Positions 1-64,000 of a stretch of DNA of 64,000 nt are shown piece after piece. Position 1 is the first letter of the stretch. Every line of letters begins with the position of its first letter. Source of the stretch: Cymbidium sinense (taxonomy: Eukaryota > Streptophyta > Magnoliopsida > Asparagales > Orchidaceae); contig CM038215.1 of the NCBI GenBank assembly GCA_021442155.1, forward strand, positions 273,027,014 through 273,091,013, given 5' to 3'. The position numbers were made by a program, and so were the translations under genes. The notes beneath the pieces are model-generated. The model was not told where the DNA came from. It saw only the letters and a list, made by a program, of their open reading frames with translations, and searched no databases.

Positions 1-1104
1 AGAGCATGGGTTCTAGATCCAGAGAGAGGGCCATCGAGCCAAGGTTGCAACCAAGTTAGGTAGGAGGAGGGAGTGCATGAGGCGGTGGTGACCTCGCCAT
101 TGATTTCACTAATCGGTGGGCCACCCATGGCTAATTGCACAAATAATGTAGTACTCACCATCACCACCAGCCGTTAGAGGAGAGCTCCAGCAGAAGGACA
201 GTCGGTGTTACCCCCATCACACTGCTCCATTCCTTGTCTACCATCACAAGTCCCTATCCCTCCTTCCACTAAGGTTGAGACTGCATTGAGGAGAGGAAGT
301 CCCCATTGGTGATCTGGCTATGGCTTAAGGATCCCACTCCATCTACTCCACCTGTTGAGGTGAGGTCGAGCTCTCCCATTCAACCTCCCACTTTAGTTGT
401 GGTGAAGGAGTGGCAAATGAAAGTCTGGTGCCACCACGCACCACAACAATCACCACTATAGTGATAGTAGCGAGAGGAGGAGGGGAGTACAATTCTGGTA
501 GTGATCCTTTCAGTGAGGGTGTATTGTTAGTTGGCAGCATCTGTTGTATAGATTCAGACAAGCATAGTTCCACGGTTGGCCATCAATGAGTCATTGCTTC
601 GGTCTAGCCAGATAGAGTAATAGATCATTCACTAGCTGACACTTTAGAGGACTACTTTACTGAGAAGATATGACTTCTAAGTAATGATCATTTAAATTTA
701 GAGGAGGGGAGGGTAGCATTTGACCCTGATAAAGATGATCTTCTAGGGGTTCTCCAAAGTCCACATGGTTGCTCAAGCCTCCTCCAGAGACCATCAGGGA
801 GGAAGATGCTGGTTGAAAGATGATGTCATCCATTCAACCCAACACCTCCCCAAGCTTAGGCAAAAGGATGATCAAATCCATATGATGGAGAAGAAGGTTG
901 AGGATTTGTTAGTAGCAGCACTTTAGAACCAAGCTCCAGCATTCCATCTTAACCCTATGGAGGCCAAGTGGCCTAAGCTTCTACATGTCTTAGAACCCCT
1001 ATAAAGTACCTCTCCAGTAGATTAGGACAATGGTAGCCTGCATAGAAAGGTTATAGATAGCACCTCTATACAGGAGAGAGACCAAAAATAAATGGTGAAA
1101 CAGC

Positions 1105-2140
1105 AAGTAAGAAAAGCATTAGCGCAAGCCTAGGGTACCTCTTTCAATCCAAACGATAGACCCTACCCAGAGAAATTTGATACAGTTCAGTATTCCAAAA
1201 GAGTTTGTGCCATCATCTTTCAAGATTTTTTATGGTAGTGGGAACCCTCGACAGCATATAGCATACTTTAGAGCTAGATGTTACAATGCTGATGGTAGCG
1301 ATGCACTTCTTTTTTGCTTATTTATTAGTAGTCTTTCAGGGATTGCATTCGATTGGTATATCGAACTGCCCAATGGTTTGATAAAGATATTTGCTGAGTT
1401 AGAGCAACATTTCATTAAGAGATTTGTTGGAGCTCATTAGAGGGTGACTATGGGCGATCTCATTGTAGCATAAAAAATCCCAGTAAGTCTCTCGTTGATT
1501 ATATTCTCAAGTGGTAAACACGGTATAAAATGTGAACCATGATATCAGCAGCCATGATTCTTTTAAAATATTTATTGCTCATGCTCAAGGGATTTACTAT
1601 CAAAACTTTTGAGAAGTTAATCAACAAGGTGGCTAGTCTAGAGAAGCCAAATAGTTACCTTTCCAAAACCAATCAAGCTCTAGAAAGCTTTTGAAAACAA
1701 GCCAGTGGCAGTGGCATTAGTTAACAGGGGGAAGCAACCAGTTAGAGTTCAGTTAAGAGACCTAGAGCTCAGTAGCCTCCACATTCACCACCTCTACCAC
1801 CACCTCTACCATTATATTGGCCACCACAGCCACCTCAATGGCCATTACCACCACCACCTCAATAGCATACCCATGGTACTCCTATACAAGTAGTATTACT
1901 CTACTCTTTGGAAACTAAATAAGCCATATTATTTCAAGAGAAAGGTAGTCAAGAAAATCTTTAAGAACCTCTTAAGGAAGCCTGATTTCTAGCCACCAGA
2001 GAGTGGACAAGAGCGATGATCCTAACTTTTTCCTTTAGCCATTTCTTAGAGGACTGCATCACCTTGAAGGACTGGCTTGAGCATAGCCACAAGTCGGGTG
2101 TCATAATTATCTCTAAGGATGACTTATTTACTTATTAAAC
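1105..2140 (+). pseudogene. gag remnant of element A
   Basis: This is the capsid region of a plant Ty3/Gypsy gag. The best stretch (1177-1437) encodes a typical retrotransposon gag core with FYGSGNPRQHIAYFRA near its start and FDWYIELP further on. The upstream part (1111-1176) is in another frame. A proline-rich segment follows (1778-1860), then the region equivalent to the zinc-knuckle tail, ending near 2110 with KDWLEHSHKSG. At least four in-frame stops and two frame changes break it. Several stops sit where the family has Gln: TAG at 1131 and 1438, and TAA in the VA*K motif near 1470. The gene product would package element RNA; this copy cannot make it. Confidence 0.8.
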
Positions 2141-2859
2141 CAACCATCTAGTTCTGTTAGGGTAATCCTTGGGGATACATGTGATCCTCTCATGACAAAA
2201 GAAGGTTGGCATATTTTCTTATCCTAAACCTCTAAAAAGATTATTTCTAAGATCAAGAAACTCTCCTTATAGGTGCCTGTGGTAGCTCAAACGTCCAACA
2301 TCAAGGAAAATTTTCAAGTTTCCAAAGATAACTTGGGTAAAGTGGGAGCTTAGCGATGCGACAATAGTCCACACTTTCAGAATAGTTCGAGTGGCAGTGT
2401 AGCATTCCCTCCTCCATTGCAACTACTACTTCATCTAGTTCTTCTTCTAGAGTTTTGTATGCCAGACAAGCACTAAAACCCACTTACTTTTTTTGATTTC
2501 TATCATGTACCTCCACCTAAAAAAAACTCAATAATGAAAATAAATTCAACTTACATCTTGTCCATTTTTATGCTCTTGATTTCATTCTGAAAGCTCTCCA
2601 AGTCTAGAATAATAATAGCTCTAATAATTCCAATACTTTTCTTCTAATTGATCGACTTTCCTTTTTAATCAATCAGTTCACCCATTGAGATTAACTTGGA
2701 CTCAGTGACTCAGGGTCCCATAAGAGAAATATAGAATATGCGATGAGCATATTGAACTTTTTGCCAACCCGCCACAGTCGTCACCTGCATTCTCCTAAGG
2801 TAGCACTTTAGGATAAGGGTGAGCAAGTCATTAGTTATAGTGAGCAGATAGCCCCTCCA

Positions 2860-3477
2860 CAGGATGCTCCACCTATGGATATGCTTGTGGAGGACTAGCC
2901 CAGAGTTGATTACAACATTTTAGCTCACCTTAGAAAGTTGCCAGCTAAGTTAATCATATATGATGCCCTTGTCTTATCTAAAGAGTTGAAGAAATCTCTA
3001 ATTAAGGCTCTTCTTGATCCAGAGATTAGCTTAGCTCAGCTGACTGCTATTGGAGAAAAGGCTCATGATTTAGAGGATGTCCCAAGAGTCACTTTCGGCA
3101 ATGTAGACTTGCTTTTAGGGATGATCAGACACAACCATCCCCTCTACATCACAGTGGACATGGGCAGATTCACGCTATCCATAGTGTTGGTTGACCTAGG
3201 TGTAGCAGTCAACATTATGAGTCTAAAGACCCTTGCCTACTTGAGGATTGACATCACCAAACTCAATTCAGAGAGGATGATGTTGAAAAGATTCAATGAG
3301 CAAGGCGAGAGGGATTTAGGCTCCATAGTGTTGCCAATGAATATTGATGAGTGGAAGACTGAAGCCATGTTTCACATTATAGATTCAGATACATCTTTCA
3401 ATACTTTGCTAGAGAGACCATGGATACATGAGACAACATGGTCACATCCTCTTTGCACCAATGCTTCATGTTCATGA
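2860..3477 (+). pseudogene. retropepsin-like aspartic protease remnant of element A
   Basis: The open stretch 2938-3477 (179 codons) matches the protease part of Tat-type polyproteins. A linker with LSKELKKSLIKALLDPE comes first, then a VDLGVAVNIMSL segment where the catalytic loop belongs, then LLERPWIHE near the C-terminus. The family loop usually has Asp followed by a small residue and Gly; here Leu occupies the middle position, which should weaken or abolish activity. The true reading frame starts upstream: the same frame continues from about 2860 (MDMLVED) through a TAG stop at 2897. Element B carries the homologous segment at 31651-32070. The role would be cleavage of the Gag-Pol polyprotein. 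Confidence 0.8.
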
Positions 3478-3601
3478 GAGGTGGGATAGAGTACAATATC
3501 AAAGGAGATCTCAAGCCATTTACAGTTCATGAGGTCGGCATATATGAGGATGCGGCCTAGTACCTCTCTTAAAATTAACAAGTCTATTCTTATGAACTTG
3601 G

Positions 3602-3712
3602 CCAAAGCACAAAAATAAAAGAAAAATAAAAAGAGAAAGAAAAAGAAAAATATGAAAATGAAAAAAGAAAAGAAAAAATAAGATTGAAAATAAAAGGGAG
3701 GGAGTAATAGAC
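3602..3712 (+). repeat. purine-rich, Lys-coding spacer between protease and RT
   Basis: An A/G-only tract of about 110 bases, which in frame would encode a Lys-rich linker. Element C has a similar tract at 56105-56275 upstream of its RT remnant, so it is probably a regular part of the polyprotein rather than a chance microsatellite. Confidence 0.6.
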
Positions 3713-3839
3713 TTGGAGGAGGAACTAGAGCTTGAGATTATATTCCACTCATAGTTCATTACTCCATTCAAACATATGGATAGGATGACCCGACCTCCAC
3801 TAAGCAAAGAAAGAGGTAGATCTAGGCGTGTGGATGGAA

Positions 3840-4895
3840 GACCTCCTTATTGCCCACCCAAAGAGATATGTCTCATCTAGTACACCATCCATAGTCTTAG
3901 AATCTAGTTGGATGAGTTTTACATGGTTAGCACACTAGCTCTTCTCGGTGGTATATTCCTTTGGTGACACTTGAGTGATGATGAAGATCGGGCTCCAAAG
4001 TAAAGCATGAGTGTATCCAAGTCTATATGTTAAACTGTCAGGCATCGGTTGGAATCTTTAGCTCTAACCTCACTTTTCTCATAAGAAGTTTAGGGTTTGG
4101 TAGTTAAGAAAGCCTTTAAGTCATCCATAGATGTGAAGACTCAAAGATTCTTTCTGTGAGGATCATCCTTAGTCAAGAAGTTGATGTAAAACTTGAGGAT
4201 GATTCATATAAAGATTTAATAAAATTTTCTTTTGATTATATTCTTATCAACATAGCAAGATCAAGATTAAACATACTTTCTAAAATAGTCCTTTAATTAA
4301 TTCATCAATCAATTCAAGATGGGTCTTTATCTTTAGATGACCTATATCAAAACAAATATGAACAAAGAATAACTATCAAGTTGATGTAATTTAGAAGAAA
4401 ATCCTTCCTTAAATCCTTAAGAAGAAAGATCCAAATTTGAACTTGCTCAACTTTAGGGACTAAGAAGGATGCCAAAGATAATTTATTACCAATAGGATTG
4501 GTGGACATTCCCTATTTAGTAATTCTTCTCTTACATGGATGGCTCATCAGTTACAAGAAATTAAGTGACCCATGAAGAGAAAAATACTACTTTTCAATCG
4601 CCAAAATTTGTCTATTAAGGTTATGACTTTGAGAAAATCTTTTTTTAAATAGGTGAAAATATATTTCAATCTTGATTGGCTCATTCATCATTAAGTTGGT
4701 GTTATATTTGATGATATCATACAAAGTAAAGAAAGGAAGACTACTCTTTAGCAAAATTATTTTGATATAAGACTTTTAACCTCAAAGATGAAAGTGTGCT
4801 AACTTGAAAGTTCTTTGGGTTTGTTGTAAGTTGAAATCAGATCAATCCCAAAGAGATCAAGTTAACTCAAAATGCCACTAAAGTCTAACTCAACT
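3840..4895. other. no recognisable domain; position where the RT core should be
   Basis: About 1.05 kb between the protease spacer and the RNase H domain. A Tat-type element should have its reverse transcriptase core here, but I find no RT motif in any frame. The sequence is AT-rich with dense stops. Either the RT was deleted and replaced by unrelated sequence, or it has decayed beyond recognition by eye. Confidence 0.5.
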
Positions 4896-5400
4896 GGATC
4901 TGGGTGGTTGGGCATTATCTAAGATGCTTCATATCCAACCTATCAGGATGGTGCCAGCCATTTTCAGCATTTGTCAAAAAGGATGTCAAGTTCAAGTGGG
5001 ATGACAAGTGTCAGCACGCCTTTGAGGACATCAAGCACTACCTGATGATGATGCCAGTTCTAGTAGCCCTTATCCCAAGAAGGCCATTCATCCTCTACAC
5101 TACTGCATTGGATGATTCCCTTGGCACTTTGTTGGCCCCACCCAATGATGAAGGGAAAGAGAATGCTCTCTACAATCTTAGTCCTCGTCCAATCCTTACT
5201 AAAGAAAATTATCCACCAATTGAGAAACATTGCTTAGCTTTAATCTTTGCATCCTAAAAGCTATGGCATTATATGCTTTCTCATAAAGTAAACTTGATCT
5301 CCAGTCAATACTTATCACATGACATAGCCAATGCTATCGGGATGGTTGACGATGGTCCATGATTCTCTCGTTTGACACTTCTGGTACCTCTATGCAGTGA
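4896..5400 (+). pseudogene. RT connection and first RNase H remnant of element A
   Basis: The stretch 4904-5257 encodes the end of RT and the start of the retroelement RNase H. It reads YLRCFISNLSG, then FVKKDVKFKWDDKCQHAFED, then PFILYTTALDDSLGTLL, then ENYPPIEKHCLALIFA, all typical of plant Ty3/Gypsy pol. The frame continues through a TAA at 5255 into KLWHYMLSHKVNLIS. It would degrade RNA in the RNA:DNA hybrid during reverse transcription. The catalytic part is only partly preserved. Confidence 0.8.
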
Positions 5401-5402
5401 AA

Positions 5403-5930
5403 GGATAAGCATTGGTAGACTTCTTAGTAGCACACCCACTTCCTGCTGAGTCTCCACTTATTGACGATCTCCCTGATGAACAAATCATGAACTTGGGGGA
5501 CACTAGCAATCACCAATGGGAATTATATTTTGATGGTGTGGCTTTCTCTGACAAAGGTGAAGAACCACAATCTACTCTTTTAGAATAGTCAAAGGTAGGA
5601 ATAGTCCTTCTAACTCTAGATTATAATGTGATGAGATTCGCATATCATCTATCCAATCCTTGCAACAATAATGAAGCTGAATAGGAGGCTTTAATTATCA
5701 ATCTAGAGTTAGCAGTCATGCTATGCATCCAGAACATTGATATCTTTGGGGATTCTGAGCTGGTCATCAACCAAATCGTTGGGTCATATAAGGTTCTTAA
5801 GCCTAAACTCCATCATTATCACAAATACATCATGGAGCTATTAGCCCAAATCTAGAGGTTACCATATACAAGATCTCAAGATTTGGGTTATGAGGATGGG
5901 GTGTTAGCATTCATGGACCCCAATCTGGTT
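5403..5930 (+). pseudogene. second (archaeal-type) RNase H of element A
   Basis: This segment opens with ALVDFLVAHPLP, the linker that precedes the additional RNase H in Tat elements. It then shows WELYFDGVAFSDKG (first catalytic Asp), KVGIVLL, CNNNEAE, IFGDSELVINQIVGSYKV (third catalytic Asp) and LHHYHKYIMELL. Three in-frame TAG stops (5586, near 5680, near 5850) and a TAA at 5406 kill it. The presence of this domain after the first RNase H is the main reason for assigning element A to the Tat lineage. Confidence 0.8.
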
Positions 5931-6044
5931 CAAGATGAGTATTATGGAGTCCTAGATTATGAAGTAGAGACCCCTTTCCTACATTTTCATCAATGGCACC
6001 TTATTATATATGTGTTCAATCATGTACATTGTTTAGCATGAAGC

Positions 6045-6760
6045 CCATAAAATCATGACCAGGTACACTGATTATGGCGAGCTCACCAATCTCAAGATGA
6101 AGGCCAAGATTAAGAGACTAGGGTACTATTAGGCTATGATGATTACCGACTGCATAGATGTAGCCAAGCATTATCACTAATGTTTGGTGCATGGACTGGT
6201 CCTACACCAACCACCCAACATTGGCCTCTTGGCCATTCGAGTGTTAGGGTACTGATATTATGGGTCTGATCGATCATTCTTCTTCCAAAGGTCATCAATT
6301 CATCCTTGCCACTATGGGTTACTTTCCTAAGTGGGCAAAGGCAATTCCTCTCAGGGAGGTCAAAGCCCAGCATGTGCTCTAGCTTTTAAGGAACCATATC
6401 GTATATAGGTTTGAGGTGCCTCGATGAATTATATCGATAATGATGCATTCAAGAGCACCGGGATCAATAACTCGGAGACAACATAGATTGGCGATACTCT
6501 ACCATCTATTATTAAGTGAATGGTCTAGTAGAAGCTTTCAACAAAACTCTCATTCAAATACTCAAGAAGACACTCAATGACACAGCGATAATGTCATGAG
6601 TGGTTGAAACTTTGTGGGCTTATGCGCACCTATAGAACTCCAACTCAATCAACTCCTTTCTCCTTAGTATTTGAGTCAGAAGTCATTCTACCATTAGAAG
6701 TCTAACTCCCATCACTAAGATTATGGAAAAGCCTAAGTGGTGAGGACTTATGTTTGTAGC
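6045..6760 (+). pseudogene. integrase remnant of element A
   Basis: The zinc-binding N-terminal part lies at about 6110-6230 (ITDCID, then CLVHGLVLHQPP) with several stops. The DDE core is readable across shifted frames. The first Asp is in GTDIMG (6254-6256). The second is in IDNDAFKS (6436-6438, in a different frame). The Glu is in NGLVEAFNKTL (6531-6533). FILATMGYF shows a changed residue where the family normally has Asp. Stops include TAG at 6390, TGA at 6425 (a CGA codon changed at CpG) and TAA near 6513. It would insert element cDNA; it is inactive here. Confidence 0.8.
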
Positions 6761-7186
6761 TTGAGGGGAAACATAAACTTGAAATCATAAATCTAATGAG
6801 CTTTAGGAAGGGCCGAAGCACATCCTAAATCTAAGGGAAGATGGGTATATGGTTTATCTCCACAAGAGAGGATAAATCACTTAACTACTAGACTTATAAC
6901 TACCTGGAGTGGCAACCAACTAACTCCTCTTACGCATTAAAACCATGTGATCAAGTCATATCTTTTGCAAGATGGTAGGATGTTATTAGTAGAAAGAAAC
7001 TAAAGTCCTTAAACCCACTCCCTAAGAGACTAGAGCATGAGTGGTATGAATAATGACTTAGTCTAATGTAAATATTTTCAAATTTTATTTGATTTTGGAC
7101 TCTTCATTTTGACAAATGCAATAGGATTTTTATATGTCTAAATGCATGATAAAATGAGGTTATTGGCTAAATCAGAGAGAAAGAGG

Positions 7187-10100
7187 TGTTCTCCACCATT
7201 GGATAGACCCTCAAAGGTCAAGCCTTCCCCTATCATGCAAGGATGGAAACCTTCTCTTAGTAAAAGTGAAACAAGATTACATGCATGATATTAAGTATAC
7301 AACATCCAGCTAAGGGGATGCTAAATTTTTTTAGTTATCTTGATTTAATACTTAGGCTTTAAAAGAGGTTATGAGTTGTTTAGAAGATTTAATTATGAGT
7401 TGTAGTTAGGGTATAAAAATTAATTTTCCCTGAGAGCCTAATCGGATCGAGGCCACACATTAAATCACCATACATGAAGAAACTAGAAAGAGACATGTCA
7501 TTTCTATTTTGAAATTGTAAATAAAATATCAAATAATTTATAAACCCAATGTAAAAGAATGGTGAGATGGTGTAGTACAACCCAAAGAGAAATGGGTTCT
7601 TGAGCTCTTATACAACCTGGTATATGAAAGAATAATTACAAATACATATAAATAAATGCTATGAGAGGTCTTCATTTCTTCATTCTTCATTTCTCCTTCA
7701 TTTCTCCATTGGATTTTCTTACTTCAAAGGCATCACAAGGGCCTCCCAGGATAAAGCCTTCTAGCCTCCGCTCATCCTAATCCCCCATAACACTAATCCT
7801 AATTCCTAATGCAAAATTACATTAAAAGTTGAAAATGTAAATCTAACTACACTTGCAAGACAAGTGTTAGTTAAACACACTATACAACCCAAGCAATTAT
7901 ATGTATAATTTGGAATTAGCACCCTCCACAAGGGTATCCAAGTCTGCCTGTCCTAATTTAGGTATGCTTAGGGGTTAAGAAACCAGCAAAAGAGAGCATT
8001 TATATTTATTATAAGCATCCTTTAAGCATAATATCCTATAGAAAACATAATTAGGCTAATCATAGCCTAACATCTAGTCTACAAAGCATATACCCTAACA
8101 TTCATTCTACAACAATACATCATAAAACCTAACATACTTCAAACAATGCACCGCCCTAACATAAGGCTAATAGTGGTGACTTAATCTAATGTGTGTTAAG
8201 GTTTATTTGGTATGTCTTAGCTAGGCTTTGTTATAATTTTTTGAGTGAGAAAGGATGATTTTACTTTAAGTGGCTTGATTGATTTGTAAGTTTTACTTAA
8301 TGTTTTCTTTTGTCTCACTTGGTTTACACTTAACATGTAAGTGTTATAAAGAGAAAAAAAAAGAGAGGATCACCCTCCTTTATCCCTACCTTTAGCCACA
8401 TCTAAAACATATTAATTAATCAATTCTCTTTAATGAATGCCTTATTATATATTTTAATTAATCCTAAGTATAGGTTCACTTTAAATAATCTTATTCAATA
8501 AGAAAGGCATCTTAAGATTAATTGGAGTTAATTACTATCACACAACAAATGTTAGTTGATTTCTTTCCATCATATGTAGTATGCATATGATTAAGTCCTA
8601 AACATATCTATGCATACAATATGTTTTTGGCACACTTAAATACAGGATGCATGAATGATTTTTATAAAAAAAAGGATTCTCATTCATTAGATAAATACAC
8701 ATTCAAATGTATGAAATATCTAAGCAAGTAACTCACCATTGTTTGACCAGAAGAATGAGGTAGGAACCTCTTTGGGGCTACTTAAAGCTGTACCTCCCTA
8801 GGTGTCCAGACTAGATATACCCCCTATTCTAAAATACATGTGGATGTATAAACAACTATAAGAATGGAAATCATGCAAAAATTATATTTTTTGTTTTGAA
8901 TTATGCATATAGAATAAGGTGAGGTTTTTACTCATTAGCCAAATAGATACACAAGTGTATAAAAGCTATAAGCAAGTACTTTGCCATTGTTTGACCAGGA
9001 GAATGAGGTAGGAACCTCCTTGGGGCTACTTAAAGCCGTGCATCTCTAGGCATCCAGACTAAATATACTTGATATTATTAAATACTCATTAGTGTACAAA
9101 CAACTATAAGAATGTAAACCATGCAGGAATTATATTTTGATTTATTTATACATGTGAGCTAAAATTCTATCTAAATTTTGACATGGATATACATAAGAAT
9201 AAACCCAAGCAAGTGTTGTGTCCTTTCCAAATGAACTATACACTTGTTAATATTCATATCCTTATGTGAATTCATGAAGATTAAAGAAAAGAGAACTTCA
9301 TATCACATGTTCAAAGTTGTAAGCACATACAAGCTTATAAATACTCATAATTATCATTACTCTATGTGTTATAGTTGATTTATATACTTTAAGAATTAAT
9401 TTTCTATTTAATAATGATAATAGCCACATGTATTTTTAATTTAAGCCAACACATGCAACTTGAAATAAAATAAGTCATTTTATTTAATTAATTTTTGAAA
9501 AGGATGAATGCATGATTACAAGTGGCATACAACATTTAATATAATTGAAGAGAAATAAAAGAACATAAGCACATAATTTCATTCAATCTAATTAATGTTT
9601 AAGGACAATCATATTAAATAAGATCATTTAAAACAAAACAAAGTTCCTTAATGCCATTTTTTATTTTTTATTTTATTTAAGAAATGTGAAAAAGATTTTA
9701 TAATCCTAATCTCATTCCCCAAATGTGAATTAATTTGATTTAATGAAAAGTAATTAGGTTCATTTTATGAATTGGTTATGTTAAGCATGGATTAAATCAA
9801 TTAATTAAACCCTTACCTATGTTGCCTTAAGGTAATTAATTAAATAATTATGAGCTAATATGATATGCAAATAAATTGAAAAGTAAATAGCAATTCTCAT
9901 ATGAAATGAAAGGGACATAATGCAATTAGTTCACAATCATTAATTAATTAAGCTTGAGGAAATCACTTAATTACTTTTATGGTTTTCTCACACATGTGAG
10001 CTAACCATAATTTTTTTAGCTCTCTTTAGGTTATTGAACACCTAAAGAACTACCTAAGGATTAATTAGGGAAATTATATTTAATTAAAATTTTAATTTAA

Positions 10101-11338
10101 TCGATCAAAGGATTAATCCCTTGATTATTTTTTCTCTTACTTAATTATCAACTTTTGATTATCTTTTCAAAATGAGATGGACTTAAGGGAAAAAGGTTGG
10201 AAAAGCGGGCCCAACCTAATTCCATAAATTATCCATTTAATCAAGCATGAATTCATATAATTTGATTTTTAATTTAGGCAATTAAGTCGTTAATTAATTA
10301 ATTAATCATTAATTAGTATTTGTTTTGGTTGAAAAGAGAGAAAAAATTAGGGAAAGTATTAAGGGAGAAGACCTAATCTCATTCCCTAAGCCTCCTTACT
10401 ATTCAACAGTAATTAAGGAGTCCATAATTAATAAATTACTATTCATATACTTAATTATCACTTAATTAAGTTAAGAAGGTAATTAGAGCTTAATCAATAA
10501 ATTTTCCTAATTAAACAACTAATAAATTCCATGAAAAATAGGGGAGGCAAAGATCATCTCCCTAAACATCCTCAAAAAGTATGAAATCAATCAGATGATT
10601 AATTAAGGAGTAATTAAGCTAATTAAGTTTTTAATAAAACCTTAAATAAACCAAAATTACAACTTAAAATTAATTAAGGATAATTTTAATGGATGTCACT
10701 CTGAAATACCTTTAGAATGAGCACTCATTTGTATTTTTTAGATTTGTTTACAATTAGTTATGAATTTTGGATGTTTCAACATTAAAATGGATTATTAATT
10801 AACTAATCCTATCGATGCCACGTCACATGCTAACACAGCATGCTTTCCACATGGTGTCATGGGATTTGTTATTTAACTCATCATATCACATAGATGAGTT
10901 AGTCGGAGGCAGATGCGCTTTCTAGTGAGCCGTCCGATCAAAGATTAGATGGCCACGATCAAACTTGCGGTTAAGTAGGATTAATTATGTTGATCTAGCA
11001 TGGTTTGATGAGGACTGTCCATTTCGATCATGTATAATAGATGGTCTATGATCTGTCTCTTCTCGAGCCACAAGAGACGGAGACCATCCATCATTTGTTG
11101 CATGATCTGAGCTCACTCATGCTCGAATGGAGATCAAATCGATTCCACACCATCAGGGAAGCAAAACGAAGATATCTAAAGGTGGAAATCTCACAACATG
11201 CAACTTTTCTTCAAAGAGCTCCAACCCATTTTAAGCTAAAGGTCAGTTTCAATGGCATACATCACTGGAGCTTAGGACTAGTGGTTCCAATGATTGAGGA
11301 AGCTTCGTTTGATATAAACGATGCCTATTGGGCAACTA
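7187..11338 (+). mobile_element. 3' LTR-like region of element A
   Basis: This follows pol and resembles the two repeats that flank element B (29745-30974 and 33341-35905), so it is most likely the A/B-family LTR. A purine tract (7171-7186) followed by TGTTCTCC is a possible polypurine tract and LTR start, but the repeat shared with B's left copy begins only near 7425, so the start is uncertain. From about 8690 to 11338 the sequence is related, in reverse complement, to the LTR of element C (about 50.7-53.56 kb), including AT-rich blocks and the region around 62960-63000 in the second C LTR. No gene is seen. Confidence 0.6.
8735..9065 (+). repeat. two copies of a ~100-bp LTR box
   Basis: Two direct copies, about 250 bp apart, share TTTGACCAG, a GAGGT-N4-ACCTC dyad and CTTGGGGCTACTTAAAGC. 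The same box occurs three times in element B's right LTR (34697-34800, 34981-35075, 35221-35325) and three times inverted in element C's 5' LTR (52963-53065, 53222-53320, 53490-53552). Confidence 0.8.
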
Positions 11339-11739
11339 TTGACCTCATTTTTAGAATGAGCTCTTAACACCTCCATCTTAGACATAGGACTTCTCTTAGA
11401 CTTTAAGAGTTTTTTAGTCTTAAAACACATCTAGTGATTAGGTAGACACTCCCCTAGCCTAGAAGACTTAGAAGAGTTAGCTACAGGAATAAGTTACTCC
11501 TTAGGGGTGTTAGGAAAACCTCCTACCCTTAGCTTAAACCTTTCCTCACTTTCCTTCTTTCAAGTCAAACTCCCAAATCAATTCTATTTGATTTTCTACA
11601 AACTCAAATCAAATCCATGATTGAAATCTATGATTGAAACCCATGATCAAAATTTATCAAAAATTCCTAAGTTTAAATTTCCTAAGTCATTAAGCCTCCC
11701 TTAAGGACTTAGCCAACAGTATGATCAAAATCTATTCAA

Positions 11740-12345
11740 ATCTTTGAGATTTTCTCATGATCCATTTATATTCTCATTTATATTCACATTTATAAATGAA
11801 ATGTGAATTGAAACCCATCAAATCAAATTCAAAATTCCAAATCAATTCATAAAAATTTCCTTAAGTCCCTTTAATTTTCCATTAAAGAACTTAGTTAAAA
11901 TCAACTCTAAATCTCAATCAAACCTATTCAAACCCATGGGATTCTCTCAAAACTTATTTATATTCTCATATATAAATGAAATATAAATATAAATCAATCA
12001 AAGCAAGCCCTCAAATTAAATTCCAAATTTAAAATCATTCTCCCTTAATCCCATTAATGGATTTAACCTAAATGTTGATCAAACCTATTCAAACTCATGA
12101 AATTTTTTCAAAACTTATTTGTATTCTCATTTATATTCTCATATATAAACGAAATATAAATATAAATCAATCAAATCTAATTAATAAAATTAAATTTCAA
12201 TTTAAAAATTTCCTTAAATCCTTTAGCCTTTAATGGCTTTAACCCAAATCATGATTAAACCACTTAAAATTCTTGAAATTTTCTCATGATCCATTTATAT
12301 TCTCATTTATATTCACATATATAAATGAAATATAAATTCAAAAAA
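11740..12345 (+). repeat. ~175-bp tandem repeat in the LTR
   Basis: Four imperfect copies are spaced about 165-190 bp apart. Each has TTCTCA, a TATATAAATGAAATATAAA-like core, and ATCAA. The core lies near 11771, 11964, 12126 and 12300. Element C's LTRs have two shorter versions (about 49080-49290 and 61120-61320). Confidence 0.65.
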
Positions 12346-12599
12346 TCAAAACCAATTCAAAAAATCAAACTCAAATCCATTCAAAATCAAATCTAAGCCT
12401 TTCAAGTCAAAATCTTGAACTTAGCCAAATCACTTTCAAATTAAGCCAAACTATTAGTTTTCTCTCATGGTACAATCAATCCTACAATCATGAGCTCATA
12501 TATAAATCCAAACCTCAATCAAAAAATCAAAACCAAAATCAAAACCTTAGACCCAAAACCCTTTCATATTCTTCCTTTGAATATGAAATTTTCAAATGG

Positions 12600-13580
12600 A
12601 TCAAAACCCATTTGACTTCAAATCACTTGTAAATGGATTTATATTTCAATCATGAGTCCATATAGAAGATCAATCAACTTCAAATCAAGCTTTGACCAAG
12701 CCATTTGACCCACTTAACCTCACTTGACCCAAAGTGACCTAAAGTACCCTTATGAGCCAACTTTTGAACCTAACCAAATTAGATTGAACCACACTCATAT
12801 ATCCCTCTCATCATGATCAACAATCATCATGGGATGATCAATCAATCAAATTGGGTCAAACCCAACCAAACCTAAGGGCTGACCAAGTCAACACTTAACC
12901 TAAAATGAAACCTTACATAGCCAAAATCCACCATAAGCCAAATTGATTGAAACCATTGATCTAAGTTCACTCATAACCTATGTTTGAACTTGAGCAAGCC
13001 AATATTTGAGGACCTAATTGGCCACTTGACCCAAGTTGACCCATTTTGACCAAAATGGTCAAAATGTGTCAAAAGTTTATCTAAGCCAAATTGATTGAAA
13101 CTAATGGGTCAAGTCTATCCCAAATCACTTGAGGAACTTGACCAAAGCCTCAATTGGCCAATTAGACCCAACCTAGCCCAATTGACCTTAGACCCAACAT
13201 GACCTAAACGGGTCATGTTGAACCAAAATTGAACTTAACCCAAATTGATTGGAAACAAAGAGACCAATCCACTCCATATGTCAAACCTAACCTAAAGCTG
13301 CCCTTGACCTCCCTCAAATAGGTCAAATGGGTCAAATAGGTCAACTTGACCCATTTAACCTAAATGAAGTCATATGAGCCAAAACTAAATATATACCAAA
13401 TTGAACCAAACCAAAGCCACGAAAACATTTCAAATAGTCATATGAACTTAACCCAACCCTTGGTTTGACCCAATTTGACCAATTGGTCAACTTGACCCAT
13501 TTTGACCTGAATGGGTCAACATGAGCAAAACCCTATCAAATGGATTCCAAATCTAATGAAACTTAGTCAAACCTAGTTTT
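12600..13580. promoter_or_regulatory. dense cluster of TTGAC (W-box-like) cores in the LTR
   Basis: By hand count there are about 27 TTGAC or GTCAA pentamers in about 980 bp, where about two are expected by chance. Most are TTGACC, the core bound by plant WRKY factors. The same zone in element C's LTRs (49320-50040 and 61330-62080) is also enriched. A TATA-like TATATAAA lies upstream in all three LTRs (12497-12506, 49426-49437, 61461-61468). Binding is inferred, not shown. Confidence 0.55.
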
Positions 13581-15717
13581 TCCACATACCTAACATATCC
13601 AAATTGAAAAAATAGCAAAATGACCATTTTACCCCTAGGCCATAGAACAAATTTTGGCCTAGCCCATGGGTATTTTGGTCATACCCTCTTTATAATCACT
13701 TGAGGCTTTCCTAAAAGCTCAAGGGGACTTAGTGATGAGTGGTGCACCCAACCTAATTGGTTTGGGTCAGCCCATTTAATAGACCAAACCCAACCACATA
13801 GCTTTTGAGTTTTCAAATTCCCTCCTAAGCTCAATTTGATGCACATGAGAGTTTGCCAATCCACTCAACACCTCAAATTGACCATGTACAAAGATCTAAT
13901 TGCCAAAACAAATCTCCTAATCTTAATAATTGGATCAAAATAGAAAAGGAGGTGTCGGCAGTCCGATTTCCATAGGGGGAGATATACTCCCCTTATTTCA
14001 ATGAAATTTCAATTCACTCACTATCGATTGAAGCCTAGGAACCCAGAGAAACCTCCTTAGAGCATTCCCAAGCTTCTTAGGAAAGATTTGAATTACCTAT
14101 TTCTCAATTTTGCACAGTGCAAAATAGGGGAGATCAATCCATTAGCCAACTTCCTCTTGATCTCCATCTACTGCACACTCCATCGAGGGCCAAGTCAAAC
14201 TTGCCCAAGCTCGATTGAAGTTCCCACGCAAGGGAAGAGCTCAATCAAAGCTGAAGCCCAAGTGAAGTGGTGTTGGTCTACCCATTAATCCACTCAATCC
14301 CAAGGCCTAGGAATTTCAACAGGGCTTCGTCTCTATTAGATGAAGCTACCTCATCGATCTCGAGCGCCGGTGATGACCTCCACCGAGGTATGGAATTTTC
14401 TGACCACTTAGCTTAGGAGGTGTTGGAGCTTTGTGAAAGAAATATTCATGGCAAGTGAAATCCACCATTGGATGGGTTTGTAATTATGCTTATACGGTGT
14501 GAGTTGATTTTTGTATGATTCCATGCTAGGTCAAGCTCGGATCTCCCCTTAGATCATGGATGGTCTCCATTGATCCTCAGGGAAGAACTTGGCTCATCTC
14601 AGCCATCCATCCATGCATTTTAGATGGACGTTTGAGAATATTTAACACATTTTAGAAATCAATTTTGCTTTTAAAACCATGGGTGAATCCTTAGCCATCT
14701 GATCTTTGATCGGATGGCCGAGGATATTAGCATGCATCACCGCCGCCATTTGGGATGTGATGTTTAAGTCACACCCTCACATGCGTGCGTTTAAAGCGAT
14801 GCCTCCTCACCCAACGTCGTGTTGTGAGCTGAGTATTAAGCAATGATTAGTTAAACAATTAATTAATTCCTAATTAATCCATGGATTTTCAAAAATTCAT
14901 AATTCTTCATAAAAAAATCAAAAAAATAAAAGAAAAAATTCCATGGAAAGACAACTTCATCTAGAATATTTAAAAAAATGTTTTCAGTGGATTTTGAATT
15001 ACTCTTTTCTCTGAATTTGGGTTTCTTTGGGAATCTTAATTAGCTAATTATCCTTTAATTAGATCATCAATTGATCTCAAATTTCTAGGGTTCACTTTAA
15101 GGGATGACCTCTGCTTCCCTAAATTTTCTTGAGATTTATTGAGGGCTCAATTAGGGAGATTGGTATTTCATTCCCTAATTACCTCTTTCATGTAATTAAG
15201 GGTAATTAAGATATTATTAGTGGATTTACCCTATGATTAGGTTTGATTAAGGTTAGATCCAATGAGTAAGGGGTTTATGGAATAATTTTTGGGCATTTCC
15301 CTTAAGGTATTCCCTAAACCCCCTTTTCTCTCCTTAATCCCCTCTTAATTAAGGGTTAACTCATTAATCACCCCTTTAATTAATTTTCAAAAATTTAAAA
15401 AGTTCCATAACTTAATTAATCTAGCTTGGGTAGATGCTTAGGTGTTTAATAGCTTAAGTTTAATTAAGGAAATTAAAACCCCTTTCATATGTATGAAAGG
15501 GTGTTTTAAAATTACTTAAGCTAAACCCTTTAACTTAATTAACTTTTAATTGTGAGCCAAATTGCATTAGGCCTTTTCATTATTAGGTGCATTGCAAATT
15601 TAAATACCTTGTGGGTTTTATGTCATCTCATTAGCTCATAATTACTTAGTTAATTTTTCTAAGGTGGTGTAGGTAAGGGTTAATTGAGTCACTTAATTTA
15701 TACCTTAACCTAATCAC

Positions 15718-16284
15718 AGATTTTTTGCTAACATCTAAAATATGATTTAAGAGAGATTTTGCTTCCCAACATAGTATCTATCATCTTTTCTATTACCTTT
15801 TTATTGGTAGAAGTGTTACTTAATTTAGATGTATTCATTTGAATTTGATTTAATGGTGGAAAGAATAATTCCTACATTTGATGACATTCTTTTAGGTGCA
15901 AGAAGTTTTGATGTTATTTGCAATCTAAAGTTTGTTGAAAAGCCACATGCAAATTAATTTTATATAGTGTCTCTTTTAAGTTTAGGGCTCAAGTCAATCT
16001 AAACCTAAACAACATTATTTAATCTTTCATTAATTTTAGAAGATAATAGCAATACTTCAAATTTGTTCATGTACTCAATTAAAATTATGGTTTTTTGCTT
16101 TAGTGAGTTAAACTCTAAACAATTGATCTTTGTACGATAAAGACAAGTATTTTTTAACAATAACTTCATTTCAACCATGTAATAACTATTTTGGATCCCA
16201 ATCTTCCCAGCTCTCTATTTCTATCTAGTAGACTTTTGCTTAGGAGTATGACTTGGTTTTATAGATCCCAATCTTCTAGGCTCA
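15718..16284. repeat. repeat X, copy 1, abutting telomere repeats
   Basis: About 567 bp with a second copy at 22473-23050 in the same orientation. Both begin near AGATTTTTTG and end with CTTCTAGGCTCAC, and both are followed within a few bases by CCCTAAACCCTAAAC. I see no coding signal. Copy 1 joins directly to the broken LTR on its left. Confidence 0.85.
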
Positions 16285-19200
16285 CCTAAACCCTAAACCC
16301 TAAACTAACCCTAAACCATAAACCCTAAACTAACCTAAACCCCAGGCTAAACCCAAAACCTACTAAACCCTAAACCCCTACCTAAAACAAATGCTAAAAA
16401 AACTAAACCATACCCCCTAAACAAATCCTAAACTACCCACCCTAAACCTAACATACCCTAAAAACCTAACCCTCCTAAATCTAAACCCAAACTAAACAAA
16501 ACTATAAAAAACCAAAACTACAAACTCTCCACTGGGCCAAAACCTGTGTCTCCTCTCTTACCACCTGGGCTAAACTACCTAAACCTTCCCACTCCCCTAA
16601 ACTCTACCTAAATCTTAAAGCTAAACCCTAAACCCTAAACCCTATCCTAAAACAAAACTTAAACCTAAATAAAATAATAAAATAAAATAAAATAAAAGCC
16701 TAAACTAAAACTTAAACCTAAACCAAAAAATATAATAAAATCAAATAATAATAATGAACAAAAATAAAATAAATAAAAACTTAAAATAAACTAAAAAATA
16801 AAATAAATAAGAATAAAACCTAAAATAAACTAAATGAAAAAATAAAATAAAATAAATAAAATAAAATAAAATAAAACTACATAAAACCTAAACCTAAAAG
16901 TAAAACTAAAATGAAACCTAAAAAAATAAATAAAATATAAACTCTAAATTATGAAAAACCTAAAACCTAAACCTACAATATAAATAAAATTAACCTAAAG
17001 TAAATAAACTAAAATAAAATAAATAACTAAACCTAAAATACAAACCTAAACCTAAACCTAAACTAAATAAAATAAAATAACATAAAAATAAACCTAAACA
17101 TAAACAAACAGGTAAAACATAAGAATAAACTTAAAATAAAAACCTAAACATAAAAAATAAAATGAAAAGCTAAACCTAAACCTAAAAAGAAAAATAAAGG
17201 ACTAAACCTTAAGAATAAAATTAAAATAAAACTCAACAAAAAATAAACTAAAATAAAAAATATAAACTAAAATAAACAAGCTTAAAAAAAATAAACTAAA
17301 CTAAATAAAAAAATAAACCTAAATAAAAATAATAAATAAAGTAAACTAAAATAAAAAAAATAAACTAAATGTGTTAAATAAACTTAAACCCATCGGTTTA
17401 CATAATTTAAAAAAAATAACTTAAACCCTAAATCCAAAACCCTAAACCCTAAACCCTAAACCCTAAAAAACCTAAACCCTAAACCCAAAAAGCATAAATC
17501 CAAAGACCCTAAACCCTAATCCCCACCATAAACTTGAAACTCTAAACTAAACCCTAAACCATAGACTAAACCCTAAACCCTAAATCGAAACCTAAAAAAT
17601 AACCTAAACCTCTAAAAAAATAAAATAATAATTAAATTAAAATAAAATAAATAAAACTTAAAATAAACAAAAAAATAAAATAAACCTAAGAATAAAAAAC
17701 CTAGATAAAATAAAAACTGAATGTAAAATAAAAATAAAATAAACCTAAATTAAAATAAAATAAAAACTACATAAAAACCTAAACCTAAAAAGTAAAACAA
17801 AAAATAAATAAAATATAAAACCTAAACCCTCAACTAAGAAAAAAACCTAAACCTAAAATAAAAAATAAAAACTAAAATAAATAAATAAAACCTAAACCTA
17901 AACCTAAAATAAACTAAATAAAATAAAATAACTTAAAATAAACCTAAACTAAAAGGAAAATAAAATAAACTTAAAATAAAACCTAAAACATAAACATAAA
18001 AACATAAAATGAAAAGTTAAACCTAAACCTTAAGACTAAAATAAAAATAAAACTCAACAAAAAAATAAACTAAAATAAAATGTAAACTAAAATAAAAAAA
18101 CTTAAAACAAATAAACTAAACTAAATAAAAAAATAAACCTAAATAAAAATAATAAATAAAGTAAACAAAAATAAATAAAAAATAAACTAAATTTACTAAA
18201 TAAACCTAAACCTACTGGTTTACTTAATTTTAAAAAAAAATAACTTAAACGCTAAACCCAAAAAGCATAAACCCAAAGACCCTAAACCCTAAACCCTAAA
18301 CCCTAAACCATAAACCTTGAAAGTCTAAATCCTATACCCTAAACCATAAAACCTAAACCCTAAACCATAAATTCTAAAAACCTAAACTAAAACCTAAACC
18401 TAAACCTAAACCATAAAATAAAATAATAATAATAAATTAAAATAAAATAAATAAAAACTTAAAATAAACTAAAAAATAAAATAAACCTAAAAATAAAAAA
18501 CCTAAATAAAATAAAAATTTAATGTAAAATAAAAATAAAATAAACCTAAAATAAAATTAAATCAAAACTACATAAAAATCTAAACCTAAAAAAGTAAAAC
18601 TAAAAATAAAACCTAAAAATAAATAAAATATAAAACCTAAACCCTAAACTAAGAAAAAAAACCTAAACCATAAATAAAAATAAAATAAACCTAAAACTAG
18701 AATAAAATAAAATAAAATAAATAAAACCTAAACCTAAACCTAAAATAAACTAAACCTAAACGTAAACCTAATCTAAATAAAATAAAATAACCGAAAAATA
18801 AACCTAAACCTAAACGAAATGGTAAAACATAAAAATAAACTTAAAATAAAAAAAATAAAATAAAAACATAAACCTAAACCTAAATAGAAAAATTAAAACT
18901 TAAACCTTAAGAATAAAATAAAAATAAAACTAAATAATAAAATAAACTAAAATAAAAAAAAGTAAACTAAAATAAAGAAACTTAGAACAAATAAACTAAA
19001 CTAAATAAAAAATAAACCTAAATAAAAAAACAAATAAAGTAAACTAAAATAAATAAAAAATAAACTAAATGTACTAAATAAATAAACCCTGGTTTATTTA
19101 ATTTAAAAAAAAATAAAAAAAATAAACCCCACCAGATCCACCCTAAACCCTAAACCATAAACTAAACCCAAAGCATAAACCCAAAGATGCTAAACCCTAA

Positions 19201-20222
19201 ACCATAAAACTCTAAACTAAATCCTAGCCACAACCCAACCATAACTAACCCTAAAAAATCCTAAAACCTAAAAACCTCAACCTAAATATAATACCTAAAA
19301 TAAAATAAATAAGAAAACCTACACTTTTAATAATAAAATAAAATAAAACAGACTAAAACCTAAACCTCAACATAAACCTAAAATAAAATAAAATAAAATA
19401 ATATAAAAATAAAATAATATAAATAAAATAAACTAAACTAATAAATAAAATTAACCTAAAATAAAACACCTAAATAAAATAAAATCTAATTGTAAAATAA
19501 AAATAAAATCAAATAAAAACTACATAAATACCTAAACCTAAAAAATAAAACTAAAAATAAATCCTAAAAATAAATAAAATATAAAACCTAAACCTAAAGT
19601 AAAATAATGTAAACTAAAATAAATAAAACCTAAACCTAAACCTAAAATAAACTAAACCTAAACATAAACCTAAACTAAATAAAATAAAATAAACTAAAAA
19701 TAAACTTAAACCTAAACTAAAAAGTAAAATGTAAAAATACACCTAAAATAAAAACCTAAAACCTAAACTTTAAAAATAAAAATAAAAACCAAACCTAAAC
19801 CTAAAAATTAAACTTAAACTTAAAAAATTAAATAAAATTAAACTCAACTAAAAAATAAACCTAAACCTAAAAATAGACTAAAATAAATAACCTAAAATAA
19901 ATAAACCTAAAATAAATAAACTTAAAATAAGACTAAAATAAAAATAAAAAATAAACCTAAATAAAAATAAAAAATAAAGTAAACTAAAATAAATATACTA
20001 AATAAACCTAAACCTATGAGTTTACTTAATTTAAAAAAATTAAACCCTAAATCCTAAACCCTAAAAGACCCTAAACCCTATATCCTAAACCCTAAATCCT
20101 AAACCTAAACACTAAACCCTAAACCCCAAACCCTAAACCTAAACTTAAAGTAACTAAATAAATTAAAAAATAAATCTAAACCCTAAAACCTAATGAATTG
20201 AAACCTAACCCTAAACTCTAAG
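16285..20222 (+). repeat. degenerate telomere-like array, CCCTAAA strand
   Basis: Blocks of CCCTAAA (for example 17430-17470 and 18280-18305) alternate with longer stretches of CCTAAA, ATAAAATAAA and related decay products. No gene fits. The array has a second-level period marked by a box reading roughly GGTTTACTTAATTT just before a fresh block of CCCTAAA, near 17390, 18211, 19091 and 20015 (spacings of about 820, 875 and 925 bp). Confidence 0.9.
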
Positions 20223-20711
20223 AATGAGCAGAACCATGACGGCAGGAACATCAACATCAACTAGGCTTAATCTAAATCTGGTGGTGGAGGTAAAGGGGGA
20301 GGCGTGGTTATTATAGCGGTGATGTGGGATCTGGAGTTACTGGTGGATATGGAGGTGGTGGTCGAAGCAGTGGTGGTTATGGAGGCAAGAGGAGCGATGG
20401 AGGTTATAGCTGTGGCGGTGGCGGAGGGAGAGATCAGGGATATGATGGTGGATCCCACTACTCGAGAGGGCAGGGTGGTTCAAATGGGAACTGGAGAAAC
20501 TAAAGAACAGTCGATCCAATCTACTGCTTATGGAACTGTGTCTTTATAGTAGAGACAATTCTAGTTATCTAGGGTTTTTGATTTGCTCTATGTGTGCCCA
20601 TTTTCTATATATATCATTATTTGTATCTTAGAAAACTTAGTGTGTTACTTGGTTGATGAAATTTAAAAAAAGAAATGTTGAATATGAATTTGTTCTTTGT
20701 TAAAAAAAAAA
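20223..20711 (+). pseudogene. 5'-truncated retrocopy of a GRP7-like glycine-rich RNA-binding protein
   Basis: The sequence opens at the end of an RRM (NEQNHDGRNININ at 20223, matching the conserved C-terminal RRM segment of plant GR-RBPs). It passes two stops (TAG 20262, TAA 20268) where the family normally has Glu and Gln codons, then enters a glycine-rich tail. After a frame change near 20304 the tail reads GYYSGDVGSG, GGYGGGGRSSGGYGG and ends GGSNGNWRN with a TAA at 20501. A 3' UTR of about 200 bp follows, then ten A residues at 20702-20711. Loss of the RRM start, plus the poly(A) tract, indicates LINE-mediated retroposition. The parental protein binds RNA in cold and circadian responses. 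This copy is not functional. Confidence 0.82.
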
Positions 20712-21838
20712 CCAAAAAACCTAAACCCTAAACAAAACACAACCTAAACCTAAAATGTCCACCCTACCCTAAACCCTAAACCTCCACCCTAAACTTAAAC
20801 CCCTCTAAACCCAAAACCTAAACTAAACCTAAAACCCTAAACTAACTAAACCTCCCTAAAACCTAAACCACTAAATAAAATAAATAAATAAAACCTAAAA
20901 ATAAAATAAAAAAATAAAATAAAATAAAATAAATAAAACATAAACTAAACATAAACCTAAATAGAAAATAAATTAAAAAAAATAAAAAGTAAACTAAAAT
21001 AAAATAAATAAAAACCTAAACTAAACTAAAAAATATAAAACCTAAATAAATTAATAACTAAACCTAACATAAAAATAAAATAAAATTAAAACTAAATAGA
21101 AACATAAACCTTAAAAATAAACCTAAAATTAAATATAAAAAAAACTAAACCCTAAACTAAAAAAAAACCTAATCCTAAAATAAAAATAAAATAAAACTAA
21201 ACCTAAACTAAAATAAATAAAACATAAACCTAAACCTATAATAAACTAAACCTAAACTAAACCTGAACTAAATAAAATAAAATAAACTGAAAAATAAAAC
21301 ATAAAAATAAACCTAAAAGAAAAACCTAAAATCTAAATTTATAAAAATAATTGAAAACCTAAACATAAACCTAAAAAAAAACCTAAACCTAAAAAATAAA
21401 ATAAAAATAAAACTAAGCTAAAAAATAAACCTAATCCTAAACCAAAAAATTAAGCTAAAATAAAAAATTTAAACTAAAATAAATAAACATAATATAAATA
21501 AACTAAACTAAATATAAATAAAAGTAAACTTAAATAGAAAACTAATCTAAACTAAAAAATAAACCAAATAAACTAAATATACCTAAACCTACAAGTTTAC
21601 TTAATTTAAAAAAATCATAACTTTACACCCTAAAACTAACCTAACCTCAAAATCACAACCCTAAACCTACAACCCTAAACCCTAAACCTCCACTTTAAAG
21701 CCTAAACCCTTAACCTAAACCCTAAAATCTACAACCCTAAACACTAAACCCTAATCCCCAAACCCTAAATCCTAAACTCTAAACCTTAAACCCTAAACCC
21801 TAAAACCTAAAAACCTAAAAACCTAAACCTAAACTAAA
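20712..21838 (+). repeat. degenerate telomere-like array, CCCTAAA strand
   Basis: Continues the array after the retrocopy. A periodic box lies at 21590-21608, followed by CCCTAAA-rich sequence to 21800. No gene. Confidence 0.9.
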
Positions 21839-22472
21839 TAAAAGAGATTTCAACTACAAATGATTAGCATGAATTTCTCTAATATAAACAAAAGTTGTAT
21901 GAGCTTTATATGCCATAGTACACCACCTCTCTCAAGTTTCGTAGAGATGCTAAAGGGTAGCATCTTGTTCGTGGACAAATGAAGAAAGAATCTACATAAG
22001 TTCAGACACCTAAGTGTCCATCTATGAGCAATCCTCTTCTATAGCTGTGATAACCTATCTGATCATAGAACTCCTCTTTAATCAAAATTGTCTTCTCAAC
22101 TGTAGCTCTTTCAATTTAGCAGATATGACAAGGGGCTAAATCTATGCTTTAAAAATCTCTCATTAGTAGGATTTCAATGCTTTGAGATAGTGCTCGAGAT
22201 CTTGGCAAATTAGGGAGACTTAATGTGAGTATTCTTGAGATTTTACAATAGTGATCATGACAAAATTTCTTGATAACTAGTGTGTACTAAGAATAATCCA
22301 AAATCAACATCTCTGGATAGGGATTTCCAAAACTATAGCTCTCCTACTTTGAGACTCAATGCGGCAACATAATGTAACAAATAAATTACATCAACACAAA
22401 AGCAAGAAAGATCAAGTTAAACTCTTAAGTTAATGCTTAGAAATAGGTGTCATAGTGTTGTGAGAGATTTAG
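21839..22472. other. unidentified ~630-bp block
   Basis: Non-telomeric sequence of normal complexity between array and repeat X copy 2. No open frame of note on either strand, no terminal repeats seen, no recognised family. It has no counterpart beside repeat X copy 1. Confidence 0.5.
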
Positions 22473-23050
22473 GACACTGATAGATTTTTTGATGACATCT
22501 AAATTATGATTTAAGAGAGATTTTGGATCCCAACATAGTATCTATCATCTTTTCTATTTTCTTTTTATTGGTAGTAGTGTTACTTCATTTAGATGTATTA
22601 ATTTGAATTTGATTTAATGGTGGAAAGAATAATTCCTACATTTGATGACGTTCTTTCAGGTGCAAGAATTTTTGATGTTATTTGAAATATGAAGTTTGCT
22701 GACATGCCACAAGCAAATTAATTTTATGTAGTGTCTCTTTTAAGTTTAGGGCTCTTGTCGATCTAAACCTAAAAAACATTAGTTTAATCTTTTAATAATT
22801 TTAGAAGATAACAATAATACTTCAAACTTGTTCATGCACTCATTTAAAATTTTGGTTTTTTTCTTTAGCGAGTTAAACTCTAAATAATTGATCTTAGTAG
22901 GATAAATACAAGTATTTTTTTAACAACAATTCCATTTCAACCATGTAATAACTTGTATAATCCCAATCTCCCCGGCTCTTTATTTCTATCTTGTAGATTT
23001 CTTCTTAGCAGTATGTTTTAGTTTTATAAATCCCAATCTTCTAGGCTCAC
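22473..23050. repeat. repeat X, copy 2, abutting telomere repeats
   Basis: About 578 bp, roughly 90% identical by eye to 15718-16284. It is again followed immediately by CCCTAAACCCTAAAC. Confidence 0.85.
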
Positions 23051-26000
23051 TGAAACCCTAAACCCTAAACTTACCCTAAATCTAACATTAAACCCTAAAA
23101 CTAATTCTAAACTCTAAACCTTAAACCCTAACCTCTAAACCCTAAAACCCTAAACCATAAACCCTAAACCCTAAACCCTAAACCCTAAAACCCTAAACCA
23201 CAAGCCTAAACTTAAAACCTGATGACACTGACCAAACAAAAACACAAACCCTAGGCACTGGGCCACAACCTAAGACTTAGCCAAAGACTAAATAAATAAA
23301 TAACTGAGCTAAATAGATAAAGATAAGGTTAGATTTGAGCTAAAGGCTAGCTAGGCCTGATCCTGGGCTGAAGATAAGATAAGATAAAGATAAAACTAGG
23401 TAAGATAAGATAAAGGCTTACTAAAGATAAATGGGCCTAGATAAAAAACTAAATAGATAAAACTAAACAAATAAAATAAACTAAAATAAGATAGCTAAAA
23501 TAAAGAACATGAGAATAAAAAATAACTTACTAAAAGATAAAATAAAATAAAAAACTAAAATACATCAGTAGCTAAACCAAAGATAAACTAAGATAAAGCT
23601 ACTAAGATAAATGGGCTAATGATAGATGGATAAATAATAAAATCCTAAATAAAAGAATGGGATAATTAAAGATGGAGTGGAGAATAAACTAAAATGAGCT
23701 AGGCCCTGGTTTGGCTTCGTTGAGACCCTGGGCCAGAGCCCTGACCTGGAGCCACTGAGGCTGGGGCCACTGAGTCCCAGACTGGGACTGAGCCACTGAG
23801 CCCTAGGCCCTGGGCCCAGAGTGCAGGCCTGGGGGGTGGCCTGGGCCCTGGGCTCTGGGCCACTGAGCCCTGGGCCCAGGCCCCAGATCTGGGCCACTGG
23901 GCCACTGAGCCTCGGACCACTGGGCCACTGGGCTAGGCCCTGGGCCCTGGGCTGAGCCCTGAGGCCAGCCAGGCAAAGGACTGAGGTGGGACTGAAGGCA
24001 GGCTCACTACTTCTGAGATGGGCTGAGACTGGTGATCTGGGCCACAAAGATCCTGGGCCAGCCAGGCTGAGCGCTGGGCCCTGAATACTGGGCCCTGGGC
24101 TGAGGCCCTGACCCTGGGCAGCCATGGGCCACCAGGCTAGACTGAGCCCTAAGGCCCTGAGCCCCAGATCCAAGGCTGTGATCCAAGAGGGCACAGAGCT
24201 GATGAGGCTAAGGCTGAGCTTGAAACTGATAAGAAAATAAAAGATAAAACCCTGAGCTAGGACCTTAGCACAAAACTAAAAGATAAAATAAATAAGTAAA
24301 ACTAAAATAAAATAGGAAATGCCAAACTAAACTCAAATAAAGATAAACCTAAGAATACAAAAAAAAGAATGAGACCTAAGATAAAATAAATCAAAATTAA
24401 ATAAGAAGAATATAAATTTAAAATAAATAAAATAAAACTAGGCCACAGAGCTAAAAGATTGATGTGAGATAAAATAAATGACCTAAACGACTAAAAATAA
24501 AAACTAAAAATAAAATAAAATCTAAACCTAAATCTGGGAGATTGAAACTAAAGCTAAAATGAAATGAGATAAACTAAAATAAATCTAAATCTAAAATAAA
24601 AAATAAAAAATAAAAATATACCTAAACAAAAAACCTAAAACCTAATCCTAAAAAAATAAAATAAAAACCTAAACTTAAACCTTAACTAAAATAAATAAGC
24701 AATAAAAAATAAACTTAAATAGAAATAAAATATATAATAAACTAAAATAAAAAAAAATAAACTAAATAAACCTAAACCTACTAGTTTACTTATTTATTTT
24801 AAAAAAACCCCTAAACCTTAAGCTAACCTTAAACCCTAAACCCTAAACCCTAAACACTAAACCCTAAAACCTACAACCATAAACCCTAAACTCTACTCCC
24901 CAAACCCTAAACCCTAAACCCTAAACACTAAAACCATAAACCCTAAAACATAAACCCTAAACCCAAAACCCTAAACCATAAACCCAAAAACCTAAAACCT
25001 TAAACCCTAAACCCCAAACCCTATACCCTAAACCATATACCCTAAACCCTAAACCCTAAAAACGTAAACCTAAACTAAATAAAACCTAAAAATAAAATTA
25101 AAAAACCTAAACCAAAATAAACTAAAAAATAAAATAAAACTAAAACCTAAACTAAAAGCTAAACCTAAACCTAAAAATGAAATAAAATAAAAAGAATAAA
25201 AACTAAACTAAAATAAAATTAATAAAACCCTAAATTAAATAAATAAAATAAAATAAACCTAAAAATAAAAAACCTAAATAAAATAAAAAGCAAATAATAA
25301 AAGAAAAATAAAATATAATATAATATAGTAAAATAAAAACTTAAACCTAAAAAGTAAACCTAAAAATTAATAAAAAATAAAACATAAACCCTAAATTAAA
25401 AAAATCAAAATTTAACATAAACAAAATAAAATAAACCTAAACCTAAACTAAAATAATTTAAACCCAATCTTAAACTTAAAATAAACTAAACCTAAACCCT
25501 AAACTAAATAAATTAAAATAAATTGATAATAAACCTAAAACTAAACTAAAAAATAAAAACCTAAAAAAATTTAAAAAAAAACTAAATCAAACTATAAAAA
25601 ATAAAAAATAAAACCTAAACCTGATAAAATTAAAATAGAAATAAAACTTAAGCAAAAAATAAACATAAACCTAAACAAAACCTAAAAAATAAACTAAAAT
25701 AAATAAACCAAACTATATAAAAATAAAAAAATAAACATAAGAAAAATAAAAAATAAAATAAACTAAAAAAGTAAAAAAATATACTAAATAAATCTTAACC
25801 TATCGATTTACTTAATTTTTTTTTCAAAAAAACCTAAACCCTAAACCCTAAATCCTAAACCCTAAAATAAAACCTAAACCCTAAACCTTAAACCTTAAAC
25901 CCTAAACCCTAAATTATAAACCCTAAACCCTAAACCCTAAACACTAAACTAACCCTAAACCCTAAACCCTAAACCTACAATCTTAAACCCTAAACCCTAT

Positions 26001-27783
26001 AAAATCCTAAACCCTAAATCTACAATCTTAAAACATAAACCCTATAAAATCCTAAACCCTAAACCCTAATAAGCAATAAAACCTATAAAACCTAAACTAA
26101 ACCTAAATCATTCCTAAACCTAAATCAACTTAAACCCTAAACTTAAACCTAAACCTAAATCTAAACCTAAAATTTAACCCTAAACCCTAAACTCCTAAAC
26201 TAAAACTAAACATAAACCCTAAACCTAAACCTAAACCTAAACCTAACCCTAAATCTAAACCTAAAATCTAAACCCTAAACATAAACCCTAAACTAAAACC
26301 CTAAAAAAACATAAACCCTAAACCTAAACCTAAACCCTAAACCCTAAACATAAACCTAAACCCTAAACCCTAAACTCCAAACCCTAAACCCTAAACCCTA
26401 AACTCCAAATCTTAAACCCTAAACCCTAAACCCCTAAAAACATAAAAACTTAAACCTAAACTAAATGAAATGTAAAAATAAAATAAATAAATAACTTAAA
26501 CCTAAATAAAATAAATATAATAAAATAAAATAAAAACTTAAACTAAGATCTAAACCAAAACCTAAACCTAAACCTAAAAATAAAATAATATAAAAACTAA
26601 CCTAAAATATAAATAAATAAAAATGTAAAATAAATTAAAAATTAATATAATCATAAAAATAAAAAACATAAATAAAATAAAAACTAAACGTAAAATAAAA
26701 ATAAAATAAACTTAAAATAAAATGAAATAAAAACTAAACAAAAACCTAAACCTAAATAATAAACCTAATAATAAAACTTAAAAATAAATAAAAAATAAAA
26801 TTTAAACCCTAAACTAAAAAAGAATTTAAACATAAAATAAAAAAAATAAAATAAACTTAAACCTAAACTAAAATAACTATACTAAAATAAATAAAACCTA
26901 AACTTAAACCTAAAAAAATAAACCTTAACCCTAAAATAAATAAAATAAAATAAACTAAAAATAAACCTAAACCTAAACTAAAAAATAAAACTTACAAATA
27001 ATCCTAAAATAAAAACCTAAAACCTAAACCCTAAACTTTAAAAAGCTAAAAACCTAAAATTATGCTAAATAAAACCTAAAAATAAGATAAATAAAAAAAC
27101 CTAAACCGTAATAAATAAAATAAAATGAAAGAATAAAATAAAACAAAACCATAAACTTTGACCTAAACCTCAAAATAAAATAAAATAGAAAATAAAAGCT
27201 AGAGTAAAATAAAATAAATAAAATCCTAAACTAAATTAAAAAATAAAAACCTGAATAAAATAAAAACTAAACATAAAATAAAAATAAAATAAACCTAAAA
27301 GAATATAAAATAAAAACTAAATAAAAACTAAATAAAAACCTAGACCAAAAAATTGAAGCTAAAAGTAAAATTTAAAAATAAATAAAAAGTAAAACCTAAA
27401 CCCTAAATTAAAAAAAACATAAACCTAAACCTAACTAAAATAAATAATACCTAAAATAAACTAAACCTAAACCTAAACTTAAAAATAAAATAAAAAATTA
27501 AACCTAAACCTAAAAATAAAAAATTAAACCTAAACCTAAAAAATAAAATAAAAATAAAATTAAACTAAAAAGTAAACCTAAACCTTAGCCTAAACCTAAA
27601 AAATAAACTAAAATAAATAAACCTAAAATAAATAAACTGATCAAAATAAAACTAAAAATAAACTTAAAAAAAAATTAATTAACATAAAAAAAATAAACTA
27701 AATAAACCTAAACCTACCAATTTATTTAATTTTAGAAAAATTAAAAAAAATAAAAAAACTGTAAACCTTAAACCTAAAACCCT
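23051..27783 (+). repeat. degenerate telomere-like array, CCCTAAA strand
   Basis: The clearest heptamer runs are at 23060-23200, 24830-25060, 25840-26060 and 26200-26440. Periodic boxes lie at 24779, 25800 and 27715 (spacings of about 1020 and 1910 bp). The array stops at the L1 fragment. Open frames here are low-complexity artefacts. Confidence 0.9.
23690..24230. repeat. GC-rich island of CCCTGGG-type variants
   Basis: A ~540-bp island inside the AT-rich array made of CCCTGGGC, CCACTGAG and GGGCCCAG-like units. Intermediates such as CCCTAGGCCC are present. The flanks (23280-23690 and 24240-24600) show AAGATAAGATA-type units where the rest of the array has AAAATAAAATA. Long open frames on the minus strand are Gly/Pro/Ala/Leu-rich by composition only. 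Confidence 0.75.
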
Positions 27784-29617
27784 ATGGTGATTATTGTATT
27801 TTGGGCTCTTTTCTTTATGCATCTTGTTATAGATCTGATAGAAATCTTCTTTGGGATATTTTGAGGTATTTTGCTACCTCGATCAATAAACCTTAGTTTG
27901 TTGGTGGTGATTTCAACACTATTTTATTCTCTTCTGAACGAAGTTGTGGTTGCTCTCCCAACATTCATTCCATGGAAGATTTTTTTGATATGATCCTTGA
28001 TTATAATTTCATTGATATTGTCTTTAAGGGTTCAAATTATAATTGGCAAAACTCTTGACTTTGGCAAGGGTTGAGCCAGAACCTTTTGTTTAAAAAATCT
28101 TTTTGTTAATATTAAAGATATGGAAAAATTAGTTTGTGATCTTGAAGTCTCTATTGTATATGATCCTTCTAAGATTAAGGACTTGACTGAGGTGAAAGAT
28201 AAACTTATTCATTTCCAAAATATGGAAGAGACTTATAAAGCTGCTAGTAAAAATATTACGGATGGTGATTGGAATACTAGCTATTTCCATGCTTTAATTA
28301 ATAAATAGAGAGATTTAAATAATATTCAATAATTAGAGACAATAATGTAGATTGGATTACATAGAATAATGATATCAAGGAATCTATTATTAATTACTTT
28401 AGAAATATGCTTAATAAGAATTTCTCTTAGGATGCTATTTCTAAACCACATTTGATTCCTTTTGTCATTACTAATGATGATAATGATTTGCTTACCATTG
28501 TACCTAATGAAGATGAAATGTTTAAAGTTCTTAATAGCATGAACATAGATTTTGTTGCTAGTCCGGAGGGTTTCACTACTCAATTTTTTAAAAATATTGA
28601 TTTATCATTAAAAATGATTAGATTGAGACTGTAATTGATTTTTAATGGCAATCCTTTTTCCTACATATTTTTCAAGTACTTCTATTATTCACATTCCTAA
28701 GAAAGATAATCCAGACTATTGGAGTGATTTTAGACCTATTAGTCTTTACACCTTCTTTAATAAGTTGATTTCCAAAAATCTTACCAACAACCTTAGTCCT
28801 TTACTTAATAGATCTATCTCTCTCAATCAAACAAGTTTTGTTAGAAGTAGGTCTATTTATGTTAATATTTTACTTGCCCAAGAATTAATTCATGATCTTG
28901 ATGCCAAGAATAGAGGTGGCAACATTCTTTTCAAATTAGATATTACCAAAGCCTTTGACAACATCTCTTGGGATTTTCTTTTCCATATTTGAATTTATTT
29001 TGTTTTTCTAATAAGTTTATTTATTTTATTAAAAATTGTATTAATAATGCCTAGTTTTTTATTTTGCTTAATGGGGAAGCCTTCGGTTTCTTTCCCTCTT
29101 CCCATGGCTTAAGATAAGGGGATCCTTTATCTCCTGCTTTATTTATGATCGTTGTAGAGTACTTATCTATGAGCATTAATGATTTATTCTTAATTAATCC
29201 TTGTATGTACTACAGAAGTCTTGGTGGTCTTCCTGTTTCCCACTTCAGCTTTGCAGTTAATTTCATTATTTTTTACAATGCTTCTATCATATCAAGAATC
29301 TCAAGAATTTTATAAATAAATTTGGTAGAGAAAGTGTTTCTTCTATATGATAATAAAAGCTATTTTATATCTTCCTCTCATATCTCCAATAATAAAATCA
29401 ATCAAATCTTGCGTATCACTAATTTTAAACATCAACAGTTACCTCTAAAGTACTTGGGTGCTCCTCTCTTTAAAGGCTTGGAACGATCCCATCTTTTGAT
29501 AAGTTAATTCAAAAAAATGTAAATAAAATTTCTGCTTGGGAATTCCATTTGCTTTCCTTTGGTGGTAGGCTCACTATTTTTAAAAGCACTCTTAATTCAA
29601 TGCCTCCTTATTTGATT
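27784..29617 (+). mobile_element. internal fragment of a plant L1 LINE
   Basis: The fragment begins inside the endonuclease (YGDYCIL, INKPWFVGGDFNTILFSSER at about 27785-27945). It skips about 300 bp relative to the LINE at 40.5-48.3 kb (junction near 28075). It then runs through the linker (28120-28308) and the reverse transcriptase: YWSDFRPISLYTFFNKLISK at about 28718, and FKLDITKAFDNISWDFL at about 28930, with the first catalytic Asp. The second catalytic box reads FAVNF instead of the usual FADD (about 29255). LPLKYLGAPLF follows at 29440. It ends at TTATTTGATTCAAA (29617) without tail or RNase H. It is homologous to the second LINE. Both ends abut telomere-like sequence, of opposite strand. 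Confidence 0.88.
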
Positions 29618-29744
29618 CAAATTTTATTTTAGTTTATTTTTTAGGTTTAGGTTTATTTTTTAGTTGAGTTTTATTTTTATTTTATTTTTTATGTTTAGGG
29701 TTTTTTTTTATTTCTTTAGTTTAGGTTTTATTTTTTATTTTTAT
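29618..29744 (-). repeat. telomere-like array, TTTAGG strand
   Basis: About 125 bp of TTTAGG/TTTATT sequence: the same repeat type as to the left of 27784 but on the opposite strand. Confidence 0.85.
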
Positions 29745-30974
29745 CCTAAGAGCCTAATTGTATCCAAGCCACACATTAAAGCATTAATTATTTAAGAAAC
29801 TATTGAAAGCACACAGTCCTAATGCACAATGTAAATATAACATTAAACAATTATATAAACTATTGTAAAATAATTAAAGGCTTGTGTAGTCGAGTACTAC
29901 CGCACAACCCGAAGAGAGAAAAGATGGGTAGCTGAGCTCTACCCTTATACAACCTAGAATATGAAAGAATAATTATATTTGTATTAAATACTATGAGGGT
30001 ATTTTTTTTCTTCATATCTTCATTTTTGATTTTGTTCCTTCTTCGATTTGGATGGTGCTTGCTTCAAAGGCATCACAAAGCACCCCAAGATAAAGTCTTC
30101 TGGCCACTGCTCATCCTAATTACCCATAACACTAATCCAAATTCCTATTGCAAAAATTACATTAATGTGGGAAAAGTAAATCTAACTATACTTACAAAAT
30201 AGTGGTTAGCTAAATATACATATAATCCCAAGTAGTTGTATTTATAATTTGAACTTAGCACTCTACACATGGGTAACTATGCCCACCTATCCTAACTTGG
30301 ATTATGCGTCAGGATTTAAGCAACCTGCAAAAAGAGCATTCACATTTCTTTTTAAGCATCCCTTAAGCATAAACCCCAGCATAAAACATGATTAAGCCAA
30401 TATTGGTCTAACTTCCAGTCTATGAAGCATACACCCTAACATCTAATCTAAATAAATACATCATAAAATAAAACATACATCGCATCATACGCTGTCCTAA
30501 CTTAGTGCTAGAAGTGGCGACTTAATTCTAATATGTGTATTATGGATTTTGTGGTAAGTCTTGTTAAGGATTAGTGTTGTATTTTCTAAGTGTAGAAGGA
30601 TTCAATTTAATATGAAAGGTTGATTTCACTAGAATTAGTTTAATTGAGTTGATAATTTTAATTTTTGTTTTTTTTTATTTAATTTGATTATACTTATGAA
30701 CTAAGTGTTATAAAGAGAGGAAAAGAGGATTGCCCTCTTTCATCCCTACCTTAAGTCACTTTCTAATGTTTATTAATTTGATTTAGTTCTCTTTAGTGAA
30801 TGGCTTATTAAATGGTTTAACTAATCCTAAGTTTAGGTTCACTTTAAATAATCCTATTCAAAATGAAAGGCATCTTAAGATTAATTTAATTGAATTACTA
30901 CCACATGACATATTAAATCAATTCATTACAACACATGTAACATGCATATGATTTAATCCTAAGTGTATCCATAC
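29745..30974 (+). repeat. left LTR-like copy of element B, truncated
   Basis: It begins ATCCTAAGAGCCTAATTG and is about 85% identical by eye to 33341-34570, and less so to 7425-8640 in element A. It ends abruptly at about 30974 where gag sequence begins, so the 3' part of the LTR and the primer-binding site are deleted. Confidence 0.8.
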
Positions 30975-31340
30975 ATTAAATCATTCCATTCCATCATATC
31001 AGCCACCGTAGCTGCCATAATGACCATTTCATCCACTTCAACAGCCTACCCAACAGCGATATTCATATCTATCGCTAGGTAGTTACTTTCCACCTACTCT
31101 TGCCAATAGATTGAATAAGCCATATTCAATCAAAGGGAGGTAGTTAGGAAAATATTTAAGAATCTCTTAAATAAAAACTGACTTTTAGTTACAAGAGCCT
31201 AAAAGGATAGAAGAATTGGACAAGAGCGATGATCCTAGTTATTGCCCCTACCACCGCATGTTAGGCCATGTCTTATAAGATTGTACTTCTTTTAAGGACT
31301 AGCTTGAGCACAGCTACAAGTTGGGAGCTATAGTTTACTT
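30975..31340 (+). pseudogene. gag tail with zinc knuckle, element B
   Basis: The fragment encodes the end of gag. It reads RSDDPSYCPYHRMLGH followed by a stop and DC. The Cys/His spacing over 31243-31284 fits the zinc knuckle of Tat-type gag. KDxLEHSYKLGAIV then has a TAG at 31300-31302 where element A keeps TGG (Trp, 2073-2075): a directly visible G-to-A change. RNA binding would be the role; it is nonfunctional. Confidence 0.75.
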
Positions 31341-31599
31341 TTCTTATCCTACCTATTGTAGTTCTTATCTTTTCCTTTCTGATTTAGAATCGAACTATCC
31401 TTCTCTGAATCAATCAGGTTCACCTCTTGAGATTGAATTGAAACCAACTGACTTTGAGGATCCCATAGGAGAAGTTAAAGGTATGTTCTATTAGAAGGTA
31501 GAACTTTCCACAAGCTCATCATTCTAAGAATTCATTGAAGTCAACTTACACAGTGACAAAGTTGTACCTCCTAAGGTAGCACCTCAGGATAAGGGTAAG

Positions 31600-32070
31600 C
31601 AAGTCATTGGTTCTAGTGAGCAGATAGCCCCTCCACAGGATGCTCCACCCATGGATATGCTTATGGAGGACCAAGCTAGAGATGATTACAATGTCCTAGC
31701 TCACCTTATAAAGTTTCCAACTAAGTTAAGCATATACGACGCCCTTTTCTTATCTAAAGAGATGAGGGAATTTGCCTTATTTGATCTAGAGATATACTTA
31801 GCTCAGCTGACTGCTACTAAAAAGAAGGCATGCCACTCAAAGGATATCTTAGGAGTTAAATTCAGTGAGTAAAACTTACTCTTATGGATGACCGAGCATA
31901 ATCATCTCTTTACATTATAGGATGTTGATACAAAGCTAAAGTTTTGGACCTGTGTAGTCAACATTATGAGTCTAAGAACCCTTGCCTACTTGAGGATCGA
32001 CATCTCCAAACTCTAAAAAGAAAGGATGATGTTGAGAGGATTTAATGAACAAGATGAGAGGGCCTTATGT
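31600..32070 (+). pseudogene. protease remnant, element B
   Basis: 31651-31872 encodes MDMLMEDQARDDYNVLAHLI and LSIYDALFLSKEM, homologous to element A at 2875-3090. After a deletion that removes the catalytic loop, VVNIMSLRTLAYLRIDISKL follows (31945-32015), then FNEQDERALC. The frame is cut at 32070 by a fragment of a C-family LTR. Confidence 0.75.
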
Positions 32071-32212
32071 TGTTTATTTTGGAGGGGGGTGGGGTGGGTG
32101 TACTTTTAAGGTGATCGCATATTAAGGTATGATGTACTATCTCAAAAGATAGTGACATCACCCTACAATGGACTAGATCATGTAATAAGGACTCCTAAGG
32201 CATGATGGGTCT
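32071..32212 (-). repeat. inverted end fragment of a C-family LTR
   Basis: Starting with TGTTTATTTT, this matches the reverse complement of the last ~150 bp of element C's 5' LTR (53553-53701). The shared sequence includes TACTATCTCAAAAGATAG and AGGACTCCTAAG-CATGATGGGTC. The fragment starts exactly at an LTR terminus, which suggests a partly deleted insertion. Confidence 0.75.
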
Positions 32213-33340
32213 TCGAACGTACTAGCAATTTTTCCCTTACTTTACATGGATGAATAAAGTAGGATTTATATTAAACCAGGTTCTTAGGTTCCCTATGGAG
32301 GCAAGCCTCCATAGTTAATTACATCTTAGCAAATGAAATTTCCTAAGAATACTCTCGATTAAAGTAGACAATTATCATCTCTAAATATTTCAAGGTTAGA
32401 CTATCAAAAGATTAGTTGTATTTGGAAAATCAATTGGGAAAGTTCAAGGAGAAGACTTAGTTTTGGAATCCAAATGAAATAAGTAAGAAATGCTCAAGAT
32501 ACTAGGAAGCTTAGTGAGCATTCCAATCTATCCTATGGTTGGGCTTTATAATTTTGAGGTTGAGGAGATTTATATGTTCTAGGTTAAAATTTTATTAGAT
32601 TACTAAGGCTTATAATCCACCAACACAAGGTTGTGGGAATGCTTAAGAGGTAAGGATTTATGCTCGTAGCCTAAAGAAAATAGCTATGTCAGATCCTAAA
32701 TCAAGGGAGCTTTAGTATGAGCTAAAGCATGACTTAAATCTAAGAGATAGGTGGACATTAGGGTTTACCTCTACAAGTGAGAATAAATTGTCTGACTTCT
32801 AGACTTATAATCACTTGGAGTGTCTGCCAGCTAACTCCTACTACAATTTTAAAATGAAGTAGTCTGGTTTTATGAAATGCATGATAGCCATGATAGTTAT
32901 TTAATTAGAAAGAGACTAAAGTCCTAAACACACTCTCTATGAGACTAGAGCATGAGTGGTATGAGCATATGACTTAATCTATAGATGCAAAATATTTTCA
33001 AATTTTATTTCATTTTAGACATATCATTTTGATAGAGGCTTTAGGATTTCTTATGACTAAATGCATGATGAAATAGGTTATGGGTCAAATCAATTAGAAG
33101 ATGGTGTTCTCCACCATAATGGATGCCCTCATAGGTCAAGCATTCCTTTATGGTGCAAGGATGGAGATCCTTCATGTTCAAGAGACAAAGAATATGCATG
33201 CATGATGTGAAACATACAACCATACAACTAAGGGGTTGCTAAATATTTTAATTATCTTATTTATGTATTAGGCTTTATAATGAGGTTATGAGTTGTTTAA
33301 AATTTAGTTATGAGTGATTAGTTGGGTAAAAAAGTTATTT
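32213..33340 (+). other. eroded pol end and 3' untranslated region of element B
   Basis: 32213-32640 has no recognisable domain. 32640-33340 corresponds to 6740-7420 in element A: shared tracts are CTTATAATCACTTGGAGTG, AGACTAGAGCATGAGTGGTATGA, GGTGTTCTCCACCAT and GGTTATGAGTTGTTTA. It leads directly into the right LTR. Confidence 0.65.
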
Positions 33341-35905
33341 TTATCCTAAGAGCTTAATCATACCCAAGCCACACATTAAAGCATCAATCATTTGAGAAAC
33401 TATGAAAAGCATGCCATCCTAATGCATAATATAAACATAACATCAAACAATTATATAAACTATCATAAAAGAATAAAATGCCAGTTCATTCGGGTACTAT
33501 CGTACAACCCGAAGAGAGAAAATATGGGTAGCCTAGCTCTACCCTTATACAACTGTGAGTATGAAAGAATAATTATAATTGTATTAAATTCTATGGGGGT
33601 CTTCTTTCTTTGTATCTCCATTTTTGATTTGGTTCCTTCTTTGATTCGGATGGTCCTTACTTCAAAGGCATCACAGGGCACTCTAGGAAAAAGCCTTCTG
33701 GCCACTACTCATCCTAATGCTCGATAACACTAATCCTAATTCCTATTGAAAAAATTACATTTATGTGGGAAAAGTAAATCTAAGTACACCTGAAAAATAA
33801 AGGTTAGCTAAATATACATATAATCGCAAGAAATTGTATTTATAATTTGGACTTAGCACCTACACATGGGTAACTAAGCCCACCTTCTAGTTTTGGATTA
33901 TGCTTAAGGATTTAAAAACTAAAAGAGCATTCACATTTATTTTTAAGATCCCTTAAGCATAATCCCCTATAGAAAACTTGATTAAGCTAATAATGGCCTA
34001 TCAACCAGTCTACAAAGCATACACCCTAACATCAATCTAAAATAATACATCATAAAACAAAATACACATCACATCATATGACATCCTAACTTAGAGCTAG
34101 AAGTGGTGACTTAATTCTAATGTGTATATTAAGGCTTGTGTGTTTCATCTTGTCAGGCATTAGTGTTGTATTTTCTAAGTATGGAAGGATTCAATCTAAC
34201 ATGAAAGGTTGATTTCACTTGAAGTAGTTTATTTGATTTGAGAATTTTAATTTGTGTTTTCTTTTGTTTCATTTGATTACACTTAGCAACTAAGTGTTAT
34301 AAAGAGAGTAAAAGAGGATTACCCTCTTTCATCCCTACCTTAAGTCACTTTCTAAAGTATATTAATTTGATTTAGTTCTCTTTAACAAATGGCTTATTAA
34401 ATGATTTAATAAATCCTAAGTTTAGGTTCACTTTAAATAATCCTATCCAAAATGAAAGGAATCTTAAGATTAAGTTAAACGAATTAGTACCACATAACAT
34501 ATATTAAATCATTTCTTTCCATCGCATGTAACATGCATATGATTTAATCTTAAGTGTATCTATACATGCAATATATTTTAGCACACTTAAATGATGAATG
34601 TATGTGTATGTTTAGAATTTATATTTTATTTGATTAAATTATTTAAACATATTAATTTAAAACATTATCCAAATTCCTATACAAAAAGGACGTAAGAATG
34701 AAATTGAATAGGCATGTGGCATTGTTGAACTAGGGAAGTGAGGTAATCAAATGACCTCCTTGGAGCTAGCTAAAGCTTCATAATCTCGGGATGTCTAGAC
34801 TATATACATATTTTCATTCAAATATATTTAAATTCATATATATAAACATAAGAAGTAAGCTCCAAAATCATATGGCTAGTTAATTCAACCACTTGGCCAA
34901 TTATGAATTCATGCAATTTTAATGTAAAATGGGATTTTCATTTACTAATCACATATACATATACATGTACAAAGATATTGGAATGTACGTGTCATTATAA
35001 ACCAAGGAAGTGAGGTAATCAAATGACCTCCTTGGGGCTAACTAAAGCCTCGTATTCCTGAGATGGCTAGACTGTATACTTGCTTTTCTTGGACACACAT
35101 GGATGTAAACATGAATGAGGGAAAGAAAATCATGTAAAGAGTGTATATATTTTTTGATTGAATCATTTATATATATGATTTAAACCTCTATCCAAATTCT
35201 AATGTTGAAATATTTAAGAATGAAATCAAATGGGTACGTGCCATTATTAAACCAGAGAAATGAGGTAATCAAATGACCTCCTTGGGGCTAACTAAAGCCT
35301 CGTGTTCCCGGGATGTCCAGAGTACAAACCCATTAGCATTCAATCTTATATAAATCAACACATTAATAGAGGAAAGAGAACTCAATATTCATACACTTAA
35401 GCTATAAGCAAATGCATTTCTTATGTATTTATAACAGGCATCATAACACATATTATTATTCATTTATAAACTTTTGAAAACACATTTGGATTTAATAGTT
35501 ATAATAGCCATGCATATATTAAATTAAATCAACACATGCAAGCTTATGTGTTACATAAAGGAAATCAACTTTATTTTACTTGATTTTGAAAAGATGGATC
35601 CATGCATTCAAATGACATACCAAATTTAACATGATTATAAAGAGGACAATCAAATATTAGCATGAGATTCATTCAACCAAACTAGTTTTTAAAGAAAATC
35701 AAATCAAATAAGATTATTTAAATCAAACCAAAGATTCTTTTTTAATTAAGTTTTGGATTTGATTTGATTTAAAGTGGAGAAGAGAAATCATTAACTTGTT
35801 ATTTTAAACCTATTAGTGAATTGATTTAATTTAAGGAAATGTAATTAAGTTGATTTTGTGGGTTAATTTAAGAAATGTAATTAAATCAAATATAAGATGT
35901 TAATT
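33341..35905 (+). repeat. right LTR-like copy of element B
   Basis: The first ~1.2 kb matches the left copy and element A at 7425. From about 34690 it carries three copies of the ~100-bp LTR box. From 34700 to about 35700 it is related, inverted, to element C's LTR (52.6-53.56 kb). It ends near 35905 in telomere-like sequence. No gene. Confidence 0.75.
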
Positions 35906-38900
35906 AAGTTGATTTTAGGTTTTATTTTTTAGTTTAGTTTAGGTTTTTTGTTTATTTTGTTTATTTAGTTTAGGATTAGCTTTAGTTTATTTAAGGTTTA
36001 GGTTTTATTTTTTTTAGTTTAATTAATTTTAGTTTAGGATTAGGTTTTTTATTTTATTTATTTTAGGTTTAGGTTTTTTAGTTTAGGGTTTAGGTTTTAT
36101 TTTATTTTATTTTATATTTAGGTTTTTTTATGATTTATTTTATTTTTAGGTTTTATTTTAGTTTAGGTTTAAGTTTTAGGTTTTAGGGTTTGTGCCTAGG
36201 GTAAGGTAGGGCAAAGAGTTTAGGTGAGTTGTAAGTAGGGTGGGTTAGTTTAGGGTTTACATTTAGAGAATTTAGGATTTACTAGGGTTTGGGTTTTTAA
36301 AAAACAATTTAAGTAAACTTGTAAGTTTAGGTTAATTTAGTTTATTTATCTTAGTTTTTATTTAATTTTGATTATTATTATTATTTTTTATTAGGTTTTT
36401 TTATTTACTTTGGTTTATTTATTTTAGGTTTATTTATTTTAATTTAGAATTTTTATTTTAGTTTATAATCAAAGTTTAGGAGTGTTTATGTTTATTTTTT
36501 TAGTTTAGTTTTATTTTTATTTTATTTTATGTTTAGGTTTTATTTTTCTTTAAGGTTTAGGTTTGAGGCTCAGTGCTCAGTAGTGGGTTGGGTTAGGGGT
36601 TTGTGGGTTTATTTTTTTTAATCTTTGAAATTAAGCATAGTGGTAGGTTTAGGTTTATTTAGTTTATCTGTTAGTTTTAGAATTTTATTTTAGTTTATCT
36701 CAAGTAGGGTGTTTATGTTTATTTTTTAGTTTAGTTTTATTTTATTTTATTTTATTTTAGGTTTTATTTTCATCTTAGGTAGCTCAGGTTTAGTGTTTAG
36801 GGTTTAGTTCAGGGTTAGGGTTTTTTTTTTTATTTTATAATCAATATACCAGGTTTAGGTTTATTTAATTTATTTTTGTTTAGAATTTTATTTTAGTTTA
36901 TTTTAAAGTGTTTCAGGTTTATGTTTATTTTAGTTTAGTTTTCTTTATTTTATATCTTTATGTTTAGGTTTTATTTTTTATTTTTAAATTTAGGTTTAGG
37001 TTTAGGTTTGGGGTTTAGGGTTTATGGTTAGGGTTTTATTTTTTTATTTTATAAAATAAGTATTAGGTTTTATTTTAGTTTATATTTTATTAATTTTAGT
37101 TTATTTTATTTTTTTATTTTTATTTATGTTTATTTTTAATTTTATTTTTATTTAGCTTTTTATTTAGTTTTTATTTATTTTTTATTTTAGGCTTATTTTC
37201 TTTTTATTTTAGGTTTAATTTCTATTTTATTTAGGTTGGTTATTTTTAAAATTAGTTTTGGTTATTTATTATATTATTTATTTAGTTTTATTTTATTCAT
37301 TTTTAGGTTTAGTTTAGGTTTATGTTTTAATTTATTTATTATTTATATTATTTTGGTTAAGCATTTTTTATTTATTTTATTTAGTATTTTATTTTAGGTT
37401 TAGGTTTTAGCTCTAGTAGGTTAGTTTAGGGTTTAGGGTTGTAGGTTGTTTGGAGGAGGGTTTAGGTTTTTTTTTTAAAAAAATTAAGAAAACCCAGGTT
37501 TATGTTTATTTTTATTTATTTATGGTTTTTTTTATTTTATTTGGTTTATTTTAGGTTTTTTATTTTTATTTTATTTTTCAAGTTTAGGTTTAGGTTTATG
37601 TTTAATTTCAGTCATTTTATTTTTATTTTATATTTTAGGTCCATTTTTAGGTTTAGGTTTAGGTTTCATTTTATTTTAGGTTTAGGTTTTAGGTTTTATT
37701 TTCTAATTTAGCATTTATTTTAGTTTAGGTTTTTATTCTAGTTTATTTTATTTAGTGGGTTGAGGTTTAATTTATTTTAGGTTTAGGTTTATTTATTTTT
37801 TAGATTTTTAGTGTGCATATTTATTTTGATTTTAGGTTTTGGTTTTAGTTTATTGTATGGTTTTATTTTGATTATTTTGATTATTTTTAGTTTAGGTTTA
37901 TTTAGTTTATTTTATTTTATTTAGTCGTATTGAGGTTTAGTTTATTTAGGCTAGGTTTATTTATTTTAGTTATTTATTTCATAGTGGAATATTTTATTTT
38001 GTTTATCAGGTTTTAGATTTTATATTTCTTGTAGGATCTTATTTTATTTATTTTAGGTTTATTTTTAGGTTTTGGTTTTATTTAGATTTATTTAGGTTTA
38101 TTACATTTTTTATTTTTGGTTTTCTTTATAGATTTATTTTAAGTTTATTTTAGATAGCCTAGTTTATGTTTTGTATTATATTAGTTTAGTTTTATTTTTA
38201 TTTTATCTTATTTTAGTAGTCAGCACCAGTATGTCAGCTCAGTAGTCAGATCTTTATTTTTATATTTTTATTAGGTAATGCCTTTATATTTATTAGGTCT
38301 ATTTAGTTTAGAGGTTACACTTAGGGCCCAGGGCCCATGGCCCAGGTTGTGGCTCACTGGGGCCCAGGGCCCAGGGCCTGGGGTGGAGTAAGTTAGGGCA
38401 CATGTGGCCTGGTTCAGGTTTAGTGGGTTTAGTTTTTTTTAATTTATTTATCTTATTTAGGGTTTAGGGCCTAGAGTTTAGGGCTAGGTTTAGTGCTGGG
38501 TGGTGATTAGGAGGTTGGGTTAGTTTAGGTCAGGTTTAGGGCCTAGGTTTGGGTTTTTTAGGTTTACAAAAGCAAACCCGACAAGTTTTAGGTTTTTAGT
38601 TTATCTTTATATTTAGGCTTATATTATTTAATTTAGTTTACTTATCTTAAGTATTTATCTTTATGTTATTTTAGTTTATGTTTAATGATAGTTTATGTTT
38701 ATTTTAGTTTAGTCATTTTAATTTAATTTAGGTGTATGTTTTTATTTAGGTCCAGGTTTTTCTTTTATTTTAGGATTAGGTTTAGGTTTTATCCAGGTTT
38801 ATTTCACTTAGGTTTAGTTTATTTTAGTTTGTTTTTTTTTATTTTAAGTTTATTTAGGTCTAGTTTATTTATTTTAGTTTAGGTTTAGGTTTTATTTTAT

Positions 38901-40553
38901 TTAGGTTTAGGTTTTTTTTAGTTTAGGGTTTATGTTTTATTAATTTAGGTTTTATGTTTATTGTTTAGAGGTTTATTTAGTTTATATGTTATTTTCCAAG
39001 TTTATTTTATTTTAGTTTACTTTGTTTTATTTATTTATTTTAATTTAGTTTTAATTTTATTTATTTTATTTTAATGTTTTATTGTTTATTTTATCTTATC
39101 AGCTTAGGTTTATGTTTTCTCAGTTTAGATCTTTAATTTAGGTTTTATTTTATTTTATTTTATCTATTATTATGTAAGTTTATATTTATCTTTTAGGTAT
39201 TTTAGCCCAGGCCCAGGTTTAGGTAGGCTCAGGGCCTGTGGCCCAGTGGCCCAGTGGTTTTAAATGTGGGTTTGGGGTATGTTATGGAGAGGTTTAAGGG
39301 CCAGGATTTAGGGCTCAGGGCCTGGGTTGGTTGGGTTTAGGGTTTAAAGTTTAGCTTTACTGCCTAGTGGTTCCAGGGCCTGCCAAAAGTCAGCCTGGGG
39401 TTTAAGTCTGTGGTTAGGGGGCTTTGGCCAGGTTTGGCTTTTAGGTTTTAGCAGGGTTTAGGATTTAGGGTTAGTTTTAGGTTTAGTTTAGGGCCTGAGC
39501 TCATTGTTTATGGTTTAGGAGGTTTTGGGTTTAGGTTTGTGGGATCATGGTTTGGATTTGGTTTTGCATCCAGATTTTATTTAGGAGTGGCTGGGTTTAA
39601 AGGTTTAGGTTTAGGTTTAGGGTTTAAAGTTTAGGTTTTAGGGTTTAGTGTCTTTATTTAAATTAAGTAAACCAATAAGTTTATTTATATATTTTATATT
39701 TTTTTATCAGTTTATTTTTATTTATTGTTTATTTATTTTTTATTTTTGTTTATTTATAATTGTATTATTTTATTTTACTTAGGTTTAAGCATGTAGGTTT
39801 TATTTTATTTTTTTAGATTTAGGTTTTAGATTTTATTTTGGTTTTATTTTTTTAGCTTATCATTATTTTTAGTTTGTATTGTTTTATTTAGTTTTATGTT
39901 TTTTTAGGTTTAGCTTTATTTATTTTAGTTTAGTTTATTTTAGTTTTAGGTTTATTTTATTTTATGTGATTAGGTTTTATTTTAGTTTAGGGTTTGGGCT
40001 TTTATTTTATTATTTAGGTTTAGGTTTTTATTTAGTTTATATATTTTTTTAGGTTTATTTTATTTTTATTTTACGTTTAGATTTATTTTATTTAGTTCAT
40101 TTGATTTTTTAATTTAGTTTAGCTTTTTATTTATTTTATTTTATTTTATTTTTAGGCTTAAGTTTAGGTTTATGTTTAGGTTTAGGATTAGGTTTTAGTT
40201 TAGGTTTTTTTGTACTTTTTAATTTTTATTTAGGTTTAGGTTTCTTTATTTATTTTATTTTTACATTTTATTTAGTTTAGGTTTAGGTTTTTAGGTTTTG
40301 GGTTTAGGGTTTAACCTTGGGTTTGGTGTGGTTAGTTTTTATAGTGGGTTTAGTTTAGGGTTGCAGGTTTTAGGGTTTAGGTAGGGTTGATTTTTTTTAG
40401 GGTTTAGGGTTTAGAGTTTAGGTTTAGGGTTTAAATTTAAGTTTTAGTTTTAATTTATTATATTTTTTTATTTTATTTAGGTTTAGTTTTTATTTATTTA
40501 TTTTATTTTTATGTTTTATTTAGTTTAGGTTTTTAGCTTTTTAGGGTTTAGGG
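35906..40553 (-). repeat. degenerate telomere-like array, TTTAGGG strand
   Basis: Same repeat type as 16.3-27.8 kb but inverted. The periodic box appears as AAATTAAGTAAAC-like sequence near 36307, 38570 and 39661, with weaker traces near 36640, 36850, 37055 and 37485. GC-rich islands of GGGCCCAG units lie at 38318-38400 and 39196-39450. No gene. Confidence 0.88.
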
Positions 40554-40583
40554 TTTTTTTAGAGAAATTAGGGGAATTTTATT

Positions 40584-42584
40584 GCCACAAAAAAAGTACA
40601 AAGTCCTTACAAGGGGTAAATCTCTAAACTAATGCTCAAAGAGCAACAATAAGTCTTAAAGATATAAACCCCCTAACTATTACAATAAGATAAGAAAAAA
40701 ATAACAAAAACAAAAGCAAAATGAAATCACCAACAACAACTGATCAATGTGCGCAACAGCAACATCCACTAGGTCCTTTTGATACCAGCAAGATCCACCT
40801 GCAAGATTCTCCCAACCAATAAAAGAAATATGAAACATACTAATGAAAGGATGAGTACAATTAAGCAAACATAAAGAGTTTGAGCAAAGAAAAGGAGCAA
40901 AGTAAAGAAAAGGCTCAGGCTCAGTAACAATCATCTCAAGGAGCAACATTATATGTAAGCATTCAAACTTCTGAAGAAGGGTTACAATTACATATAATGC
41001 TACCAGCCAAAAGAAGATAGAGAGGAAACATGAAGGCAATCATTGCCAGCATACCTCTTATAGCCAATCATCCCAAGTCTGTCATCCTGCAAGGCTACAA
41101 ACTCCTCCAAGTAGTAGACATAATAGCCAACCATAAAGCCACCAAAACAAATAAGCCCAATAAGGCAGAAAATCAACCAACCATCAAGGACAACAGCAGT
41201 ATAGTAGGAACACCACCAAAGCCACCACCAAAGAGGAATAGTAACATCAAAGGGAGCAAGCATCATGACCTTAACAACACAAACCATAAAAAAATAAGAC
41301 CAAAAAGAAAAAAATACAAGAGCTCATGTCCTCCACAAGCAAACTGGAAAGGCAGCAAGGTTGTCACCCAAACCAGAAAAGGGAAGCAGTAGTAGCCAAG
41401 AGAAGAGAACCATAGTAGGGTAGCCAACCAAAGATGTCACCAAGGGAAAGAAAGGCCAAAATAGCCACCCATCCAACCAACCCAGCTATCCAACATAGCC
41501 TCCCAGCCAACTACCACAGTAGGAGAAAATCCAAATCAGTTAAAAGACCAATAACATCCATCATGCCAAAACCACCCAAGACCACCAGGAAAAGGGTAGA
41601 AGCAAACAACAACATCCACCAAACCCAACCAAAGCAACAAAAATTTTGATCTAGGTGAGGTGAATAGCCAACCATATACAAAATGGAGCAAAGATCGATA
41701 AGACCGACTAAGAGCCATCCATCAGGAGTAGCAACAGTACTATAGGAACACCACAAAAGCCAATAGCAAAAAGGAGCAGAAATATCAATGAGTGCAAGCA
41801 TCATAACCATAGCCAAGTTAGGCACCAATACACCAAACCAAGTCACCAGATCCTAAAGAAAAACAACAACCACTAAATAGCCGTCAACCAACCAACCCAA
41901 AATAACAACAAAAATAAAAGAACTTGTAGCCAAGACAGGAAGACCATTACACGAAGAGGCCAAAACCATAACCAAAAGAAACAAACCCAAACTAGCAAAA
42001 CTGACCACCAAAACCAAATCCACAAAAAAGAAGAAATAACAATCAACAAATAACCTCCACCTTGCCAAATCCAATCCAAAATTAGACCACCAACATCCCT
42101 CCAATCTACCACCAATAGCAGATAAACCACCAACACAACACCAACCAACTAACCCAACCACCAACACAACCCACCACCAACCACCACAATAGTAAAAAAT
42201 CCAACTCGCTAAGAACCAAATTTAGAGATATGGCAAATCCCATAAAAAATAGTAGGCAAAGCCACCACCCAAATGAAGGTCACCAAAATAACCAAGCAAT
42301 AATCATCCAACCAGGCAAACAACATCCACCAGGCCAAAAAAACCAAAACAACCTAGATAGAAAAAATAGGAACCACCAGGTATTAACCACTAGGCCAACC
42401 CAAAAGAAAGAGCTCAAAAACAAAACTCAGCATAGGCCCAAGAGTAAAAAGAAGCAAATGGCCATAACCCAAAGAAGGTTTAATAAAGGGGAACCAAAAG
42501 CAATGGCTCATCAAAAACCAAAGAACAAACCAAGCCAAGAAAATTATAATCTGAGATAAGGTAATCCAGTGTTATCCATGTTGA
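40584..42584 (-). other. LINE 3' UTR with internal tandem repeat
   Basis: About 2 kb between the RNase H stop and the AATAAA signal. 41030-41300 and 41560-41840 are related at an offset of about 530 bp (shared: CAGTATAGTAGGAACACCAC-like sequence and GAGCAAGCATCATGACC-like sequence). Minus-strand open frames here are Trp/Leu/Val-rich because the + strand is CCA/ACC-rich. They overlap in several frames and are not convincing genes. Confidence 0.65.
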
Positions 42585-43130
42585 CCTAACCCCTTAAAAG
42601 TTTAGGCAAATTTTGATTGTCAAATAAAGTTAAATCAGTTAAGTTTGCATCTAAAGTAGTCAAGAAATCAGCACAAGCATTACCTGCACATAGGATATGG
42701 AAAATTTTATAACAAACTTGAGAAAGAATATTTTTAGTATGATTAAGAAGATTAAATAAATTAGCATTTCATGTTATATTAGATTTTAACATGTCAAAAG
42801 CAAGAACACATCAACTTAAATCTAGATGTTGAGGAAACCTTTATTCAAATAAATCTCAATAGCTTTATTGACAGCCATAAGCTCAACATAGATAACGAAA
42901 GGTGCTTTAAGAGGATAGTAAAAGCACAAATGGTAGTAGCTTTAGAATTTCTATGAATACCACCACAACCATATTTATTGGAAGCAATAGAACCATCAGT
43001 ATTCACTTTAATCAAATTTTCTTTGGGTTTGATCCAATGGATAATCCTAGCTCTTTTATAAGAGTCAACATCGTAATGATACCCAATTTTTAGCCACAAA
43101 TTTATAACCCGTAAAATGAATGCTACTAAT
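42585..43130 (-). pseudogene. LINE ORF2 C-terminal RNase H
   Basis: 43099-42845 encodes NLIKVNTDGSI and KYGCGGIHRNS, the first strands of an RNase H with its leading Asp. YVELMAINKAIEI follows in another frame (about 42880) with the Glu. AGNACADFLTTLDAN ends the domain near 42690-42640. The reading ends at about 42588. Plant L1s are known to have acquired an archaeal-type RNase H at this position. The frameshift near 42900 inactivates it. Confidence 0.8.
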
Positions 43131-43472
43131 AAGATTTGCTTTAAATAGAGCTTGAATTTTATCTTTGGTTCTAGCTAGGATCCTTTTATAGCTCATCAAA
43201 ATACCATGATATTTAGCATCATTTATATCCATTCAAATGAACCAGATAAGGGTAATAGCAACTAGAACTTTGATATGACCTTTTACAGTTTTTTGGAAAC
43301 AGACTTCAAGAAGTTGATATATGGAAAGAGAGCCTTGAAAGTAGTTGGTATTAAATAAATCATCTTACCATAATCATAATTTAGATGCAATAGCACCATT
43401 GACAATAACATGATTAACATTTTCAATATGAAAGCAACAATAGCACTTTGAAGGTAAATAAAACCCTTTATT

Positions 43473-44135
43473 CTAGAGCAAAAAGTCCACAGGAATAAAG
43501 TTATTCAAAATCCTCCAAGCTAAAATTGAATAAGAAATGGGAATGATATTGTTCCAAAGTTTAATGAAAATATTTGAGGAGTTTTGTTTATCTCTAATAA
43601 AATTCCAAACCTCTTTAAGAACAAAATCACCATTGTAAGAAAGCTTAAAGAGAATTTGGTTAGGTTTGTTAGAGAAAATAAAGATATTTCTAAAGTTATC
43701 TAAAAGAGAAATAAGGATATAATTCTCAAGTTTATTTTCATTCCAAGTGTTCTTATGCCAAAAAAAGTTAAATTTGATAGCTGTAGTAGAGTGGGTAGAT
43801 AAAAGAGAGTCAATAGAGCCATTGCCAATCCAATTGTCTTGCCAAAAGAAAGAAGAACTGGATTGAATACCCCAACATATTAAAGGTTCAACAACCAATT
43901 TAATGGAGCAAAACCTTTTCCAAACCGGAGAGTCACAAAATTTATAAGCACATATAAGAGGGTGTTTACCTTGGAAATAGTTTTTCATCATAAAATTAGC
44001 CCAAAGGCTATCATTCTTTCTAAAATTCCACCGAAGCTTATGAGAGAAGGCATTAATAGCTTCATGAATCGGTTTGCAACTGAGGCCACCTTCACCCAAA
44101 TGACCACAACATTTATGCCAGGAAGTCCAATGCAT
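43473..44135 (-). pseudogene. LINE ORF2 zf-RVT-type region
   Basis: A 220-codon open stretch typical of the segment after RT in plant L1 ORF2. It contains GGLSCKPIHEAINAFSHKLR, FFWQDNWIGNG and LWNNIIPISYSILAWRILNN, the last being the usual zf-RVT context (W..I.P.K...F.W). It is the longest intact piece of this LINE. Confidence 0.8.
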
Positions 44136-44199
44136 TCTTTTAGTAGAATTATTGGATCCCCAAAAAATTTAATTAAGCAAGCGATCAATTCTGATAAGA

Positions 44200-45625
44200 G
44201 TAGTATTAGTGGGGATAATAGTTTGAATCAAATAAAGCGGCATTGAATTGAGAGTTCTTTTAAGAATAGTGAGCCTAATACCAAAAGAAAGTAAATGAAA
44301 TTCCTAAATAGAAATTTTATTTAAAATTTTTTAAATTAACTCATCAAAAAGATGGGATCATTTCGGACATTTAAAAAGAGGAGCACCCAAGTACATACGA
44401 GGAAGGTGTTGATGTTCAAAGTTAGTGATATGGAGGATTTGATTAATTTTATTATTGGATATGCTTGAAGAAGATAAAATAGCTTTTGTTTTCATTGATA
44501 TATATATACCACTATCTAAACCAAATTTATTTAAAAAAAATCTTGATATTCTAGAAATGATGAATAGAAGCATTGCAGAAAATAATGAAATCATTTGCAA
44601 AGCTTAAATGAGAAATAGGAAGAACACCAAGAGTTTTGTAATGCATACTAGGATTCTTTAAGAATAGATCATTGATTCTCCTAGATAAGTACTTAATAAT
44701 AATAAATAATGTAGAGATAGAGGATCCCCTTATTTTAGGCCATGGAAGAAGGAAAGAAGCCCAAGGCTTCCCCATTAAGGAAAATAGAAAACTAGGCATT
44801 TTAATACAATTTTAATAAGAAAGATAAATTTATCGAAAACCCAAATAAATTCAGAATATGGATAAGGAAATCCCAAGAGATATTGTCAAAATCTTTGGTA
44901 ATATCTAATTTGAACATAATGTTGCCACCTCTAGTCTTAGCATCAAAATCATGAATTAATTATTAAGAAAGTAATATTATCGAAATAGATCTACCTCTAA
45001 CAAAACTAGTTTGGTTTAGAGAGATAATCCTATGAAGTAAAGGACTAAGCTGGTTAGAATTTTGGAAATCAGCTTATTGAAGAAGGTGCAAAGACTAATA
45101 GGTCTAAAATAACTCCACTAGTTTGGATTATCTTTCTTAGGTATGAGAACAATAGAAGTGCAAGAAAACTATCTAGGAAAAGGATTACCATTAAAAAATC
45201 AACCACAGCCTCAACCAAATCATTTTAAATAATAAACTAGCATTTAAAAAAAAAAGGGTAGTGAAGCCCTCCGGACCAACAACATAATCTATGTTCATGC
45301 TATTAAGAACTTTAAAAATTTCCTCTTCATTAAGAACAATAGTAAGCAAATCATTATCATTATTATTTATAATAGAAGGAATGAAGTGTGATTTAGAAAT
45401 AGCTTCATAAGGGAAACTCTTATTAAACATATTTCTAAAGTAATTAATGGTTGAATCCTTAATAACATTATTCTTCGTAATCCATTCTCTATTATCATCT
45501 TTAATTTGTTGAGTATTATTTAAAGCTCTCTTTTTATTAACTAAAGAATGGAAATATCTAGTATTTCTGTCACCATCTGCAATATATTTACTAGTAGATT
45601 TTTGGCACCAATAAGTCTCTTCCAT
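44200..45625 (-). pseudogene. LINE ORF2 reverse transcriptase domain
   Basis: 45625-45191 encodes the region before RT (STSKYIADGDRNTRYFH; VLNSMNIDYVVGPEGFTTLF). The core follows in broken frames: FRPISLCTFFNKLISK near 45090, FSLMGKPWASFLLPWPKIRG near 44760, and ISHLSFANDFIIFCNA near 44600. The catalytic FADD box has become FAND (44590-44601), a change from GAT/GAC to AAT that removes an essential Asp. YLGAPLF lies near 44385. The element cannot self-replicate. Confidence 0.82.
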
Positions 45626-45739
45626 ATTTTATAAATTAAGAAGTTTATCTTTCACCTCAATCAAGTCCTTAATCTTAGTAGGATCAGACATAACAGAGAC
45701 TTCAAGATCACAAACTAAATTTTCTATTTCTTTGATATT

Positions 45740-46622
45740 AGTAAAAAGGTTTCTAAAAATAATGCTTGTTCCACAAACCCATATTTTGTTTAAGTTTTTT
45801 AAGCTTAAACCAAAATCTATTCATCCCCATAATCAAATTTTCAAGATGTAAGGAACCTTTCCAATTGTTAGCCATAACATTAAAGAAATCAATATGTTGA
45901 ATCCACATGTTCTGAAATCTAAAATGAGATAAATTTTTTAATCTATTAGAGTTATATTTAATAGAAACCAAAAGAGGATCATGATCCGATAAGGTTCTGC
46001 TTAAATGATCGATAGAAGTAATAGGCCATTGAGTAATCTAATGAGTAATAAAAAGAATCTGGTCGAAACTTTGCCAAAGTCTAGAGTTTTGCCAAGTAAA
46101 ATTTGAACCCTTAAAGCCAATATCAATCAAATTGCAATAAAGGATCATATTGGAAAATTCTTCCATGGAATGAATATTAGGAGAGCAACCATCACTTCAT
46201 TTAGAAGAGAATAAAATAGTGTTGAAATACCCACCAACAAACCAAGGTTTATTGATAAAGGCAGCAAAATTCCTCAAATTTTGCCAAAGAAGATTTCTAC
46301 CAGATCTATTACAAGATGCATAGACAAAAGAGACCAAAACACAATAGTCACCATAAGATATTTGAGCATTGACAACTTGTTTAAAATCATCAAGAATAGA
46401 AGCTTCCACAAAATTATTCCAAAAACACCAAGTTTTATTACTAACATCAGAGAAAATTTTATTGAAACTGATCATTATAGTAAAATGGTTAATTTTATTT
46501 GCATGAATAAGAGGCTCCAAAATAAGAGGTAATAAAATATTATAAATTTGATAAAGGTCTCTAATACAGTTATGACTAGATAGGGTACCGATCCCTCTAA
46601 CATTCCAAATAAAAATTAACAT
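45740..46622 (-). pseudogene. LINE ORF2 endonuclease domain
   Basis: The stretch 46622-46197 starts MLIFIWNVRGIG, the usual N-terminus of plant L1 ORF2. FVGGYFNTILFSSK follows, where Tyr stands in for the Asp seen in the other LINE of this window (GGDFNTIL at about 27920). The C-terminal catalytic motif SDHDPLLV is kept near 45985, then FRFQNMWIQHIDFFNVM. The enzyme would nick target DNA at T-rich sites to prime reverse transcription. A stop after SSK and further breaks disable it. Confidence 0.82.
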
Positions 46623-46699
46623 AAGTATAAAAAGGGGTTAAGAAAAGGTTAATTAAGAGAGGAGAGAGAGGCCACAGTAGATCTAGTGGTTTTGGATAA

Positions 46700-48170
46700 T
46701 TTGGGAGGGATGTTTTTAACATTTTTTATCTTTTTTGCATGATAACTTTTTGAAACCATTTCTTTTTCCTATAGAATCATCATCGGAGAAGGATTTAGCA
46801 ACATTTTTCATAGATTTGGTGGAAGTCTCCTAAATAGAAGTGAGTTCTCCTTCTTCCAAGCCATTAGAATTTTTTAAAGGCAAATGAACATCCAAGTTTA
46901 GGAGCCAAAGATTTATTAAGAAGGCAAGTGTGAACATCAATCCCTTCTTCTTCAATACCCAAATTATTAGACAAAACTAAATCTTTTTGAGAATTTAAAT
47001 CATCCTGAAGTAAAGTAAAGTCAAATTTTTCAAACTAAATATCATGAGAAACCAAAGCCATATTCTCCATTGAATTCAAATGATGCATAACATTGATATC
47101 CTTATTAATATTTTCAAGTAAAGCTTTAATTTCATCAATCAAGATTGGTAAAGATGCTGGGATTGACTCAGAGGAAAAAGAATCATCATCCAAAAGTTTA
47201 GAGAAATTATTATTTTCCACATTAGAAACCTTCAATTTCATAGAAGAAATAAGTGGTAAAATAGCCTTATTAGGAACATTCAATGAATCATTTTTTTTCT
47301 GAATTAAATTTTTGATATTTAACATTGCTCGGCCTAAGGTTAGGAACAATAGTTTCCTTAATAAGAATTTTCTTTTTTAGGTGAGGATGCAGAATGAAAC
47401 ATTCAAAATTATTGTGCCCGTGGAATTTACATTGAGAATAAAAGACAACAAAATTTTCAAAATCAACTTTCTACATATAACCGTAATTTTAAGATCCCAA
47501 CCAGATTTCTTTGGGGTGTTTCTTGATAATGTCTAATTCAACAAGGATTATAGCCACAAAAGGTTGAGATTTCATAGCCATTGCCTGATCAATTTGCAAC
47601 AGTCGACCAAATAAAGCAACCACAATAAAAAGAAATAGATGATTAACAAAATAAATTCACATATTGGGAAGAGAAATCCAAATCGGAATGATTGGGTCCT
47701 TAATATCAAAGAGTGAAATCCATTTCGGCAATATCATTTGGCAATTGAAAATAAAATAAGAATGATGAGTAAAAACATGTGAGTAATCCAAATCATTCGT
47801 TAACTGAATAAAAAAATGGAAGGGATCAATTAAACAAATCATAAAAGCACCCAAAAGTTTCAGACTATTAAAGAAAGAGCGAATGTTTTCCATCCTACAA
47901 AGAGTAAACTTTCCAACTAAAGTAAATTCAAACAGCTTAACAAGCTTTTCAACAATAAGATCAGAGCACATAACCATAGGCATGCCTCGAAAAGAAGTCA
48001 AAACAACTTCCATGGACTCGCCTGAATAGATATCCTTACTAGTGAGGATGTCTTTGAATGATTTTAAAGCAGCCAAAGCCAAGGTAGTTGATGCCCTAGT
48101 AGGATCCATTGATCCCGCTTCCCATAAATCATGGGAAGATGCCCACCATGTCACCCCAAGCAAAAAATAA
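46700..48170 (-). pseudogene. LINE ORF1 (DUF4283 plus zinc knuckle)
   Basis: The open stretch 48163-47657 encodes the DUF4283-type N-terminal domain of plant L1 ORF1: LVGKFTLCRMENIRSFFNSL, GAFMICLIDPFHFFIQL, YFIFNCQMILPKWISLFDI and PIWISLPN. A zinc knuckle follows at about 47455-47415 as YSQCKFHGHNNFEC. The first Cys of the usual CCHC appears to be Tyr. A linker (47349-47035) with acidic and Ser-rich segments completes it. ORF1 is the RNA-binding partner of the LINE particle. Frame breaks lie between the parts. Confidence 0.8.
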
Positions 48171-48295
48171 GAAAGCAGCCATCACCATTCCAGAAGGAAT
48201 AGTGAGAATCATGCCAAACCATCAAGCTGAAAAGCCAAAAATGAGAGGGGAAAAGGGAAATCCGGTGACTGCAAGAGGCTGAGGGCCCTAGGGGG

Positions 48296-48602
48296 TGGGT
48301 TTGCCTTTGTTTTTTTTAGTTTATTTATTTTTTTTAGTTTATTTTAGGTTTATTTTACTAGTCATGGGCCTGTGGCCTAAGGCCTGTGGCTCAGGTTTTG
48401 TGGCCTGGGGCTTAGGCTTTTGGCCAGTTTAGGGCTCTGGTTTAGGGCCTAGGGTTTGAGGCCTAGGGTCTCAGTGTGGTCTAGGGTCTTAGGATTGTGG
48501 TCTGTGCCTAGCTTGGCCTTTGGGTATTTGTTTTAGGGTTTAGGGTTTAGCATTTAGGTTTAGTTTAGGTTTAGGTTGTGTTTTAGTTTTTAGAGTTTTA
48601 GT
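48296..48602 (-). repeat. telomere-like array with GC-rich variants, TTTAGGG strand
   Basis: TTTAGTTTATTT sequence next to the LINE 5' end, then a GC-rich stretch (48361-48520: GGCCTGTGGCCTAAGG, GGCCTAGGG-like), then TTTAGGGTTTAGG. The last ~40 bp before 48603, read on the minus strand, contain AAAACACAACCTAAACCTAAA, which also follows the retrocopy at 20712 on the + strand. Confidence 0.8.
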
Positions 48603-48666
48603 TTTTAACCGAGAACAAATTCAGATTCAACATTCTTTCTGATTTCATCAACCAAGTAACACACGT
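48603..48666 (-). pseudogene. 3' UTR end of the GRP7-like retrocopy, inverted copy
   Basis: Read on the minus strand this is GTGTGTTACTTGGTTGATGA, AAGAATGTTGAATCTGAATT and TGTTCTC followed by a short A run. It is nearly identical to 20640-20705 at the end of the retrocopy. It stops exactly where element C's LTR begins, so element C is inserted in it and the rest should lie beyond that element. Confidence 0.8.
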
Positions 48667-51600
48667 TGACCTCACTTTGGAGTAAGTTCTCAACCTCCTT
48701 TTCTTAGACCTAGGAACCTTCTAGACACTAAGGTTTCTTTAGTCATAAGACACTTCTAGAGATTATGTGAACACTTGACCTAATCCTAGAGACTTAGAAG
48801 GGTTAATCATAGGATTAGGCCATGCCTTAGGGACTTAGGAAAATCACCTACCCTATAGCCTAAACCCAATCCATGTACACCTTCTTAAATTCAATTCAAA
48901 TCCAAAATTTTAAACCAAACCTCAAACTTTCAAATCCAAATCCAAGTCCAAACTCAATTCCAAATGATTGAAACCCAAGATCAAATCCAAACTTGAAATC
49001 CTTCATAAGCTTTAATCAACCTTCATGAACATAGCCAATATTCCATCCAATTCAATCCAAACTCAATTGATTTTCTGATAAATCAATTGTACCTTCAATT
49101 ATCTTCTCAAATATAAATGAAATATAAATTCAAATAGCCAAAACAAAATCCAAAATCAAATCAAAACCCAATTTAAACCTTTTAATCCATTTCCTTGAGA
49201 TTGGCCAAAACCCATATAAATCAAGCCAAAATCAATAGATTTTCTCTTTAATCAATCATTCCTTCAATCATCTATTCAAATATAAATAAAACCTACAATC
49301 ATCCACTCAAAATAAAAGTAACCCAAGTCAAACCCAACTTAGCCCATTTGACTTGAATTATTCAAATGAACCAAAACTCATTTGAATCCAAAACCATTGC
49401 AATTGAATTTATATATCAATCTCAATATATATATAAACTCAACTAAATAAAGCTAACTAAATCCAATTGCTTCACTTGACCCAAAGAGGCCAATTTGACC
49501 TACATGAACCAAAATCCAATTCAATCCAAATCAAAGTGAATTAAGCCAATCCAAAGTTCATGTCATGATTGTTGATCACCCTAGATGATCATATAATTAG
49601 GTCAAACAAAGTCAACCTAGTTGTTGACCAAGTCAATTTTTAGCCTATATGAACCCAAACTAGCAAATAACCTAAGCCAAATCCATTGAAAACCAATGAT
49701 TCAAATTAACCCAAAATCAACATTTAAACTTGATTTGACCTTCAATTGAACCAAACCTAGCACAATTGGCCCTCTTGACACTAATTGACCCAAATTGAAA
49801 TAAAGGGTTAAATTAGACTAAACCCAAATTAAATCTAAATTAAATCAAACCAAACCTTACAATCCTCTACAAATAGTCATATGAACTTGATATAAACCTT
49901 GGTTTGACCTAATTTGACCAATTGGTTAACCTAACCTATTTTGACTCAATTTGACCCAAATGGGTCAAATTGTGCCATACCTAACCAAATGAACTCCAAA
50001 TGACATGAAATTTGGTCCAACTTACTTTTGACTCATTTCAAATATTCCAAAATAAAATTCAATGCTAAATGACCACTTTACCTTTGGGCTAAGGGCATCA
50101 CATAAGACAAAACACCTATGTAAATGGTCATTTCTTTTCCTTGGCCACTTAGCACTCATCAATTATTCCACCTAGGCTCCAAGGACACTGTCCAACCTAA
50201 CCCAAGAGGTTGTTGGGTCAACTATGACTCATGGGGAGGTGAAATCACCTACCCTCCCCCATTGGAACACTTGGCATGAAGGACCTACACTTCTCTTTGC
50301 TAGGACACCCACTTGTCCTTCATAGTATCCATCTTCCATGCCTTGGCAAACAAATTAAGCAACCTAAGGAGAATCCTAACCACCCCAAGCCAAGGACACC
50401 CACTTGGAGCCAAAAAACTTTATGAATGTGGTGATTTTCTGCCATTGCAAGGAGATAGAAGGTAGAGAGGCAAAAACTCTTCCTCACACACTCATTTCAC
50501 TCTCTTAGAGCTTCCAAACCAACCATCAACCATTCCCACTTGATTTTTGGGCAAAAGCCATCAAAATCAAGTGGATTCCGGTGAGGAAGCAATGACCATT
50601 GGTGGATACATTATTTTGAAGTGAAGAAAGAGCCCAAACCCATTCCAAAGCTTCTTCTTGTACTTAAGAGCACGTTTGGATCATCACTGCGGCTAAAATT
50701 CATTCTTGGTGAGGTAATTTTCAAGAATTGTAGCTGGCCATAGGTTCTTTTATTTGTGACAGTTTTTGCTTGATTTTAGGAATTTTCTTTAGATTACCCA
50801 TGCATTTGTTTTATATTTTCCATCATCCCCGCACATTTTGAGTGCTTTCTAGTGAAGATCACCAGAAAATTGAGCCTAAAATGAAGTTTTTTATTCAATT
50901 TTTTCATAAGAATCATAAAAATCTTGCCCATAATAGTGTTCCATCTGCCTCTTCCACTAGATTTCCTGTCAGCCATCTAATCTTCTATTCAAGGAAATAG
51001 ACAACTTAGATCATATGGAATGATCGTGAGTGCAGTTCAGATCACGGATCATGTGTATCGACGACCATCTAATGATCGATGGCCACCGATGCATCCTGTC
51101 ACATTCGCTCATCTCATGATGTGGCACCACAGCCACTCACGCCGGTGCCATGTGGTCTAATGGGTCCGAATGTTATGGTGTTGACTGGGTTAAGTAAGAT
51201 ACTTGGGATTTTCTGCTTTTTATAAATTAATTAAAAACACTTAAAAATTCAAAAAATCACAAAAAAATAAAATACTTACATAAAAATTGCAAATAAGGCC
51301 TCATTGGATTTGTCTTTCCGAAAGGAATCTAATGAAGGTAAAAGCCTCAAATCTTACTGAATATTTTGAGCTTAATTTAAGTTTTAGGGAAAATAAAATT
51401 TCATTAATTAAACCAAAATGACAAAATAGATTGATTTGAGTTTTTTAGAGATTAAAAGTGAGATTAAAATCTAACTACCATACAAATTTCAAGTTAAAAG
51501 GATTTCTGGATTGGGGGATATTGCATTTTGAAGTTCAAATAGTTAAAATACATTAATGAAATTTATAAAAATCATGGAAAATCATTTAAATCAGTTGAAA

Positions 51601-53701
51601 CTTTTGAAAATTATAAAAAATCATAGAAAAATCCTAAAAATGTAAGTATATATTTGTTTGAAGGTATTTCAGAGGAGATTGAATTAAAATTGATCCCAAT
51701 TAATTTTGAATAGTAATTAAGGCTTATTTTGGTTTAATTAAATACTTAATAAGCTTAATTACTCTGTAATTACCGAAGTAATAAATCTGAAACTTTATGA
51801 GGTTGATTAATGGGATGACCTCAGCCTCCCATAATTTTCTTGGGATTTATTGCTTGGTTAAATAAGGGAAATTGGTCATCTTAACCTTAATTACTTTCTT
51901 AATTAATTAGATAATTAATTAATAATCTAAACAGTAAGGAAATCATTAATTAAGCTTATTAATCATTATGAAATAGTGAATGGGCATGGGGAATGAGATT
52001 GGGACCTCTTCCCAATCTTTTCCCTAAGTCCATTTCACTTGAATGAAAATTAATTAATTTGGGATTAATTGATGGTTTAATTCATTAATTAAATTGCTTA
52101 ATTAATCAATTTGAAACTATTATCACATGGAATCTTAATTAATCAATTCATGGGTAGATCTTTAGGTGTTCAATAATCCTAAAGACATTTAAGAAATTAT
52201 GGTTAACAAACATGTGTGGAAAACCAAAGTACTTAATTAAGTTTCTTAACTTAATTAATCACTAATAATGAGCCAATTGCATTAGGCCTCTTTCATTTCT
52301 TAGGTTCATTGCTAATTTAATTTCCAATGTATGTACATATATCATGTAGGCTCATAATTACTTGGTTAATTAAATTAAGGCAACATAGGTAAGGGTTAAT
52401 CAATTAATGGATTTAATGATAGTAAACAACCTAATTAACCCATAAAATCAACTTAATTACTTTTAATTAAATGAAATTAAATAACAAACATGGGAATGGG
52501 TTATGATCAGAAAACTTTCCCTCATTTATTCAAACCAAATGAAATATGAAATTGAAAGTGATAATTAAAATCCTTGGTTTTCTTTAAATGCTTTTATTTT
52601 ATTTTATTGTACTTAGAACTTAATTTAATTGAATGAAATCACATGTTTTGCTTATTCATTCCTTTCCAATCATGTTAAATGTTGTATGTCATTTGAAATC
52701 ATACATTTATCTTTTCAAAATTAATTAAATCAAATGGTTTTCCTTATGTCAAGCTTGCATGTTGATTTAATTTATAATATGTGTATTATTACCACTATTA
52801 AATCAAAATGTATTTTCCTAAGCTTATAAATGAATGGTTACATATGCTATGATTGCTAGTTATAAATACATAAGAGATGTATGTGATTATAGCTTAAATG
52901 TATGAAGTGAAGCTCCTTTCCTTTTATTCATGTATTGATTTATGTAAGTGAGAATGTTAATGGGTATATAGTCTGGACATCCCGAGAATAAGAAGGTTTA
53001 GTTAGCGCCAAGTAGGTCATTTGATCACCTCACTTCCTTGGTTTAATAATGACACATACTCCATTTGATTTCATTCTTATGTATTTCAATACTAGAATTT
53101 GGATGAGGCTTTAATTCATAAACCTAAATGATTCAATCAAATTAAATATCATTTTTTTGCATGATTTTCATTTCAAATTATGACAAATTATGAATACATG
53201 TGTATGTATTTAAGAAAAGTGGTATATAGTCTGGACATTATAGGAATATGAGGCTTTAGCTAGCCCTAAGGAGTCATTTGATTACCTCACTTTCCTGGTT
53301 TAACAAAGGCAAGTACTTGGTTAGGTCTTTTATGCATACATGTGTTTATTTAATTAGAGATTAGTAATCCTTCCTTTTTACTAAAAATACTTGCATTTTC
53401 TATTGTTCAAGTGATTGAATTAATTGATCATTTGATTTTGAGCTCTCTTTCTTATGTTCATGCATGTAAATTTACATATGGTTTGAATTTAATGGTATAT
53501 AATATGACATCCAGGAATATGAGGCTTTAGCTAGCCCCAAGGAAGACCCATCATGGCTTAGGAGTCCTTATTAGGTGATTAGGTCAATTATATGGTGATA
53601 ATTTCTATCTTTTGAGATAGTGCATCTTTCCTTAATGTCATATCTGATCATTTCAATAAGTACCCCTAAGATCTCATGGTGTCCCATCTCAAAAATAAAC
53701 A
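48667..53701 (+). repeat. 5' LTR of element C, ~5.03 kb
   Basis: TG...CA ends. Zones in order: short unique start; AT-rich 2-copy repeat (49080-49290); TTGAC-rich zone (49320-50040); coding-like but stop-filled middle (50.1-51.2 kb); TAATTAA-rich zone (51.2-52.7 kb); three inverted-orientation LTR boxes (52963-53552); and a ~150-bp terminal segment also found inverted at 32071. LTRs of several kb are typical of Ogre/Tat elements. The promoter is not identified with certainty. Confidence 0.8.
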
Positions 53702-53711
53702 CCATATTTTT

Positions 53712-53727
53712 TGGCGACTCCACTGGG
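53712..53727 (+). promoter_or_regulatory. primer-binding site candidate
   Basis: TGGCGACTCCACTGGG, starting with the TGG expected opposite a tRNA CCA end, eleven bases after the LTR end. It resembles the primer sites I know from Ogre/Tat elements, which are assigned to tRNA-Arg. The tRNA assignment is from family knowledge, not checked here. Confidence 0.7.
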
Positions 53728-53868
53728 AGGTTCCTCTCTCCATCTCTAGTAGCAATTATTGTCTCCAACATCGATTGTGGACTTGTATTTTATATGGGTC
53801 CAACACTATCTTTCTTTTTTTGTTGGCACTTAGCCTATTTCATCCTTAGGTTGAGCTAACATCCTTTA

Positions 53869-55268
53869 GGTTTTAAGACCTCACTCCATGTAGGTCTTAA
53901 AACCCCTATTGTCCCCAATAGTTAAAAAAAATTGAATTAACTAAAGAAGATGATTAAATATTTAGAACCTCTTTACCATTCTCTTGGTGAGGCAAGGTTC
54001 ATCTCATACTTAAGAAAATAAACTCTTTGCAAAAGATATATACTTTCAAAAGCACTTCTCAAATTAAAATTCTCATGACAAAAGATCTATTTAAGATAAC
54101 CAAACCTCATGCAACAATATCCATGATTGTTGCATGGAGGTTCTTTTCAAAATTTAAAATCAAATAATTTTAAAATCCTTTTTCCAAAAGCACATATTTC
54201 AAAATAGTAATCTCCATTCAACACACCTAAGCTTGTTGAATGAAGATTTTATTTTCAAATAAGATCATGACATAAAATTGAAATTTCATTTAGAAAATCC
54301 TACATGTGCTAAGTTATTTCTCTTTTCAAAAGCAACATCACACACAAATATCCCATCTTTAAAAATCAAAAAGAAAAATATAATTGATTTCCATTTTACA
54401 TACATAAATTTGTTAAATGAAAGTCCCCTTTTCAAAGTCATTAAAATTAAAACACATTTGTATTCCATTTGACATACCCAAATTTGTCAAATGAGAATTC
54501 CCTTTTCAAAATCAAAGATTGGACTCTACTTAACATACCCACATTTCCTAAGTAGAGTTCCTTTTAAAATCACAAATAAATCAAACACACTTGAACTCCA
54601 TTTAACATACCCAAATTTGTAAAATGAGAGTCCCACCTTTTCAAAATTGAAAACAAATTGAACTTTATTTAACATACCACATTTGTTAAATAGAAGTTCT
54701 CTCTTTCAAAAAAACAAAACAAACTCATCAAACACATTTGATCCTACTTAACATACCAAATTTATTTGGGACTCATTTTTTTAAAATCAAATCAAAATAC
54801 ATCAAACACATTGTGCTTCACTTAGCATACCTAAATTTGCTAAGTAAGAATCCCATTTTCAAATTGAATTAAACAAATCAAACACATGACAAACATCATC
54901 ATAAACAACAAAAATGCTTTCAAAATTTTTTTTCAAACATGCAGTTGAATCTCATTTAGCATACATAAATTTGCTAAGTGAAGATTCTAAAATCAATTTC
55001 AAAACAAAGTCAATTGACCCTCCATTTAACATACCCAAATTTAATAAATAAGGGTCCCAAACATAAAATCAAATTCAAATGTGAGCAATGGAAGCATCAA
55101 TTAAGAGCCTCTCCAAAACATTTGAACCCCATTCAACATACCCAAATTTGTTGAATGTGGGTTCTAAATTTAAATCAAATTCAAAGTCTCTCCTCCAAAA
55201 AAAAATTTCAAAATCTCTCCAATATTTGAACCCCATTTAGCATACCTAAATTTGTTAAATGAGGGTTC
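53869..55268 (+). repeat. array of ~14 hairpins with covarying stems
   Basis: Successive ~40-nt inverted repeats share one plan: an outer stem of ~6 bp, a one-base bulge, an inner stem of ~8 bp, and a ~12-nt loop mostly ATACCCAAATTT. Positions: 53869-53904, 53965-54000, 54103-54142, 54209-54248, 54386-54425, 54460-54500, 54521-54560, 54593-54633, 54660-54699, 54813-54852, 54947-54987, 55016-55056, 55124-55164, 55228-55268; a broken one lies near 54737-54775. Spacers are A-rich with TTTTCAAAA. Outer arms differ (GAACCC/GGGTTC, GAACTT/AAGTTC, GAATCT/AGATTC, GACCCT/AGGGTC) yet pair. It lies in the leader of element C. Confidence 0.85.
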
Positions 55269-56104
55269 CAATTCAACAATCAAATCAACTAAATAATTCA
55301 AGTCAACAACATTCAAGTGAAGGTCATATGGTTCTCTTTCCGGAATGTGAGATTCTAGCCCTCCGACCATCGGTAGAAAGGAGGTGCGAGCAAGAAGACT
55401 TCTTCATCAGTTTGATCTGATCGATTTTGAGTTTCCCTAACCAAAGGAGAAAGGCCATAAATTTCCTTCAAGAGCTAAGAATAAGATCAATAAGGATTTT
55501 TGAGTTTGTATTATTTATTCTAGATAAGTATGCCTCAAATGATTTGAATTCTAATTCCTAAAAGAAGACAACTCTCAAAATGATAATCATAATAATGATC
55601 GTAATCCATAAAATAGCGATGCGATGGACTTGATGCATTTAAGGATTCCAACTCGAGTAGAGGTACCCCTATTTTAAACTTTCATGGTGTTACTATCAAC
55701 AAAGATTTAGAATCATCAAACATAATAGAAGAAATTTTGGGCACCATAAAGAGTAGGTAGACATCAATTCTACCTCTCTTTGAAGATATCACAAAAGCCA
55801 ATTGTTGTAGTGGCAGGGTCCTACCACTTTGATCAACACCATAGCAATAAGCAAACCAATCAATGGAAATAATCAAATTCTAATCCTTCTTAAGATACAC
55901 CTCGTAATCCAAAATAAGGGCATTAAACTATTCTGAAGGTTAATCTTAAGGTCCTAAACTATCACGGAAGGTTGCCCCTAAGCTAAAATAATGAGTGCAC
56001 CTCACCTTCTCTAAGGAGATAGAGGTGATTAATTGGAACTTAACCTAATTCTTCCTTGCTCGGTTAGTGGCAACCTCCTCAAGTCTTACTCAACATAGAA
56101 TATC
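55269..56104. other. element C interior, no recognised domain
   Basis: Between the hairpin array and the purine-rich tract, where gag and protease would be expected. Reading frames are short and stop-filled on both strands; I recognise no motif. Confidence 0.4.
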
Positions 56105-56275
56105 TATGGAAAAGAAAGACAAGCTATCCCCTCCAGAGAACACAATATAAATAAAGACTAAAAAAAGGAGAGAATGAAAAAATGAAACAATAAGAAAATA
56201 AAGAAAAAAAAAATGAAAAGAATGAATGAAAAAATAGAGAAGAAGAGAAAAAAGAAGAAAAGAGAAAAGTAAAGC
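56105..56275 (+). repeat. purine-rich tract of element C
   Basis: AAAGAAAGA-type sequence like the Lys-coding spacer at 3602-3712 in element A, at the equivalent place upstream of RT. Confidence 0.55.
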
Positions 56276-56556
56276 ACCAATAATACAGATTGATTTGGAA
56301 TCCAAAGGATAAATCATGTGTATGAGGTGTAAATTCAAAGAAAGGAGAGAAAAAAATATATATATGAAATAAATTTTGAGTCTACTTTTGACAAGTCTTT
56401 GGAGTAGATAATAGTAAAACAAAAAGTTCTAAAAGGATAATTCATGAAAGATGTGACTAGAAACTGTGTGGGTATGCGAGCACATTGACTCCAATTCTAC
56501 TATCTCATGATATTATTATAGGATTGTAAGTTAAGAGTTGTGCTAACCTCACTAAC

Positions 56557-56560
<4 letters not shown>

Positions 56561-56630
<70 letters not shown>
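56561..56630. repeat. (AT)35 microsatellite
   Basis: An uninterrupted AT dinucleotide run of 70 bases. Open frames that read IYIYIY across it are artefacts. Confidence 0.97.
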
Positions 56631-56632
<2 letters not shown>

Positions 56633-57194
56633 AGATATCAAATTTCCACTTCATCTCTTTCTTCAAGCTCGAAGAGGATTCAGCTTGTAGATAAACCTTC
56701 AAATGAAGTAATAAAATCATATTTTGCCTAGTCTACCTACTTTTGCTTAAAGAATTTGAAGACTTTCAAGTAGAGGATACACTCCACGAAGTTGAGAAGA
56801 AAATTAGATCATCAACCAATGAGTTTTAAGAGATTAACCTTAGAACATAAAGGTAGTCCACCCACACTCCCAACATCCATATATGATAAGTTAGAAAGAA
56901 AATGACAATGACTTAGTTAGGTTACTTTTTAAAAGGCTGCTTTACCTAAGACCGTAATGAGGTGCCCAATACATCTTTAAAGGTAGCAGTCTACAAATTC
57001 AAAATTGAACCTATTGCTATTCCTACTTTGCAAACATTTGATGTGAACATTTGCACCAAGAATAAGATCATAGTTTGAGGTCAACCTTATTGAAGAAGAA
57101 AGATGCTATCATGATTATCCAAGATTATGCCCTCAAAGGAAGGACATTCAAATCCACATACATCGATTCAAGATTTAGTTAGGCATGTCTTGAA

Positions 57195-57570
57195 GATGAA
57201 TCCACATTACCTATTTTAAATTTGATAGCAGACATAGCCTCTTTACATGCAGTCTCCTCATTCAAGGATGGGTTGAATGATGCTAGAGGATGAGAGGTCA
57301 TTTGCACTTATAATTTCCATTGGAATTTACCACTATAAGGTCATGCCTTTCTCTAGTCACTAGGGTTAAAGAAAAAGGAAGACCATCTTTACGATCTGAG
57401 TAGTTGTCTTCGATTGGTTATGACACTACAGCTTGAAGTTGAATCCCCTAAAGTATACAATTAGAATGACTTTAGGGGAGTTTCTAAGGCTTGTAGTAAA
57501 GCATCATGGGATAACAAAGATTGATCTAAAAAGATTAAAGTGACATTAGAGATGCCCAAGATTCTACTTA
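57195..57570 (+). pseudogene. reverse transcriptase remnant of element C
   Basis: Tat-type RT is recognisable across frames. DES-LPILNLIADIASLHAV leads to SFKDGLND, with the first catalytic Asp at 57267-57269. YKVMPF follows at 57334. A KEDHLYDL segment (about 57380) corresponds to the stretch after the catalytic YVDD box, which itself is lost. LKLNPLKYTIRMTLGEFL and HHGITKIDLKRLK (57433-57540) are the RT palm/thumb connection. Stops and at least three frame changes are present. The domain fixes element C's coding strand as +. Confidence 0.72.
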
Positions 57571-57869
57571 AGGAGAAAGATTTCAATTAATGTTGAATAT
57601 AGATGGTTTAAACTCTTTCAAAGTTAGTCTATCTCAAAACTTTTTAAATCAGAATTCTACTTCTGATCATTGAAAGGACTACCTTGGTGCTTCGAAGGAT
57701 GGAAAGTAGTTTAAACTACTATGATTGGGGAGCCGATGCTTCCAATCAAAAACACTATTTAAAGAAATACTATCCTTAAAATAATGTTTGAAAATAATTA
57801 TCATCAATAAAAAATCCTATCTTTCCATTCATCAAATCCTTCTTCATTAGAAGCATTATTTGCTTATCT

Positions 57870-60704
57870 ATGAATCTACCATGATGTGTTAGATAGGTGT
57901 AAGATAACCCAAGTGGCATCCTATCCTTCATCAAAACAAACACAAACTACACATGATTCTATGGTGCTATAGTAAGAGAACCCAAGAGGGCATCCTATTT
58001 CGACTAGCATAAGTTAGGTATAAGACAACCCGAGCAACATCCTTTTGGTGGAGTCACATTGCCCCTCTAGCACCATTTCATCCACTCTTCGATGTGTTTA
58101 GGGTAGGTGTAAGGAACCCGCATCCTATCCTTCATCAACACAACATAAACACAAACTACAAAATCACATGAACAAATACACATCTTTTATCTCGGCTACT
58201 TTGATGTGGGATAACACCCCACCCTCCCTCACTTATTAGTCGCTTGGTGACCGACGTGTTACCCTACTAGTGAATCACCCTGGTCCCTTGTTCGTGAAGA
58301 TGTAAGTTTCTACGCTTTCCTTCCCCGACCTAACCACTACACACTAAGCCTTGATAGCATGGTAGGCCTTACTGTGCAGTTGTTAAGCTACCCTCATGTT
58401 GGCTCTGTTTAAGAATATGTAAGTTTGCTATGCCTTCTTCTTAAACTAGTCATCATGAACTGACTTGGTTGAGTATATCTGACAAACACACATACACATC
58501 TTCTATCTTGGGCTACTTTGATCTGGGATAACGCCCTCGCATTCACTCATTAGCTAGGTCGCTAACATACTACCCCTAGTGTCCACCCGTGATCCCTTAT
58601 TTAGGAGGATGTAAGTCTACTATGCTTTCTTTCGACTTGCTTGTACACACATGAGTGCGTTGTTAGCATGGTAGGCCTTACGGTGTCGTCATTAAGCTAC
58701 CTTCATGTTAGCTTCATTCAAGAGGATATAAGTATACTATACACTTTCTTCTTGGACTAGCCATCGTGAACTGACTTGGTCGAGTAGTAGATTAGGGTAA
58801 GGCCCCAAAACTTTCTTCTTGACTACTTCAAGTCTGGTCTAGTCCTTCTTTATGACTCCCTACTTAGTCCCTTAGGTTTTAATTTGTTGCCAAAATGGTC
58901 ACCCCAGCAGTTGTTCCTCACTTTGGAAGATATAAGTTTGCTACACTTTCTTTTTAAGTACAACCATAGCCTTAGGTTGGATAGCACCTGTCGAGCTGAT
59001 GACAAACTATCTCAATAATGAGTTTCACTTTAAGGATATATAAATCTAAATGGCTTCTTCCTAGATTGATTATCGTGCACTGATGGGAACCTTAGGTTGG
59101 TTAGTTTTTGCTATGCTGATAGTGACCCACTAGATGGATACACCACTCAGGGTAGATATAAGTCTGGTACGCTTTCTCCTTGAGTTGGCCACCATACACC
59201 TACAGGCTTTCTTATTTATAGGGTCCAAGATAATGATCCTAGTGGCACCTCCCCTATGTGGGCACTTTATTTAGATCACGTCCTTTGCAACCTCATTTAG
59301 ACACTACCCGGGTTACTACTGGATTGGAGAATCCTCCTTTCCTAGTAACCACCTCTGTGGTTGGAGATTTTGTTCAGTGGATGCATAGATTCTCCCTTGG
59401 TCCAATAAATCTAAGATAGGTCTAGCCAACATAGTCCCTTAGTGGTCCCTGCACACCAAGAGGTCCATACAAGAAACAATATATATATATATAAGTTCTC
59501 CATGACACTCTCTCAATATATCCTAGTCGGTTCAATCTATTATTCCACCAACAAAGTTACCTCTGGTCATCCTGCTTTGAAGATGTAAGTCTATGCATTC
59601 TTTCTAGCATGACAATTGAACACGATGCTCCTAGTTTGAGTTCAATTTATTGCGCATCTAATGGGTTACCCCAGTAGTTTTTCCTTGCTTTGGAGATGTA
59701 AGTCTACTATGCTTTGTCCAACAAAGCTATTGCACACCAAAAGGCACCCCTTAGGTCAGATAGTCCTACCCTTCAGCCCATAAACTACCCCTTTGGATCG
59801 ATAATCGATAAAGGCCAACATAGCCCTTCTGTGGTCCATCACATCAGGGATCTATCAAATCAAATTAAAACAAATTAAAATATAACAAATCAAAATTAAA
59901 CAAATCATTGAAATTAATCTTGACTACTTTTGAGTTGACATAAGTCCCTCAATAACATTCACTCACTAGTCACCCCTAGGTCAGGTTTAATTTGTTGCAG
60001 ATCCAAAAGATCACCCCAGCGATTGATCCCTGCTTTAAAAGATGTAAGTCTACTATACTTTCTTCTAAGTACAACCTTTTCACCAATAGGCCCTTAGTCG
60101 GATAGTCCTACCTTGTGTCGGTAGACTATCCCTTTGGATTTGTAAATTTGAGATAGGTCAAGGCCGACATAGCCCCTTCTGGGTCCATCGCACACTGGAT
60201 CCATAATAAACTAAATTTGAAACCAACCTTCCCAATGGAGTCAAATTAAAACATATAGAACAAACCAAACTTCTCCCAGGAGGCACAAATCAAATTAATC
60301 TCCTAGGAGCCATAAGAAATACCATCAAACTCTTATCCCAAGCAGAGCCCAAACCCTTCCCTAGTGGAAGGCTCACATTCCCAATCCCTCGATTATAGAT
60401 TCTTATCCCCAGTGAATACACACCCAAATAAATCATTTTCCTAATGAAACTCAAATTCATATCCCAAGTGGATAGCTTCAACTTACTTCCCTAGTGGAAG
60501 GTTCATATACTCAATCCCCCACAGATTCCATCTCTCTTATGCCCTTCGCATAAATAGATTCACTTTGCACTAAGATTGTGATTCTATCTACCTTTCAAGT
60601 TTAAGTATAGATCATTTTTGTTAGTGTTTTTCTTTGGACATTGTTGATCATCAATACACATGTGGTGCCTTGTTAGTTACACCACACCTATTGGGGTCCT
60701 TTGT
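57870..60704 (+). repeat. tandem-repeat-rich 3' internal region of element C
   Basis: Several families of decayed direct repeats follow one another. A ~310-bp pair lies at about 58178-58486 and 58493-58797 (TACTTTGAT-TGGGATAAC start). Near-identical GATGTAAGTCTACTATGC-like boxes occur at least nine times between 58290 and 60060. A ~340-400-bp unit with CCAACATAGCCC occurs at about 59395, 59790 and 60130. A ~132-bp pair with TTCCCTAGTGGAAGG lies at 60356 and 60488. No gene. Tandem repeats between pol and the 3' LTR are known for Ogre-type elements. Confidence 0.7.
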
Positions 60705-63700
60705 TGACCTCACTTTGGAGTGAGTTCTCAACCTCCGCTTCTTAAACCTAGAACCTTCTAGACACAAGGTTTCCTTATAAGACACTTCTAGAGAGTAGGT
60801 GAACACTTAACCCAAGCTAGAGACTTAGAAGGGTTAATCATAGGATTAGGCCATGCCTTATGGACTTAGGAAAATCACCTACCCTAAAGCTTAAACCCAA
60901 TCCATGTACACCTTAAATTCAATTCAAATCCAAATATCCAACCAAACCATAAACTCAATTTCAAATCCAAACCAAAGTCCAAACTCAATTCCAAATGATT
61001 GAAACCCAAGATCAAATCCAAACTTGAAATCCTTCCCAAGCCCTTTAATCAACCTTCATGAACTTCACCAAATTTCTATCCAATTCAATATGAACTCAAT
61101 TGATTTTCTTATAAATCAATTGTACCTTGAATTATCTTCTCAAATATAAATGAAATATAAATTCAAATAGCCAAAACCAAATCCAAAATCAAATCAAAAC
61201 CCAATTTAAACCCTTTATGCCATTTCTTTGAACTTGGCCAAAACCCATCTAAATAAAGCCAAAATCAATGGATTTTTCTTGAATCAATCATTACTTCAAC
61301 CATCTATCCAAATATAAATGAAACCTACAATCATCTAGTCAAACCAAAATCAACCCAAGTCAAACCCAACCTAGCCTATTTGACTTGAAATATTCAAATG
61401 AACCAAAACTCATTTGAATCCAAACCAATTGCAATTGAATTTATATCAATCTCAAATCTATATATAAACTCAACTAAATCAAACTCAACCCAAAGTAAAG
61501 CCAACTACATCTAATTGGTTCACTTGACCTAAAGTAGCCAATTTGACCTACATGAACCAAAATCCAATTCAATCCAAATCAATTAAGCGAATCCAAAGTT
61601 TATGTCATGATTGTTGATCACCTTAGGAAGATCAATTGATATAAATTGGGTCAAACTAAGTCAACCCTTTAGCCTATAGAACCCAAACTAGCCAAATTGC
61701 AACCTAAACAATATCCATTGAAATTGATGATTCAAATCAACCCAAAATCAATATTTAAACATGAATTGACCTTCAATTGAGCCAAACCTAGCCCAATTGG
61801 CCTCTTGACCCAAGCTAACTAAATTGACATAAAGGGTCAAATTAGACTAAACTCAAATTAAATCCAAATTAAATCAAACCAAAGCATACAATCCAAATAG
61901 TCATATGAACTTGACCTAATCCTTGATTTGACCCAATTTGATAAATTGGTCAACTAATTTTACCCATTTTGACCTAGGTCAAATTGAGCCAAACCTAACC
62001 AAATGAACTCCAAATGACATGAAATTTGGTCCAACTCTTGACTCATTTCAAATCCCAAATCAAATTCAATATCAAATGACCACTCTACCCTTGGTCTATG
62101 GTATCACATAAGACAAAAACACCCATGTAAATGGTCATTTCACTTCCTTGGCCAGTTAACACTCATCCATTGGTCCACCTAGGCTCCAAGGACACTCCAC
62201 CCAACTTGACCTAAGAGGTGGTTGTCACATGACTTATGGGGAGGTGAAATCACCTCACCCCCATTGGAACACTTGGCATGAAGGACCTCCTCTTTGCTAG
62301 GACACACACTTCTCCTTCATAGCATCCACCTTCCATGCCTTGGGCAACCAAATTAAGCCACCTAAGGAGAATCCCAACCACCCTAAGAAAAGGACATCCA
62401 CTTGGAGCCAAAAACCACCATGAATGAGGTGATTTTTGGCCATTGCAAGGAGACAGAAAAATAGAGAGGCAAAAACTCTTCCTCACACACTCATTTCACT
62501 CTCTCAGAGGTCTCAAACCAACCAACAACCATTCCTATTTGTTTTTGAGCAAAACCATCAAAATCAAGTGGATTCTAGTGAAGAAGTGGTGTCCATTGGT
62601 GGATACATTATTATGAAGTGAGGAAAGAGCCCAAACCCATTCTAAAGCTTCTTGCACTCGAGCACATCATCATCACCACCATCAAAAATCATCCTCGATG
62701 AGATAATTTTCAAAAACCATAGTTGGCCTTAGGTTCTTTTATTTATGTTGGTTTTTTGATCAATTTTAGGAATTTCCTTCAGATAACCCTTGCATTTTAT
62801 TTTATTTATTTTACATCATACCCATGCATTTGGAGTGATTTTTGATGAGATCGCCAAAAAATTGAGCATAAAATGAAGTTTTTCATTCAATTTTTTTCTC
62901 AAGAATCACAAAAATCCCATCAAGAATAGTGTTTCATCCATTCGCCATATTTAAGCCATTTGATCTCCATTCAGAGATGGCTTAGATCATGATCATGTGG
63001 TATCGTAATCATGTATAAATATCATCGTGTATATGACCCAATCAAATATACATCATCCGCATTCCTTGTCCATATTCTAGCTCATCTATAGGCATTGATG
63101 GCATCATCCCACATATCATGTGGTCGAATCAAACTAAAGTAGGTTAAGTAAGAAATTGGATTTTCTAATTTTAAAAATTAAACTTAAAACTTCAAAGTTC
63201 ATAGAAAATAAAATACTTAACTAAAATTTAAAAAGGTTTGTTGATTGGTCTTTAGGAATCAATGAATCCAAAAGCCCAAAATTTTACTGAATATTATGAG
63301 CTTAATTTAAGCTTTAGAGAAAAATAAAATTTTATTAATTGAACTAAAATGACACATTAGATTGATTTGAAATTCTCAGAGATAAAAATTGAGCTTAACA
63401 TCTGCCTACCATAAAAATTTTAAGTAAAAAAGATTTCTGGATTGGGAAATATTACATTTTGAAGTTTGAATAATTAAAATAAATTAATGGACTTTATAAA
63501 ATCATGGAAAATCATTTAAATAGATGGAAAATTAAAACAAATCTAAAAAATGCAAGTATATATTATAAGGTATTTTAGAGGAGATTCAAAGATCCCAATT
63601 AATTTTGAAAAATTAAATTTAATTTGGGTTAATTAAAACTTAATTAACTTAATTACTCTAATTGCATAATTATTAATCCCAAACTTTGGTTGATTAATGG

Positions 63701-64000
63701 GATGACCTTTAATCCCATAATTTCTTAGTGTTACTTGTTAATTAGGAAATTGGTTGTGTTAACCTTAATTACTTTTCTAATTTCAAGCAATTAATTAATA
63801 TTCTAAAAGTAAGAAAATCATTAGTTAAGCTACTCATTTGAAATAGTGAATGGGCATGAATGAGATAACTTTTCAATCTTTTAAGTCCATTTCACTTGAA
63901 TGGAAATTAATGGGATTAATTGATGGTTTAATTCATTAATTAAATTGCTTAATTAATCAATTTGAAACACATGCATGAATTTAATTAATCAATTCATTCA
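60705..64000 (+). repeat. 3' LTR of element C, cut by window end
   Basis: Parallel to 48667-52080 over its whole visible length, about 85-90% identical by eye with many small indels. A clear polypurine tract is not seen directly before it; the flank is TTGGGGTCCTTTGT. Open frames inside (for example 62250-62486) are not conserved in the 5' LTR. Confidence 0.82.

What the first reader, a model, noticed from the sequence alone, without database searches (positions are those of the whole stretch)
53869..55268. Leader of an LTR retrotransposon built from ~14 hairpins with compensatory stem changes
Seen: successive ~40-nt inverted repeats keep stem, bulge and loop positions while stem sequences diverge on both arms together. 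Inner arms: CATTTAAC/GTTAAATG, CATTCAAC/GTTGAATG, CATTTGAC/GTCAAATG, TATTTAAC/GTTAAATA, ATGCAACAAT/ATTGTTGCAT. Outer arms: GAACCC/GGGTTC, GAACTT/AAGTTC, GAATCT/AGATTC, GACCCT/AGGGTC, AATCT/AGATT. Some units pair only through G-U type pairs (CATTTAGC/GTTAAATG at 55234, CATTTAGC/GCTAAGTG at 54953), which fits RNA. The loop ATACCCAAATTT changes little. Simple tandem duplication predicts independent decay of the arms, not co-variation. The array starts ~140 bp after the primer-binding site, so it would lie in the genomic RNA leader. Inference: a packaging, dimerisation, translation-control or host-protein-binding structure not described for this lineage to my knowledge. Alternative: arm-to-arm correction by template switching in DNA.
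Basis: partly seen in the sequence, partly recalled or inferred. Interest (0 to 1): 0.88.

Follow-up and report, generated by a model that had tools for sequence, protein, structure and literature searches.

The report
Hairpin-array leader of plant retrotransposons
A plant jumping gene carries, just after the site where its copying starts, a string of about fifteen small hairpins whose pairing arms change together; many related elements in the same genome, coding and non-coding, carry similar strings, which points to a signal the element's RNA needs in order to be copied.

Summary
Behind the PBS of a non-coding LTR element lie 15 hairpins (53869-55268; one broken by a deletion in this copy). 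In 12 alignable units 159 of 180 pairs are Watson-Crick; tree-aware nulls give 116-126, maximum 148. In the host genome (3.5 Gb, unnamed) 29 fetched close copies keep the array, and 35 of 50 examined loci with the Ogre-like PBS have 9-16 hairpins at ~75% leader identity. Arrays also precede an ORF in protease/RNase H-coding relatives. Among close copies the arms decay independently (G-U 49, A-C 49; 260 one-sided, 3 both-sided changes), so pairing is kept up while the element replicates, not by host DNA repair. Best reading: a cis-acting RNA signal of a Tat/Ogre-type lineage, most likely multivalent Gag binding (packaging/dimerisation), kept by a non-coding derivative. RNA-specific evidence is partial: G-U does not exceed A-C overall (237 v 210), only at one stem position (35 v 1). 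Packaging is inference; correction during reverse transcription is not excluded. Ten literature searches listed no such leader.

The parts
48665..53708 (+). 5' LTR (~5.0 kb) of the element
   Evidence: matches 60703 onward at 84% over 2326 columns; p 0.148, K2P 0.166 over the shared part, 0.08-0.12 in the best 2 kb
53712..53729 (+). primer-binding site TGGCGACTCCACTGGGAG
   Evidence: TTTTGGCGACTCCACTGGG at 53709, shuffles 0; the GGGGA form has 314 exact sites in the own genome, control 0; the GGGAGG form only this one
53869..55268 (+). array of 15 hairpins on G-poor linkers (G 5.2%)
   Evidence: array z -11.4
53869..53904 (+). u01, 13-bp stem, stem sequence unlike the others
53965..54000 (+). 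u02, 6+8 bp, two T-G pairs shared by the close copies
54102..54142 (+). u03
54209..54248 (+). u04
54386..54425 (+). u05
54460..54500 (+). u06
54521..54560 (+). u07
54593..54633 (+). u08
54660..54699 (+). u09
54739..54773 (+). u10, part of the 3' arm missing in this copy, present in the other alleles listed
54813..54853 (+). u11, outer stem poorly paired in the close copies too
54947..54987 (+). u12
55016..55056 (+). u13
55124..55164 (+). u14, fully paired
55228..55268 (+). u15
55270..60702 (+). internal region without recognisable coding
   Evidence: 17 of 46 stop-to-stop pieces of 53700-60702 given to Pfam, no retroelement domain; Tat protease proteins give there only chance-level matches, E 2.8 and 7; collinear and without such matches in two other copies
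60703..64000 (+). 3' LTR, runs off the window

Best explanation
This is the genomic-RNA leader of a non-coding member of a Tat/Ogre-type Ty3-gypsy lineage. The leader is a string of ~10-20 short hairpins (commonest unit: outer stem ~6 bp, a 1-nt bulge on the 3' side, inner stem ~9 bp, a conserved ~10-nt loop like UACYYAAAUU closed by A-U) joined by G-poor linkers. Shown: the hairpins, covariation beyond tree-aware nulls, a recurring loop, presence in coding and non-coding elements, independent decay of the arms among close copies. Inferred: selection acts on the structure in RNA; the loops are bound in multiple copies by element-encoded Gag (packaging and/or dimerisation), so that losing some hairpins is tolerated, and the non-coding derivative keeps the array because it is its ticket into the Gag particles of coding relatives. 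My estimates: structure maintained during the replication cycle ~0.9, RNA-level ~0.75, packaging/dimerisation ~0.4.
For: Covariation beyond descent (150 model-found units from other loci: 11 of 15 pairs with both-sided changes, 1 of 500 shuffles as many; score 0.299 against 0.203, 0 of 500). 35 of 50 examined PBS loci have 9-16 hairpins in 1.5 kb (three shuffles each, 0-8) at median 75% leader identity; 6651 of 7424 stem pairs of all 36 array leaders (window included) are Watson-Crick. Close copies: private variants fall equally on stems (0.326/site) and linkers (0.350), but variants in >=3 copies are rarer in stems (0.053 against 0.102; Fisher p 0.031; >=2 copies p 0.0045). Loop: 81 of 148 loop-10 hairpins fit TAHHYAAATT. 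Arrays precede a shared ORF start (9 of 13 array loci with 3 kb, the query's own included; 0 of 7 non-array ones), in one followed further on by protease homology (E 6e-49) and Pfam RNase H; the non-coding window family keeps the array. Linker G 5-6% on the + strand.
Against: G-U does not exceed A-C overall (6 v 9 in the window copy, 237 v 210 in 435 hairpins). Among pair states commonest in the close copies 20 of 207 are not Watson-Crick (9 G-U, 8 A-C, 3 other), so the source copies were not perfectly paired. In the model-fitted alignment two outer pairs are mostly unpaired (72 and 93 of about 133 rows), perhaps by bulge register. Only 154 of 425 hairpins of other loci hold the loop motif, and the motif also occurs outside detected hairpins (122 of 296). 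15 of 50 PBS loci have no array (L075 has 3 units), so it is not needed by every element with this PBS. No expression, probing or binding data.
Confidence: 0.55

Rival explanations
1. Same RNA array, other function: translation control (shunting or an entry platform for the downstream ORF), RNA stability, or binding of a host protein.
For: The array lies upstream of an ORF start in coding relatives; linkers are G-poor.
Against: The window family shows no coding in three copies looked at (window) yet keeps the array in the 40 scored copies, window included, which favours a function in the RNA's own replication over translation of a product.
Confidence: 0.25
2. Arm-to-arm correction by template switching during reverse transcription keeps quasi-palindromes perfect without RNA function.
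For: G-U is not favoured over A-C overall; RT template switching at hairpins is recalled knowledge; 3 both-sided changes within close copies, all Watson-Crick, two of them transversions, where about one Watson-Crick case is expected by chance (my estimate).
Against: Outer stems covary while the 1-nt 3' bulge beneath them persists in 8 of 12 units (the register of u11 is ambiguous); a copied tract would remove it. T-G stands at I3 in 35 of 156 hairpins against 1 C-A. The loop recurs although correction does not need it. Leader position and G-poor linkers recur in 35 loci.
Confidence: 0.15
3. Simple tandem duplication of one palindromic unit; pairing is left over from recent copying.
For: Units 3-15 are homologous.
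Against: Outer arms are as diverged as linkers (54-59% against 53-58% identity) yet still pair (61 of 72); none of 3000 tree-aware simulations per tree reaches the observed pairing.
Confidence: 0.02
4. DNA-level palindromes: sites for a dimeric DNA-binding protein or cruciforms.
For: Watson-Crick pairing is the same read on either strand.
Against: Arm sequences vary while the loop recurs, the reverse of a palindromic binding site; linkers are strongly strand-asymmetric (G 6%, C 18%).
Confidence: 0.03

Closest known systems
Tat/Ogre lineage of Ty3-gypsy elements (OTA non-chromoviruses)
   Same: LTRs up to ~5 kb, expanded non-coding regions often with tandem repeats, tRNA-Arg among the primers of non-chromoviruses (PMC6317226, passages seen); orchid Tat elements have an Ogre-like PBS antisense to tRNA-Arg (PMC9289625, passages seen). 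A relative here has protease and RNase H pieces.
   Different: The passages seen mention tandem repeats, not a leader array of covarying hairpins.
LARDs (large retrotransposon derivatives)
   Same: LARDs have a core domain without protein products; [quoted passage not shown] Long LTRs as a LARD trait are recalled.
   Different: No repeated hairpin unit is described in the passages seen; here the array is shared with coding relatives.
Retroviral packaging signal (psi, SL1-SL4)
   Same: Stem-loops downstream of the PBS; SL1 starts dimerisation by a kissing-loop complex (PMC3902901, introduction passages); 130 of 150 model-found units here hold a self-complementary AAATTT at the loop.
   Different: 9-16 hairpins, largely of one homologous kind, instead of four distinct ones; loops are A/U-rich; packaging untested.

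Membership tests
Tat/Ogre lineage | PBS of the Ogre type, antisense to tRNA-Arg | tested here: inconclusive
   PBS found and its GGGGA form shared with a protease-bearing locus, but no tRNA sequence was compared; tRNA-Arg comes from PMC9289625
Tat/Ogre lineage | very long LTRs (up to ~5 kb) | tested here: met
   5044 bp 5' LTR
Tat/Ogre lineage | gag-pol coding in this element | tested here: not met
   no coding recognised in the pieces tested; a related array element has protease and RNase H
Tat/Ogre lineage | RT phylogeny, dual RNase H | not tested
   one RNase H piece seen; no tree of RT made
LARD | internal region without coding capacity, as a family trait | tested here: met
   window plus two other copies; in one of these a 203-aa open frame was not examined
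LARD | conserved RNA secondary structure | tested here: met
   (by sequence comparison, not probing)
LARD | mobilised in trans by a coding element | not testable with these tools
   PBS type and leader shared with a coding element are consistent
Retroviral packaging signal | structured leader between PBS and the first ORF | tested here: met
   array between PBS and ORF start in 9 of 13 array loci with 3 kb downstream
Retroviral packaging signal | Gag binding and RNA packaging | not testable with these tools
   needs bench work

The most novel reading that the evidence does not exclude
A repeated packaging/dimerisation signal of a new design: a string of 10-20 mostly homologous hairpins with drifting stems and a fixed self-complementary loop (AAAUUU), acting as a multivalent Gag-binding or RNA-RNA contact array, kept by coding Tat/Ogre-type elements and exploited by a high-copy non-coding derivative of the same genome.
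Probability: 0.3. Interest if true: 0.85.

Novelty: new variant of a known kind. Interest (0 to 1): 0.72.

Why it matters
Packaging signals of plant LTR elements are, to my knowledge, hardly mapped, and how non-coding elements hijack coding ones is an open question. Here one genome offers a leader structure kept in both kinds, with hundreds of natural variants of one hairpin, which makes the question directly testable. It also shows a usable design for dead elements: shared against private variants separate selection before insertion from decay after it.

Tried and rejected
G-U excess as evidence of RNA: counted four ways and not found overall; I1-I6 give 62 v 24, carried by I3 (27 v 23 without it). 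In the model-fitted alignment I3 (58 v 2) and I7 (14 v 3) lean to G-U, I1 beside the bulge to C-A (34 v 1). By tree-counted origins at I2-I8 the difference is small (about 23 v 16, my sum).

Mismatches as decay of this copy: my first reading (LTR divergence predicts 151-164 intact pairs of 180, observed 159) is not kept, because one search shows 20 of 207 pairs already non-Watson-Crick in the state commonest among the close copies, against 23 in the window.

Transition/transversion test for G-U intermediates: about 8 against 5.5 same-branch double changes, uninformative.

Array more conserved than the rest: 3.8% and 4.9% differences against 8.9% and 11.4% in 55400-60702, two copies. Not used as main evidence: copies were picked by array similarity, and 56700-58100, outside the query, is low as well (3.7%, 6.2%). 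The same pick affects the flank comparisons, less the stem-linker one.

Rfam: two sub-threshold miRNA matches, taken as chance. IMG/VR pattern, PBS and protease scans: nothing; one genome contigs match in Calothrix was taken as chance without a look. Antisense frames of the array as protein queries: no candidates. Genome-wide count of the unit: not answered.

Literature: ten searches; no title or abstract start in their listings describes a hairpin-array leader; only passages of PMC7215508, PMC3902901, PMC6317226, PMC9289625 and PMC12513839 were seen. Kalendar 2004 (LARDs) is recalled, not held.

Full report
THE ELEMENT. 48665-53708 and 60703-64000 (cut by the window end) are LTRs of one element: 84% identity over 2326 aligned columns, p 0.148 and K2P 0.166 over the shared part, 8-12% in the best 2 kb. 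TTTTGGCGACTCCACTGGG follows the 5' LTR at 53709. Of 46 stop-to-stop pieces of 45 aa or more in 53700-60702, 17 went to Pfam; none matched a retroelement domain (one WH2 match below its cut-off). Tat protease proteins give there only chance-level matches (E 2.8 and 7). The internal regions of two other copies are collinear (84-87%) and match neither the protease proteins nor the ORF start of coding relatives; their longest open frames, 101 and 203 aa, were not examined. So the non-coding state looks like a family trait.

THE ARRAY. 15 hairpins lie at 53869-55268. Units 3-15 are homologous; u01 and u02 have stems of other sequence but a similar size. u10 lacks part of its 3' arm here; the other alleles listed have it. 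Typical build: 6-bp outer stem, one unpaired base on the 3' side (8 of 12 units), 9-bp inner stem, 10-base loop. Linkers contain 5.2% G.

COVARIATION. With 12 units in hand-set register, 159 of 180 pairs are Watson-Crick; shuffling 3' letters gives 125+-4 (max 138 of 2000), and arms swapped between units 10.1 of 15 instead of 13.25. Null columns evolved on the unit tree (three trees, 3000 simulations each) give means of 116-126 and maxima of 142-148. Since I chose the bulge register, inner stems (98 of 108; null max 96) and outer stems (61 of 72; null max 60) were tested apart, and outer stems again with the best register allowed to every permuted pair (63 against max 60 in 20000). A model built from these units (R1) finds the 12 again, a fragment of u10 (E 1.9) and no other sense-strand place in the window up to E 10.

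OTHER COPIES. The own genome answered after 14 unanswered tries: 3.53 Gb, 7188 candidates, 40 scored (window included), all matching over most of the 851-base query; L003-L031 are 29 of them at 91-95%. Their leaders align along the array, two (L003, L024) only from about 54049 and 54120 on. In the alignment of 30 leaders, private variants hit stems (135 in 414 sites), loops (40 in 136) and linkers (282 in 805) alike; variants in three or more copies are 22, 7 and 82. Stem against linker: p 0.031 (three or more copies), 0.0045 (two or more), private rates alike (p 0.41). One-sided departures from a Watson-Crick commonest state are 49 G-U, 49 A-C and 106 other; of 6042 cells 260 changed on one side and 3 on both, these all to Watson-Crick. 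Among close copies the arms thus decay mostly as neutral, independent DNA; what keeps them paired acts while the element replicates. The commonest state is Watson-Crick at 187 of 207 pairs (9 G-U, 8 A-C, 3 other), so the active source tolerated some broken pairs, as a redundant array would.

OTHER FAMILIES. The PBS form ending GGGGA has 314 exact sites, control 0. I examined 50 of the 100 listed (the first in contig order, not a random draw). A strand-neutral, Watson-Crick-only hairpin finder gives 9-16 hairpins in the first 1500 nt for 35 of 50 and 1-5 for 15 of 50; three dinucleotide shuffles each give 0-8, so at single loci such as L055, L061 and L034 the margin is modest. The 36 array leaders (with the window) match each other in 630 of 630 pairs at median 75% identity; 234 of 540 pairs with non-array leaders match, over a median of 40 nt. 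R1 finds 229 units at E<=2e-5 in the 35 loci and, in the 15 others, low E-values only in L075 (3 places). In 150 of the units 11 of 15 pairs have both-sided changes; that alignment was fitted to the model, so it leans to the structure, and two outer pairs are mostly unpaired in it (72 and 93 of about 133 rows).

CODING RELATIVES. A 48-residue ORF start found after the array of L081 is also found in 8 of the 12 other array loci with 3 kb downstream and in 0 of 7 non-array ones. Further downstream of L081 (L082, 7.1 kb) lie protease homology (E 6e-49 to P0001) and RNase H (PF17917, E 1.2e-12; 7 other pieces given, no Pfam match; a gag-like piece is by eye only). The window's left-edge element encodes the same protease region (2899-3611); R1 finds 16 sense-strand units at E below 0.01 in L083:2149-3563, about 0.9 kb upstream of the window, followed by the same ORF start at L083:3784; its PBS is degenerate, and that leader and protease belong to one element is inferred from order and orientation. 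Array leaders are thus shared by coding and non-coding elements, which is the strongest lead towards a cis-acting replication signal.

RNA OR DNA. For RNA: position between PBS and ORF, strand-asymmetric linkers (A 45%, G 6%), a recurring loop over drifting stems (model-selected units; strand-neutral: 81 of 148 loop-10 hairpins, 154 of all 425), a bulge that survives covariation around it, and T-G standing at I3 (35 v 1; 58 v 2 in 150 units, few independent origins). Against: G-U and A-C are equal overall (237 v 210, p 0.22; chance hairpins of non-array loci 22 v 11), and without I3 27 v 23. I hold RNA at about 0.75.

FUNCTION. A recurring A/U loop on stems whose sequence is free suits a protein that reads the loop, or loop-loop contact: 130 of 150 units hold AAATTT at the loop, 33 expected in shuffled loops (selection by the model favours this motif). 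Gag binding for packaging or dimerisation is my first choice (0.4), then translation or stability control.

KNOWN. The best fit is the Tat/Ogre lineage and, for the element itself, a LARD-like derivative; both rest partly on passages of PMC6317226, PMC7215508 and PMC9289625.

Noticed in passing
1-6000 and L083:1-4600: Tat-type element with a protease region at the left edge of the window; upstream of the window, in L083:2149-3563, lies an array of at least 16 hairpins that probably is its leader.
   Followed up: partly
56700-58100: Stretch without recognised coding that is about as conserved between copies as the array (3.7% and 6.2% differences against 8-15% around it, two copies); a possible second cis element.
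   Followed up: no
58172-58786 and 59640-60192: Pairs of ~200-300-nt direct repeats in the 3' part of the internal region.
   Followed up: no
12950-13690, 49942-49978: Cluster of hairpins around GGTCAAA/TTGACC in an LTR-like stretch, with a related hairpin in the LTR of the studied element.
   Followed up: partly
29735-30976 and 33335-34567: Pair of 86% identical direct repeats 3.6 kb apart enclosing a protease-like piece (31528-32067): another, nested element.
   Followed up: partly
16600-27700 and ~35800-38000: Repeat-rich stretches with extreme GC skew (about -0.9 near 25 kb, +0.7 near 36 kb).
   Followed up: no
43473-44168 and 47657-48181: LINE-like remnants: zf-RVT (below its cut-off) and DUF4283 on the minus strand.
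   Followed up: no
P0001: A protein labelled Klebsiella pneumoniae is 66% identical to the window's plant Tat protease and comes from a 2.2-kb contig: probably plant DNA in a bacterial assembly.
   Followed up: no
L038, L056, L073, L080: PBS-sharing loci without array whose open frames within ~140-400 nt of the PBS share another protein start (by eye, e.g. NTGDVGATIQF in two of them): a sister lineage without the array.
   Followed up: partly
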